Assembly: GCA_017512805.1 (NCBI GenBank)
Contig: JAFWES010000031.1
Location: 1 to 45,280 of the forward strand
Length of the DNA: 45,280 bases
DNA from: Clostridia bacterium
GTDB lineage: Bacteria; Bacillota; Clostridia; Christensenellales; Aristaeellaceae
Reading direction: 5' to 3'
Shown here: positions 1-45,280 of the stretch, piece after piece
Numbering within the stretch: the first letter of the stretch is position 1
How the letters are laid out: every line of letters starts with the position of its first letter
Notes under the pieces: generated by a model
What the model was told of the DNA's origin: nothing
Seen by the model: the letters and a program-made list of their open reading frames with translations, nothing else
The model's database searches: none
Made by a program: the position numbers and the translations under genes

Positions 1-1
1 T

Positions 2-556
2 CTGGACAGCGCAAGAATGTACACGCTGACGCTGACGAATCTGGAGGTTCGCCGCATGTTTTCCCTGATGGTACAGGACTGGTTTGCGCAGACCAGCGGG
101 CTTTCAGACTTCACAAAGGCCCTGCTGCAGGGGGACGAAGAACTCCTGGAGGCACGACTGCAGGATATCATGCTGACCTCCATGAGTTCCTTCGACGGAG
201 GAAAGAATCCGTCCATCAAGCTGCCGGAGAACTTTTATCACGGGCTGGTGCTGGGGCTGCTGGCGGAAAACACCCGGGAATATCTGGTGAAATCCAACCG
301 GGAGAGTGGCTGGGGCCGGTATGACGTAATGATGGAGCCCCGGGAGCCGGGGAAACCGGCGGCGATTCTGGAATTCAAGGTGTTCAATGCCCGGCGGGGA
401 GAAAAAAGTCTGGAGGATACGGCGGAAAACGCCCTGCGCCAGATTGAGGAAAAAAACTACGAAGCGGAGCTGCTGGCCCGGGGCATCCCGGCGGAGCGGA
501 TTCTGAAATACGGCTTTGCCTTCCAGGGCAGGGAATGCCTGATCCGAAAGGCGTAA
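2..556 (+). CDS. AAA-ATPase-like protein, C-terminal PD-(D/E)XK nuclease domain (5' truncated by window)
   Basis: The reading frame is open to the first bases of the window, so the visible 184 codons are only the 3' part of a longer gene. The ATG at 17 is probably internal. The segment matches the C-terminal nuclease-fold domain that follows an AAA-ATPase-like domain in a large, poorly understood bacterial family of about 500-600 residues. Counting from the ATG at 17, the likely active-site pattern is E96 in SNRES, D103 in GRYDVMM and E119-x-K121 in ILEFKV. This is the usual D...ExK order. The family is often multicopy and mobile in Bacteroidota and Clostridia, and its function is not established. 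A fragment of the N-terminal part of the same kind of protein occurs near 20.15 kb in this window. The family call is fairly secure; any biochemical role is inference. Confidence 0.8.
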   Translation: MDSARMYTLTLTNLEVRRMFSLMVQDWFAQTSGLSDFTKALLQGDEELLEARLQDIMLTSMSSFDGGKNPSIKLPENFYHGLVLGLLAENTREYLVKSNRESGWGRYDVMMEPREPGKPAAILEFKVFNARRGEKSLEDTAENALRQIEEKNYEAELLARGIPAERILKYGFAFQGRECLIRKA

Positions 557-592
557 GCCGGGTTCGCCCGGAAGGCCGTCCGGAAATCATAT

Positions 593-729
593 CGCGAGAG
601 TAACTGCTCAATTGCTCCGCTTGCTGAGGTATTCCCCTCCGGGGGACGCCTCGCGCCCCCGCAACCTCAATCGGCGCACAGCCGCTTTGGGGCAGCGGCT
701 GCGCTTGCTGGACTGAACAGTTACTCGCG
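593..729. repeat. 137-bp element with terminal inverted repeats
   Basis: CGCGAGAGTAACTG at 593-606 is the inverse of CAGTTACTCGCG at 718-729, apart from a two-base insertion. Inside are further inverted repeats: TGAGGT with ACCTCA, and GCCGCT with AGCGGC. No coding potential is seen. It sits between the nuclease gene and the polysaccharide operon promoter. It could be a small non-autonomous repeat (MITE/REP-like) or a large terminator-like structure; only one copy is visible in the window. Confidence 0.45.
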
Positions 730-758
730 GGAATTCCAAAACAGAACCGCGGCAAATA

Positions 759-787
759 TTGACAAAGTGAACCCGGGATGTTAGTAT
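759..787 (+). promoter_or_regulatory. Sigma-70/SigA-type promoter of the polysaccharide operon
   Basis: TTGACA at 759-764, a 17-bp spacer and TAGTAT at 782-787 form a near-consensus housekeeping promoter. Transcription would start near 794, leaving a leader of about 108 nt before the ATG at 902. No other convincing promoter is seen before about 16.4 kb, so this one probably drives the whole operon through the flippase gene. Confidence 0.75.
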
Positions 788-813
788 TTCCGCAAAAGCG
801 CTGCCGGGCTTTT

Positions 814-841
814 GTTACATCTGCGCCCGGCCGCGTGTAAC
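814..841 (+). promoter_or_regulatory. Inverted repeat in the operon leader
   Basis: GTTACA at 814-819 and TGTAAC at 836-841 flank a GC-rich 16-nt centre downstream of the predicted transcription start. It could be an RNA hairpin or an operator half-site pair. The same hexamer recurs as phased direct repeats near 23.45 kb. No U-tract follows, so it is not a simple terminator. Confidence 0.3.
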
Positions 842-901
842 CAAAAAGCCAGAGCGCCTCCGTAGGCCGCGCCTGACCCTGCCCAAAGGAAGCGACGCAT
901 C

Positions 902-2395
902 ATGTACAAACGCAAAACGAGCGGATGGTCCCAGCACCTGGATTTTATCGCCCTGGATATTCTCTGTCTGGTGGTCGCCATGATTTCCGGCGCCGCACTG
1001 CGGATCGGATGGGACCGGATGTCCCATTCCGGCCTTTTCTGGTCCGTCTGCGCCGGCGCGGCGGTGATCGACCTGCTGGTCATGATGCTGATGGACACGT
1101 ATCACGCGGTCATCCGCAGGGATTCCTATAAAGAAGCCCGGCTGCTGCTGGAGCAGACCGTATACATCGTAATCGGTCTGATCCTGTTTCTGTTTATGAT
1201 CCGGGAAGAGGACATAAACGTCTTCAACATCATGATTCCTTCCCTGCCCATCTATGTGCTGCTCTGCTTCAACATGCGGGTTTTGTGGAAGGAATACCTG
1301 CGCAAGCGGCACCATATCCGCAACCGGACGGGAATGCTGGTGGTGGCCAACAGGGATCGGCTTCGGCCCGTGATTACGGATCTGATGAATCATAATTACG
1401 ACTCGTACCGCTTCGTCGGCGTCGCGCTGCTGGATTCCGGCGTGGATCCGGAATCCGCCCAGGAGGAGCTGACGGGCATCATGCAGGGAGATGTCCCCGT
1501 GGCTCCTCCCAAAGTGGTGGCCAACCGGGATACCCTGATTCAGTACCTGATCAACAGCTGGGTGGACGAGGTCTACCTGGATATACCCGCCGGGGAGCCC
1601 CTTCCCGTGGATCTGATCAACGAGATCATGGGGATGGGGATCACCGTCCATGCCGCCATCAACGCCATGGACTCCCTGGAAGCCCGGCATAAGAACGTGG
1701 AATGGGTTTGCGGCAACGCCACCATCACCACCAGCCTGGGATACGTTTCCGGCCGCGACCTGCTGCTCAAGCGCATCATGGATATTATCGGCGGGGCAGT
1801 GGGCAGCGTCATCACCCTGCTGCTGACGGTGGTCATCGGGCCCCTGATTAAAATCGCCTCCCCCGGTCCCATCTTCTTCAAGCAGGTTCGGGTGGGCGAA
1901 AACGGCCGGCAGTTCCATATCTATAAATTCAGAAGCATGTATATGGACGCGGAAAAGCGCAAGGCGGAGGTGGCCGCCGCACAGGGCCAGGAAGGCCATC
2001 TGATGTTCAAAATGGAGCACGATCCCCGCATCATCGGCCAGGTGCAGCGTCCCGACGGCACCTGGAAAAAGGGGATTGGCGGCTGGATCCGTGATCTGTC
2101 CCTGGATGAATTCCCCCAGTTTTTCAACGTGCTGAAGGGGGATATGTCCCTGGTAGGGACCCGGCCGCCCACGCTGGACGAATGGCAGCGCTACGAGCCG
2201 TCGCACCGGGCCCGCATGTCCACCAAGCCGGGGATTACCGGGATGTGGCAGATCAGCGGGCGCAGCACGATCCGGGATTTCAACCAGGTGGTTCAGCTGG
2301 ACCGGCAATACATCGAAAACTGGTCCCTGGCCCTGGATCTGAAGATCCTCTTCCGGACGGTATGGGTGGTTCTGACCCGCAAGGGCGCAATGTAA
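902..2395 (+). CDS. Polyprenyl-phosphate sugar-1-phosphate transferase (polymer initiation)
   Basis: This 497-residue integral membrane enzyme transfers a sugar-1-phosphate to undecaprenyl phosphate, which starts each repeat unit. Four hydrophobic segments lie in the first ~125 residues, followed by a soluble region and a fifth hydrophobic segment at about 298-318. The C-terminal catalytic domain has the bacterial sugar-transferase motifs: KRIMDIIGG near 290, KFRSM near 343, DEFPQFFNVLKGD near 402, SLVGTRPP near 418 and KPGITGMWQISGR near 443. The length and layout are typical of WbaP/CpsE-type proteins. AAGGA lies upstream of the ATG at 902. It is the first gene after the strong promoter, as expected. 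The sugar could be glucose or galactose; the sequence does not decide. Confidence 0.93.
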   Translation: MYKRKTSGWSQHLDFIALDILCLVVAMISGAALRIGWDRMSHSGLFWSVCAGAAVIDLLVMMLMDTYHAVIRRDSYKEARLLLEQTVYIVIGLILFLFMIREEDINVFNIMIPSLPIYVLLCFNMRVLWKEYLRKRHHIRNRTGMLVVANRDRLRPVITDLMNHNYDSYRFVGVALLDSGVDPESAQEELTGIMQGDVPVAPPKVVANRDTLIQYLINSWVDEVYLDIPAGEPLPVDLINEIMGMGITVHAAINAMDSLEARHKNVEWVCGNATITTSLGYVSGRDLLLKRIMDIIGGAVGSVITLLLTVVIGPLIKIASPGPIFFKQVRVGENGRQFHIYKFRSMYMDAEKRKAEVAAAQGQEGHLMFKMEHDPRIIGQVQRPDGTWKKGIGGWIRDLSLDEFPQFFNVLKGDMSLVGTRPPTLDEWQRYEPSHRARMSTKPGITGMWQISGRSTIRDFNQVVQLDRQYIENWSLALDLKILFRTVWVVLTRKGAM

Positions 2396-2538
2396 AAGGC
2401 GACAGTAGAGACAGAGAACCGTCCCCTGTCTCCTTGAGGATATCCGCCGCGAAAGGACGGAAAAGGAGAGCCGGACGGCGGCGGAAACAACCGTCCCCTG
2501 AGGAGGGACACACAAAACGTCAGAACGGGGGTGGGCTG

Positions 2539-3723
2539 ATGACAGTCAGAGCAGACAGGGATTTGAAAATTGCCATGTTTGGCCACAAGCGCATCCCATC
2601 CCGGGAGGGCGGGGTAGAGGTCGTCGTGGAGGAACTGGCTGTGCGCATGGTGGCGCTTCATCACCATGTGACCTGTTATAATCGCAGCGGCCACCATGTC
2701 AGCGGCCAGGAATATGATGGGGCCCGGCTGCGGGAATACAAGGGAGTCCGCCTGAAAAGCGTATGGACCCTCGACAAAAAGGGGCTGGCCGCCATGTCCG
2801 CCTCCGTTTCGGCGGCATTCCGCACCGCCTGGGGAAAATATGATGTGGTGCATATCCACGCGGAAGGGCCGTCGTTTATGTGCTGGCTGCCCAAATTGCT
2901 GGGAAAGCGCGTGATTGTAACGGTTCACGGGTTAGACTGGGCACGGGCGAAATGGGGAAAACTAGCCTCCTGGTACATCAAAAGCGGGGAAAAGAACGCA
3001 GTCCGGTTCGCCGATGAAATCATCGTTCTGAGTGAAGGCGTGAAGCATTATTTCCAGCAGACCTACGGGCGGGAGACCGTGTTTATCCCCAACGGGGTAA
3101 CGCCGGTGCAGAAGCGGGAAGCCGTGGAAATCAAAAAACAGTGGGGCCTGGAAAAGGACAGCTATGTGCTGTTTCTCGGGCGCCTCGTTCCCGAAAAGGG
3201 AGTTCATTATTTGCTGGAGGCGTGGAAAGGCCTGCGCACGGATAAAAAGCTGGTCATTGCCGGCGGCAGCTCCGATACGCGGGACTATACGGACCGGCTC
3301 AGGGCGCTGGCCGGGGACAACGTGATCTTTACGGGATTCCAACAGGGACAGGCGCTGGAGGAACTGTACAGCAACGCGTATGTATATGTCCTTCCCAGCG
3401 ACCTGGAGGGCATGCCGCTGAGCCTGCTGGAAGCCATGAGTTACGGCAATTGCTGCGTTGTATCGGACATTGAGGAATGCCTCCAGGTGGTGGAGGATCA
3501 CGCGGTTTCGTTTAAAAAAGGAGATGCGGAGGATCTGGCCGCGGCATTGCAGAAACTGATCGACCGCCCGGAGGAGGTCAGGACATTGAAAAGCGGCGCG
3601 GCCGCGTATATCTGCCAGAAATTCAGCTGGGACGACACCGTAAACAAAACGATCCGCTTATACCGGGGAAAACAGGAACCCGACGGGAATGACTTTGCGG
3701 CAGGAAAAAGAGAGGGAAAATGA
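2539..3723 (+). CDS. Glycosyltransferase family 4 (GT-B fold)
   Basis: This cytoplasmic glycosyltransferase of 394 residues probably adds a sugar to the lipid-linked repeat unit. The frame is open back to 2182, but that stretch lies over the preceding gene. The ATG at 2539, after a G-rich stretch, gives a normal N-terminus leading into KIAMFGHKRIPSREGG. The GGVE turn near residue 24 and HIHAEGPS are N-domain features. The C-domain has the donor-binding EX7E motif in LEGMPLSLLEAM near 291-299 and FLGRLVPEKG. It resembles rhamnosyl/galactosyl GT4 enzymes of exopolysaccharide clusters, but acceptor and donor cannot be read off. Its stop overlaps the next start in an ATGA arrangement, implying translational coupling. 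Confidence 0.88.
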   Translation: MTVRADRDLKIAMFGHKRIPSREGGVEVVVEELAVRMVALHHHVTCYNRSGHHVSGQEYDGARLREYKGVRLKSVWTLDKKGLAAMSASVSAAFRTAWGKYDVVHIHAEGPSFMCWLPKLLGKRVIVTVHGLDWARAKWGKLASWYIKSGEKNAVRFADEIIVLSEGVKHYFQQTYGRETVFIPNGVTPVQKREAVEIKKQWGLEKDSYVLFLGRLVPEKGVHYLLEAWKGLRTDKKLVIAGGSSDTRDYTDRLRALAGDNVIFTGFQQGQALEELYSNAYVYVLPSDLEGMPLSLLEAMSYGNCCVVSDIEECLQVVEDHAVSFKKGDAEDLAAALQKLIDRPEEVRTLKSGAAAYICQKFSWDDTVNKTIRLYRGKQEPDGNDFAAGKREGK

Positions 3724-5009
3724 GCGTTAATCGAGTAAAAGAACAGAGAAAGGGGCTGTTTTACTACGTAATCGTGATCGGTTACGTTGGTTTAATGACC
3801 ATCGCTTTCTATGTTTCTACCGAGAAGCGCGGAATCATCCCGGCCTTGCCCACAACCCTCCGTTATGTCTGCGACGCCGGGATCATCGTCCTGGCCCTGC
3901 TGTATTTTCTGGTTACGTATATGAAAAACAGGATCCGCGTCGCGATGACGCTGGCCTGGATCTGGTCCTTTCCATATATAGGAATGACCATGATATCGCT
4001 CCTGATTTGGATTGTGGAACGGATGGATTTGAATTATATCGGCCGCGGTCTGATCAATGTGGGCTGCGCGGAACTGAATGTCATCGCTGTTGTATGCGCC
4101 ATCTGGCTGTTTGGGGAACATGCGGTCGATTATTCTTTTTACGGCGCCATGGGCGGAGTTGTCCTGGTTGCGCTGCGCGCCATCCTGGATTACGGGCCGG
4201 CGGAATTTATCAGGCAGTATCTCGCGCTGGTCCTCTCTTTTGCCGGGGACACTGGAAAAGCCATGCGCTATATGGAATTTCACGATCTTTCGCAAGGGCT
4301 CGGCATTTTCCTGATGTATTACATCTGGACATTCCGTAAAACAAAAAGGAACATTTTGCTGCTTTTCCTCTCTTTTATTTGTTTCACCCTGACATTAAAG
4401 CGAATCGACGTCATGGCCATTGCGGCAGGCGTTGTTTTTGGCCGGTACTTTCATCACCTTCCTTTCCGAAGGAGGTGGTACTTCATCGTGGTCTTCGAGA
4501 TTGCGCTGATTGCCTTCGTGTACATCTACCTGTGGCTTATTAAGGAAGGATACTATAAGGTCATCATGAATCGGCTGGGAATCGATCCCATGAGCCGGGA
4601 TATCATTTATGACTATTACAAGGATTTTTTTGAGCTTTCACCGACATACTTGGGCCGGGGGCTGCGTTACATCTATGTCCATATAACGGAAGCGGATCGT
4701 GTGATCCATGTGACCCGCAAAATCACCATGCGTGTTGTTGCGGCGCACAATGAATACATGACCTATTTTATTGAACTCGGCTTCTGGGGATTCATCTTTT
4801 GGCTGTGGAGCAACAGCTGGTACAGGATGAACGCCCTTCGCAGAGCCTTTGGCTGGGAAGCCGTCACGTTTTCCCTGATGGTGATATTCTATGCTTTCGT
4901 ATCCTATGCCACGGATAATACCTACTTTTATTTCTCCATCAATTATGTCGGATTTGTGACAAGCGGGGTTTCCGTGCTTTCCAGCAGGAAAGCGAAAGAA
5001 TATGGATAA
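3720..5009 (+). CDS. Wzy-like polysaccharide polymerase / O-antigen ligase-family membrane protein
   Basis: The 429-residue protein is strongly hydrophobic with about ten predicted membrane helices. Near residue 342 it has AAHNEYMTYFIELGFWG, the H-N-x2-(L/M)-...-E-x-G-x2-G signature of the O-antigen ligase/polymerase family, in an extracytoplasmic-loop position. In this operon, with a flippase and two co-polymerases, it is best read as the repeat-unit polymerase. Like most Wzy proteins it is weakly conserved, so the call rests on topology, this motif and context. Its ATG overlaps the previous stop by four bases. The GC content is lower than in the adjacent genes, which is usual for serotype-specific polymerases. 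Confidence 0.8.
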   Translation: MSVNRVKEQRKGLFYYVIVIGYVGLMTIAFYVSTEKRGIIPALPTTLRYVCDAGIIVLALLYFLVTYMKNRIRVAMTLAWIWSFPYIGMTMISLLIWIVERMDLNYIGRGLINVGCAELNVIAVVCAIWLFGEHAVDYSFYGAMGGVVLVALRAILDYGPAEFIRQYLALVLSFAGDTGKAMRYMEFHDLSQGLGIFLMYYIWTFRKTKRNILLLFLSFICFTLTLKRIDVMAIAAGVVFGRYFHHLPFRRRWYFIVVFEIALIAFVYIYLWLIKEGYYKVIMNRLGIDPMSRDIIYDYYKDFFELSPTYLGRGLRYIYVHITEADRVIHVTRKITMRVVAAHNEYMTYFIELGFWGFIFWLWSNSWYRMNALRRAFGWEAVTFSLMVIFYAFVSYATDNTYFYFSINYVGFVTSGVSVLSSRKAKEYG

Positions 5010-5059
5010 TTACATATATAGTACCTGGGACGGTTCGAAGGAAGGGAGGAAAACGCGGC

Positions 5060-6328
5060 ATGAATGATCTGCTGACCCGGTTATTGTTGGTTCTGCGAAA
5101 ACACTTTCTCAAGATCGTGTTGTTTTCCGTTTTGTTGATGGGGATATTCTGCGCCTTTTCCTATGCGCACAGTTTTCAAACGGCCTCCGCGATTCTGGCG
5201 TTTACGTATCCGAACGCTTCGGACGGCCTCTACCCTAACGGCACGTTCTTCAATGCCTACAATATTCTGACCGGAGAGATCATTGAAAACGGAATCCGGC
5301 GGGCGGGGCTGGAAGGGGACGTCAACCCGGCCAACCTTGTGGATGAAATCTCGATCAAACCCCGGAGCAACGCGTCTCTGATTACGACTCAGTTCATCGT
5401 AAGCTACCGCGCGGGAAGGGCTGACCGCCTTGGCGCTGTGACGCCTGAGGGGCTGTTGAATTCCATCATCTACAGCTATATCGATCATTTTCACAAAACG
5501 TACAGCAATGAAAGGCTTGCGCTGAACCTGGACCTTTTGGAGAATGAAAACCTGGATTATATTGATCTTGTGAATTATTACAATATGATTCTGAACCAAT
5601 TACAGAAGTATCTGAGCGCCCAGCAGGTCAGCGATAAGGATTTTATCAGCGCGGACGGAACCTCCTTTCAGGATCTGATTAATATCGTGGAGCGTATGCG
5701 TCTGACCGCTTTGAAGGAAGTCAGGGCCATTATTCTGGAGCAAGGCGTCTCCTCGAATCCGGAAACGTATCTCGAAAGGCTGGATTATCAGATTTGGAAA
5801 TTATCCAACACCTATGACAACTACAGAAAAATGCAGAATCTGTATAAAAAGACGCTTCAGGATTATGATTCGCGGCTGACGAGCGTCGTATTCATTCCCT
5901 CCCTTGACGCGGAGCAGAAATTCTATATGTCCAAGACGAAGATCGGAATTGACCTTCTCGCCCTGAACGCGACGGATTATGAAGAAAAAGCCGAGAATGT
6001 GCAGCGCCAGATCAGTCAGAAAAACCAATATGTCGGCAGGATCAACGATCCCGGAAAAAGCGCGCAGGACAGGGATAACCATACCTCCCGTGTAAACAGC
6101 ATGTTTTCCGAGCTCAGGAAACAACTGCTTGAAATCATCGACAGGGTTCAGCAGGTTGAGAAAGAATACAGCAAATACAAAAACCATGATTACGTGATGA
6201 TGAGGCCGGTCGAAACGAGCTTTTTGAATCGGGCCAACGGAAAGAGCGCCTTCCTCGTCACGGTCGTCATCGACATTCTCATCATTGCTGTTCTGGTCAT
6301 TCGTGAACAAAGAAAGGTATTGAGGTAA
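5060..6328 (+). CDS. Wzz-like chain-length/co-polymerase protein
   Basis: The 422-residue protein has a membrane helix at about 16-36, a long extracytoplasmic alpha-helical region with coiled-coil character, and a second helix at about 393-415. This is the two-helix topology of polysaccharide co-polymerases that set polymer length with Wzy. A proline-rich Wzz motif before the second helix is not obvious, so it is a divergent member. GGAGG lies about 12 bases before the ATG. The next gene has the same overall plan plus an extra C-terminal domain, and the early periplasmic region is similar in both: SDGLYPNGT here and PDGLTPTGS there. They therefore look like a paralogous pair. Confidence 0.75.
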   Translation: MNDLLTRLLLVLRKHFLKIVLFSVLLMGIFCAFSYAHSFQTASAILAFTYPNASDGLYPNGTFFNAYNILTGEIIENGIRRAGLEGDVNPANLVDEISIKPRSNASLITTQFIVSYRAGRADRLGAVTPEGLLNSIIYSYIDHFHKTYSNERLALNLDLLENENLDYIDLVNYYNMILNQLQKYLSAQQVSDKDFISADGTSFQDLINIVERMRLTALKEVRAIILEQGVSSNPETYLERLDYQIWKLSNTYDNYRKMQNLYKKTLQDYDSRLTSVVFIPSLDAEQKFYMSKTKIGIDLLALNATDYEEKAENVQRQISQKNQYVGRINDPGKSAQDRDNHTSRVNSMFSELRKQLLEIIDRVQQVEKEYSKYKNHDYVMMRPVETSFLNRANGKSAFLVTVVIDILIIAVLVIREQRKVLR

Positions 6329-6329
6329 A

Positions 6330-8177
6330 GTGAAAGAGTTTCAGATTCTGCGGTATATCAAGCGGTGGAAGGTCCTGATTATCATTGGAATGGTGCTATG
6401 CCTTACCGCAACCTACTGGTATTTTTCCAGACAGCAGTATTATATTGCGGCCATCAATATTGAATATTTGAACAGCGGCGCGCCGGACGGGCTTACGCCG
6501 ACAGGGTCGGAACTGAAGACAGAGGAGATACGGACGGCTGTCATTGTCAGTTCCGCGCTTGAAGAGACGGGGTATGATCTGAACGTCGACTATGTGCGAA
6601 ATAACCTTTCCATCGAAGGGGTTCTGACCCCGGAAGAGGAAAACCTGAAAAAAGCCATGCTCGAAAAGGGTGAGGAATACACTGTAAAGCCGACAAACTA
6701 TAAAGTTCAGTTATCCCTGAACTCAAGCTACTCTGAAGAAATTGCGCAGAACCTGATCACGGCCATCGTCAACAATTATATGACATGGTACGGCAATCAA
6801 TATGTGATCAGCCGAAAAAAGCCGGGCGTCCTGGACGCGGAGCTGCTGGATAATCACGACTATATCATCGCAATGGATTTGATTTCAGAATCCATTGAAA
6901 AAATGCTGCAATACATTTACAGCTGCGAAGAGACCTTTCGATCGTCCCAATCGGGGTTGAGTTTTTATGACCTGCAGACGCAGCTGCAAATGCTGAGAGA
7001 TTCCCAATATGAGGACGTTTATGTCAAGGTGATCAATTCAGGGATCACAAAATCCCCGAGTTTGCTGCGGGACTATTATACGGCGGATATTACAGAACAG
7101 AATCTGAAACACAGCCAGTTCACACAACAGGCCGCGGAGCTGGAAAGCCTTCTGCATATTTATGAGGAACGAATGCTGGAAGCCCAGGATTATTCTACCT
7201 CCAGCAAGAAATCCGATGGAGAAGGCCCGACGAACAGCGGATCCAATTCGATCATCCTGAATCAGGTATACGATATATACGACCTGGAGCACAATCCTGT
7301 TTACTCTCAGAATAATTACGAAACACTGATGGATACGTATGTCAATTACTATGCTTCGATTTATTCAGTAGAAAAAAAGATCTCGGAAGATGAATTTATC
7401 CTGAAGCGTTTTTCCGACGTCACCGAAGCATCGGATGAAAGCGCACAGATGAAGATTCGAACGGAAATCATGAACCTGATAGATGCGATTAACGGTATTT
7501 ATGCGGATTTAAATGCGCTGGGCACAGAATATAATCAGTCGGAGGTCGCAAGAAACATCCATGTCACTTCCAGTTCCAAAGTGTCCAAAGGGATCAACAT
7601 CGTGCTGTATACGACATTGAGCGCCATCCTGTTTCTGGGCGTCGGTTGTTCCGGAGCGATTGTGCTCGGCCGCGCAGGCGATCTGATGGATTATCTGCTG
7701 TACACGGATAAAGTGACGGGTTTGCCCAGCCGCAATTCCTGTGACGAAATGATCAATAAAATCGCCAAACAGGGCGCACTGGACACGTTCAGCGTCGTTT
7801 CCCTTTTCGTGACCAATCTGGGGGAAATCAATAACCGATATGGGCGCGAAACAGGGAACCAGATGCTGACCGAGCTCGGTTTGATTTTGCAGACGATCGC
7901 CAAACAGTACGGCTTCATCGGTTATAACAACGGGAATCAGTTCCTGTGCCTGTTGGAGGGATGCTCCTACGAAAAAGCAAAGGATATGCTTGATGCCATT
8001 GCCATGGAACTGAAAAATACGCAGGCGGAAGTGAAACCCGGCCTGGTTGCAAAGATTGGCGAATCCCATAAACTGTCTTCGTACCAAATCAGCAACTTAA
8101 TCAGCCTGACCTTCAAGCAGGAGGATATCGTGGTCTATCGGCCGATGAATAAAGAAAGAGAAGGGGCAGTGCAGTGA
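6330..8177 (+). CDS. Wzz-like co-polymerase fused to a degenerate GGDEF domain
   Basis: Starts at GTG 6330 with GAGGT just upstream, immediately after the previous stop. The 615 residues contain helix 1 at about 13-33, a large extracytoplasmic helical domain, helix 2 at about 420-442, and a cytoplasmic domain at about 455-610. That domain begins DKVTGLPSRNS, the usual N-terminal landmark of GGDEF domains, and follows their pattern. The signature loop reads YNNGNQF near 531, so the GG(D/E)EF residues needed for diguanylate cyclase activity are lost. I infer a sensory or scaffold role, perhaps nucleotide binding, replacing the tyrosine-kinase partner that many Gram-positive Wzz proteins have; none is visible in this operon. 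The stop overlaps the next GTG start. Confidence 0.8.
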   Translation: MKEFQILRYIKRWKVLIIIGMVLCLTATYWYFSRQQYYIAAINIEYLNSGAPDGLTPTGSELKTEEIRTAVIVSSALEETGYDLNVDYVRNNLSIEGVLTPEEENLKKAMLEKGEEYTVKPTNYKVQLSLNSSYSEEIAQNLITAIVNNYMTWYGNQYVISRKKPGVLDAELLDNHDYIIAMDLISESIEKMLQYIYSCEETFRSSQSGLSFYDLQTQLQMLRDSQYEDVYVKVINSGITKSPSLLRDYYTADITEQNLKHSQFTQQAAELESLLHIYEERMLEAQDYSTSSKKSDGEGPTNSGSNSIILNQVYDIYDLEHNPVYSQNNYETLMDTYVNYYASIYSVEKKISEDEFILKRFSDVTEASDESAQMKIRTEIMNLIDAINGIYADLNALGTEYNQSEVARNIHVTSSSKVSKGINIVLYTTLSAILFLGVGCSGAIVLGRAGDLMDYLLYTDKVTGLPSRNSCDEMINKIAKQGALDTFSVVSLFVTNLGEINNRYGRETGNQMLTELGLILQTIAKQYGFIGYNNGNQFLCLLEGCSYEKAKDMLDAIAMELKNTQAEVKPGLVAKIGESHKLSSYQISNLISLTFKQEDIVVYRPMNKEREGAVQ

Positions 8178-9187
8178 AAAGAAATCAAAAAAGCCGGAAA
8201 TATAACCCTGCTGCCATTCAATCTTCCGTCATGGGCGAAGAGGAATCTTCCCTTCTGCCGTCGGGTGAAGAAGGAAATCCTCAGGAAGAAGCACGGCAGA
8301 CGGATGCGGCCGCCCGGACTCACAGGCGAGGGATACGGGGAAAGAATCCCCGGGCTCTCCTGAAAATCCTGTGTATTCTGCTGATTGCCGCCACAGTCCT
8401 GGCCGGAGCGCTGTATTATGTCCATCAGGAAAGCAATACCCTTCAGGTGACGTTCCATCATCTGCAGTCGGACAAAGTCGGAACCGCCTTTCGAATCGTA
8501 CAACTCAGTGATCTGCACCTTCATGAATTCGGGAAGAAAAACGCGGAGCTGGTTGATTGGGTCAACCGTCTGAAACCGGACATCATTACGATCACCGGAG
8601 ATATGAACAATCATTTTAATGACGATACCCATGTCGTGACAGAGCTTTGCGCTCAGCTGACGGAAATTGCGGACGTCTACTATGTGATGGGCAACCATGA
8701 GTGGGTGGATTATATCCACCGTCATACAAGCATTAAGGACGACATCGTCGCGACCGGCGTGACCATGCTGGAGAACGATTCTATTGAAACGATCATAAAC
8801 GGAAATAAGGTGGTTATCGGCGGGCTGGTCAATGAGGTATCCAATTACGAAAAATACACCGGGCCCCGTTTCATGGAAAAGTTCATGGATACGGAGGGAT
8901 TTAAACTGCTGTTGGTGCATTATCCCGAATACTTTTTGGGAACGCTGAATCATTATTCCGTTGACCTGGCCATGTGCGGGCATACGCACGGGGGGATCGT
9001 CAGAATTCCGCACTTCGGCGGACTGTACAGCTCTGATCAGGGCCTTTTCCCGAAGCTTTATGAAGGAATGCAGATCGTGAAAGGCGGGAGCACGGTTGTG
9101 GTGAGCCGCGGTCTCGGAGGCGATTCCAAGATTCCCAGGATCAACAATAATCCTGAAATCGTGGTTGTGGACGTGTGCTGGTATTGA
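8174..9187 (+). CDS. Membrane-anchored calcineurin-like metallophosphoesterase
   Basis: GTG start overlapping the previous stop (GTGA). The 337-residue protein has a basic, low-complexity N-terminus, one membrane helix at about 60-82, and an outside catalytic domain. All metal-binding blocks are present in order: SDLH near 112, GDM near 142, GNHE near 173, VHYP near 248 and GHTHGG near 268. This is the YkuE/YaeI-type arrangement known for phosphodiesterases acting on nucleotides or lipids such as UDP-diacylglucosamine. In a polysaccharide operon it might hydrolyse a lipid-linked intermediate, a polyprenyl diphosphate or a phosphodiester in the polymer; that is inference. The enzyme family is certain, the substrate is not. 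Confidence 0.85.
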   Translation: MKRNQKSRKYNPAAIQSSVMGEEESSLLPSGEEGNPQEEARQTDAAARTHRRGIRGKNPRALLKILCILLIAATVLAGALYYVHQESNTLQVTFHHLQSDKVGTAFRIVQLSDLHLHEFGKKNAELVDWVNRLKPDIITITGDMNNHFNDDTHVVTELCAQLTEIADVYYVMGNHEWVDYIHRHTSIKDDIVATGVTMLENDSIETIINGNKVVIGGLVNEVSNYEKYTGPRFMEKFMDTEGFKLLLVHYPEYFLGTLNHYSVDLAMCGHTHGGIVRIPHFGGLYSSDQGLFPKLYEGMQIVKGGSTVVVSRGLGGDSKIPRINNNPEIVVVDVCWY

Positions 9188-9213
9188 TGGGGCAAAAAGG
9201 GAGGAAGCCGGAC

Positions 9214-10461
9214 ATGAAAATTCTGCTCATAAACAAGTTTTTGTATCCCAACGGCGGATCGGAAACCTACACCTTCCAGCTGGGAAAATATCTGGAGCAG
9301 GAAGGAAACAGCGTTCAGTACTTCGGCATGGAACACCCTGCCCGGTGCGTTGGCAACGCGGTGAACGCGTATACAACCACCATGGATTTTCACACGAGCA
9401 AAGGGGCCGCAAAAATCAAATACGCCTTCAGGACGATCTATTCAACGGAGGCAAGAAAGAAACTCCGCCTTGTTCTGGACGATTTCCAGCCGGACGTGAT
9501 TCACCTCAACAACTTCAATTATCAGCTCACTCCATCCATGATTGTGGAGATCGAAAAATGGAAGAAGGACTCAGGCAATCCCTGTCGAATCATTTACACA
9601 GCTCATGATTTCCAGCTCATCTGTCCTGATCACCAGCTGTTTAACCCCATCGAAGGGAAAGTGTGCGAGAAGTGTCTGAAGGGCGGCAACGGACGATTTA
9701 TCCATTGCGTCAAAGGAAAGTGCATCCATTCTTCCGGCGTCAGAAGCTTTCTTGGTTTTTGCGAGGCGTATTACTGGAATTCACGCGGCATTTACCGTTT
9801 CCTGGACGCCGTGATCTGCCCGTCGCGGTTTATGAAGGAAAAGCTGGATACCAATCCGCTGCTGGCTTCCAGGACTGTATTTCTGCGCAACTTCAAGGGA
9901 ACAGCCGTGAACGCGGACGCGGACGCGGATGTGAAAAACAAGCTTCCGCCGCGGTATGTGCTCTACTTTGGCCGTTTTTCAACAGAAAAAGGGATTGAAA
10001 CCCTGCTGAAAGCAATCAGAGCGCTGCCGGATATTCCTTTCGTTCTGGCCGGAGACGGTCCCCTGCGCAATCAGGTGGAAGGGGTTGAAAATATACATTA
10101 TATGGGATTCCTGTCCGGCCGCGTACTGAACGGAGTCATTCAAAACGCGGCGTTCAGCGTGATCCCATCCGAATGGTATGAGAACTGTCCGTATTCCGTA
10201 ATCGAAAGCCTGAAACTGGGTACACCGGTTCTGGGAGCGAAAATCGGAGGCATTCCTGAACTGATTGAGGACGGTGTAACCGGCCAGCTCTTCCGGAGCG
10301 GTGATTCGGAAGATTTGATCAAATCCATTCGAAATATCTGGAATCAGCCGCAGCGAATCGAAATATATCGGAAAAACTGCAACGCGGTGCGATTCGATGA
10401 TATAGCGGCGTATACAAAAAAGCTGATGCGCATTTATCAGAAGGGACAGTTCCATGGATAA
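9214..10461 (+). CDS. Glycosyltransferase family 4 with a cysteine cluster
   Basis: ATG at 9214 follows GGGAGG and gives the classical N-terminus MKILLINKF; upstream in-frame ATGs at 9175 and 9187 overlap the preceding gene and lack this site. The 415-residue GT-B enzyme carries GGSETYTF near 13-20, a four-cysteine patch around 150-170 (CEKC...HC...C) seen in a subgroup of GT4 enzymes, YFGRFSTEKG near 251, and the EX7E donor motif in EWYENCPYSVIE near 320-328. It probably adds one sugar of the repeat unit in the cytoplasm. Sugar specificity is not readable. Confidence 0.88.
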   Translation: MKILLINKFLYPNGGSETYTFQLGKYLEQEGNSVQYFGMEHPARCVGNAVNAYTTTMDFHTSKGAAKIKYAFRTIYSTEARKKLRLVLDDFQPDVIHLNNFNYQLTPSMIVEIEKWKKDSGNPCRIIYTAHDFQLICPDHQLFNPIEGKVCEKCLKGGNGRFIHCVKGKCIHSSGVRSFLGFCEAYYWNSRGIYRFLDAVICPSRFMKEKLDTNPLLASRTVFLRNFKGTAVNADADADVKNKLPPRYVLYFGRFSTEKGIETLLKAIRALPDIPFVLAGDGPLRNQVEGVENIHYMGFLSGRVLNGVIQNAAFSVIPSEWYENCPYSVIESLKLGTPVLGAKIGGIPELIEDGVTGQLFRSGDSEDLIKSIRNIWNQPQRIEIYRKNCNAVRFDDIAAYTKKLMRIYQKGQFHG

Positions 10462-10488
10462 GGACTGCAGAAAGAGGGGAGAGACACG

Positions 10489-11604
10489 ATGAGCACCCAG
10501 AAAAAATTGAACGGTACGGTGATCGTCACCTATCGCTGCAATGCCCACTGCACCATGTGCAACCGGTACAAAGCGCCTTCAAAGCCGGAAGAGGAAATCA
10601 GCATCGAGACGATTAAAAAGCTGCCGCCCATGTATTTTACCAATATTACGGGCGGGGAGCCCTTTATTCGCGAGGATCTGGAGGACATCGTGGCAGAGCT
10701 GTCCAAAAAGTCAGACCGGATCGTGATCAGCACCAACGGTTTTTTCACGGACCGCATTCTGAAGCTGACCCGACGCTTTCCCAGCGTGGGCATCCGCATT
10801 TCCATCGAAGGGCTAGAGGAAACCAATAATGAGATCCGCGGCCTCCCGGACGGATACAACCGGGGCTGCGAAACCTTGAAGCAGCTGCGGGCCAACGGCA
10901 TGAACGATGTGGGGTTCGGGATGACGGTACAGGATCGAAACGCGCCGGATCTGGTCCCCCTCTATCGTCTTTCCGACGAATTGGGCATGGAATTTGCCAC
11001 GGCCTCCCTGCACAACAGCTTCTACTTTGTGGAAAACAAAAACGTGATTCATGACAGGCCCATGGTGGCGAAGAACTTTGAGGACCTGATTAACGAAATG
11101 CTGAATACAAAGAGTCCTAAGAAATGGTTCCGCGCCTATTTCAACCACGGGCTCATCAATTATATATACGGGCAGAAGCGCCTGCTGCCCTGCGATATGG
11201 CCTTCGATACCTTTTTCATCGACCCGTACGGTGATGTCATGCCCTGCAATGGGACAAAGGAAAAGAAAGTGATGGGGAATCTGAACAGCCAGAGCTGGGA
11301 CGACCTTTGGAATTCCCAGCAGGCCGACCGGGTTCGGGAATATGTGCGTCACTGCGACAGAAACTGCTGGATGATCGGATCCGTATCGCCGGCCATGCAT
11401 AAATATATTATGAAACCGGCGCTCTGGGTTCTTTCCCACAAGCTGAAATTCTGGAAGAAAAAGAAGTATTCCATGTATGAATTGAAGTGCTGCCGGGATT
11501 ATCGGGATGGAAAGCTCACCAAGGAAATGTGCGATCAATGCTCCACCTGCGACCTGTTGACAGCAGCGCAGGACGGACGGAACACATCCGCGATCGAGGG
11601 GTAA
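10489..11604 (+). CDS. Radical SAM/SPASM protein in the polysaccharide operon
   Basis: The 371-residue protein has the CX3CX2C cluster-binding motif (C17, C21, C24) and ITGGEP, the GGE motif that contacts S-adenosylmethionine. A cysteine-rich C-terminal half follows, with LPCDM, MPCNG, HCDRNC and CDQCSTC. That fits a SPASM domain carrying auxiliary iron-sulfur clusters, as in peptide-modifying and some sugar-modifying radical SAM enzymes. No small precursor peptide is obvious next to it. Embedded between glycosyltransferases, it may dehydrate, epimerise or otherwise modify a sugar or a polymer-associated protein; this is inference. GAGGGGAGA precedes the ATG at 10489. The family is well supported and the substrate unknown. 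Confidence 0.85.
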   Translation: MSTQKKLNGTVIVTYRCNAHCTMCNRYKAPSKPEEEISIETIKKLPPMYFTNITGGEPFIREDLEDIVAELSKKSDRIVISTNGFFTDRILKLTRRFPSVGIRISIEGLEETNNEIRGLPDGYNRGCETLKQLRANGMNDVGFGMTVQDRNAPDLVPLYRLSDELGMEFATASLHNSFYFVENKNVIHDRPMVAKNFEDLINEMLNTKSPKKWFRAYFNHGLINYIYGQKRLLPCDMAFDTFFIDPYGDVMPCNGTKEKKVMGNLNSQSWDDLWNSQQADRVREYVRHCDRNCWMIGSVSPAMHKYIMKPALWVLSHKLKFWKKKKYSMYELKCCRDYRDGKLTKEMCDQCSTCDLLTAAQDGRNTSAIEG

Positions 11605-11639
11605 CTCTTTGGGGGAACGCAGCGATGGGGTAAACGAAA

Positions 11640-12797
11640 ATGAAAATTCTGATTCTGCGGACGATGGCCAATGTGCTTCGTCTGAATACCTATAATCTGC
11701 AGGAGGTGGGGCTGGCCAAAGCGCTGATCCGGCTGGGCCATCCCTGTGATATTGTCTACTATACGGACGAAAAAAAGGATCGGCGGGAAGAGATCACCTT
11801 TGACGGTGATAAAACCCTTACCATCCTCTGGATGCATGGGTACAATGTTTTTTATGAGGCCATCTTTCCCTCCTTGAAAAGCATCATCGACCAATACGAT
11901 CTGATTCAGGTCTCGGATTATGTGGGATTCAATTCGGTTTGGTTAAACGCGAAACACCAGGGGAAAACGGTGAATTATCAGGGACCCTATTACTCCCCGT
12001 ACAATAAGAAGGATATTCTGAGAACGTTCGTATTGGATCATCTTCTTTTGCCCTTTTCTCATCCTTCCACAATGGTGGTTGGAACGAAAAGCACGCTGGC
12101 CACCCGCTATCTCCGGGATAAAGGCATTTCAAAGGTCACGACACTGGGCGTCGGCATCGATCCCGACAATCTTACGCCTGCCCCCATAAAGGAACTTCCT
12201 CCCTTCATTGAGGAAGTAAAGGCCCAAAAACAATCATCCAAATATCTGCTTTATATCGGCCGGCTTGAGCCGCGGCGGAATATCCTGTTCATGCTGGATG
12301 TGTTTGGGAAAACCTTGGAAAGGGACCCTGACGTCAGGTTGATTTTGGTCGGAAAAGGGGATGAGGATTATGTCAGGGCCTGCTGGGAAAAGGCGGAGAC
12401 TTTGCGGCTGCGGGATAAAATCTGCTATTGCCCGCAAATCGATCAAAAGGTGATGAAAGAATTATATCAGTGCTGTGATTTGTTCCTGCTGCCGACCCGG
12501 TATGAAATATTCGGGATGGTACTGCTGGAAGCGATGTATTTTGGCGTCCCGGTTCTGACCACCTTTAACGGCGGTTCGAGTACCCTGATTCAGGACGGTC
12601 AAAACGGTTTTATCCTCCATGAAATGGATCAGAATCAGTGGGCTGATCAAATTTGTGCGATTCTGAAGGATCCGCAGCTGACAAACGCGGTTGGCCACAG
12701 GGCATCGGAATCGGTGGCTCAGCATTATACCTGGGACGCATTGGCGCCGCGTTTCCTGGAGCTTTACAATCAGCGCCTCAAAGAAGCGAACAGATAA
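11640..12797 (+). CDS. Glycosyltransferase family 4
   Basis: The 385-residue GT-B enzyme starts MKILILRTMANV. The C-terminal Rossmann domain shows LYIGRLEPRRN near 205, LILVGKGDEDY, and the EX7E motif in YEIFGMVLLEAMYFG near 285-293, followed by VPVLTTFNGG. It lacks a signal peptide or membrane helices and should act at the inner face of the membrane on the lipid-linked acceptor. It is the third GT4 in the operon. Donor and linkage are unknown. Confidence 0.86.
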   Translation: MKILILRTMANVLRLNTYNLQEVGLAKALIRLGHPCDIVYYTDEKKDRREEITFDGDKTLTILWMHGYNVFYEAIFPSLKSIIDQYDLIQVSDYVGFNSVWLNAKHQGKTVNYQGPYYSPYNKKDILRTFVLDHLLLPFSHPSTMVVGTKSTLATRYLRDKGISKVTTLGVGIDPDNLTPAPIKELPPFIEEVKAQKQSSKYLLYIGRLEPRRNILFMLDVFGKTLERDPDVRLILVGKGDEDYVRACWEKAETLRLRDKICYCPQIDQKVMKELYQCCDLFLLPTRYEIFGMVLLEAMYFGVPVLTTFNGGSSTLIQDGQNGFILHEMDQNQWADQICAILKDPQLTNAVGHRASESVAQHYTWDALAPRFLELYNQRLKEANR

Positions 12798-12831
12798 TCC
12801 GGATCGCATCGAACGCGCAGGAGGAAGCAGC

Positions 12832-13809
12832 ATGATTTCTGTCGTTGTCCCTGTATATAATATGCGGAACTATCTTTCCAAATGTATGGATTCGCTGCTG
12901 AATCAGACCCATCAAGACTATGAGATCCTCCTGGTGGATGACGGCTCAACGGACGGAAGCGGTGAAGCCTGTGATCGGGAAGCGGAGCGGTCGGAGATTA
13001 TCCGGGTGGTCCACAAGGAGAACGGCGGTCTTTCTTCCGCCCGGAACTGCGGCCTGGATCATGCCCGGGGAGAGTATATCATCTTTCCCGATCCGGATGA
13101 TTGGGTTGAACCGAACTATTTGGAACACCTGATGACGGATATCGAAAAAGAGAAGGCCGACCTGAGTATCTGCGGTTTTTTCCGTTTTTACGCAAAAGAA
13201 GAAAGTATATTCAAGCTCCCGCCCAGAGCGGTCCTTGATACCAGAACAGCGCTGGACCGCCTGGTTCTTCCTTCTGATTTTTCAGGCTATGCCTGGAATA
13301 AGCTGTTCTCCATGAAAATCATTCAGGAAGCCGGTCTGCGGTTCGATAAAGAGCTGCTGAGTCTACAGGATCTTCACTTCTGTTTTCGCTATTTCCAGCA
13401 TTGCGCCCGCATCGTGTGCGATCCTGTGCCCTTATACCATTATAATATCAATTCGGGGACGTCCGCCATCACTTCCCCCATTACCAAACGGAATCTAAGC
13501 GCATTCAAAGCCTATGAGAAAATCGCGGCGCTTGCCGCCGAAACCCCCTGGCCCGAATTGGTGCGAGCTGAACACGGGCAGATGTTTGAGCGGAGTCTGA
13601 AATACCTTTATCCCTATTACTGGAATAAGACCGATCAGCCGGAATTGTTGGAGATGCTGAAAGACAATCTGAAAAGATACAAAAACGATTTCTTCTCAAC
13701 GGGGATCCATTCCTGGCGCTTCAATGGTATGGCGCGCCTCGCGCTGGTCAGTCCCAAAGCGTATTATCTGCTGCTCCGCGCCATCAGAAAGGCCACCGGT
13801 CAGGAATGA
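12832..13809 (+). CDS. Glycosyltransferase family 2 (GT-A fold)
   Basis: The ATG at 12832 has a good AGGAGG about eight bases upstream, and the protein then begins exactly at the family's first strand, MISVVVPVYNM. The frame is open upstream only because it runs over the end of the preceding gene. The 325-residue enzyme has VDDGSTDGS near 37-45, the nucleotide-sugar binding DxD-type motif in FPDPDDW near 86-91, and GYAWNKLF near 148. It is a typical inverting GT2 of capsule and exopolysaccharide clusters, adding one sugar to the repeat unit. Specificity is unknown. Confidence 0.9.
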   Translation: MISVVVPVYNMRNYLSKCMDSLLNQTHQDYEILLVDDGSTDGSGEACDREAERSEIIRVVHKENGGLSSARNCGLDHARGEYIIFPDPDDWVEPNYLEHLMTDIEKEKADLSICGFFRFYAKEESIFKLPPRAVLDTRTALDRLVLPSDFSGYAWNKLFSMKIIQEAGLRFDKELLSLQDLHFCFRYFQHCARIVCDPVPLYHYNINSGTSAITSPITKRNLSAFKAYEKIAALAAETPWPELVRAEHGQMFERSLKYLYPYYWNKTDQPELLEMLKDNLKRYKNDFFSTGIHSWRFNGMARLALVSPKAYYLLLRAIRKATGQE

Positions 13810-13870
13810 CCGCAACGCGCATGCATTGCTTTTCCGGGGGAAATGAAATTGTGCGGAAGAGGGAAAGAAC

Positions 13871-14725
13871 ATGAAACAGTATTTGCATCGTGCCTATATG
13901 AAGATCAAGCATGAACTGTTAAGAATACAGGTCAGAGCGAAGCCCTGGCAGCAGGGCGTAACGGAACAGAAAAGGGATCCTGAAATCATTGTTTCTCTGA
14001 CCAGTTATCCCAGACGCTTTCCTGAACTCGACCTGTGCATCAAATCCCTTGTCAATCAGAATATGAAGGCGGACCGGATCATCCTGTGGCTTGGAAATGA
14101 TACGGCCCTGGAGGATACGGAAAAGCTGAAAAGAAAATATGCTCCTTATGGGCTGGAAATACACATGGATCCGGAAAACAATTTCTATTCACATAAAAAG
14201 TATTATTACGCCATGCGTTCCTTCCCCGAGGCCATCATCGTAACTGCGGACGACGATTTAATTTATCCTCCGGACTGGCTTTTCTCCTTATATCAGTCTT
14301 ATCTGAAAGAACCCGAGTGCATCAGCGCGAGGCGCGTGCACAGAATCATCTGGGATCAGCGGGAAAAAGCCATGCCCTATCTCACCTGGCCGGGAGAAAT
14401 AAAGGCGAAGGAGCCGTCCCATTCTCTGATCGCCACGACGGGGGCCGGGACCCTGTTTCCTCCCGGATGTCTGTGCGGGGAAACCTTTCATCATGAAGTG
14501 TTTATGGAAAAGGCAAAAACCGCCGATGATCTATGGATCAAAATCATGGCTGTACTGAGCGATAAAAAGGTGGTTTGGGCAAAGAATACCATGATCATGC
14601 CAACGACGATCAATCTTCATCAACAGGATAGTCTTACAAACCAGAATGTGGAAGACGGAAAAAACGATCAAATATTCGGTCATTTGTGTGAGTACTATCA
14701 TCTGGGAAAAGCGGATTTCTCCTAG
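13871..14725 (+). CDS. GT-A-type glycosyltransferase, subfamily uncertain
   Basis: The 284-residue protein begins its fold with IIVSLTSYPRRF near 36, continues with KADRIILWLGND near 72, and has the acidic metal-binding motif VTADDDLIYPPDW near 124-136. These fit the group of small glycosyltransferases related to GT2 enzymes that use a DDD/DxD site. The N-terminal ~35 residues are basic and amphipathic, suggesting peripheral membrane contact. A cysteine-containing GTLFPPGCLCGE lies near 200. It belongs to the same transcription unit as its neighbours. Donor and acceptor are unknown. Confidence 0.7.
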   Translation: MKQYLHRAYMKIKHELLRIQVRAKPWQQGVTEQKRDPEIIVSLTSYPRRFPELDLCIKSLVNQNMKADRIILWLGNDTALEDTEKLKRKYAPYGLEIHMDPENNFYSHKKYYYAMRSFPEAIIVTADDDLIYPPDWLFSLYQSYLKEPECISARRVHRIIWDQREKAMPYLTWPGEIKAKEPSHSLIATTGAGTLFPPGCLCGETFHHEVFMEKAKTADDLWIKIMAVLSDKKVVWAKNTMIMPTTINLHQQDSLTNQNVEDGKNDQIFGHLCEYYHLGKADFS

Positions 14726-14779
14726 CGGACATCCGTTCATGCGGGGATTCGGAATACATGAGGATAGGAGCGGACGCTG

Positions 14780-16312
14780 ATGAAAATAGAACGAACGAAA
14801 AACGCCGTTCGCAATATGCTCTTTGACACGATGTTAAAAATCCTGAATGTATTGTTTCCGTTTATCATGCGGAACGTCATGCTGCATTATCTCGGCATGC
14901 AGTATTTGGGGTTGAACGGTCTTTTCAAATCCATCCTTTCTTTTTTGAACCTTGCGGAGCTGGGCGTCGGCAGCGCGATGGTATTCAGTATGTACAAGCC
15001 CATCGCCGAGGATGATACGAACACCATCTGCGCGCTGATGAAGCTGTACAAAACCTTTTATCGGGTTATCGGGCTGATCATCGCCGTGCTCGGGCTGGCC
15101 CTGACGCCTTTCCTGCGAAGCCTGATCAAGGGGGATATCCCCGCGGATATGAACCTGTATATCCTGTATTTTATGAATCTGGGCAGCACCGTACTGACCT
15201 ACTGGCTGTTCGCATATAAGCGCTCCCTGCTGGATGCGCATCAGCGCATTGATATCATCAGTAAAGTCAGGCTTTGCATCCAGCTGATCGAGTACGCTTT
15301 GAAATTCGCGGCCCTCATCTGTTTCAGGAACTATTATGCTTTCCTCACGATCCAGCTGCTCGCCCAGGTCGCGATCAACGTTGTGACCGCCGCAAGGGTT
15401 ACGAAACTCTATCCTGATTATTCTCCCCGGGGCAGCCTCCCCAGGGAAAATGTGAAAGATATTGTACGTCGGGTTCGTGATCTGTTCACCTCAAAACTAT
15501 CCAGCATTGTTTTTTCTTACGCCGACACCATCGTGATCTCCGCGTACATGGGTCTGACTGCCCTGGCTGTCTACCAGAATTACTATTTTGTGATCACATC
15601 CCTGCGCAATTTCCTGGAAGTCATTATCGGGGCGTGTATCGCCGGGATCGGCAACAGCCTGATCACCGAAAGCGAGGAGAAAAACTATAGGGATCTGACC
15701 CGTTTCACCATCCTGTTTGGCTGGCTGATGGGCGTTTCCACCGCCATGCTGCTGTGTATGTATCAGCCGTTCATGATGCTGTGGATGGGCAAGGAAAACA
15801 TGCTCCCCTTCAATTTCGCGATTTGTTTTGCCATCTATTACTATTCGATGGGCGTGAACAAGCTGATCAATATGTTCAAGGACGCGGCGGGCATCTGGCG
15901 GAAAGATCGATGGCGCCCGCTGACGGCGGCGATCGTAAACCTGGGCCTGAACCTGGCTACGGTGCAATGGCTGGGATTATACGGCGTTCTGCTGTCCTCG
16001 GTGGTCTCCATCGTGGCCGTGCAGATTCCCTGGCTGTTTCATAACCTCTTCCAGGAAGTCTTTCCCCGAAAATATCTTTGGCAATATGTTCGGTTCTTCT
16101 GCCTTCTCGCAGCAATTTCACTTTTGTCCGCCGCAGGATCATGGTTCGCGTGCTCTCTGTTCCGTCTTCATGTCCTTCCCTCCCTGATCATCAACGCCTG
16201 CGCCAGCTTCTTCGTTTCCAACCTGTTTTTCTTCGCGGTGTTCGGAAGAAACAAACTCTTCAGGGAAAGCATTTCTCAGATTAAACGTATTCTTTCAAAA
16301 GAGAGAACGTAA
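14780..16312 (+). CDS. Wzx-type polysaccharide flippase
   Basis: The 510-residue, highly hydrophobic protein has about 12-14 predicted membrane helices and the MATE/PST-like N-terminus of polysaccharide exporters, RNMLFDTMLK...YLGMQYLGLNGLF. It should flip the undecaprenyl-linked repeat unit to the outer face, where the Wzy-like polymerase and the Wzz-like proteins act. AGGAGCG lies upstream of the ATG at 14780. It is the last gene of the first transcription unit: a 250-bp gap with a new promoter follows. Confidence 0.9.
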   Translation: MKIERTKNAVRNMLFDTMLKILNVLFPFIMRNVMLHYLGMQYLGLNGLFKSILSFLNLAELGVGSAMVFSMYKPIAEDDTNTICALMKLYKTFYRVIGLIIAVLGLALTPFLRSLIKGDIPADMNLYILYFMNLGSTVLTYWLFAYKRSLLDAHQRIDIISKVRLCIQLIEYALKFAALICFRNYYAFLTIQLLAQVAINVVTAARVTKLYPDYSPRGSLPRENVKDIVRRVRDLFTSKLSSIVFSYADTIVISAYMGLTALAVYQNYYFVITSLRNFLEVIIGACIAGIGNSLITESEEKNYRDLTRFTILFGWLMGVSTAMLLCMYQPFMMLWMGKENMLPFNFAICFAIYYYSMGVNKLINMFKDAAGIWRKDRWRPLTAAIVNLGLNLATVQWLGLYGVLLSSVVSIVAVQIPWLFHNLFQEVFPRKYLWQYVRFFCLLAAISLLSAAGSWFACSLFRLHVLPSLIINACASFFVSNLFFFAVFGRNKLFRESISQIKRILSKERT

Positions 16313-16427
16313 CCGTTCCGTCCGGACCCTTTCGAAAAAACGCAGCGGTAAGGGGCGTCTGTGCGTACATACCCTTTGCGTCGTACGGGAAAATCATGTG
16401 AATACCTATGAACGCCGCCGAAAATAT

Positions 16428-16435
16428 GCTATACT
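16428..16435 (+). promoter_or_regulatory. Extended -10 promoter upstream of ugd
   Basis: TGCTATACT provides TG-N plus a -10 TATACT at 16430-16435. No good -35 is seen at 16-18 bp, which is acceptable for an extended -10 promoter. The rest of the 16313-16562 gap holds a small hairpin (GCTCAC at 16488-16493 with GTGAGC at 16502-16507) and no gene. The leader is about 120 nt. Confidence 0.5.
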
Positions 16436-16562
16436 CTCATCGGATCAATCTCGTTATACGCGGCAGGGGATCGGTCATGGATCGTTTGCTCACCTGAGGT
16501 AGTGAGCTGATGAACACACCGGAAAGAAGACGGTTGAAAACAGAAAGGATTGAGAGAGCACA

Positions 16563-17801
16563 ATGAACATCACAGTCGCAGGAACCGGGTACGTAGGGTT
16601 GAGTCTGGCGGTTCTCCTGGCCCAGCATAACAAAGTGACCGCGGTGGACATCGTCCCGGAGAAGGTGGAGAAGATCAACCGCCATATCTCCCCGATCCAG
16701 GATGAATATATCGAGAAGTATCTGGAGGAGGCGAAGGCGGGCGGCCGGACGCTTGATCTGAAAGCCACGACGGACGGCGCTTCCGCCTATGCGTCCGCCG
16801 ACTTTGTGATCATCGCCGCCCCGACCAACTATGACCCGCAGAAGAACTTCTTCGACTGTTCCGCGGTGGAATCCGTCATCGAGCTGGTGCTGGCGTCTTC
16901 CGACAGCGCCGTGATGATCATTAAATCCACCGTCCCTGTCGGATATACGAAGAAGATCCGGGACCGGTATCAAACGGACCGCATCCTGTTCAGCCCCGAA
17001 TTCCTGCGGGAGTCCAAGGCGCTCTATGACAACCTGTACCCCAGCCGCATCATTGTGGGCTGTGATGAGGGAAGCAGGCCCGCGGCCGAGACCTTTGCCC
17101 GGCTGCTTCAGGAGGGGGCGTTAAAGCCTGACATCGATGTACTCTATATGGGCTTTACCGAAGCGGAAGCCGTAAAGCTGTTCGCGAACACCTACCTGGC
17201 GCTGCGCGTCAGCTATTTTAACGAGCTCGACACCTATGCCGAGATCAAAGGGTTGGACACGAAGTCCATCATTGACGGCGTATGCCTGGATCCGCGTATC
17301 GGAAGCCACTATAACAACCCGTCCTTTGGCTACGGCGGGTACTGCCTGCCAAAGGATACCAAGCAGCTTCTTGCAAACTACGACGATGTGCCGGAAAACC
17401 TGATCGAAGCAATCGTTCAGTCGAACCGGACCCGCAAGGACTTCATCGCCGACCGGGTGTTGGAGAAAGCCGGTTACTATACGGCCAACAGCATGTGGAA
17501 CGCGGCCAAGGAACGTCCGATCACGGTGGGCGTATACCGGCTGACGATGAAGGCGAACAGCGACAACTTTCGCCAGTCCTCCATCCAGGGCGTGATGAAG
17601 CGCATCAAGGCCAAGGGCGCTACGGTCATTATTTATGAACCGACGCTGGAAGACGGAACCACCTTCTTCGGTTCCCTGGTGGTCAACGACATCGGAAAGT
17701 TCAAAGCCGGCGCTGACGCGATCATCGCCAATCGCTACGACGCCGTACTGGACGATGTGGAAGAAAAAGTATATACCCGCGACCTGTTCAGGCGCGACTG
17801 A
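16563..17801 (+). CDS. ugd: UDP-glucose 6-dehydrogenase
   Basis: Oxidises UDP-glucose to UDP-glucuronate with two NAD+. The 412 residues show the N-terminal dinucleotide site [10 protein letters not shown] (7-16), FSPEFLRES near 143, the substrate-binding central helix region [17 protein letters not shown] near 204-220, and the catalytic cysteine in [11 protein letters not shown] near 261. The C-terminal UDP-binding domain follows, and length is normal for the family's shorter bacterial type. AAAGGA precedes the ATG at 16563. With the epimerase 113 bp downstream it supplies UDP-glucuronate and UDP-galacturonate for the upstream glycosyltransferases, so the polymer probably contains uronic acid (inference). 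Confidence 0.95.
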
Positions 17802-17814
17802 CTGTAGTATAATA

Positions 17815-17849
17815 GCGGTGGCTGAGTTTCGGCTCGTCACCGCTTTTTG
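17815..17849 (+). terminator. Rho-independent terminator after ugd
   Basis: AGCGGTG at 17815-17821 pairs with CACCGCT at 17839-17845, followed by TTTTT. It ends the ugd transcript or attenuates read-through into the epimerase gene 65 bp further on. A TATAAT at 17809-17814 lies directly before it without a good -35. Confidence 0.75.
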
Positions 17850-17914
17850 CGTTCCGTATCTCTTTTTGGCTTCGTGCCGCGGGCCGGCAGACCAACAGGA
17901 AGGAGCAAACCGTC

Positions 17915-19009
17915 ATGAAGAAAAATCCGATCGATCTCCACCATAAAACAATCCTGGTAACCGGTTCTCCGGGGTTCATCGGGGCGAACCTGGTGCTCCG
18001 CCTTCTGAATGAAATGGACGGAGGGACGGTGATCAGCTTTGACAATATGAACGATTATTACGATCCGAAGCTGAAGGAATACAGGCTGAGCCTGATTGAG
18101 AAAAAAGCGGCTTCCTCGAAGGCCGGGCATATGTTCGTCAAAGGGAGTATCGGTGATAAGGCGCTGGTGGATCAGGTGTTTGCGGAGTATCAGCCCGATA
18201 TCGTGGTCAATCTGGCGGCCCAGGCGGGCGTGCGCTACTCCATTGACCACCCGGACGTGTATATCGAAAGCAACATCGTCGGATTCTACAACATCCTCGA
18301 GGCTTGCCGGCACAGCTACGATAACGGGGCGAGGGGGGTGGAGCATCTCGTGTACGCTTCCTCGTCCTCCGTATACGGCGGCAACAGAAAGGTGCCCTTC
18401 AGCACGGACGACATGGTGGATCATCCCGTGAGCCTGTACGCCGCCACGAAGAAGAGCAATGAGCTGCTGGCCCACGCCTACAGCAAGCTTTACAACATCC
18501 CGTCCACAGGTCTCAGGTTTTTCACGGTGTACGGCCCGGCGGGCCGCCCCGATATGTTCTATTTTTCCGCGACGCAGCGGCTGGTGAAGGGGGAACCCAT
18601 CTCCATCTTCAACTATGGCAACTGCAAACGCGACTTCACCTACGTGGACGATATCGTGGAAGGCGTGCTCCGGGTGATGCGGGGGGCTCCCGGGAAAGCG
18701 GCCGGCGAGGACGGCCTGCCGATTCCGCCCTATGCGGTTTATAATATCGGCGGGGGGACCCCGGAGAACCTGCTGGACTATATTCAGACTCTTCAGGAAG
18801 CGCTGGTACGGGCCGGGGTGCTGCCGGAGGACTATGACTTTGATGCGCACAAGAAGCTGGTTCCGATGCAGCCCGGCGATGTGCCGGTGACCTTCGCCGA
18901 CAGCAGGGGGCTGGAAGAGGACTACGGCTTCAAGCCGAGCATTGGTATCCGGGAAGGGCTGCAGAAGTTTGCGCAATGGTACAAGGAGTACTATTTCGAT
19001 CCCATTTGA
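17915..19009 (+). CDS. UDP-glucuronate 4-epimerase (GalE-like SDR)
   Basis: The 364-residue NAD-dependent sugar-nucleotide epimerase has GSPGFIG at 17-23, the UDP-glucuronate epimerase-type DNMNDYYDPKLKEYRL near 43-58, NLAAQAGVRYS near 96, serine-rich YASSSSVYGG near 148, the catalytic YxxxK in SLYAATKK near 174-180, and RFFTVYGPAGRPDM. The NDYYD...LK...RL block distinguishes this clade from ordinary UDP-galactose epimerases. It interconverts UDP-glucuronate and UDP-galacturonate in the cytoplasm, directly downstream of ugd. GGAAGGAG precedes the ATG at 17915. The exact substrate is inferred from motif and context. Confidence 0.88.
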   Translation: MKKNPIDLHHKTILVTGSPGFIGANLVLRLLNEMDGGTVISFDNMNDYYDPKLKEYRLSLIEKKAASSKAGHMFVKGSIGDKALVDQVFAEYQPDIVVNLAAQAGVRYSIDHPDVYIESNIVGFYNILEACRHSYDNGARGVEHLVYASSSSVYGGNRKVPFSTDDMVDHPVSLYAATKKSNELLAHAYSKLYNIPSTGLRFFTVYGPAGRPDMFYFSATQRLVKGEPISIFNYGNCKRDFTYVDDIVEGVLRVMRGAPGKAAGEDGLPIPPYAVYNIGGGTPENLLDYIQTLQEALVRAGVLPEDYDFDAHKKLVPMQPGDVPVTFADSRGLEEDYGFKPSIGIREGLQKFAQWYKEYYFDPI

Positions 19010-19051
19010 CATTTGTGAGGAAAAGAAGATCAAATACAGGGAATCCACATT

Positions 19052-19232
19052 TGACATCCTTTATCTGGCCTTTGCCATCGCGGCCGGAATCCTAATCCTG
19101 CGCAAAGCAAACAACCGCACCTCCCGGCTGATGGGCCTGGCCGCCCTGATTCTGGGCTGCGGCGACGCCTTCCACCTGGTCCCCCGCGTGCTGAATACCT
19201 TTCTGGACGCGGATATGACGGCGGCGCTGGGC
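19052..19232 (+). repeat. 181-bp direct repeat, copy 1
   Basis: Near-identical to 20408-20588, with identical length and only scattered substitutions. A second shared block of 17 bp (19356-19372) is adjacent to the repeat in copy 2 but 123 bp away here. Confidence 0.85.
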
Positions 19233-19400
19233 GTCGGAAAGCTGGTGACATCGGTGACGATGACGGTGTTCTATATTCCCGTGGCGGTGGCGGCGGGATT
19301 GCTGCCGATCCTGGGAATTCTGAAGCTGCCGAAACCCGTATGCTATATTCTGATCATTGTCAGTTTTCTCCGGTTATACGGAGATGAGAAAGGGGCTTAA
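19052..19400 (+). pseudogene. Membrane-protein gene remnant, copy 1
   Basis: An open frame encodes hydrophobic sequence including DILYLAFAIAAGILILRKAN, GLAALILGCGDAFHLVPRVL and a further two hydrophobic stretches before the stop at 19398-19400. There is no ATG, GTG or TTG with a ribosome site at the left end; the frame simply runs in from the end of the epimerase gene. Bases 19052-19232 recur almost unchanged at 20408-20588, and 19356-19372 recur at 20589-20605. I read this as a 5'-truncated copy of a small polytopic membrane protein of unknown function. A non-standard start cannot be excluded. Confidence 0.6.
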
Positions 19401-19404
19401 GTTT

Positions 19405-19881
19405 TCAGTCCAGAATCATATCCGCCAGCGAAGCCGCCTCTTTGGGACAGCGCTTTTCCATCTCCTGCCGGTTCACCAGGCGGAAACCGTTATAGGTAAA
19501 CCTCGGCGCAGTCGCGCAGGACACGAAAGTGTATCCTTCCGGATTCAGATTCCGGGCTCCGAAAACCACTCCCGCCGGGATCGCAATCATCATTCGCTGG
19601 CCCTTCCCGGTATCCGGCCCCAGGTGCGCCCGCTCCACGCCGCCTTCCCTGTCCACCATGACGATTTCCATTCCGCAGCCCTCGTGGTAATACCAGACCT
19701 CATCGCAGTCAATCACATGCAGATGAGAAATCTCCGCGCCGCGCAGCAAAAAATAGATGCTTCCCGCCAGCGGTCTTTCCCCCCGCCGCTCCGTGGACTC
19801 CCACGCCTCCACAAAAGACCCTCCTTCCGGATGGGCCGTTAATCCGTATACCTTCATCAATTCTTCGATCCGGTTTTCCAT
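19405..19881 (-). CDS. DUF985-family cupin protein
   Basis: The 158-residue single-domain cupin has YGLTAHPEGGSFVEAW at the N-terminus, GSIYFLL, then SHLHVIDCDEVWYYHEG carrying the metal/ligand-site histidines, IPAGVVFGARN and a C-terminal CATAPRF. This matches the DUF985/YML079-like cupin family, whose members have been crystallised but have no settled activity; sugar-nucleotide epimerase-like ligand pockets have been suggested. GAAAGGGAA lies upstream of its start at 19881 on the minus strand. It lies between two fragments of the same membrane-protein gene and is transcribed towards the first. The 19882-20141 stretch upstream holds no gene that I can support. Confidence 0.85.
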   Translation of the reverse strand: MENRIEELMKVYGLTAHPEGGSFVEAWESTERRGERPLAGSIYFLLRGAEISHLHVIDCDEVWYYHEGCGMEIVMVDREGGVERAHLGPDTGKGQRMMIAIPAGVVFGARNLNPEGYTFVSCATAPRFTYNGFRLVNRQEMEKRCPKEAASLADMILD

Positions 19882-20141
19882 TGCGCTTCCCTTTCGCTGT
19901 CCTTTTTCCTTCCCGCTGCGGGGAAGAGGATGTTTTTCCCTAGAAAGTAGTTATACAGCCGCATTGGTTGGAAAGCCCCATTTTGTTGAATTTCTTCACT
20001 TTTATCTTCACCACGCTTTCCGGGAGAATATGTCAATTATCCCTGCTTTCACGCCAATGAAAGGCTCAACAGCCCATCACCGGGATTTTACCGTAAAACC
20101 ATCGTTCTTGAAAGCATATAGCGAGAAATCGGAAGGGGCAA

Positions 20142-20618
20142 AGGATCTCCTTATTGCTGAAAGCGCTGAATTCCGCTATGAACTGCTTCTTCTCGAATAA
20201 ATACAAAAACCGCGGCGAGCTCTTCGAAGGCCTGAACGTATGGGGAGACCCGGCCATGCGGGAGCAGCAGGGAAAGTGGCCGGTGATTTTTCTGACGTTC
20301 GCCGGGATCAAAGGAGGAACCTACGCAGAAACAGTAGAAACGATGAAAATCAAGCTTACCGAACTGTTTTCCTCTTTTCCCGAACTCTATGTGTATCGCG
20401 GCTGCAATGACATCCTGTATCTGGCCTTTGCCATCTCGGCCGGAATCCTGATCCTGCGCAAAGCAAACAACCGCACCTCCCGGCTGATGGGTCTGGCTGC
20501 CCTGATTCTGGGCTGCGGCGACGCCTTCCACCTGGTCCCCCGCGTGCTGAATTACTTCCTGAACGCGGATATGACGGCGGCCCTGGGCATTGTCAGTTTT
20601 CTCCGCCAAGGGGCGTGA
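20142..20618 (+). pseudogene. Chimeric remnant: AAA-ATPase-like fragment joined to membrane-protein fragment (copy 2)
   Basis: The frame starts only at a TTG (20154). The first ~75 residues (LLLKALNSAMNCFF, LFEGLNVWGD, GKWPVIFLTFAGIKGGTY) match the region just after the P-loop of the AAA-ATPase-like family whose nuclease end opens this window. The P-loop itself is gone or frameshifted near 20135-20150. At 20408 the sequence switches abruptly to the membrane-protein repeat (DILYLAFAISAG...) that also occurs at 19052, with a 123-bp internal deletion relative to that copy. The stop lies inside the convergent regulator gene. No ribosome site is evident. This is a rearrangement scar rather than a working gene. 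Confidence 0.7.
20408..20605 (+). repeat. Direct repeat, copy 2 (with 123-bp deletion)
   Basis: Bases 20408-20588 match 19052-19232; 20589-20605 match 19356-19372. The missing 123 bp equal 41 codons, so the reading frame is kept. The right block includes the stop codon of the convergent regulator gene (20593-20595 on the minus strand). Confidence 0.85.
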
Positions 20619-21783
20619 TTCGTGCGTGGAAAGGTACCTTTTCTCTGGGATAAGCGGTATAAAAGATGTGCTCGATTCTTTCCAGCACCATGGCGCCGGA
20701 ACGGTAATTCACCGTCGGCAGCATCAGGGCCAGCACATAGTCATCGCATTGGGTCACGATATCCCCGCCACGGAGGTTCCGCCGCAGGATCTCCTCCAGC
20801 GTGGCAAAAGCCCCTTTGTACACAATCGGATCCTGCTTCTTCTCGTCCCCGTCCCCTAGCATGATCAGCCCCAGGAACATGGTGGATCCCAGCCGTTCCA
20901 GGTTGCGGATCGAGATATGATAAATCTCCCGGAACGTATCCATATCACAGAAGAAAGGCCCGGTCTTCTCGTTTTTCCCGCCGGTCAGCTTCGCCCGCAG
21001 CGCATCCAGGTTATACCGGAGCGTGGAACCTGCCTGGCTCATCTCCCGATAAAACTGCTGCAGATCCTCTCCCGGCTCCGCGTCCAGCAGCCGGCGTTCC
21101 CGTTCTGACAGCTGGCGGTATTCCTTCATGGCCTCATTGGTCCTGTGCAGCTGCACCAGGGCCCGCAAACGCTCAATCTGCAGCGGCTCGTCCATATCAT
21201 CGATCTTCAGGGCCGCGTCGGTGATGGACAGGATATCGCTCCAGCTTTCCCGTTTCCGCTTCAGTTCGATGAGGCTCAGGGCGGTATCCAGATAAATCCG
21301 GTGCAGCTGGCTGACGGCCGAGATGCTGTTCAGCATATCCTCCGGCGCGTACAGGTCCCCGTCATAGAGGCTCAGCAACTGCTGGCAGCAGGTCATCCGC
21401 TCGTTCTCCGTCATCTCCTGACGCAGGCGGTCGTTGAGGGTCAGCACCTCCAGCACATCCACGAAAACCCCGTTCTGATTCTCCCACCGATAGGCGCCCT
21501 GCCCGGAAGCAATACAGGCGCTGAGCGTCGGGGAAAGCTCCCCCAGCATGGTGCGCAGACGGCTGACCATGGTTTTCAACGCGTTCTCCGGATTGGTATT
21601 GCTGCTCCGCCCCCAGATCTCCCGGATCAGCCGGGAGCCGGACACGGGCTGCCCCCGGTGCAGAATTAGATAGATCATCAGCGCCACGCCCTTCCGGCTT
21701 CGCTGAGGCAGGTTCTCGATGGTTTCCTCCCCATTCCGGACCACACATCCGCCCAGCAGACGAATTTCCACTTCCCGCGCCAT
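20593..21783 (-). CDS. SARP-type transcriptional regulator (winged helix + BTAD) with degenerate GGDEF-like tail
   Basis: The 396-residue protein has an OmpR/PhoB-like winged-helix DNA-binding domain at about 4-100 (VEIRLLGGCVV...LPQRSRKGVALMIYL...LIREIWG...ALKTMVSRLRTML), as in Streptomyces antibiotic regulatory proteins. A bacterial transcriptional activator helical domain follows at about 105-250 (LYDGDLYAPED...RALVQLHRTNEAMKEY). Residues ~275-390 resemble a GGDEF fold with the signature replaced: LRGGDIVTQCDDYVLALMLP aligns with the usual DxVARxGGDEFxxLLP pattern. No cyclase activity is expected. The start has GAGGGGG upstream. Such regulators activate promoters with phased direct repeats; three phased repeats lie upstream of the neighbouring secreted-protein gene near 23.45 kb. 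Confidence 0.85.
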   Translation of the reverse strand: MAREVEIRLLGGCVVRNGEETIENLPQRSRKGVALMIYLILHRGQPVSGSRLIREIWGRSSNTNPENALKTMVSRLRTMLGELSPTLSACIASGQGAYRWENQNGVFVDVLEVLTLNDRLRQEMTENERMTCCQQLLSLYDGDLYAPEDMLNSISAVSQLHRIYLDTALSLIELKRKRESWSDILSITDAALKIDDMDEPLQIERLRALVQLHRTNEAMKEYRQLSERERRLLDAEPGEDLQQFYREMSQAGSTLRYNLDALRAKLTGGKNEKTGPFFCDMDTFREIYHISIRNLERLGSTMFLGLIMLGDGDEKKQDPIVYKGAFATLEEILRRNLRGGDIVTQCDDYVLALMLPTVNYRSGAMVLERIEHIFYTAYPREKVPFHARITPLGGEN

Positions 21784-21901
21784 GCCGCTTTTCCCCCTCT
21801 TCTTCGGTTACCGCTGATGATACTCCAAAACCACGCTGATCCGCAAGTGCCAATTTTCGAAAGCGTGTCCTCCCCGCCGCCCCGTGACCGGTTCGCTCCG
21901 G

Positions 21902-21962
21902 AAAAAATAAAAAACACCGAGGGGACGGATTCTCTGTACGGATGACAGAGGGTCCGTCCCTT
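21902..21962 (-). terminator. Rho-independent terminator of the repeat-rich secreted-protein gene
   Basis: GGGACGGA (21923-21930) pairs with TCCGTCCC (21953-21960), with an inner CTCTGT/ACAGAG pairing. Read on the minus strand the hairpin is followed by a T-rich tract (A-rich at 21902-21915 on the plus strand). It separates the 22057-23358 gene from the downstream regulator, so the regulator needs its own promoter in 21784-21901; only a weak candidate is seen there. Confidence 0.8.
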
Positions 21963-22056
21963 CAGTGCGGCATGGCAAACCCGCGTATGATGAATGACCC
22001 GAAAAGCGGTCTGACAAAGCCAAGCGAAAGAGAACCCGTCGGGGGAACGACGTTCC

Positions 22057-23358
22057 TTAGCCCATGATGCCGGTGATGGTGACCTGAATCCGCCAGAAAT
22101 CGTTCATGTTCTCTTCGCTGGTCACCACGTCCAGCTCCTTGGCGTTGGCGGCGGTCAGATTCTCCCAGGTGATTCCGTCGTCGCTCTGCTGCCACTGCAG
22201 GCTGTAAATCAGATCATCGTAGCCGTTGAGCACCGCCACGAAGCGGGCCCGGTCGCCCACCGAGGCATCCTCGGTTTCGAAGGTCACATAGATATCGATG
22301 GTGCGGTTTTCGTCCAGCTGATCCCGCAGCGTCTGCACATAGACCGCGTCGGCCGGAATCGTCTGGGTCGCTACGGGATTGCCCTTCCGATCCAGGATCA
22401 GGCTGCCGTCCGCGTTCCGCAGCCAGGCTTTGGGAATATCCTGCCCCTCCTCCAGGATGGCGATAGGATCGCCGTTTTCATCCAGGACCAGCGTTCCGTC
22501 GTTTTCCTTCCGATATTTGTAGCCAAAGGCCGCCAGGCCCAGCGCCGTCTCGTAGTCCTCGATCTCCGTGAGCCCGTCTTCATCGAATTCCTCAAATTCC
22601 ACGGATTCATCGGCTTCTTCGAACGCTTCGATTTCCGCAATTTCCATGATTTCCACCGTTGCGGATTCCGTTTCCGCGGGCTCCGCCGCGGCCGCTTCCT
22701 TCATGGCCGGGGCTTCATCCGCGTCTTCCGCCGCGGGCGCCGGGGATTCCGGGATCGCTTCGGCTTCCGCGTCCGCGCGTTCCACGGTTTCCGCCTCTTC
22801 CACCTTCCCGGTTTCCGCCTCTTCCATCTTCCCGGATTCCGCCGTTTCCGGCGTTTCTTCCGGGACGGTTTCCGTGATTTCGCTGCATTCGGCGGGCTCG
22901 GTTTCCGCTATGGCCGCCGGGGCTTCCTTGATTTCGGCGGATTCGGCGGTCTCTTCCGCTTCATCGGTTTTCGCCTGCTCCGCCGCTTCCTTTTCCGCCG
23001 CTTCCCTGGCTGCCTGTTCCGCCGCTTCCCTGGCTGCCTGTTCCACCGCTTCCCTCTCGGCCGCTTCCCGGGCCACCTGTTCCGCCGCTTCCTTTTCCGC
23101 CGCTTCCCGGGCCGCCTGCTCCGCCGCTTCCCTTTCGGCCGCTTCCCTGGCTGCCTGTTCCGCCGCTTCCCTCTCGGCCGCTTCCCGGGCCGCCTGCTCC
23201 TCTTCCGCCTGCTGCTGTACAGCCGCGGCGAGTTCCGTCTCCGGCGCTTCGCCGGCGGCGCCCGTCAGGAAACCTTCGGCCGCCAGGAACAGCGTGACCG
23301 CCAGCATCGCCGTCTTCGTCAGCATCTTTATCTTCTTTCCCTTTTTCATGTTCTTCAT
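22057..23358 (-). CDS. Secreted Ala/Glu-repeat protein with C-terminal Ig-like region
   Basis: The 433-residue protein starts with a basic stretch and a hydrophobic signal peptide (LTKTAMLAVTLFLAAEGFLTG), with a probable signal-peptidase site near 35. Residues ~50-130 are a helical Ala/Glu/Arg repeat built on REAAEREAAEQAA. Residues ~130-265 are very acidic and low in complexity. A structured C-terminal part follows, containing TLVLDENGDPIAI and SLILDRKGNPVAT, a short repeated motif, then TFETEDASVGDRARF...YSLQWQQSDDGITWENL. That last part fits the bacterial Ig-like pattern seen in large Clostridia surface proteins. No LPXTG or other anchor is seen. It ends about where the Ig strand pattern ends, so it may be a short version of a larger adhesin. 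Function unknown; extracellular location is likely. Confidence 0.75.
   Translation of the reverse strand: MKNMKKGKKIKMLTKTAMLAVTLFLAAEGFLTGAAGEAPETELAAAVQQQAEEEQAAREAAEREAAEQAAREAAEREAAEQAAREAAEKEAAEQVAREAAEREAVEQAAREAAEQAAREAAEKEAAEQAKTDEAEETAESAEIKEAPAAIAETEPAECSEITETVPEETPETAESGKMEEAETGKVEEAETVERADAEAEAIPESPAPAAEDADEAPAMKEAAAAEPAETESATVEIMEIAEIEAFEEADESVEFEEFDEDGLTEIEDYETALGLAAFGYKYRKENDGTLVLDENGDPIAILEEGQDIPKAWLRNADGSLILDRKGNPVATQTIPADAVYVQTLRDQLDENRTIDIYVTFETEDASVGDRARFVAVLNGYDDLIYSLQWQQSDDGITWENLTAANAKELDVVTSEENMNDFWRIQVTITGIMG
22976..23205 (-). repeat. Tandem coding repeats (Ala/Glu-rich helix)
   Basis: Imperfect repeats of GCCGCTTCC blocks, coding on the minus strand for REAAEREAAEQAA-type units, make up residues ~50-128 of the secreted protein. 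Units vary in length (8 or 13-16 residues), so copy number probably changes by slippage. The spacing and the lack of unique spacers exclude a CRISPR array. Confidence 0.8.
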
Positions 23359-23422
23359 TCTCCTCCTATCTATTCGGTTCCGGTGTTTTACGACCGTCCT
23401 GATACTTCCTGGTCACGGTCCG

Positions 23423-23468
23423 ATTATCGCACGGAGGAGTTACAGCACCCGTTACACTCACCATTACA
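23423..23468 (-). promoter_or_regulatory. Extended -10 promoter with three phased TGTAAY boxes
   Basis: On the minus strand the order is TGTAAT (23463-23468), TGTAAC (23451-23456), TGTAAC (23439-23444), ten bases, then GATAAT (23423-23428) preceded by TGC. The boxes repeat every 12 bp and occupy the -35 region, where no TTGACA-like hexamer exists. This is the layout expected for an activator-dependent promoter of the SARP/OmpR type. It would drive the repeat-rich secreted-protein gene, leaving a leader of about 55 nt. Confidence 0.55.
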
Positions 23469-23507
23469 TGAATTTTTTTCAAACTTTTTTTCATTCTCCG
23501 CATAACC

Positions 23508-23534
23508 GAAAAAAGCGACGCCTTTCGGCGCCGC
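23508..23534 (-). terminator. Rho-independent terminator of the YARHG gene
   Basis: On the minus strand GCGGCGCC, a GAAA tetraloop and GGCGTCGC form an eight-position stem with one G-T mismatch, followed by TTTTTT. It lies 15 bp past the stop of the 23549-24559 gene. Confidence 0.85.
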
Positions 23535-23548
23535 CCTGTGCTATTCGC

Positions 23549-24559
23549 TTATCCGTTCGCTTCCCCATCGTCGTCCGGGTTGTACACATATTCCCCTTCG
23601 GTCTCTTCCGCGTTGACCTCATCCAGCCCGGTTTCATCCAGCTGATCCGAGGTACCGGACAGATACCCGCTGGGGATGAATCCCCTGGCCGTCTTCCCGT
23701 TCACGGTGGTCTCCACATAGTCCCACCCGGTGTTGTTAAACATGGTGCTCAGATAGGTGACCCAGGTCCCCGTCGGCAGGGACGTCAGCGCCCGCCCGGT
23801 CAGGGCAGGGTCATCCGTCAGGTTCACGGTGGTCAGCACCTGCGCGCTCGTCCGCTCCCAGCTCAGCTGCTGCAGGGACGGCAGTGTCCCCTTGATCCGC
23901 CCGGTATCGATGTACCCCACCCGGTACTGTCCCGCGTAATTGGCTTCGTAAAGCATCAGCATCCAGCCGCTGTCATACCCCAGGGCGTATACGGCGCCGC
24001 TGGTGTTCACCAGGGCCTTGCCGTTATTGGCCCGATAGGCATTGGAAGAAGGCGCGGAGTATACCGGGAGCTTCTGGTTGGCCTTCAGGCTGACGAACTC
24101 GAAGCCCCGGGGCTTGTTCACATTCGCCGCCGGCGGAGTGGGCATCCCCTTGCCCTTTGGGTTGGTCGTCCCCAGGCGCTTCATTTCCTTCCGCACGGAA
24201 ACGATCAGATCCCGGTTATAATTTTCGATTTCGGAGCACTGGCTGTAGGTCTCGTGATGATTCGTGGAGGATTCGCTGGCGTTCGGGGTATACCAGGGCA
24301 TCTGGGTAAACCAGTTGTAGCACCGGCTCCCGGTTTCGAATTTGTACCCGTGCCGGGCATAAATCTCGTTAAAGGCATACAGCAGGGTGTCGTATTGATA
24401 TTCCCATACTTCCGCCCGGGTCAGCTTCCGGGTATTGCTGTCCGGAATGATGTACAGCGAGTCGGCCACCGCCGCCCCTACGGGCAGGCTCAGGACCAGC
24501 AGCATCAGGCTCAGCGCCGCCGCCGCGATCCGCGTCAGATGATTCTTCCCATTCCGCAT
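23549..24559 (-). CDS. Secreted YARHG-domain protein with SH3-like domains
   Basis: The 336-residue protein has an N-terminal signal peptide (basic start, hydrophobic LSLMLLVLSLPVGAAVA, cleavage near 32). A YARHG domain follows with its name-giving motif EIYARHGYKF near 65-74 and a conserved tryptophan-rich end, WFTQMPWYTP. Two bacterial SH3-type repeats come after it (about 145-225 and 235-315), the second ending GWDYVETTVNGKTARGFIP. The tail is acidic. YARHG domains occur in extracellular Bacillota proteins and are thought to bind cell wall; SH3b repeats support that. Its promoter (24601-24630) overlaps the stop codon of the preceding gene, and GGGAGGAG precedes the start. Confidence 0.82.
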   Translation of the reverse strand: MRNGKNHLTRIAAAALSLMLLVLSLPVGAAVADSLYIIPDSNTRKLTRAEVWEYQYDTLLYAFNEIYARHGYKFETGSRCYNWFTQMPWYTPNASESSTNHHETYSQCSEIENYNRDLIVSVRKEMKRLGTTNPKGKGMPTPPAANVNKPRGFEFVSLKANQKLPVYSAPSSNAYRANNGKALVNTSGAVYALGYDSGWMLMLYEANYAGQYRVGYIDTGRIKGTLPSLQQLSWERTSAQVLTTVNLTDDPALTGRALTSLPTGTWVTYLSTMFNNTGWDYVETTVNGKTARGFIPSGYLSGTSDQLDETGLDEVNAEETEGEYVYNPDDDGEANG

Positions 24560-24600
24560 CGGTTTTCTCCTCCCTTATCGGTCCGACATTTTCTTTCCTG

Positions 24601-24630
24601 ATTGTAGCATAACCCCTTGGGGCTTTTCAA
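24601..24630 (-). promoter_or_regulatory. Promoter of the YARHG gene
   Basis: On the minus strand TTGAAA (24625-24630), an 18-bp spacer and TACAAT (24601-24606), with TGC before the -10, make a good extended promoter. The -35 overlaps the last codons of the phospholipase-like gene. Confidence 0.65.
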
Positions 24631-25607
24631 TCCTGTTTTCCGATCGTCTCTCCGGAACCCGCGGCCACTTCCCCCGGATCGGAAGGGGGCATCAGGCTGG
24701 GCACCGTCAGGTTCCGCGGATCCTCCACGTCCAGCCCGCTGAGATACGACCGATTCCCCACGCTTTCCCGCAGTTCCGCCTCCGTCAGGCTTCCTTCATA
24801 TACATATTTCCACGCGTCGGTAATCATCCGGATCGCTTCCCGCTTTGCCTTTTCAAAGAGCTCCGGAAAGCTCTCGGTGGACGTAATCTTCCTGTCGAAG
24901 GCCGCGTGCCAAGGGGTATGGCTCAGGTTTTCCACGTCCCGCCCGTCGGTAAAGGCGCACCGCACATGACTCAGGGACCGAAAGCGCTGCGTCGGGCACA
25001 CCGACGCCAGCATCCGGAACACCGACCGGGGGCTTTCCATCAGCCGGAACACCATCCGGTACCGCAGGTAGCACCGGTTCAGGTCCTTCCAGACCCCTTC
25101 CCACCCGTATACCTCCCTGTACACCCGGTTCAAATCCATCGCCATTCGCTCCGGCAGCTGGATTCTGGGCTGATGATAATCCGTCAGCGGATGCCTCTCC
25201 CCCCAGTGCCCCTCCCGCTGGGCCAGCCTGATGTCCAGGGCATGCTCCATCTCCCGGTGAGCCCGGCAGGTCGGCCAGGTTTCCGTCGTCTGCCAGATGA
25301 TGTAAGGGTGAGTGGTGGAATCCAGCGCGTAGTGGCAGAGGAACCCCGCCAGGTACGAAAACATGTCCTCCCTGGCCTGTCCCTCCCTGGCCCCCTTCGC
25401 CAGCGCCGTCAGGAACGCCCCCGTCTTCGTGGTGTGCATCCGGCGGCCCCGGCCTTCCCGGGATTTCCCCGGCTTGTACAGAAACCAGGGATCCGGCCCG
25501 AAAAAGGCGAACACATACGGATCGTCAACCAGGCTCCGCCGGACATTTTCCGGCAGGCCGTCCCGAACCTCCGTCCCGAAAACATGATGCATGGCGATAT
25601 CCGGCAT
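24627..25607 (-). CDS. Zinc-dependent phospholipase C-like protein
   Basis: The ATG at 25607 has AAAGGAA at good spacing; the frame is open back to 25640 but without such a site. The 326 residues match the zinc-dependent phospholipase C/S1-P1 nuclease-like fold used by many small bacterial hydrolases: DIAMHHVFG at the N-terminus, FFGPDPWF near 40, and the metal-binding helix FLCHYALDSTTHPYI near 87-101 with the HxxxD...H spacing. Another DYHQ block lies near 146. No signal peptide is seen, unlike secreted phospholipases C, so it is probably cytoplasmic and its substrate is unknown. The family is common in Clostridia as a housekeeping hypothetical. Confidence 0.75.
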   Translation of the reverse strand: MPDIAMHHVFGTEVRDGLPENVRRSLVDDPYVFAFFGPDPWFLYKPGKSREGRGRRMHTTKTGAFLTALAKGAREGQAREDMFSYLAGFLCHYALDSTTHPYIIWQTTETWPTCRAHREMEHALDIRLAQREGHWGERHPLTDYHQPRIQLPERMAMDLNRVYREVYGWEGVWKDLNRCYLRYRMVFRLMESPRSVFRMLASVCPTQRFRSLSHVRCAFTDGRDVENLSHTPWHAAFDRKITSTESFPELFEKAKREAIRMITDAWKYVYEGSLTEAELRESVGNRSYLSGLDVEDPRNLTVPSLMPPSDPGEVAAGSGETIGKQD

Positions 25608-25643
25608 ATTTCTGATTCCTTTCTTCTTCGCGTATCGCACCCG

Positions 25644-25781
25644 TCACGCCCGGACCGCTTTCCGGACCCGCTCTCCGACGATTTCCGCCAGCGCCAGCTC
25701 CACCGCGTCGGGGATCAGGAAGGGGGTCACGCAGACGCCCAGCACGCCGCCGACGCCTATCCCTTCTGTGCGGCTGAACAA
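25644..25781 (-). pseudogene. Possible remnant of a small membrane protein gene
   Basis: A short minus-strand frame ends in GVLGVCVTPFLIPDAVELAL and a basic tail GERVRKAVRA. This resembles the last helix of ECF-type substrate-binding membrane subunits such as BioY. The frame has no ATG; the only start is a TTG at 25781 without a ribosome site. It lies directly upstream of the phospholipase-like gene in the same direction. I read it as a 3' fragment, but it might be a short peptide gene. The remainder of the gap to 25923 shows no gene. Confidence 0.3.
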
Positions 25782-25923
25782 ACCGCACCAAATAATATCA
25801 TTCTCCGTCCGGTTCCGCTTTTCCTGCCGTGCGGCGGGATCCGTCCGTACGGTTATTACACTCCTGCGGCTCGGCCATGAAGCTGAGCGGTAATGCCGCC
25901 CGTGAAAATTTCCGTTCTTTCCA

Positions 25924-25952
25924 TTGTTTTTTTTCTTAAATCTTGTTATACT
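25924..25952 (+). promoter_or_regulatory. Promoter of the pectin-utilisation genes
   Basis: TTGTTT at 25924-25929, a 17-bp T-rich spacer and TATACT at 25947-25952. The start would be near 25959, giving a short leader to the ATG at 26008, which has AGGAGG upstream. No catabolite-response element could be recognised by eye. Confidence 0.6.
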
Positions 25953-26007
25953 TTTTCAGAAATTGTCTGCGCCGGGTTTCCCAGCGCCCAATCCGCAGGA
26001 GGCGCCC

Positions 26008-26439
26008 ATGCAAGTAAACCGGTTTCCGCCGTCCGTTGCCGCCTTCCTCGCCGCCGGGGGCGGAGAGGATCTGCTGAAGGATGAAACGCACCCCGACCTG
26101 GCCGGCCTGGTTCGGTTTTTTCGCGGCGCCGAGCCGGCCCCGGCTCCGGATCCCCTGTCCCCCGCCCGGCTGGAATGGGCCGGGCTGCTGCTGGAGGCCA
26201 TTGAGGCCATCGATCAGCGGATTTACGAACATTACCGCGCCATGGCGGATCTGTTCCGCGGCGCTTTCCTCCTCCCCGGACGGGAATCCCTGCTGGCGGT
26301 TCCCTCCTGGGCGGCCCTGGCCGCCCGGGGCGTCCGTCTCGGGCTGCTGCCGGCGGATCTGTTCGGTGAAAACCGTCCCGCGCCCCATATCGGCGGGGTC
26401 AGTCCGACCTATTTTGAAAAAAGGGGGGCGCGTCCGTGA
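26008..26439 (+). CDS. Unknown 143-residue protein coupled to the GH28 gene
   Basis: I chose ATG 26008 because AGGAGG lies five bases upstream and the earlier in-frame ATG overlaps the promoter. The protein is cytoplasmic, with no signal or membrane segment. It reads as alternating helices: FPPSVAAFLAAGGGEDLLKD, LEWAGLLLEAIEAIDQRIYE, AALAARGVRLGLLPADLF. The tail ends GGVSPTYFEKRGARP. I do not recognise a family. Its stop overlaps the GTG of the polygalacturonase gene (GTGA), so the two are co-translated, and it is the first gene after the promoter. A role in oligogalacturonide use or as a partner of GH28 is inference from position only. Confidence 0.7.
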   Translation: MQVNRFPPSVAAFLAAGGGEDLLKDETHPDLAGLVRFFRGAEPAPAPDPLSPARLEWAGLLLEAIEAIDQRIYEHYRAMADLFRGAFLLPGRESLLAVPSWAALAARGVRLGLLPADLFGENRPAPHIGGVSPTYFEKRGARP

Positions 26440-27962
26440 AGCTGCTGTTTGCCGGGGCCCGCAGCGCGTCGGTGCTGCTGGACAAATCCGGGGATTATTT
26501 TATGCCCGCCCCCGTTACCCTGTATCTCAACGGCGAGCCCCTGGGGGAGGAGCGCCGAAGCATGGTGTCCCTCTTTGACCTGCGGCCGGAGACGGACTAT
26601 CAGCTGACCTTTGATAAGCCCGACGGAGAGCGGGCGCGCCTTTCCTTCCGGACGGAGGCGGAAAGCTATACGCTGGATGTCCGCCGCTTCGGCGCCCGGG
26701 GCGACGGGGAGGCGGACGACACGCCCGCGCTTCAGGCGGCCATCCTCTCCTGCCCTCCCGGAGGGCGGGTGCTGCTGGAGCCCGGAACCTATGTTTCCGG
26801 CCCGCTCTTTCTGAAAAGTCATATCACCCTGGAGCTCCGGAAAGGCGCCACCCTGGCCCTGTGCACCGACGAAAGCCGGTTTCCCGTTCTTCCGGGGGTG
26901 ATTTTTCCCACCGGCGAAGGGCCGGATCTGCTGCTGGGGACCCATGAGGGCAATCCGCTGGACGCCCGGGCCGCCGCCCTGACGGGGGTCGGGGTGGAAG
27001 ACGTGCGCCTCGTCGGCGAGGGCGTCATTGACGGCCGGGCCCAGGAAGCCGGCTGGTGGATCAATACAAAGGAGCGGTACGGGATCTATCGGCCCAGCCT
27101 GCTGCTGCTGGAGCGGTGCAGGAACGTCACCGTGCAGGGCCTGACCTTCCGGAACAGCCCCTTCTGGAACATCCACCCCATGTTCAGCGAGGATCTTTCC
27201 TTCCTGAATATCCTGGTGGAAGCCCCCGCCGTCAGCCCCAATACCGACGGGTTCGATCCGGAGAGCTGCCGCCGCGTCCGGCTGATGGGGGCGCTGCTCT
27301 CCGTGGGGGACGACTGTATCGCCCTGAAATCCGGGAAAATCTGGCAGGGGCGGACGCTGAAAATGCCCTGTGAGGACATCGAGATCGCGTACTGCGCCAT
27401 GCTGGACGGGCACGGCGGGGTAACCGTGGGCAGCGAAATGGCCGGCGGCATCCGCCGCGTACGGGTGCACCACTGCTGGATGCGGGGGAATGACCGGGGG
27501 CTGCGGATCAAGAGCCGCCGGGGCCGGGGAAAGCAGGCTGTGGTGGATGATATCCGCTTCGAGGATATCCGCATGGAAGGGGTCAAAATGCCCCTGGTCG
27601 TCAACTGCATGTACTTCTGCGATCCGGACGGGCACGCCCCCTTCGTTCAGAGCCGGGAGCCCCAGCCCGTGGATGAGGGGACGCCCACCATCGGGTCCAT
27701 CATCTTCAGGCGGGTCCGGGCCTCCGGGTGCCAGGCCTGCGTCGGGTACCTGCTGGGGTTGCCGGAGCGCCCGGTGGACAGCCTGCTGGTGCGCGACTGC
27801 GCCTTCTCCTTCGAAGAGAACGCCCCCGCCCTGGTGCCCGCCATGTCGGACGGGGTTCCCGCGGTTCACAACCGGGGGATTCTCGCGTATTTCATCCGGG
27901 AACTGACCGTGGAGAACGTGACCATGGACGGCATCGAGGGCCCCCAGGTCGTTCAGGAATAA
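26436..27962 (+). CDS. GH28 polygalacturonase-like hydrolase (cytoplasmic)
   Basis: GTG start overlapping the previous stop. The 508-residue protein has an N-terminal fibronectin-like stretch to about residue 80, then the right-handed beta-helix of glycoside hydrolase family 28, starting VRRFGARGDGEADDTPALQ. The four active-site blocks are intact: NTDGFD near 269, GDDC near 291, GHGG near 326 and RIKS near 357. These include the three catalytic aspartates. No signal peptide exists, so it should act inside the cell on imported oligogalacturonides, probably as an exo-enzyme, alongside KduI, KduD and GH105. Rhamnogalacturonan-derived substrates are also possible. Confidence 0.9.
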   Translation: MKLLFAGARSASVLLDKSGDYFMPAPVTLYLNGEPLGEERRSMVSLFDLRPETDYQLTFDKPDGERARLSFRTEAESYTLDVRRFGARGDGEADDTPALQAAILSCPPGGRVLLEPGTYVSGPLFLKSHITLELRKGATLALCTDESRFPVLPGVIFPTGEGPDLLLGTHEGNPLDARAAALTGVGVEDVRLVGEGVIDGRAQEAGWWINTKERYGIYRPSLLLLERCRNVTVQGLTFRNSPFWNIHPMFSEDLSFLNILVEAPAVSPNTDGFDPESCRRVRLMGALLSVGDDCIALKSGKIWQGRTLKMPCEDIEIAYCAMLDGHGGVTVGSEMAGGIRRVRVHHCWMRGNDRGLRIKSRRGRGKQAVVDDIRFEDIRMEGVKMPLVVNCMYFCDPDGHAPFVQSREPQPVDEGTPTIGSIIFRRVRASGCQACVGYLLGLPERPVDSLLVRDCAFSFEENAPALVPAMSDGVPAVHNRGILAYFIRELTVENVTMDGIEGPQVVQE

Positions 27963-28004
27963 AACCCATCCCAAGAACCTACGAAAGCAAAGGAGAGGAT
28001 CAAC

Positions 28005-28847
28005 ATGGACATTCGGTATTCCTGCAATCAGCGCGATTTCAAGCGCTACACCACCGAGGAAACCCGTAAGGAGTTCCTGATCGAGACCCTGTTCGCGGCG
28101 GATCAGGTCATGGCGACCTACAGCCATGTGGACCGGATGGTCACCCTGGGGATCATGCCTGTCTGTGAAGAGGTTTCCATCGACAAAGGCATCGATATCT
28201 GGAAGAATTTCGGAACGGAGTACTTCCTGGAGCGCCGGGAGTGCGGAATGTTCAACGTAGGCGGCCCTGGGCGGGTCCGCGCCGACGAAAACGAATACGC
28301 CCTGAACTATAAGGACTGCCTGTACCTGACCCGGGGCGCGAAAACCGTCACCTTCCGGAGCGATGACCCGAAGAACCCCGCGAAGTTCTATCTGGTGTCC
28401 GCCCCCGCCCACTGCAGCTATGAAAACAGGCTGATCCGGATCGAGGACGCGGCCAAGAAGCCCCTGGGCGCGCTGGAAACCAGCAACAAGCGGACCATCA
28501 ATCAGTTCATCCATCCCTCCGTGCTGAAGACCTGCCAGCTGTCCATGGGCATGACCGTGCTGGAGCCCGGCTCCGTCTGGAACACCATGCCCGCCCACAC
28601 CCACGAGCGCCGCATGGAAGTGTACTTCTATTTTGAGGTGCCGGAAAACAACGTGGTGTTCCACATGATGGGCGAAGGCCAGGAGACCCGGCACATCGTC
28701 ATGCAGAACGAGCAGGCCGTCATCTCCCCCTCCTGGTCCATTCACGCCGGCGCCGGCACCAGCAATTATACCTTCATCTGGGCCATGGGCGGCGAGAACC
28801 AGGCCTTCGACGACATGGACGAAATTCCCACCACCGAATTGAGATAA
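28005..28847 (+). CDS. kduI: 5-dehydro-4-deoxy-D-glucuronate isomerase
   Basis: Converts 5-keto-4-deoxyuronate, the product of unsaturated galacturonide breakdown, into 3-deoxy-D-glycero-2,5-hexodiulosonate. The 280-residue length is exact for the family. The zinc-binding cupin motif is HTHERRMEVYFYF near 199-211 (two His and a Glu), with the fourth ligand in SIHAG near 247. The N-terminus (RYSCNQRDFKRYTTEETRKE) is also typical. AAAGGAGAGG precedes the ATG. It lies between GH28 and kduD in the classical pectin order. Confidence 0.96.
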   Translation: MDIRYSCNQRDFKRYTTEETRKEFLIETLFAADQVMATYSHVDRMVTLGIMPVCEEVSIDKGIDIWKNFGTEYFLERRECGMFNVGGPGRVRADENEYALNYKDCLYLTRGAKTVTFRSDDPKNPAKFYLVSAPAHCSYENRLIRIEDAAKKPLGALETSNKRTINQFIHPSVLKTCQLSMGMTVLEPGSVWNTMPAHTHERRMEVYFYFEVPENNVVFHMMGEGQETRHIVMQNEQAVISPSWSIHAGAGTSNYTFIWAMGGENQAFDDMDEIPTTELR

Positions 28848-28938
28848 AAAGCGCATTCCACCTGCCTGTATTCGCCCAGGCTGCGGTGTCGTCAGTCTCC
28901 GATGTAAACGGTCACAATAGAAAGGAAGGTAATTTCCC

Positions 28939-29736
28939 ATGACCATGAAAGATTTCTCCCTGGAAGGCAAAATCGCCTGGATCACCGGCGCCTCCTACGG
29001 CATCGGGTTCGCCATCGCCCAGGCCTACGCTGCCGCCGGCGCCACCATCGTCTTTAACGACCGGGGCCAGGAGCAGCTGGAGCGGGGCCTGGCCAGCTAT
29101 GAAGCCGCCGGCATCAAGGCCTACGGCTATGTATGCGACGTGACGGATGAGGAAGCCGTCCAGGCGACCGTGCGGAAGATCGAGGAAGATGTGGGCACCG
29201 TGGACATCCTGGTCAACAACGCCGGCATCATCAAGCGCATCCCCATGATCGAAATGAGCGCGGCGGACTTCCGCGCGGTGGTGGATGTGGATCTGAACGC
29301 CCCCTTCATCGTCTCCAAAGCCGTCATTCCCGGCATGATCCGGAAGGGCCACGGAAAGATCATCAACATCTGTTCCATGATGAGCGAGCTGGGCCGGGAA
29401 ACCGTCTCCGCCTACGCTGCGGCCAAGGGCGGGCTGAAGATGCTGACCCGGAACATCTGCGCCGAATACGGCGAAGCCAACATTCAGTGCAACGGCATTG
29501 GCCCGGGCTATATCGCCACGCCTCAGACCGCGCCCCTGCGGGAACGGCAGCCCGACGGCAGCCGTCATCCCTTTGATCAGTTTATCGTCGCCAAGACGCC
29601 GGCGGCCCGCTGGGGCACCCCTGAGGATCTGCAGGGGCCCGCGGTCTTCCTGGCTTCCGACGCTTCCAATTTCGTCAACGGCCATATCCTGTATGTGGAC
29701 GGGGGCATTCTGGCCTATATCGGCAAGCAGCCCTGA
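28939..29736 (+). CDS. kduD: 2-dehydro-3-deoxy-D-gluconate 5-dehydrogenase (SDR)
   Basis: A 265-residue short-chain dehydrogenase reducing the KduI product to 2-keto-3-deoxygluconate with NAD(P)H. It has TGASYGIGFAIA at 15-26 for cofactor binding, NNAG near 93, the catalytic tyrosine and lysine in SAYAAAKGG near 156-164, and the KduD-like LEGKIAWITGA and GPGYIATPQTAPLR. GGAAGG precedes the ATG at 28939. The 91-bp gap after kduI shows no terminator. The KDG kinase and aldolase that finish the pathway are not in this window. Confidence 0.93.
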   Translation: MTMKDFSLEGKIAWITGASYGIGFAIAQAYAAAGATIVFNDRGQEQLERGLASYEAAGIKAYGYVCDVTDEEAVQATVRKIEEDVGTVDILVNNAGIIKRIPMIEMSAADFRAVVDVDLNAPFIVSKAVIPGMIRKGHGKIINICSMMSELGRETVSAYAAAKGGLKMLTRNICAEYGEANIQCNGIGPGYIATPQTAPLRERQPDGSRHPFDQFIVAKTPAARWGTPEDLQGPAVFLASDASNFVNGHILYVDGGILAYIGKQP

Positions 29737-29749
29737 CAAACCGTTCCCT

Positions 29750-29775
29750 CCCCGGAGTGCCCCTCCGGGGTTTTT
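29750..29775 (+). terminator. Rho-independent terminator after kduD
   Basis: CCCCGGAG at 29750-29757, a five-base loop, CTCCGGGG at 29763-29770 and TTTTT. It ends the GH28-kduI-kduD transcript. Confidence 0.88.
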
Positions 29776-29781
29776 CTCTTT

Positions 29782-29841
29782 CCCCGAAGGCGGTCCTCCG
29801 GATCCTGCGGTGGTCAGCCGCACCGCTCTTCGCCTTCGGGG
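29782..29841 (+). promoter_or_regulatory. Nested inverted repeats between kduD and the GH105 gene
   Basis: CCCCGAAGGCG (29782-29792) pairs with CGCCTTCGGGG (29831-29841). Inside it GCGGTG (29807-29812) pairs with CACCGC (29821-29826). An overlapping GGGGCTGAAGCCCC follows at 29838-29851. The rest of the gap to 29941 is GC-rich with no clear promoter. It may be a structured 5' leader or a backup transcription stop. Confidence 0.45.
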
Positions 29842-29941
29842 CTGAAGCCCCGGCCGTGTCCGCTTTCCGCGGCGGATCGGGATTCCCCTGCGCGCCGCGC
29901 GTTCGGGGCCCAGCGGGTATGAGGTTTTTGGAAAGGATGCG

Positions 29942-31084
29942 ATGGTTTTGCCCAGCAAGGACATTTATGACAAACTGGATCAGTACGTGACCCGGCTGAT
30001 TCGCGAATCCTCCCCGGAGCGCACCGTGTGGAACGTGGAGAAGCTCCGCCAGGGCGCGCCCGCCAGCTGGAACTATATCGACGGCTGCATGATGACCGCC
30101 CTGCTTTCCCTCTGGGAGATCACCGGGGAGCAGCGGTATTTCGATTTCGTGGAATCCTTTATCGGCGCCTTCGTTTCGGAGGACGGCAGCATCCGCACCT
30201 TTGATCCGGGCAAGCATACCCTGGACGATATCAACGAGGGCCGGGCGCTCTTCGACCTGTATAACGTCACGGGGAAGGAAAAGTACCGCAAGGCGGCGGA
30301 AGTCCTGCGGGCGGCCCTGGACGATCAGCCCCGGACGGCGGAAGGCTCCTGGTGGCATAAGGACATCTATCCCAACCAGGTCTGGCTGGACGGCATTTAC
30401 ATGGCGCAGCCCTTCGCCGCCCTGTACGAAAAGCATTTCGGCCGGGGGGATTACAGTGACGTGCTCCGGCAGGTCGCCACCGTCCGGGCGCATATGCGGG
30501 ATCCCGGGACCGGCCTTTACTATCACGGCTATGACGCCTCCCGCAAAGCCTTCTGGGCGGACCCGGAGACCGGGCTGAGCCGGAGCTTCTGGCTGCGGGC
30601 CATCGGGTGGTTCGCGGTGGCGCTGGCGGATCTGTGCGACATCCTGCCGGAGGCGGACGCCGCTCCCCTGCGGGATGTCTTTGCCGATCTGATGCGGGAT
30701 ATCCGCCCCTTCGCCGATCCGGATTCCGGGATGTATAACCAGGTGGTGGACCGGGCGGACGCGGAAGGCAACTATCCGGAAACCTCCGGTTCCTCCATGG
30801 TGGCCTATGCCATGCTCAAGGGGGCGCGCCTGGGCATCCTGGACGCTTCCTTCCGGGATCAGGGGCTGAAAACCTTTGAGGGCATCGTCGAGAAAAACCT
30901 GTCCTTCTCCGGCGAGGAGCTGAACCTGAACAGCATCTGCCTGGTAGCCGGGCTGGGGCCGGAAAACAACCGCCGCCGGGACGGGTCGCTGGCCTACTAT
31001 CTGTCCGAGCCCGTGGTGCAGAACGACGCCAAGGGCGTGGCTCCCCTGCTGCTGTGCTATACGGAGGTCCGGCGGCTTTCGTAA
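29942..31084 (+). CDS. GH105 unsaturated (rhamno)galacturonyl hydrolase
   Basis: The 380-residue (alpha/alpha)6-barrel enzyme removes the unsaturated uronate from the non-reducing end of pectin-lyase products. Family landmarks are WNYIDGCMMTAL near 41-52 and KDIYPNQVWLDGIYMAQPF near 140-158, where the WLDG aspartate is the conserved catalytic residue of YteR/YesR-type enzymes. Later blocks are SRSFWLRAIGWF near 215 and ETSGSSMVAYAMLKG near 280. No signal peptide, so it is cytoplasmic and works on imported disaccharides. Its product spontaneously gives the KduI substrate. GGAAAGGA precedes the ATG at 29942. Confidence 0.93.
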   Translation: MVLPSKDIYDKLDQYVTRLIRESSPERTVWNVEKLRQGAPASWNYIDGCMMTALLSLWEITGEQRYFDFVESFIGAFVSEDGSIRTFDPGKHTLDDINEGRALFDLYNVTGKEKYRKAAEVLRAALDDQPRTAEGSWWHKDIYPNQVWLDGIYMAQPFAALYEKHFGRGDYSDVLRQVATVRAHMRDPGTGLYYHGYDASRKAFWADPETGLSRSFWLRAIGWFAVALADLCDILPEADAAPLRDVFADLMRDIRPFADPDSGMYNQVVDRADAEGNYPETSGSSMVAYAMLKGARLGILDASFRDQGLKTFEGIVEKNLSFSGEELNLNSICLVAGLGPENNRRRDGSLAYYLSEPVVQNDAKGVAPLLLCYTEVRRLS

Positions 31085-31128
31085 TCGCATTTATACAATA
31101 TGGCCAATTTATGGGCCAGATTCGTCCA

Positions 31129-31157
31129 TTGACATCTTCCTTTTACCGCTCTATACT
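31129..31157 (+). promoter_or_regulatory. Consensus promoter of the ABC-importer operon
   Basis: TTGACA at 31129-31134, exactly 17 bp, TATACT at 31152-31157. It is the best-matching promoter in the window with that at 759. Transcription would start near 31164, 40 nt before the ATG at 31204. Confidence 0.8.
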
Positions 31158-31203
31158 TTCTTTTGGTTTCATTATTACCGTTTTACATTCTGGATGGAGA
31201 GGC

Positions 31204-31794
31204 ATGGAAAAGCAGCGTTCTCTTTCTGCGTACCGGGCCATCGATCTGCTGATCTGGGCCGCTTTGCTGGTCATCTTTGAAGGCGTGATTCTGCGCGCTT
31301 CAAGGAGTCTCCTTTTTGTGGACCAACCCTTTACCGTTTCCCTGGCCGCGGCGATCGCCTGTATCGTCTACATGCGCTGGGGGGCCTGGGGCGGTATCCA
31401 CGCGGCTCTGGCGGGGCTTGTCTACTGCCTGCTGGGCGGGGGGACGTGGAAACAGGCGCTGATCTATGCGGGAGGGAATCTGTTTTCCCTGCTGGCGGTC
31501 CCGGTGATGAACCGGATCGGCAAGGAAAATCTGCGCACCTCGGAGTTTCTCTATCTGGGCGTTTCCCTGGGGACGCTGATGCTCATGCAGCTTGGCCGGG
31601 CGGTGCTGGCGATGCTGATGGGGGCCGGGCTGCCGGAGGCGCTCCGTTTCTTTACGACGGATTCGCTTTCCGCGGTTTTTACCCTGGTCATCATCTGGAT
31701 CGTGCGCCGGCTGGACGGGGTTTATGAGGATCAGCGGCATTATCTTCGCCGTTTTCATCAGGAACAGGAAAAGGAAAGGATGGAGGGCATATGA
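31204..31794 (+). CDS. Small polytopic membrane protein at the head of the ABC operon
   Basis: The ATG at 31204 sits just after GGATGGAGAGG and downstream of the promoter; the frame is open further upstream but that part overlaps the promoter. The 196-residue protein has five or six hydrophobic helices, including AIDLLIWAALLVIFEGVILR, TVSLAAAIACIVYM and ALIYAGGNLFSLLAVPVM, and a charged cytoplasmic tail RRFHQEQEKERMEGI. The size and glycine pattern recall ECF-type S components, but I cannot assign it. Its stop overlaps the permease start (ATGA), so it is translationally coupled to the importer and is probably an accessory or regulatory subunit. Confidence 0.75.
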   Translation: MEKQRSLSAYRAIDLLIWAALLVIFEGVILRASRSLLFVDQPFTVSLAAAIACIVYMRWGAWGGIHAALAGLVYCLLGGGTWKQALIYAGGNLFSLLAVPVMNRIGKENLRTSEFLYLGVSLGTLMLMQLGRAVLAMLMGAGLPEALRFFTTDSLSAVFTLVIIWIVRRLDGVYEDQRHYLRRFHQEQEKERMEGI

Positions 31795-32846
31795 AGGCCG
31801 TAGCAAAGGACTTTTTGCTCTATGACGAGGAAACCGGGCTGTATCGGGAGGATCCGGAACAGGCCGTCCGCGACGATGTGGAGAAGCATTACTGGCTCCA
31901 TGTCGGCCGGACGATCGCCAAAGACTGGCGGCTCTACCTGATGCTGGTGCCCATGCTGCTGGTTTTCCTCTTCTGGCGGTACTTCCCCATGTACGAGCTG
32001 CTGGGCTGCTTCAAGGTGCCGGATAACACGATTCCGGTCAGCCAGCAGATGTTCACCGGCTTCAGCTATTTCCGGCGGCTGCTGGTGGGGGGCGACAGCC
32101 TTTCAAGCAGCTTCTGGATGGCCATGCGGAACACCTTCCTGCTGAGCTTCTACGGGCTCTGCTTCGGGTTCCCCATGCCCATTCTGCTGGCGCTGTTCTT
32201 CAATGAAGTCCGCTCCAACGTGGCTCGCAGCGCCCTTCAGGTCATGACCTATCTGCCGAAGTTCATGTCCACCGTCGTCATGACCTCTCTGGTCATGATG
32301 CTGGTCAAGCAGGGCTCCTCCATTTCCCAGATGGGTATCGTCAGCCAGCTGCTGGTCAAGATGGGCCTCATCTCCCAGGAAGTGGGCAACGCCGGCTTGC
32401 TGAACAATCCGGGCTTCTTCCGCGCCATCTATCAGATCTCCGGCATCTGGGAAGGCGCGGGCTATGACAGCATCGTTTTCTTCGCCGCCATCATCGCCAT
32501 CTCCCCCACCAGCTACGAGGCCGCCCAGATCGACGGCGCCAACAAGTGGGCCCAGATGCGCTACGTCGTGCTGCCCAGCATGCTGTCCACCATCGTCATC
32601 ATGCTGATTACCCGGATCGGCTCCCTGCTGAACATCGGATACGAAAAGGTCCTGTTGCTGTATAACACCAACACCTACGTGACCGCCGACGTCATTTCCA
32701 CCCTGGCCTACCGGACCGGGCTGGCCGGCGGGGCCGGCACGGGCGTCGCCTCCGCGGCGGAAATGATGAACAACGTGGTCGGCATGCTGCTGGTCATCGG
32801 CGCCAATACCATCGCCCGCAAGGCCAGCAACACGTCGCTGTACTGA
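31791..32846 (+). CDS. Carbohydrate ABC transporter permease (LplB/YtePQ-like)
   Basis: The 351-residue MalF-type permease has an unusual charged N-terminal extension of ~48 residues (AKDFLLYDEETGLYRED...DDVEKHYW), then six membrane helices starting at about 49. The ATPase-contacting EAA loop reads EAAQIDGANKWAQMRYVVLP near 242-261. With the next gene it forms the heterodimeric channel of a type I importer of the family that takes up complex oligosaccharides such as pectin fragments. Directly downstream of pectin-degrading genes, oligogalacturonide uptake is likely (inference). Confidence 0.92.
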   Translation: MKAVAKDFLLYDEETGLYREDPEQAVRDDVEKHYWLHVGRTIAKDWRLYLMLVPMLLVFLFWRYFPMYELLGCFKVPDNTIPVSQQMFTGFSYFRRLLVGGDSLSSSFWMAMRNTFLLSFYGLCFGFPMPILLALFFNEVRSNVARSALQVMTYLPKFMSTVVMTSLVMMLVKQGSSISQMGIVSQLLVKMGLISQEVGNAGLLNNPGFFRAIYQISGIWEGAGYDSIVFFAAIIAISPTSYEAAQIDGANKWAQMRYVVLPSMLSTIVIMLITRIGSLLNIGYEKVLLLYNTNTYVTADVISTLAYRTGLAGGAGTGVASAAEMMNNVVGMLLVIGANTIARKASNTSLY

Positions 32847-32862
32847 GAGGAGGAGCATACGG

Positions 32863-33753
32863 ATGAAAAGAAAACTGGAAGTCTCCGAACTCATCTTCAA
32901 AATCATCAGCTATGTGCTGCTGACGGTGTTTGCCCTGCTTTGTCTCTATCCCTTCGTGTACGCCATCTCCGCCTCCGTTTCCGGCCGGCATGTGGTGGAG
33001 TATAACGAGGTGGTGCTCTTCCCCAAGGCGGTCCAGTTCGACGCCTTCGCCTCCATGTTCCGGAACAACATGTTCTGGAACTCCTACAGCAACACCCTGT
33101 TTGTCACCCTGTACGGTACCCTTTGGGCCATGGGCGTTTCCATCTTGGGCGCCTACGCGCTGTCCAAGAAGCGCCTGCTGTTCCGGAAAACCTTTAATTT
33201 CTTCCTGGTGTTCACCATGTGGTTCTCCGCCGGCATCGTGCCCCAGTACCTGAATTACCTGGCGACCCAGAACGTGTTCCGGGCGGTGGGCATCATGGAC
33301 GACAAGTGGCTGGTGGTCATCGCCATGGGTATGGCGGCCATGAACATCATCCTCCTGCGCAACGCCTTCGAGGGCGTCCCCTCCGAAATCGAGGAAGCCG
33401 CCATCGTGGACGGGGCCAGCGAGTTCCAGGTGCTGAGCAAGGTCTTCATCCCCATGTCCAAATCCACCATCGCCACGGTGGCCCTGTTCTTCGCCATCTC
33501 CCGCTGGAACGGATACTTCTGGGCCCGGCGGATGATCTCCAATCAGTATGAGCATCCCCTGCAGGTCTTCATCCGGCTGCAGCCGGAGATGTATACCGAC
33601 CCGGACCAGATGACCGGCTGGAGCGCCAACTACGCCTCCGACAGCGCCATCTACGCCCTGATCGTCTGCTCCATCATCCCGATCCTGATCATCTATCCCT
33701 TTATCCAGAAGTACTTCGCCAAGGGCACCAACGCCGGCGGCGTGAAGGAATAA
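32863..33753 (+). CDS. Carbohydrate ABC transporter permease (LplC/YtcP-like)
   Basis: The 296-residue MalG-type permease has six membrane helices and the EAA loop IEEAAIVDGASEFQVLSKVF near 182-201. It is the partner of the preceding permease, 16 bp apart, with GAGAGGAGG upstream of the ATG. N-terminal YPFVYAISASVSG and the C-terminal PFIQKYFAKGTNAGGVKE are typical of this permease group. Confidence 0.94.
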   Translation: MKRKLEVSELIFKIISYVLLTVFALLCLYPFVYAISASVSGRHVVEYNEVVLFPKAVQFDAFASMFRNNMFWNSYSNTLFVTLYGTLWAMGVSILGAYALSKKRLLFRKTFNFFLVFTMWFSAGIVPQYLNYLATQNVFRAVGIMDDKWLVVIAMGMAAMNIILLRNAFEGVPSEIEEAAIVDGASEFQVLSKVFIPMSKSTIATVALFFAISRWNGYFWARRMISNQYEHPLQVFIRLQPEMYTDPDQMTGWSANYASDSAIYALIVCSIIPILIIYPFIQKYFAKGTNAGGVKE

Positions 33754-33765
33754 GTTTGTTTCCCC

Positions 33766-33783
33766 GTGGGCCCGGTGGCCCAC
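33766..33783 (+). promoter_or_regulatory. Intercistronic hairpin before the solute-binding protein gene
   Basis: GTGGGCC (33766-33772), loop CGGT, GGCCCAC (33777-33783), with no U-tract. Such stems between permease and binding-protein genes can block 3'-5' decay or raise 5' stability, which helps the binding protein outnumber the permeases. Confidence 0.6.
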
Positions 33784-33807
33784 AGAATATATAAGGAGGA
33801 TACCTGT

Positions 33808-35877
33808 ATGAAGAAAATCCTGTCTCTGATGATGGCGCTGGCTATGCTTCTGTCCATGGTCAGCATCGCTTCCGCTGAAGATCTGCTTCCCGTCGCGGAA
33901 GGGACCGTGCTGCGGATGGCGGTGGGTTACAACAATGCCAAGACCGGCCTGCGCTTCGATCCTGAAGTGGCCGGCGAAGGCATCACCCTGGCCGACGGCA
34001 AGACCTATCATTCCGGCGAATTCAAGCCCACCTGGGTGGCGGTTCAGGAGCTCCTGGGCTTCACCATCGAGGATCTGTATCAGGGCAATGGCGCTTCCGC
34101 CGAATTCGATGTGTGGAAGGAAAAGCTGGATCAGGTGGACATGCTCTCCGGTACCGCGGCGAAGCTGAGCGAGAACGGCGAAGCCGGCCTGCTGGTGAAC
34201 ATCGGCGATTATCTGGACCGGATGCCCAACTTCAAGGCCTATCTGGATTCCAACCCCATCGTCCGGCTGTCCATCACCGGTAACGTGGATACCGGCGCCA
34301 TCTACTTCTCCCCCTATTTCGACGGCGTGGACGACATCGAAAAGATGCCCCTCATGCGGGTCGACTGGGTGGAAAAGCTGCTCAACGGCGAAGGCGAGTT
34401 CACGGCGGATGCCTGCAACACCCTGAAGGCCCCCGTGTACACCCCCTACATGCCCACCTCCGGCAAGGTGGAAATCGACGTGGTCACCCTGGACGGCACC
34501 GCGGTCGAGACCATCGCCAAGGACTATGACGCCGCCGGCAACATCGTCGCCAAGATGAACGAAGCGGGCGAAATCGACGGTGTGGCCGCGGTCAACATGC
34601 TGCGGACCTACATCGACCAGGCGTACAACGGCTATTACGGCACCGAACGGGCCAACCTGTTCATGGGCCAGAACGCTGCCTGGGACGCGGACGAGCTGGT
34701 CGCCCTGCTGCGCTGCGTGGTGGCCAATCCCCAGACCCTGAACGACACCGACAAGGTGCAGGGCCTCTTCTCCCGTGAGGAGAACAACACCTCCCGCCGG
34801 GCGGATATGTTCCGCTTCGCCGGCACCCTGTTCGGCGTCCGCGGCCTGGAGTCACGTCAGGATTACCTGTATGTGGGCACCGACGGCCTGCTGCATGACG
34901 CCCGTCAGGAAGTGGCCACCTACGAAGCCCTGGGCCGGCTGAACGCCCTGGCGCAGGAAGGCCTCCTGTCCGAAGACTTCCTGTCCGGTTCCGATATGAA
35001 GACCGAGAAGTACCTGGAGAACGATTCCGGCTTCATGCATTATGACTACAACCAGACCCAGACCATCTACAATGCCACCAAGCTGGACAGCGCGGCCGGC
35101 GAAAAGTACATGGCGGTCATGGTTCCCGTGGCCCGCTGGTATGACGGCACGAACGAGGAAGGCGTCTACATGCGGTTTACCGAGTCCTGGCGTTCCGTGA
35201 AGACGGACGGCTGGGGCATCTCCAAGGCCGGCGTGGGCGACGATGTGAACAAGCTGAACGCGGCCCTGAAGCTGATCGACTACGCGTATTCTCCTGAAGG
35301 CACCATCATGATGAGCTACGGCCCCGAAGCGTTCCGCAAGGCGGGCGAAACCTTCATGTTCAACGGCAAGGAAATGCCCGTCATCGCGGACGCCACCTAC
35401 GCTGAACTGTGGGAGAAGGCCAACGGCAACTACACCAACTACGCCCGTCAGTTCCTGGGCTCCACCCTGTCCTTCATGAAGAGCCAGGCTTTCGAGTATC
35501 AGTGCACCCATGAAGTCGGCAAGGAAGGCGCCGGCAAGATCTCCACGGCCATCGGACTGGGCACCATCAAGCACCCCCTGCTGGCGGTGAACGAAGAGAA
35601 CATGTGGTACACCTCCGTGCCCACCGTGCTGCCCACCACCAAGGAAGACAACCAGCTGCTGGGCACCTTCACGGATCTGACCGAGAAGTTCGCCACCAGC
35701 AAGGACGGCCAGAACGCCCTGGTGGATATCATCGTGAACGGCTTCACCCTGGAAGGCATGTCCTCCCCCGAAGCGGCCGCAGCCACCGTGGCGGATACCA
35801 TGATGGGCGTCCAGTATCTGGATGTGAAGAACCTGGCCTGGCAGGATCTGCTGGACTACTTCACTGCCCTGAACTGA
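33808..35877 (+). CDS. Extracellular solute-binding protein of the carbohydrate ABC importer
   Basis: The ATG at 33808 follows AAGGAGG and starts a signal peptide, MKKILSLMMALAMLLSMVSI, with a likely signal-peptidase I cut after ASA near residue 24. The 689-residue product is larger than usual LplA-type binding proteins (about 500-560) but has their pattern, including WVAVQELLGFTIEDLYQG near 64, MPLMRVDWVEKLLNGEG near 180 and GWGISKAGVGDDVNKLNAA near 470. There is no lipobox cysteine, which is odd for a Gram-positive binding protein: it would be released rather than lipid-anchored, unless held by partners. Codon use is highly biased, suggesting strong expression. Confidence 0.9.
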   Translation: MKKILSLMMALAMLLSMVSIASAEDLLPVAEGTVLRMAVGYNNAKTGLRFDPEVAGEGITLADGKTYHSGEFKPTWVAVQELLGFTIEDLYQGNGASAEFDVWKEKLDQVDMLSGTAAKLSENGEAGLLVNIGDYLDRMPNFKAYLDSNPIVRLSITGNVDTGAIYFSPYFDGVDDIEKMPLMRVDWVEKLLNGEGEFTADACNTLKAPVYTPYMPTSGKVEIDVVTLDGTAVETIAKDYDAAGNIVAKMNEAGEIDGVAAVNMLRTYIDQAYNGYYGTERANLFMGQNAAWDADELVALLRCVVANPQTLNDTDKVQGLFSREENNTSRRADMFRFAGTLFGVRGLESRQDYLYVGTDGLLHDARQEVATYEALGRLNALAQEGLLSEDFLSGSDMKTEKYLENDSGFMHYDYNQTQTIYNATKLDSAAGEKYMAVMVPVARWYDGTNEEGVYMRFTESWRSVKTDGWGISKAGVGDDVNKLNAALKLIDYAYSPEGTIMMSYGPEAFRKAGETFMFNGKEMPVIADATYAELWEKANGNYTNYARQFLGSTLSFMKSQAFEYQCTHEVGKEGAGKISTAIGLGTIKHPLLAVNEENMWYTSVPTVLPTTKEDNQLLGTFTDLTEKFATSKDGQNALVDIIVNGFTLEGMSSPEAAAATVADTMMGVQYLDVKNLAWQDLLDYFTALN

Positions 35878-35914
35878 TGCCCCGCGGGATACTGAATCTG
35901 ATCTGAATGAACCC

Positions 35915-35959
35915 GGGAAGCGGGGAAGGCGGAAGCTCTCCCCTCCCCCGCTTCCCTTT
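35915..35959 (+). terminator. Attenuating terminator after the solute-binding protein gene
   Basis: GGGAAGCGGGG (35915-35925) pairs with CCCCGCTTCCC (35946-35956) and only TTT follows. The weak U-tract suggests partial termination, lowering expression of the following membrane-protein and ATPase genes relative to the binding protein. Confidence 0.6.
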
Positions 35960-36002
35960 CCAAAGCGACAAATTGTTCTGAAGTTCAATCCGGAGGTCGA
36001 TC

Positions 36003-36581
36003 ATGTATAAGAAGCAAATGACCCTGCAAAGATACCTTTGCCTGGCACTGTTGATCATCAGCGCGGTGGTATTCATCTACTCATTAGGGATCATGACAGA
36101 CCTCTATGATTCGCTCTATGGCACTTTCCGCCGGGGCAAGACCAGCATCACCGGCGCCGAGGTCTATATGGACATGCAGGGCTTTAACCGGTCCTTCCTG
36201 CTCTATGCCATCGGGATGATTCTCCTGAGCGTCCTGCTCTTTATCACCAATACCCATTCCCGCCGCCGGTACTATATCGGCAATTACTGCGCCGTGGGGA
36301 TTTTCTCCGTGGCCAGTGTCGCCCTGAGCGTCTGGGCGCATACCCAGATCGAAGGGTTCAAGGCTCAGTTCCTGTCCATCGATTTTGAAGCGCTCCTGCA
36401 GCATGCCACCTCCCGGAAAACCCTGTACACGGAGTCGACCTTCTGGTTCGATATCCACTATCTGGTATTCGGGCTGCTGCTGCTGGGCACGGTGCTTCTG
36501 ATCGCGAACACCATTTGGAAACGCAAGCTCATGAATGAAGAACACGCGCTGATCGGCCATGGGAAGGAGGCTGTCGCATGA
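36003..36581 (+). CDS. Small four-helix membrane protein A1 (unknown, module 1)
   Basis: The 192-residue protein has about four membrane helices: LALLIISAVVFIYSLGIM (13-30), FLLYAIGMILLSVLLFIT (62-79), GIFSVASVALSVWAH (96-110) and YLVFGLLLLGTVLLIANTIW (150-170). A ~40-residue loop precedes helix 4. GGAGG precedes the ATG at 36003, and the gene is coupled to the next by an ATGA overlap. It resembles the 38153-38692 product in layout and in short matches (FIYSLGIM/IIYSLRLT after helix 1, YTEST/ITESV before helix 4), so the two seem to be paralogues. I recognise no family. Being placed with a MalK-type ATPase suggests it is an extra membrane subunit of the importer (inference). Confidence 0.75.
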   Translation: MYKKQMTLQRYLCLALLIISAVVFIYSLGIMTDLYDSLYGTFRRGKTSITGAEVYMDMQGFNRSFLLYAIGMILLSVLLFITNTHSRRRYYIGNYCAVGIFSVASVALSVWAHTQIEGFKAQFLSIDFEALLQHATSRKTLYTESTFWFDIHYLVFGLLLLGTVLLIANTIWKRKLMNEEHALIGHGKEAVA

Positions 36582-37075
36582 GTGACGTAAACGATCGCGA
36601 GACCAATCTGGATCGCATGCGCTATGTGAAGAACACTGCTTCTTCCCGGCTCTGCTATCTGGCCATTCTGCTGGATGTTCTGTATTTCGTTTCAATTTAT
36701 AAATCCGATGTGGGATCCTGGTACTATCAGATCCTCATCGGGGCTTCCATCGTCTATAATCTGCTGTTCCTGCTGATGGCCTTCCTGGCCTCCGAAGGGG
36801 TCAAGAGCTATCAGAAGAATTACTCCTGGCTGCTCTACGGGCTGGGGATCGGCCAGATCATCCGCATCTTTATCCTGCCCGCCCAGGCCCACAGCGCCCT
36901 GGTGCAGGTGGGCGGCACGGACGTCCTCGCCATGGGCGGCGGCCAGTATATCCGGGTGGTGATCTACCTCCTGGGCAGCGCGGCCTGCCTGATCGGCGCG
37001 GCCCTGATCAACCAGCGGAAATGCACCCTGCTGGAGGGTCATATGAAATCCCTGGAAGCAAAGGGGGCGGCATAA
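36578..37075 (+). CDS. Small four-helix membrane protein B1 (unknown, module 1)
   Basis: The 165-residue protein has a charged cytoplasmic N-terminus (DVNDRETNLDRMRYVKNT) and four hydrophobic segments: SRLCYLAILLDVLYFVSIY, IGASIVYNLLFLLMAFLA, WLLYGLGIGQIIRIFILP and VVIYLLGSAACLIGAALI. The tail is cytoplasmic and basic (NQRKCTLLEGHMKSLEAKG). It overlaps gene A1 by four bases, and the ATPase gene starts one base after its stop. No family is recognised. The equivalent position in the second module is taken by the 226-residue product at 38689, which also has a charged N-terminus followed by four helices. I infer an accessory membrane component working with A1 and the ATPase. Confidence 0.75.
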   Translation: MSDVNDRETNLDRMRYVKNTASSRLCYLAILLDVLYFVSIYKSDVGSWYYQILIGASIVYNLLFLLMAFLASEGVKSYQKNYSWLLYGLGIGQIIRIFILPAQAHSALVQVGGTDVLAMGGGQYIRVVIYLLGSAACLIGAALINQRKCTLLEGHMKSLEAKGAA

Positions 37076-37076
37076 G

Positions 37077-38138
37077 ATGGCGCAGCTGAATCTGAAACAT
37101 ATCGACAAGATTTATGATAACAACGTTCAGGCGGTTTTTGACTTCAACCTGGATGTGAAGGACGGGGAACTGATCGTCCTGGTGGGCCCCTCCGGCTGCG
37201 GCAAGTCCACCACCCTGCGGATGGTGGCCGGCCTGGAGGATATCTCCCGGGGACAGCTGCTGCTGGACGGGAAGGACATCACCCAGACCCCCGCCAAGGA
37301 TCGGGATATGGCCATGGTGTTCCAGAACTATGCCCTGTACGGCCATATGACCATCTATGAAAACATGGCCTTCTCGCTGACCCTGCGGAAGGAAAACCCC
37401 AACGTCATCCACAAGAAGGTGCTGGCGGCCGCGGAAATCCTGGGCCTGACCTCCCAGCTGAACAAAAAGCCTTCCCAGCTTTCCGGCGGTCAGCGTCAGC
37501 GGGTGGCCATGGGCCGGTCCATTGTGCGCAACCCCAAGGTCTTCCTGTTTGACGAACCCCTGTCCAACCTGGACGCCAAGCTGCGCGGCGCCACCCGGCG
37601 GGAAATTCTGCTGCTGCATAAGCGCCTGCAGGCGACCATGCTCTACGTGACCCATGACCAGACGGAAGCCCTGACCCTGGCGGATCGGATCGTCTGCATG
37701 TCCATGGGGCATGTACAGCAGGTGGGCACCCCGCTGGAGCTCTACGATCAGCCCAACAACCTCTTCGTGGCCGGGTTTATCGGCCTGCCCCCCATGAATA
37801 CCTGGAAGGTGACCGTCCGGGAAGGCTATCTGGAGGGTCCCGGATTCAAGTGCCCGCTGAGCGAAAAAGAGCGGGGGATCCTGGCGGGGCACGCCGGGCG
37901 GGAAATCGTCCTGGGCGTCCGGCCGGAAAACATTGCCCTGGGCAGCGACGTCAGCCTGAAGGTGACCGATAACGAAAACCTGGGAATGAACACCCTGGTC
38001 TACGGCCACATGGGAGACGCCCAGCGCATCTCCGCCAAGCTGAAGGGCTGGATGGAATACAAAGCCGGCGATGACGTGTCCGTCGCCTTCGTCCGCAAGC
38101 ACTTCTTCGACGCGGAAACCACGAACGCCATTCGCTAA
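37077..38138 (+). CDS. ABC transporter ATPase, UgpC/MsmX/MalK type (module 1)
   Basis: The 353-residue ATPase has Walker A GPSGCGKSTT near 34-43, the Q-loop in VFQNYALYGHMT, the signature LSGGQRQRV near 136, Walker B VFLFDEPLSN near 156 with the D-loop NLDAKL, and the H-loop VTHDQTEA near 192. A C-terminal regulatory TOBE-like domain (from ~235, RPENIALG) marks it as a sugar-importer ATPase. The order small membrane protein, small membrane protein, ATPase recurs downstream. It could energise the LplB/LplC-like permeases together with, or instead of, the second ATPase. Confidence 0.93.
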   Translation: MAQLNLKHIDKIYDNNVQAVFDFNLDVKDGELIVLVGPSGCGKSTTLRMVAGLEDISRGQLLLDGKDITQTPAKDRDMAMVFQNYALYGHMTIYENMAFSLTLRKENPNVIHKKVLAAAEILGLTSQLNKKPSQLSGGQRQRVAMGRSIVRNPKVFLFDEPLSNLDAKLRGATRREILLLHKRLQATMLYVTHDQTEALTLADRIVCMSMGHVQQVGTPLELYDQPNNLFVAGFIGLPPMNTWKVTVREGYLEGPGFKCPLSEKERGILAGHAGREIVLGVRPENIALGSDVSLKVTDNENLGMNTLVYGHMGDAQRISAKLKGWMEYKAGDDVSVAFVRKHFFDAETTNAIR

Positions 38139-38152
38139 GGAGGGGACTGAAT

Positions 38153-38692
38153 ATGAAGGAAAAGCTCCGGAAGTTTCTGGTTTCCCTGAAACGGAAGCCC
38201 CATATGATTCCCCTGGTGGTGCTGGGCATCGCGTTTATTATCTATTCCCTGCGTCTGACGGTGATCTCCAATACCACCGCCCGGATCCAGGGCCCCAATA
38301 TGGGCCTGTGCGGCTTCGTCACCATGCTCTTCTCCATGCTGGGCATGGTCTCCTTCGGCCGCTCCTTCCCCCATCGGAAGCCCGTCAATAAGGTTATGCT
38401 CTGCCTGACCTTCCTGCTGATGGCTGCGGTGATTTTCGCGGATACCCAATATATCGCCGCGGTCACCAACGCCATCACCCGTGAAGTCGATCCCATCGAG
38501 GTCACGGCTTCCACGTCCTATATCACGGAGTCCGTCTCCATGCTCAAGCTGCATATCGGCGTTGTGATTGCCGGCCTGGCGCTGACCGCCCTGCTGCCGG
38601 TTTACAGCCCCCTGATCAAGAAGATCAACACCAATATCGCCGTGGCGGAGAACAAGGATATGGGCGCCATCGACCTGGCAGGAGACGCATGA
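38153..38692 (+). CDS. Small four-helix membrane protein A2 (unknown, module 2)
   Basis: The 179-residue protein has about four membrane helices: MIPLVVLGIAFIIYSLRL (18-35), LCGFVTMLFSMLGMVSFG (52-69), KVMLCLTFLLMAAVIFA (81-97) and LHIGVVIAGLALTALLPVY (134-152). It also has a basic N-terminus and a basic stretch (SFPHRKPVNK) between helices 2 and 3. Layout and local matches tie it to the 36003-36581 product. GGAGGGG precedes the ATG, and its stop overlaps the next start (ATGA). No known family recognised. Probably a paralogue generated with the rest of the module. Confidence 0.75.
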   Translation: MKEKLRKFLVSLKRKPHMIPLVVLGIAFIIYSLRLTVISNTTARIQGPNMGLCGFVTMLFSMLGMVSFGRSFPHRKPVNKVMLCLTFLLMAAVIFADTQYIAAVTNAITREVDPIEVTASTSYITESVSMLKLHIGVVIAGLALTALLPVYSPLIKKINTNIAVAENKDMGAIDLAGDA

Positions 38693-39369
38693 GCCGGGAG
38701 AGGCGGAAGAAGGAGCAGCAGGAGGCTGCGGCCCGGGAGCGCGAAACCGCCGCGTCCTATTATGAGCTGAAGACGAAGGCCGTGGAGGATCTGGTCACCG
38801 CCAACGAGGAGAACTCTCCCCCCGTGTCCCGGGCGGAAATCCGGAAGTACACCTCCCGGGGCAAGCTGAAGGTGGCGGACTGGGTCAAGCTCCTGGCCAT
38901 CAAATGGTGGTTTGCCGCGGCGGTCTGCTTCTTCTTCATCTGGGGGCTGGGCACCTACTTCCCCCATACGCTGGACCTGCTGGTCATTACCGGCGTGGCC
39001 CTGGGCTTTGTGACGGACCTTCTGACCAATAACGTGCTGCGGTTCATCGCCCCCACGAAGGGTGCCAATGACCGGTGGATGATGTTTCCGAAGAAGGGCT
39101 TCATCAGCCTGCCGCTGAACCTGCTGCATGCGGGGGTGGTCCTGTTCCTGGTCTATACGGCGTATAACGCCCTGAACGTCCTGATCATCTCTGCGGGCGG
39201 GATGGAGGCCGACGCCGTCCCCCTGGGGGTGGAGCCGATCCTCTTCGGCCTGCTTTATCTGGGGTTTGACATGTTGCTGATCACCCTGAAGCACGTGGCG
39301 CAAAACATGCTTCGGGACGCTGAAAAGAAAGCGGACAGCGTCGGCGGCAAGCGGCCTGTTCGGGGTTGA
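38689..39369 (+). CDS. Small four-helix membrane protein B2 (unknown, module 2)
   Basis: The 226-residue protein begins with a strongly charged, helical cytoplasmic stretch of ~65 residues (SRERRKKEQQEAAARERETA and onward) that could form a coiled coil. Four hydrophobic segments follow: WWFAAAVCFFFIWGLGTYF, LDLLVITGVALGFVTDLL, NLLHAGVVLFLVYTAYNAL and ILFGLLYLGFDMLLITL. The tail is basic. It is coupled to A2 by a four-base overlap and followed 88 bp later by the second ATPase gene. It holds the same place as B1 in module 1. Family unknown. Confidence 0.75.
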   Translation: MSRERRKKEQQEAAARERETAASYYELKTKAVEDLVTANEENSPPVSRAEIRKYTSRGKLKVADWVKLLAIKWWFAAAVCFFFIWGLGTYFPHTLDLLVITGVALGFVTDLLTNNVLRFIAPTKGANDRWMMFPKKGFISLPLNLLHAGVVLFLVYTAYNALNVLIISAGGMEADAVPLGVEPILFGLLYLGFDMLLITLKHVAQNMLRDAEKKADSVGGKRPVRG

Positions 39370-39457
39370 GACATCTTTTGTTCGCGGTCTCTGCCGGAGA
39401 GCGCGATGACCAATCAGTCATCCGATCCGCAAAGGACGGATAGGAGGAGGAGCTTCC

Positions 39458-40534
39458 ATGGCCTATATTACGCTGCGGGATATCAACAAGATCTACCCCA
39501 ACGGATACCATGCGGTGCATAATTTCAATCTGGACATCGAAAAGGGTGAGTTCATCATCTTCGTCGGCCCCTCCGGCTGCGGGAAGTCTACCACCCTGCG
39601 GATGATCGCGGGCCTGGAGGACATCTCCAAGGGTGAGTTCCTGATCAACGGCCAGCGGGCCAACGAATGGGGCCCCCAGCAGCGGGAAATCGCCATGGTA
39701 TTCCAGTCCTACGCTCTCTATCCCCAGATGACGGTGTTCGATAACATCGCCTTCGGCCTGGAGCTGATGGGCGTCGATGAGGAAGAGATTGAAGCCCGAG
39801 TCAAGAAAACCGCGGCCATCCTGGGCCTGACGGATTATCTGGACCGGCTGCCCCGGGCCCTGTCCGGCGGCCAGCGGCAGCGTGTCGCCATCGGGCGGGC
39901 CATCATCCGGAAGGTGGGCATCTTCCTGATGGACGAGCCCCTTTCCAACCTGGACGCCAAGCAGCGCGTGACCATGCGGTCCGAGATCTCCCAGATCCAC
40001 AAGTCCACCGGGGCCACCACCATCTATGTCACCCATGACCAGACCGAGGCCATGACCCTGGCAGACCGGATCGTCGTCATGAAGGACGGATACGTCCAGC
40101 AGATCGGCACCCCCAAGGAGCTGTACTTCAATCCCGTGAACGTCTTCGTGGCCGGGTTCATCGGCGAACCTCCCATGAACTTCATCAAGGGCAAGGTCCA
40201 GGGCGGCGCCATCTCCTTCGGAGCCAACAAACTTCCTGTGGCGGATAAACTGGGCAGCAAGGCTAATTCTTATGAAGGAAAAGAGGTTGTCTTCGGCTTC
40301 CGGCCGGAAGCGATTTCCATCCAGCCCGTATCCGACGCCCTGACCCTGACGGCCCAGGTGGAGCTGACCGAAATGCTGGGTGACAACGCCAACGTTTATA
40401 TCGACGCCAACGGCCAGAAAGCGATCCTGAAGGTCACCCCCCACGAAATTCCCGCCATGGACGAAGCCCTGACCTTCTACCTCCCCACCGATCAGATCTA
40501 CCTCTTCGACGGGGAAACGGAAAAGGTTCTGTAA
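39458..40534 (+). CDS. ABC transporter ATPase, UgpC/MsmX/MalK type (module 2)
   Basis: The 358-residue ATPase has Walker A GPSGCGKSTT near 38-47, LSGGQRQRV near 134, Walker B IFLMDEPLSN near 154, VTHDQTEAM near 191 and a C-terminal TOBE-like domain with FRPEAIS near 281. AGGAGGAGG precedes the ATG. It is a paralogue of the ATPase at 37077. Sugar importers of this permease family normally share a single orphan ATPase, so two in one operon is unusual and suggests a heterodimer or two distinct complexes. The last 25 codons are repeated immediately downstream as a non-functional copy. Confidence 0.94.
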   Translation: MAYITLRDINKIYPNGYHAVHNFNLDIEKGEFIIFVGPSGCGKSTTLRMIAGLEDISKGEFLINGQRANEWGPQQREIAMVFQSYALYPQMTVFDNIAFGLELMGVDEEEIEARVKKTAAILGLTDYLDRLPRALSGGQRQRVAIGRAIIRKVGIFLMDEPLSNLDAKQRVTMRSEISQIHKSTGATTIYVTHDQTEAMTLADRIVVMKDGYVQQIGTPKELYFNPVNVFVAGFIGEPPMNFIKGKVQGGAISFGANKLPVADKLGSKANSYEGKEVVFGFRPEAISIQPVSDALTLTAQVELTEMLGDNANVYIDANGQKAILKVTPHEIPAMDEALTFYLPTDQIYLFDGETEKVL

Positions 40535-40644
40535 GCCTCTCCTCAACGAAATCCCATGAACGAGGCCCTGACCTTCTACCTCCCCACCGATCAAATTTAC
40601 CTCTTCGACGGGGAAACGGAAATGGTGTTGTAAGCCTCCCCTCC
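40445..40644 (+). repeat. Tandem duplication of the 3' end of the ATPase gene
   Basis: 40445-40544 and 40548-40644 are about 90% identical, including the coding tail EALTFYLPTDQIYLFDGETE, the stop codon and the following AAGCCTC. The second copy keeps a 25-codon frame from ATG 40557 to the stop at 40631-40633 but has no ribosome site, so it is a scar. Confidence 0.85.
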
Positions 40645-40665
40645 CCTGCCATCTAAGGCAAATCC

Positions 40666-40695
40666 ACGGAGCGCCCTTCAGGTGCTCCGTTTTTT
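40666..40695 (+). terminator. Rho-independent terminator of the ABC operon
   Basis: ACGGAGC (40666-40672), 11-base loop, GCTCCGT (40684-40690), then a T6 run. It ends the operon that began at 31129. Confidence 0.9.
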
Positions 40696-40843
40696 GATCA
40701 CTGCTGACGGCCGGATCGAGCCTGTTAACCTTGGTCACGGCCAAATCGAGCCCGTTTTCGCCACCCCCGCCCGCCTGCATTCTGCTCCCTGACGGTCTGC
40801 CGGATGCTTTCATCGCATCGATGGATTCTTTCAAAATTCGCTC

Positions 40844-40872
40844 TTGACGGGAGGCGCATCCCGTGATAGAAT
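40844..40872 (+). promoter_or_regulatory. Promoter of the two tRNA-Ser genes
   Basis: TTGACG (40844-40849), 17-bp spacer, TAGAAT (40867-40872). The start would be about 15 bases before the first tRNA. The 40700-40843 stretch before it holds no gene; it contains an imperfect direct repeat (CGGCCGGATCGAGCC and CGGCCAAATCGAGCC). Confidence 0.75.
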
Positions 40873-40892
40873 ATTCTTCGCTGGTTGAACCT

Positions 40893-40978
40893 GGAGCGAT
40901 GGCCGAGCGGTTGAAGGCGCTGGTCTTGAAAACCAGTGATACCGAAAGGTACCGGGGGTTCGAATCCCTCTCGCTCCG
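40893..40978 (+). tRNA. tRNA-Ser (anticodon TGA)
   Basis: The acceptor stem GGAGCGA pairs with TCGCTCC. The anticodon loop CTTGAAA sits between CTGGT and ACCAG and shows anticodon TGA, reading UCA. The long variable arm (TACCGAAAGGTA) is typical of serine tRNAs, and GGTTCGAATCC is the T-arm. CCA is not encoded. Confidence 0.96.
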
Positions 40979-40990
40979 CTTGCCGGCTTT

Positions 40991-41078
40991 GGAGAAGTAC
41001 CCAAGTGGCCGAAGGGGCTCCCCTGCTAAGGGAGTAGTGCGGGTGACCGCAGCCCGGGTTCAAATCCCGGCTTCTCCG
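40991..41078 (+). tRNA. tRNA-Ser (anticodon GCT)
   Basis: The acceptor stem GGAGAAG pairs with CTTCTCC. The anticodon loop CTGCTAA lies between CTCCC and GGGAG, giving anticodon GCT for AGC/AGU. There is a long variable arm and GGTTCAAATCC as T-arm. It follows the first tRNA by 12 bp and is the likely integration target of the element to its right. Confidence 0.96.
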
Positions 41079-41085
41079 CTGAAAA

Positions 41086-41121
41086 GCCCTAGGAATTTCA
41101 ACGTTCCTAGGGTTTTGTTTT
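41086..41121 (+). terminator. Terminator after the tRNA genes
   Basis: CCCTAGGAA (41087-41095), 8-base loop, TTCCTAGGG (41104-41112), then TTTTGTTTT. A perfect nine-bp stem. Confidence 0.9.
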
Positions 41122-41127
41122 GCCAAA

Positions 41128-41148
41128 ACTGCCCAATTACTGCCCAAT
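41128..41148. repeat. Two ACTGCCCAAT direct repeats
   Basis: ACTGCCCAAT at 41128-41137 and again at 41139-41148, one helical turn apart, between the tRNA terminator and the integrase remnant. They could be recombinase-binding repeats of the attachment region; that is inference. Confidence 0.45.
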
Positions 41149-41223
41149 AGGTTCCAAAAACTGGATCGCAGCTCGTTCAGCATCAAAGCTGTCGAAAAAT
41201 AGGAACAGACAATTGTTTTTCTG

Positions 41224-41262
41224 AAAAAAAACGGGGCTCCCGCCCTAAACTGAGCGGAGCCC
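41224..41262 (-). terminator. Terminator of the integrase remnant
   Basis: Read on the minus strand, GGGCTCC pairs with GGAGCCC and is followed by CG and an eight-base T run (A run at 41224-41231 on the plus strand). It lies about 20 bp past the integrase stop. Confidence 0.85.
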
Positions 41263-41281
41263 TGCTTTCTTGTTGCTCGGA

Positions 41282-41449
41282 TTAAAGACTTTCGATGAAG
41301 GCCTGCATTCTGTCTGCTAAGTCCTTCTTCATTTTTTCCGTTACATGGCCATATACGTCCAGTGTGAACGCTACCGTAGCGTGTCCAAGATTCTCTGACA
41401 CCGTCTTGATGTCGTCTCCATTCCGTATGCTCAGCGTGGCAAAACTATG
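41282..41449 (-). pseudogene. Tyrosine recombinase (integrase), C-terminal stub
   Basis: A minus-strand frame ending at 41282 reads HSFATLSIRNGDDIKTVSEN, then LGHATVAFTLDVYGHVTEKM, then a charged tail to FIESL. This is the end of a phage/ICE tyrosine integrase: the box II HxxR is cut just before the histidine of HSFATL, LGH carries the next catalytic histidine, and the tyrosine of DVYGH is the nucleophile. A stop codon (TAA) occurs one codon before the stub in the same frame, so nothing more of the gene remains here. Its place beside the tRNA-Ser 3' end is the usual one for an integrase. It shows an element that has lost its own integration enzyme or been overwritten by another insertion. Confidence 0.88.
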
Positions 41450-41464
41450 CCATTAGGGTATAAT
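41436..41464 (+). promoter_or_regulatory. Promoter at the mobile-element boundary
   Basis: GTGGCA (41436-41441), a 17-bp spacer and a perfect TATAAT (41459-41464). The transcript would begin about 41471, exactly at the first base of a long inverted repeat. It starts where the integrase stub ends. Confidence 0.65.
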
Positions 41465-41470
41465 AATGAC

Positions 41471-41613
41471 AAAACGGGAAACCCTTATGGCACAAGGGTT
41501 TTGAGCAATTCGGGCTGCTGAATTCAGTTCCTTTTCCACCGAAATGAAGGAAGCAGAAATGAGGGTAAGGAGGGCCCATGTAAAACCAATGACAAAAAAG
41601 TTTCCCGTTTTTA
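41471..41613 (+). ncRNA. Candidate structured small RNA / leader RNA
   Basis: AAAACGGGAAAC (41471-41482) pairs with GTTTCCCGTTTT (41600-41611), closing a domain of about 140 nt whose 3' end runs into a short U-tract. Within it AAACCCTT (41479-41486) can instead pair with AAGGGTTT (41494-41501), an alternative hairpin sharing bases with the closing stem. TTCCTT and AAGGAA form another stem around 41530-41560. The predicted transcription start coincides with the 5' strand of the closing stem. No frame in it has a ribosome site. It may be an independent RNA or a switch-like leader controlling the replication gene at 41785. Confidence 0.45.
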
Positions 41614-41631
41614 GCGGCAAATAACCGCAGT

Positions 41632-41670
41632 AAGTGACGCCCCAAATCATCGAAGGGACGTCACTTTTTT
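41632..41670 (+). terminator. Terminator between leader RNA and replication gene
   Basis: AAGTGACG (41632-41639) pairs with CGTCACTT (41659-41666), then T's to 41670. Loop of 19 bases. Confidence 0.8.
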
Positions 41671-41714
41671 AATCACAATTTCATAGCCTGCTGTGATGAC
41701 CTTCACAGCGTCAG

Positions 41715-41753
41715 AGGGCGATCAGAACGTTAATCATTCTGGTCGCCCTTTTT
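41715..41753 (+). terminator. Second terminator upstream of the replication gene
   Basis: AGGGCGATCAGAA pairs with TTCTGGTCGCCCT (one T-G pair), followed by TTTTC. It lies 32 bp before the ATG at 41785, so transcription from upstream must pass two terminators, unless a weak promoter lies between. Confidence 0.8.
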
Positions 41754-41784
41754 CTGTTTTTGGACTGAACAGGAGGAAAAGAAA

Positions 41785-42330
41785 ATGGCAGTTATGCGCG
41801 TTGAGAAAAACAGCAACTATACCGTAATGGCAAATTACCATCTGCGGGACAAGCGTCTTAGCCTAAAGGCCAAGGGGCTGCTGTCTGTGATGATCTCTCT
41901 TCCAGCGGAATGGGATTATACCCTGGCCGGTTTGGCATACATCAGCAAAGAAGGAGTCAGCGCAATCTGGGCGGCGATTCAGGAGTTGGAGGAGAACGGG
42001 TATGTTACCCGGGCTCGCCTGCGTAATGAAGCTGGACAGCTTGGTGATACGGAATACACGATCTATGAATTTCCCCAGAATGAAGAAAAGGCGGCTGAAC
42101 CATCGTCTCCCTCGCAAGCACCAGTGTCGGCTTTGGCAGATGTTTCTGAGAATGTGGAGCCTGTATGCGGTAATCCTATATTGGAAAAACCTATATTGGA
42201 AAATCCAACATTGGAAAACCCTATGTTGGGTTTTCCTACGTTGGAAAAGCCTACGTCGGAAAATCGCATGCAATTAAATAAAGATATATCAAATACGTAT
42301 CCAAAAAAGAAAAAAGAAAAAAAATACTGA
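41785..42330 (+). CDS. Replication-initiator/DUF6017-type protein, N-terminal part (frameshifted)
   Basis: ATG 41785 follows AGGAGG. The 181-residue frame opens with a winged-helix region typical of plasmid/ICE replication proteins in Clostridia: NSNYTVMANYHLRDKRLSLK, GLLSVMISLPAEWDYTL and a recognition-helix region EGVSAIWAAIQELEENGYVT. A linker follows with repeated ENPxLE units (42178-42262) and a lysine-rich end. The frame stops at 42328-42330, just past A6-G-A6-G-A8 (42303-42324). Removing one A joins it exactly to the downstream frame, giving one protein of about 373 residues. It is either a real frameshift, transcriptional slippage at A8, or a sequencing error. It should bind the element's replication origin. 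Confidence 0.82.
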   Translation: MAVMRVEKNSNYTVMANYHLRDKRLSLKAKGLLSVMISLPAEWDYTLAGLAYISKEGVSAIWAAIQELEENGYVTRARLRNEAGQLGDTEYTIYEFPQNEEKAAEPSSPSQAPVSALADVSENVEPVCGNPILEKPILENPTLENPMLGFPTLEKPTSENRMQLNKDISNTYPKKKKEKKY

Positions 42331-42406
42331 TACATCAAATCCTAATCAATCAAATATCCATCCATCAATCCCGGAGGCAACAGAGCCCGCGGCACAAACC
42401 ACCTGG

Positions 42407-42907
42407 ATGAACGACGGGTTTATCGTTGATGACCCGATACTTGAGGAACCCACCACCGTTTCTCCCCTGCGGAGGGAAGCTGATTCGCTGACAGAGCAGC
42501 AGAAGTTTCTGAGCGAACCGACTTCCATTCCCGGCATGCGTAGGCGGCTTTCTTTCGATGGGCTGGTGAAGAAGATCAAGGATCAGATTGATTACTGGGA
42601 TCTGATTGAGAATGAAAACAGAGACGAAATTGACAATATCGTTTCAATCATGGTTGAGGTCATGTCCACCAAGTGTGAGTATTTCACGATTTCGGGTAAG
42701 AAGTACCCGGCAGACCTGGTTCATCAGCGTTACAGCCAGATCACTTATCAGATCATCGAATATGTCCTGGAATGCGTGCATAAATGCGGCAGCGACATCC
42801 GAAATATCAAACAGTACCTGGTTGCAACCCTGTTTAATGCCCCGGCGACTTGCGACAGCTACTATGGCGCGGCGGTTCGTCGGGATTTTGAATATTTACG
42901 GAGATAA
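42407..42907 (+). CDS. Replication-initiator/DUF6017-type protein, C-terminal part (frameshifted)
   Basis: This frame is open back to the poly-A tract near 42317 and continues the protein above with NTDTSNPNQSNIHPSIPEAT before reaching the ATG at 42407, which has no ribosome site. The C-terminal ~110 residues match the conserved helical domain of DUF6017-type replication proteins: SFDGLVKKIKDQIDYWDLIE, VSIMVEVMSTK, IIEYVLECVHKCGSDIRNIK and YLVATLFNAPATCDSYYGAA. It is not expected to be made on its own, so function depends on frameshifting at the A8 run. Confidence 0.82.
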   Translation: MNDGFIVDDPILEEPTTVSPLRREADSLTEQQKFLSEPTSIPGMRRRLSFDGLVKKIKDQIDYWDLIENENRDEIDNIVSIMVEVMSTKCEYFTISGKKYPADLVHQRYSQITYQIIEYVLECVHKCGSDIRNIKQYLVATLFNAPATCDSYYGAAVRRDFEYLRR

Positions 42908-42919
42908 TCGGAGGAAAAC

Positions 42920-43159
42920 ATGAAATACAGGAACAGTGAAGGGTACGCAGATCCGACAGCTGGGGCTGCTTTTGCCCATATTGAGTATGAGGAACGTTTG
43001 AAGAAACGGCAGAAAAAGCATTGCAATGCATCTGGAAAGAGTAAAAAAAGCTCGCCAAATCAAAAGAATGCCATGAGAAAAGTAGCACGCTTTATCACAA
43101 TCAGACACTGCTGGTATGAGCATGCACAAGCCAATAACAGCATGGAGGTGCCTAAATGA
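42920..43159 (+). CDS. Small basic protein of the mobile element
   Basis: The 79-residue, lysine-rich protein (MKYRNSEGYADPTAGAAFAH, then ERLKKRQKKH and a basic middle) has no membrane segment. GGAGG precedes the ATG at 42920, 13 bases after the replication gene's stop. The N-terminal NSEGYADPTAG is reminiscent of short ORFs next to replication genes of Clostridia mobile elements. Function unknown. It overlaps the next gene by four bases (ATGA), so they form an operon. Confidence 0.65.
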   Translation: MKYRNSEGYADPTAGAAFAHIEYEERLKKRQKKHCNASGKSKKSSPNQKNAMRKVARFITIRHCWYEHAQANNSMEVPK

Positions 43160-43434
43160 GAACGTTTCATGCTGAATCTCAATCACATCATGAACAAGAC
43201 CCATACGATGAACTAGCCATTGGTATTATCCGCCAGGCAGCAGAAGATTACCGGCGACTGGGAAAAAAGTTGCGATACAGCAACGAAAAAAGTGAGCGCA
43301 AAGAGATAGAAAATGCAATGGGAATAATCAGAAATTTCTTTATCAGTGATTGGTTTTCGGTTCTCAGTGGTCTAGAGAATGGTTGTTCTATCTTAGAAAA
43401 ATTGGACGAGGAGGTTTTTGATAGCAATGACTGA
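43156..43434 (+). CDS. Small phage/ICE-type protein
   Basis: The 92-residue protein contains ELAIGIIRQAAEDYRRLGKK and NFFISDWFSVLSGLENG. Similar IIRQA...DYR and FF.SDWF..L... segments occur in short phage and conjugative-element proteins of Bacillota located just before a DUF1492/ArpU-like regulator, as here. Function unknown. Its start overlaps the previous stop and its end overlaps the next gene by eight bases. Confidence 0.7.
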   Translation: MRTFHAESQSHHEQDPYDELAIGIIRQAAEDYRRLGKKLRYSNEKSERKEIENAMGIIRNFFISDWFSVLSGLENGCSILEKLDEEVFDSND

Positions 43435-43849
43435 CGCACGTGAATATCTTACATCCATTAGAAAAGCGGAAGAGCGGCTTTCACTAAAAAAAAGGCAAGT
43501 CGAAAACCTACGAGATCGCTTGACAAGCCTCTCCGTTCCAACAGACAAAGAGGTTGTTTCTCACACGCCCAATGTGGGCGTTATGGCGGATACGGTGGCA
43601 ATGATTGCAGATATGGAAGCAGAGATTAGTAGGCAAAGTGCTGAAAATGTTTTAATGGAAGGACAAGCATATCTTCTACTGAACAAACTCCCCCCAGAGT
43701 ATTCTTCCCTGCTTATCGACCATTATATGAAAGGAAAAAAGATAACAGAGATTTGTAAAACAACCCACCTGGAACAGCGATGGACGAAAAAAAAGATAGC
43801 CAGCGCTTTGGCCAAATTCCAATGTATCCTTGATCATGGTGATATATAA
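43427..43849 (+). CDS. DUF1492/sigma-like phage regulator
   Basis: I chose ATG 43427 over TTG 43418: GAGGAGG at 43408-43414 is only three bases from the TTG and 12 from the ATG. The protein of about 140 residues has an N-terminal coiled coil (REYLTSIRKAEERLSLKKRQ) and a C-terminal region resembling sigma-70 region 4 (LNKLPPEYSSLLIDHYMKGK, then a helix-turn-helix ITEICKTTHLEQRWTKKKIA). Such small proteins (DUF1492, RinA/ArpU-like) control late or transfer genes in phages and mobile elements. It is the last gene of the rightward cluster. Confidence 0.78.
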   Translation: MTDAREYLTSIRKAEERLSLKKRQVENLRDRLTSLSVPTDKEVVSHTPNVGVMADTVAMIADMEAEISRQSAENVLMEGQAYLLLNKLPPEYSSLLIDHYMKGKKITEICKTTHLEQRWTKKKIASALAKFQCILDHGDI

Positions 43850-43955
43850 ACCAACCGAAAACTCCACATTATAAATGGTATCACCATGCTGATATGTGCT
43901 AAGCAGGAAAATGTAATGATCTTTGCTGCGCTAATACTCTATTTTACTAATGGAA

Positions 43956-43981
43956 CCGGGGTGGAGGGATCTCCACCCCGG
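43956..43981. terminator. Perfect hairpin between convergent genes
   Basis: CCGGGGTGGAG, loop GGAT, CTCCACCCCGG: an 11-bp perfect stem. Neither side has a proper U-tract, but it lies between convergent genes, so it may stop transcription from either side or protect 3' ends. The rest of 43850-43989 shows no gene. Confidence 0.6.
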
Positions 43982-43989
43982 AAATCAGA

Positions 43990-44829
43990 TCATTGTAAAA
44001 AGGAAATCGTTTCTCCATCCGAGATACATTCGATAGTTCCCTGGATGTCTGTACGATAGACAATAACTCCTGCATCCTCCAGACGGTTAAGCGTTTCCGA
44101 ATGAGGATGACCATATTGACTTTCCTTGGAAACACTTATGACCGCATATGTAGGAGCAACCTCACGAAGAAATACATAGCTTGTGCTGGTATCGCTGCCA
44201 TGATGCGCTACCTTGAGTACATCAGCTGATAAGTCAATTCCAGCCTCTATCAAATCGTGTTCCTCGTCCCATTCTGCGTCGCCTGTAAAAAGAAAAGATG
44301 TGCTACCATATGTGATCTTGACGATGAGCGACAGGTCGTTCATGTTGTTGCTGTACCAAATGGGTCCAAGAATATCTACTGTTGCACCACCAAGAGCAAG
44401 TTGCTCACCAGGTTCAGGAATTAAGATCGGTGTTCCTTGGGCTTCGGCGTATTTGATTACAGACTGCCAAGTTTTAGTTTCGTATTCTGTCACCGGCGTA
44501 TAAAGAACACCAACCGGGCAAGCATTAAGCGCAGCTGCCAGTCCCCCCACATGATCTGCGTGGGGATGGCTTGCAATCATTATTTTGACTTCCTTAAGCT
44601 CCAACGTATTCCAAAGAAAAGAGTAAATGAAACTTGAATGTTTTGACTCTCCTCCATCAATTATCATTGCTTCGCCATCGCATAATATGACAGCAGCATC
44701 GCCTTGACCTACATCCAGAAAGTATATATGCAAGCCAGTTCCCGATGACTCAGCTTGTGCTGGAATCAAAGCCCAAATCAAAAAAAGGGACAAGCAGAAC
44801 AAGCAGAGCGCTTTATGCGATTTACTCAT
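43990..44829 (-). CDS. Secreted ComEC/Rec2-like metallo-beta-lactamase-fold hydrolase
   Basis: The 279-residue protein has a signal peptide (LCLFCLSLFLIWALIPAQA, cut near 26) and then a complete beta-lactamase-fold domain of the type found at the end of ComEC: HIYFLDVGQGDAAVI near 34-48, IIDGG, the metal site SHPHADHVGG near 87-96, FTGDAEWDEE, HHGSDTSTS near 209, and a conserved end, YGHPHSETLNRL. Members are thought to be nucleases or phosphodiesterases; here it would work outside the cell. It overlaps the next upstream gene by eight bases on the minus strand, so the two are co-translated. It lies within the mobile element, where a nuclease at the surface could affect DNA uptake (inference). 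Confidence 0.85.
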   Translation of the reverse strand: MSKSHKALCLFCLSLFLIWALIPAQAESSGTGLHIYFLDVGQGDAAVILCDGEAMIIDGGESKHSSFIYSFLWNTLELKEVKIMIASHPHADHVGGLAAALNACPVGVLYTPVTEYETKTWQSVIKYAEAQGTPILIPEPGEQLALGGATVDILGPIWYSNNMNDLSLIVKITYGSTSFLFTGDAEWDEEHDLIEAGIDLSADVLKVAHHGSDTSTSYVFLREVAPTYAVISVSKESQYGHPHSETLNRLEDAGVIVYRTDIQGTIECISDGETISFLQ

Positions 44830-45097
44830 TGTTCTCCAGCCTTCTAAATGCTTCCTGGAGCTTCGCTAGGCCTCTATTGATTTCTTCTTCTGTTACTTCG
44901 CGCGGATCAAGGCATGCCAACAAGTCATCAACTAATTTCATGTCGATTTCTTCGACAGGTTTTTCCATTTCTTCATCAAGCATAGCTTCCAGCTGCTGTT
45001 CAGTAAAATTGGTTTCCGGATCATTGAACAGCTTTTCCAGTATCGCCCGGTCTTGAGGAGACAGTCTTACCTTTCCCACATGTACCACCCTCTCCAT
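44822..45097 (-). CDS. Small acidic protein coupled to the ComEC-like hydrolase
   Basis: The 91-residue acidic protein (MERVVHVGKVRLSPQDRAIL, then EQQLEAMLDEEMEKPVEEID and AKLQEAFRRLENNE) has no membrane segment and reads as several helices. No family is recognised. It is the first gene of a two-gene minus-strand unit and overlaps the hydrolase start by eight bases. A chaperone, immunity or regulatory role towards its neighbour is possible but only inferred. Its ribosome site is weak; the best candidate is GAGGG close to the start. Confidence 0.65.
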   Translation of the reverse strand: MERVVHVGKVRLSPQDRAILEKLFNDPETNFTEQQLEAMLDEEMEKPVEEIDMKLVDDLLACLDPREVTEEEINRGLAKLQEAFRRLENNE

Positions 45098-45195
45098 TAC
45101 TCAAAAAGCAAGTTTTTTCACAGGAAAAGTGCTTACAGCAACTGTTTAGGTCAGTTTACAAGGAACTACACGCAGACCGTGAAACGGGCTGCTGA

Positions 45196-45244
45196 CAACA
45201 AACGGCGCTATGCTCCCGGCTGGGTGCATAGCACCTGTTTGTTG
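45196..45244. repeat. Long imperfect stem-loop near the window edge
   Basis: CAACAAAC (45196-45203) pairs with GTTTGTTG (45237-45244), and inside it GCTATGC (45207-45213) pairs with GCATAGC (45226-45232). The remainder of 45098-45280 shows no gene. It could be a terminator, an origin-of-transfer stem or a recombination site. Confidence 0.6.
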
Positions 45245-45253
45245 CGGGGGTTT

Positions 45254-45278
45254 CCAAAGGGGGCAGCGCCCCATTTGG
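45254..45278. repeat. Second stem-loop at the window edge
   Basis: CCAAA (45254-45258) pairs with TTTGG (45274-45278), and inside GGGGC pairs with GCCCC around the loop AGC. Read on the minus strand it precedes the previous stem-loop. No T-tract on either side is visible. Confidence 0.55.
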
Positions 45279-45280
45279 CA

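Follow-up and report, generated by a model that had tools for sequence, protein, structure and literature searches.

In the general view, a type I sugar importer needs nothing beyond a binding protein, two permeases and an ATPase that is usually homodimeric. Small membrane proteins of the DUF624/YesL type, whose function is unassigned, lie beside LplB-type importers and resemble those described below in being small membrane proteins near CUT1 importers. In the alginate importer of Sphingomonas sp. A1, AlgQ2/AlgM1-AlgM2/AlgS-AlgS (PDB 4tqu and others), the excerpts of the source describe four transporter subunits, including a homodimeric ATPase, and the binding protein (PMC5717064). According to the same excerpts, the Streptobacillus GAG importer Smon0123/Smon0121-Smon0122/Smon0120-Smon0120 also has an ATPase homodimer, and was purified and found to be ATPase-active in liposomes with those subunits alone (PMC5717064). 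In B. subtilis, YtcQP-YteP with MsmX takes up polygalacturonan and rhamnogalacturonan I, as stated in the consulted part of PMC5730181. According to that of PMC11466899, its energy comes from the multitask ATPase MsmX, and the complex has been modelled as MsmX2-YtcQP-YteP.

We analysed a window of 45,280 nucleotides from a Clostridia bacterium (contig JAFWES010000031.1), in which a transport cluster follows genes for pectin enzymes. Its importer resembles the alginate system in that PermA is homologous to AlgM1 (E 1.1e-62) and the solute-binding protein (SBP) to AlgQ1 (phmmer E 5e-7 over residues 334-574, a likeness in sequence only), as well as in the presumed substrate class, acidic polysaccharides. 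It differs in having five additional membrane proteins and a second ATPase inherited alongside it. The substrate class and the plan of an SBP with two permeases also recall YtcQP-YteP, as far as the consulted part of PMC5730181 describes it; the available part of PMC11466899 names no accessory membrane proteins for YtcQP-YteP, in contrast to the window's importer. With the GAG importer the likeness lies in its uronate-containing disaccharides, which feed a cytosolic unsaturated glucuronyl hydrolase (PMC5717064, in the part consulted). The earlier note on this DNA knew of no described system with such a plan, and we found none among the matches listed in our literature searches.

The importer and its neighbouring genes

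The genes are collected in Table 1. We confirmed the coordinates of the six consecutive + strand genes A1-B1-K1-A2-B2-K2 that the earlier note had singled out, together with the stop/start overlaps of A1/B1 and A2/B2, which are 4 nt each. For SBP, the ATG at 33808 was chosen as the start. The transport cluster opens with E, whose stop overlaps the start of PermA; this gene (31204-31794), which lies ahead of PermA and is part of the conserved transport unit, had been missed before.

Table 1. Genes of the transport cluster and adjoining enzyme genes in the window
Feature	Coordinates	Strand	Remarks
GH28 polygalacturonase-type hydrolase	26436..27962	+	no evident signal peptide (by reading)
KduI-type isomerase	28005..28847	+	
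Short-chain dehydrogenase, KduD-like	28939..29736	+	name inferred from partner KduI
GH88/GH105-type unsaturated uronyl hydrolase	29942..31084	+	PF07470
E, small membrane protein, 196 aa	31204..31794	+	~4 TM by hydropathy
PermA, permease 1, EAA loop	31791..32846	+	closest solved relative AlgM1
PermB, permease 2, EAA loop	32863..33753	+	
SBP, 689-aa solute-binding protein, AlgQ1-like	33808..35877	+	signal peptide without lipobox
A1, four-helix membrane protein, 192 aa	36003..36581	+	
B1, four-helix membrane protein, 165 aa	36578..37075	+	
K1, MalK-type ATPase within the invariant operon	37077..38138	+	catalytic motifs intact
A2, four-helix membrane protein, 179 aa	38153..38692	+	conserved basic N-terminus
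B2, four-helix membrane protein, 226 aa	38689..39369	+	65-residue N-terminus predicted cytosolic
K2, second MalK-type ATPase	39458..40534	+	co-inherited with importer, position not fixed

PermA and PermB both scored above the cut-off for PF00528, and EAA motifs could be read in each of them (EAAQIDGA and EEAAIVDGA, respectively). PermA also has a conserved N-terminal extension without a match in related permeases. Judged by sequence, the core has the features of a CUT1 type I sugar importer, namely two EAA permeases, a MalK-type ATPase and a large AlgQ-like binding protein of the cluster G type.

Relationships among the small membrane proteins and the ATPases

The six genes from A1 to K2 had been read as a module present twice. 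In blastp, A1 and A2 gave a 13-residue chance match (E about 0.5) and B1 and B2 no match at E≤10, so that neither pair could be upheld as copies. Profile–profile comparison with hhalign, using 52-55 sequences per family, gave probabilities of 0.5-0.7% for A1-A2 and 0.2% for B1-B2; for comparison, the permease pair gave 95% in an earlier comparison of 31-sequence profiles. The AlphaFold2 models of A1 and A2 (mean pLDDT 90.3 and 88.9) have a common four-helix arrangement, which does not show common descent. Collectively, A1, B1, A2 and B2 appear to represent four families without kinship to one another, with remote kinship of A1 and A2 possible. The two ATPases are indeed paralogues, being 53% identical and MalK-type with OB/TOBE regions, and by these comparisons they are the sole paralogous pair among the claimed duplicates.

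The four hydrophobic helices of A1, B1, A2 and B2 were each borne out, and none of the window's E, A1, B1, A2 and B2 reached a Pfam or NCBIfam cut-off, which places them outside the known families in these databases. Reading of the alignments revealed no EAA coupling loop in any of the five. The complete match list for 42 E members held no Pfam S-component (ECF) family. PF04854 (DUF624/YesL) was absent from the complete match lists for E and B2 and from the best 25 families listed for each of A1, B1 and A2; DUF624 gave three matches above cut-off elsewhere in the window's genome. The CD20-like family PF04103 was matched at E≤0.1 by 3 of 44 A1 members; among those scored against the cut-off, the best, A1 of locus L103, fell short of it (26.8 bits against 27.9). 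The window's A1 had no match to it, nine other distant A1 homologues had none at E≤0.001, and the scan of the remaining 34 members was tallied without cut-offs. In the structural comparison of A1 with this tetraspan family, Z lay in a range that may reflect the common arrangement alone.

Within every A and B protein, conservation was higher in the predicted cytosolic loop that joins helices 2 and 3 (0.60-0.81) than in either outer loop (0.42-0.64); the cytosolic tails were unevenly conserved (0.32-0.73), and the positive-inside bias of A1 was weak (10:6). The B2 of locus L039, which ends at a contig edge, was excluded from the alignments. Conserved stretches include SEG.K.Y in the predicted cytosolic loop of B1 and DG..EDQ.HYL.R in the C-terminal tail of E. 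Median identity to the other families was 29-35% for the A, B and E proteins, 38% for SBP and 57-69% for the permeases and K1. Such faster change of A, B and E than of the permeases and K1 is unusual for core subunits.

Both K1 and K2 scored above cut-off for PF00005, PF17912 and PF08402, and the catalytic motifs were kept in 54 of 54 K1 and in 35 or 36 of 36 K2 sequences. The two differ at 20 positions that are each over 95% constant. In a midpoint-rooted tree with five other MalK proteins of the same genome (four close, one distant) K1 and K2 were placed as sisters, a relation that must be taken as provisional given the rooting and the few outside sequences. K2 orthologues were found in 12 of 13 importer-positive genomes (E≤1.3e-124, 56-74% identity) and in none of 40 importer-negative genomes (best match 6.7e-112), which had been hand-chosen from those negative for A1; the E-value line was drawn post hoc, once the gap had been seen. 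An importer-negative genome (G099) holds a match that is 56% identical over residues 1-315 (4.3e-105), so identity alone cannot separate the lowest K2 call, also at 56% (G145), which was made on its E-value and on its higher score with the K2 than with the K1 profile.

A conserved nine-gene transport unit

We found 44 loci in five families of one order, with genes of the relatives called by our own codon-usage and six-frame scripts; 11 of 33 named loci were mapped, and at least one locus (L107) has a contig as long as that of another stretch in the set (L041). The order E-PermA-PermB-SBP-A1-B1-K1-A2-B2 was complete in 42 of the 44, which ties the small membrane proteins to the importer, as had been proposed. 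Of the two exceptions, one ends at a contig edge and the other is a variant, G019. The A1 profile identified 18 of 297 genomes of the order and the B2 profile the same 18, whereas the E profile matched 17 of these and gave one weak match besides. Among 398 genomes of a phylum sample, the B2 profile found the window's own genome only. The B2 and E profiles derive from loci found via A1, so they could overlook very different homologues in other settings. Furthermore, no ORF matching E, A1, B1, A2 or B2 was present in 16 stretches around related permeases, 12 of them non-own, each from a different one of the 34 other genomes that had a permease match (in L294 no permease was labelled); importer-negative genomes of the same order lay outside this PermA/PermB comparison.

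A survey of other genomes for the A-B-ATPase triad upheld the order A1-B1-K1-A2-B2 and not a fixed place for K2. A1 and B1 overlap by exactly 4 nt in 31 of 43 loci, with start codons chosen by the analyst, and K1 follows B1 in all 44 loci; the position of K2 varies, and the notion of an ATPase fixed to each A-B pair does not hold. Among 26 loci with both B2 and K2, 21 have a GH105-type gene between the two. In ten other-family loci (f14, f18 and f19) K2 lies either 5.6-7.2 kb ahead of E or on a separate contig, with kduI adjoining it in nine; being outside the transport operon there, K2 could serve another importer too. From locus to locus the pectin enzyme genes differ in place and in which of them are present, against a constant order of the nine transport genes. 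The G019 variant has the same importer core and keeps A1, B1 and B2, with an unrecognised four-helix ORF in the place of A2, other enzymes and one ATPase at the locus, which the tree placed between K1 and K2 without support (0.24). It has no K2 orthologue and no E detectable by profile, suggesting that neither is needed in every version.

Possible roles of the small membrane proteins

The cluster may represent the transport arm of a locus for pectin utilisation, in which SBP, PermA, PermB and a MalK-type ATPase would form a CUT1 importer like AlgM1M2/AlgQ and YtcQP-YteP. From the neighbouring genes we infer oligogalacturonides as the substrate, which after import would be degraded by cytosolic GH28, GH88/105, KduI and KduD. 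E, A1, B1, A2 and B2 would be dedicated accessory subunits that pack around PermA and PermB and touch the cytosolic face (the ATPases and the permease ends), a contact suggested by the better conservation of the helix 2-3 loop relative to the outer loops; they might stabilise the complex or gate the use of ATP for long acidic oligomers. K1 would be the ATPase of the operon, partnered by the co-inherited K2, most likely as a K1-K2 heterodimer in place of the usual homodimer. In our judgement, this picture, in which a type I importer of oligogalacturonides has five dedicated accessory membrane subunits, has about an even chance of being right.

The same co-inheritance would be expected of small proteins that act as regulators or make up a separate transporter. 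It is conceivable, though unlikely, that they act as regulators or scaffolds, sensing the state of the importer or holding the pectin enzymes (GH28, GH88/105 and KduI) at the membrane for direct hand-on of oligomers. The predicted cytosolic N-terminus of B2, the conserved loop 2-3 of each A and B protein relative to the outer loops, and the apparently cytosolic location of the neighbouring enzymes are consistent with this; however, the enzyme genes vary in place and set while the nine transport genes are constant, and G019 has other enzymes yet keeps A1, B1, B2 and the ORF in the place of A2. Of the two options raised earlier, extra membrane subunits and a separate transporter, both survive and the former fits better. 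A separate machine formed by A1-B1-A2-B2 with E, such as an exporter or a second importer driven by K2 that merely sits in the pectin operon, is improbable: five membrane proteins could make a pore and K2 is a distinct co-inherited ATPase, but no EAA coupling loop was noticed in the five window proteins and none of them reaches a Pfam cut-off. Moreover, E precedes PermA at the start of the cluster, K1 directly follows B1 throughout, K2 does not adjoin the A and B genes in f14 and f19, and G019 keeps A1, B1 and B2 without a K2 orthologue.

The fast sequence change relative to the permeases and the small size of these proteins would also suit factors for assembly or quality control, which would help to insert or pair PermA and PermB before leaving the mature importer. 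We consider this quite improbable, as five such factors would be odd, the purified GAG importer showed ATPase activity in liposomes without such factors (PMC5717064), and the tight spacing with K1 suggests matched protein amounts. The idea of the earlier note that the small proteins retain or recruit a non-lipidated SBP at the cell surface is very improbable. No lipobox was seen in the SBP of any of the 32 f1 loci examined, the window's included, as that idea would have it, but one is present in all 12 loci of f10, f14, f18 and f19 (one of them, L103, being a loose match), which have the same A, B and E genes, and such lipidation alongside them makes retention unlikely. In addition, other importers of the same genome have likely unlipidated SBPs without A or B genes beside them, and the outer loops of the A and B proteins are less conserved than loop 2-3.

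If the accessory-subunit reading is taken further, the system could be a new importer class with ten obligate components, namely a permease heterodimer, a K1-K2 heterodimeric MalK pair and five encasing tetraspan-like subunits. It would have arisen in one order of gut Clostridia to import long acidic (pectic) oligosaccharides, and a reduced form in at least one genome would have been carried over to another polysaccharide, acted on by a heparinase II/III-like enzyme. We offer this broader proposal tentatively and regard it as rather doubtful in full. The described importers compared here do without five small membrane proteins and a second dedicated ATPase; the five co-inherited, unnamed membrane families and the second ATPase suggest that at least one lineage needs more than the standard set. 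The locus offers a compact, testable system for what accessory subunits add to an ABC importer, be it in substrate size and charge, coupling or gating, and it points towards five new protein families linked with pectin use by gut Clostridia.

Gene order and distribution of the importer unit

In the window, ten plus-strand genes, E through K2, formed one run downstream of the genes for GH28, KduI, a KduD-like dehydrogenase and a GH88/105-type hydrolase. The small membrane proteins A1 to B2 and the MalK-type ATPases K1 and K2 were lettered by their order in the earlier note; the label E, for a fifth small membrane protein, implies no family.

Coordinates and domain matches of the importer genes and their upstream neighbours in the window
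Gene	Position	Strand	Remark
GH28	26436-27962		upstream of transport cluster
KduI	28005-28847		upstream of transport cluster
KduD-like dehydrogenase	28939-29736		upstream of transport cluster
GH88/105-type hydrolase	29942-31084		upstream of transport cluster
E	31204-31794	+	no Pfam/NCBIfam match above cut-off
PermA	31791-32846	+	PF00528 above cut-off
PermB	32863-33753	+	PF00528 above cut-off
SBP	33808-35877	+	
A1	36003-36581	+	no Pfam/NCBIfam match above cut-off
B1	36578-37075	+	no Pfam/NCBIfam match above cut-off
K1	37077-38138	+	PF00005 plus OB and TOBE domains above cut-off
A2	38153-38692	+	no Pfam/NCBIfam match above cut-off
B2	38689-39369	+	no Pfam/NCBIfam match above cut-off
K2	39458-40534	+	PF00005 plus OB and TOBE domains above cut-off

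The unit E-PermA-PermB-SBP-A1-B1-K1-A2-B2 was complete, ordered and on a single strand in 42 of 44 loci (the window plus two sets of 30 and 13; by family, 32 from f1, one from f10, seven from f14 and two each from f18 and f19). The exceptions were L056, where a contig end cuts the unit, and L068, a variant in genome G019. A1 and B1 overlapped by exactly 4 nt in 31/43 loci. At E≤0.01, 33 of 100 relatives had an A1 match. Named relatives were MAGs deposited as Clostridia, Clostridiales, Oscillospiraceae and similar; of 33 titles, 8 referred to a herbivore gut or rumen, and 12 more carried RUG numbers, which we take to denote rumen genomes. The A1 profile matched 18 of 297 genomes of the order, the B2 profile matched the identical 18, and the E profile matched 17 of them plus one weak match, a co-occurrence among recognisable homologues, as the loci used to train the profiles of B2 and E had been located by way of A1. 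In the phylum sample, B2 was found in 1/398 genomes, namely that of the window.

Beyond the cluster, 90 nt around the K2 stop occurred a second time immediately after the gene (40455-40643; spacing 99 nt, identity 91%), making its 3′ end a small tandem duplication. Two tRNA-Ser genes (TGA and GCT) followed at 40893-41079, and the different-looking region of ORFs beyond them is possibly an integrated element.

Relationships and topology of the small membrane proteins

The earlier note had read the operon as carrying an A-B-ATPase module twice. We found that the genes are real and that the ATPases are paralogues (K1 and K2 are 53% identical), but that A1/A2 and B1/B2 could not be upheld as copies. 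Pairwise comparison gave a 13-residue chance match for A1 and A2 (E about 0.5) and nothing for B1 and B2 at E≤10. Profile–profile comparison, using 52-55 sequences per family, returned probabilities of 0.5-0.7% for A1-A2 and 0.2% for B1-B2; the top values among the ten pairs of E, A1, B1, A2 and B2 were 8.4% for A1-B1 (global) and 5.6% for B1-A2 (local), and PermA-PermB scored 95% in an earlier 31-sequence run. AlphaFold2 models of A1 (pLDDT 90.3) and A2 (pLDDT 88.9) were each a four-helix bundle, and their best structural matches had designed bundles and tetraspan proteins in common; such match levels may reflect a common arrangement and nothing more. From these pairwise, profile and structural comparisons, it seems best to regard A1, B1, A2 and B2 as four families alike in size and topology, with distant shared ancestry neither shown nor excluded. 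An A1 homologue (L103:8947-9579) scored 26.8 bits against a CD20-like Pfam family, slightly below the cut-off of 27.9, and the model of the window A1 likewise had CD20 among its structural matches.

The five small proteins evolve faster than the permeases and K1, with median identities (%) to the window in the other families of 29 (A1), 34 (B1), 35 (A2), 32 (B2) and 32 (E), against 57 (PermA), 64 (PermB) and 69 (K1); the value for SBP was 38. When an N-in topology was assumed, K+R residues inside and outside numbered 10:6 in A1, 10:0 in B1, 13:3 in A2 and 26:0 in B2. Conservation of the helix 2-3 loop was 0.81, 0.72, 0.80 and 0.60, respectively; both outer loops scored lower than this loop in each protein (0.42-0.64), and the cytosolic tails were variable (0.32-0.73). 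The charge bias and the better-conserved helix 2-3 loop modestly favour predicted contacts of A and B on the cytosolic side over contacts with SBP outside. SBP carried a lipobox in 12/12 loci of f10, f14, f18 and f19 (L103 by loose match) and in 0/32 f1 loci, all 32 of which had an SPase I-type signal (window 33808-33880). In other families the lipobox is thus present alongside A and B, which are therefore independent of anchor loss. Several likely sugar-binding proteins of other importers in the window's own genome (L070, L071, L072, L295 and L297) were without a lipobox and also without A/B; one (L073) had a lipobox.

The second ATPase

A K2 orthologue lay inside the fetched stretch in 30 of the 44 loci. 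Of the remaining 14, one is the G019 variant and three are f1 loci that lie at a contig end, part of K2 still being present in one of them. The last ten come from f14, f18 and f19; in five of these genomes K2 sits on the importer's contig, 5.6-7.2 kb upstream of E, and in the other five it is encoded on a different contig. Among 13 genomes with an A1 match tested outside the main f1 set, 12 had a K2 orthologue (E≤1.3e-124, 56-74% identity), G019 being the sole exception (best match 1.0e-110); 0/40 genomes without an A1 match had one (best match 6.7e-112, 54% identity). In 10 of the 12 fetched K2 loci, the gap between the KduI and K2 open frames was -2 to 121 nt.

K1 and K2 formed separate clades in a small tree and differed at 20 positions, each over 95% constant. 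The Walker A, Q-loop, signature, Walker B and H-loop motifs were kept in 54/54 K1 and in 35 or 36 of 36 K2 sequences. That a single heterodimeric permease pair is inherited with two ATPases, both intact and diverged from each other, suggests that K1 and K2 may pair as a heterodimer; the alternative is that K2 has a second client. For this branch of importers, excerpts of published descriptions give the ATPase of the Alg and GAG importers as a homodimer (PMC5717064), model that of YtcQP-YteP as MsmX2 (PMC11466899) and assign YtcQP-YteP a role in uptake (PMC5730181); these excerpts name no further subunits for any of the three.

Core importer, substrate and the G019 variant

Among solved structures, PermA matched AlgM1 (E 1.1e-62) and SBP matched AlgQ1 (E 5e-7); the best PermB match outside the system in the phylum sample was 38% identical (E 9.4e-57). 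Sixteen stretches around related permeases (12 from other genomes and four from the window's own; L294 without a labelled permease) contained no ORF of at least 90 residues matching the E, A1, B1, A2 or B2 profiles at E≤0.01, and their usual layouts were PermA-PermB-SBP and SBP-PermA-PermB. The N-terminal extension of PermA (window 31791-31930) was conserved, reading YDE..G.Y..PEQ.VRDD.EK in most members shown, and had no profile match in the fetched related permeases.

GH28, GH88/105, KduI and KduD adjoined the importer in most of the loci mapped, pointing to oligogalacturonides as the probable substrate. In the G019 variant (L068, 5838-12724), the locus had one ATPase only, the profiles recognised neither E nor A2, and a 137-residue four-helix ORF, very short for that position, took the place of A2. 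Downstream, a heparinase II/III-like protein (PF07940) and a DUF4962 protein stood in place of the pectin enzymes, suggesting that the architecture may serve other polymers too. We infer that the small proteins are physically associated with the importer. Collectively, the data describe a type I importer of acidic oligosaccharides that has five dedicated, unnamed membrane families; a second ATPase is inherited with it in 12 of the 13 genomes examined beyond the main f1 set.
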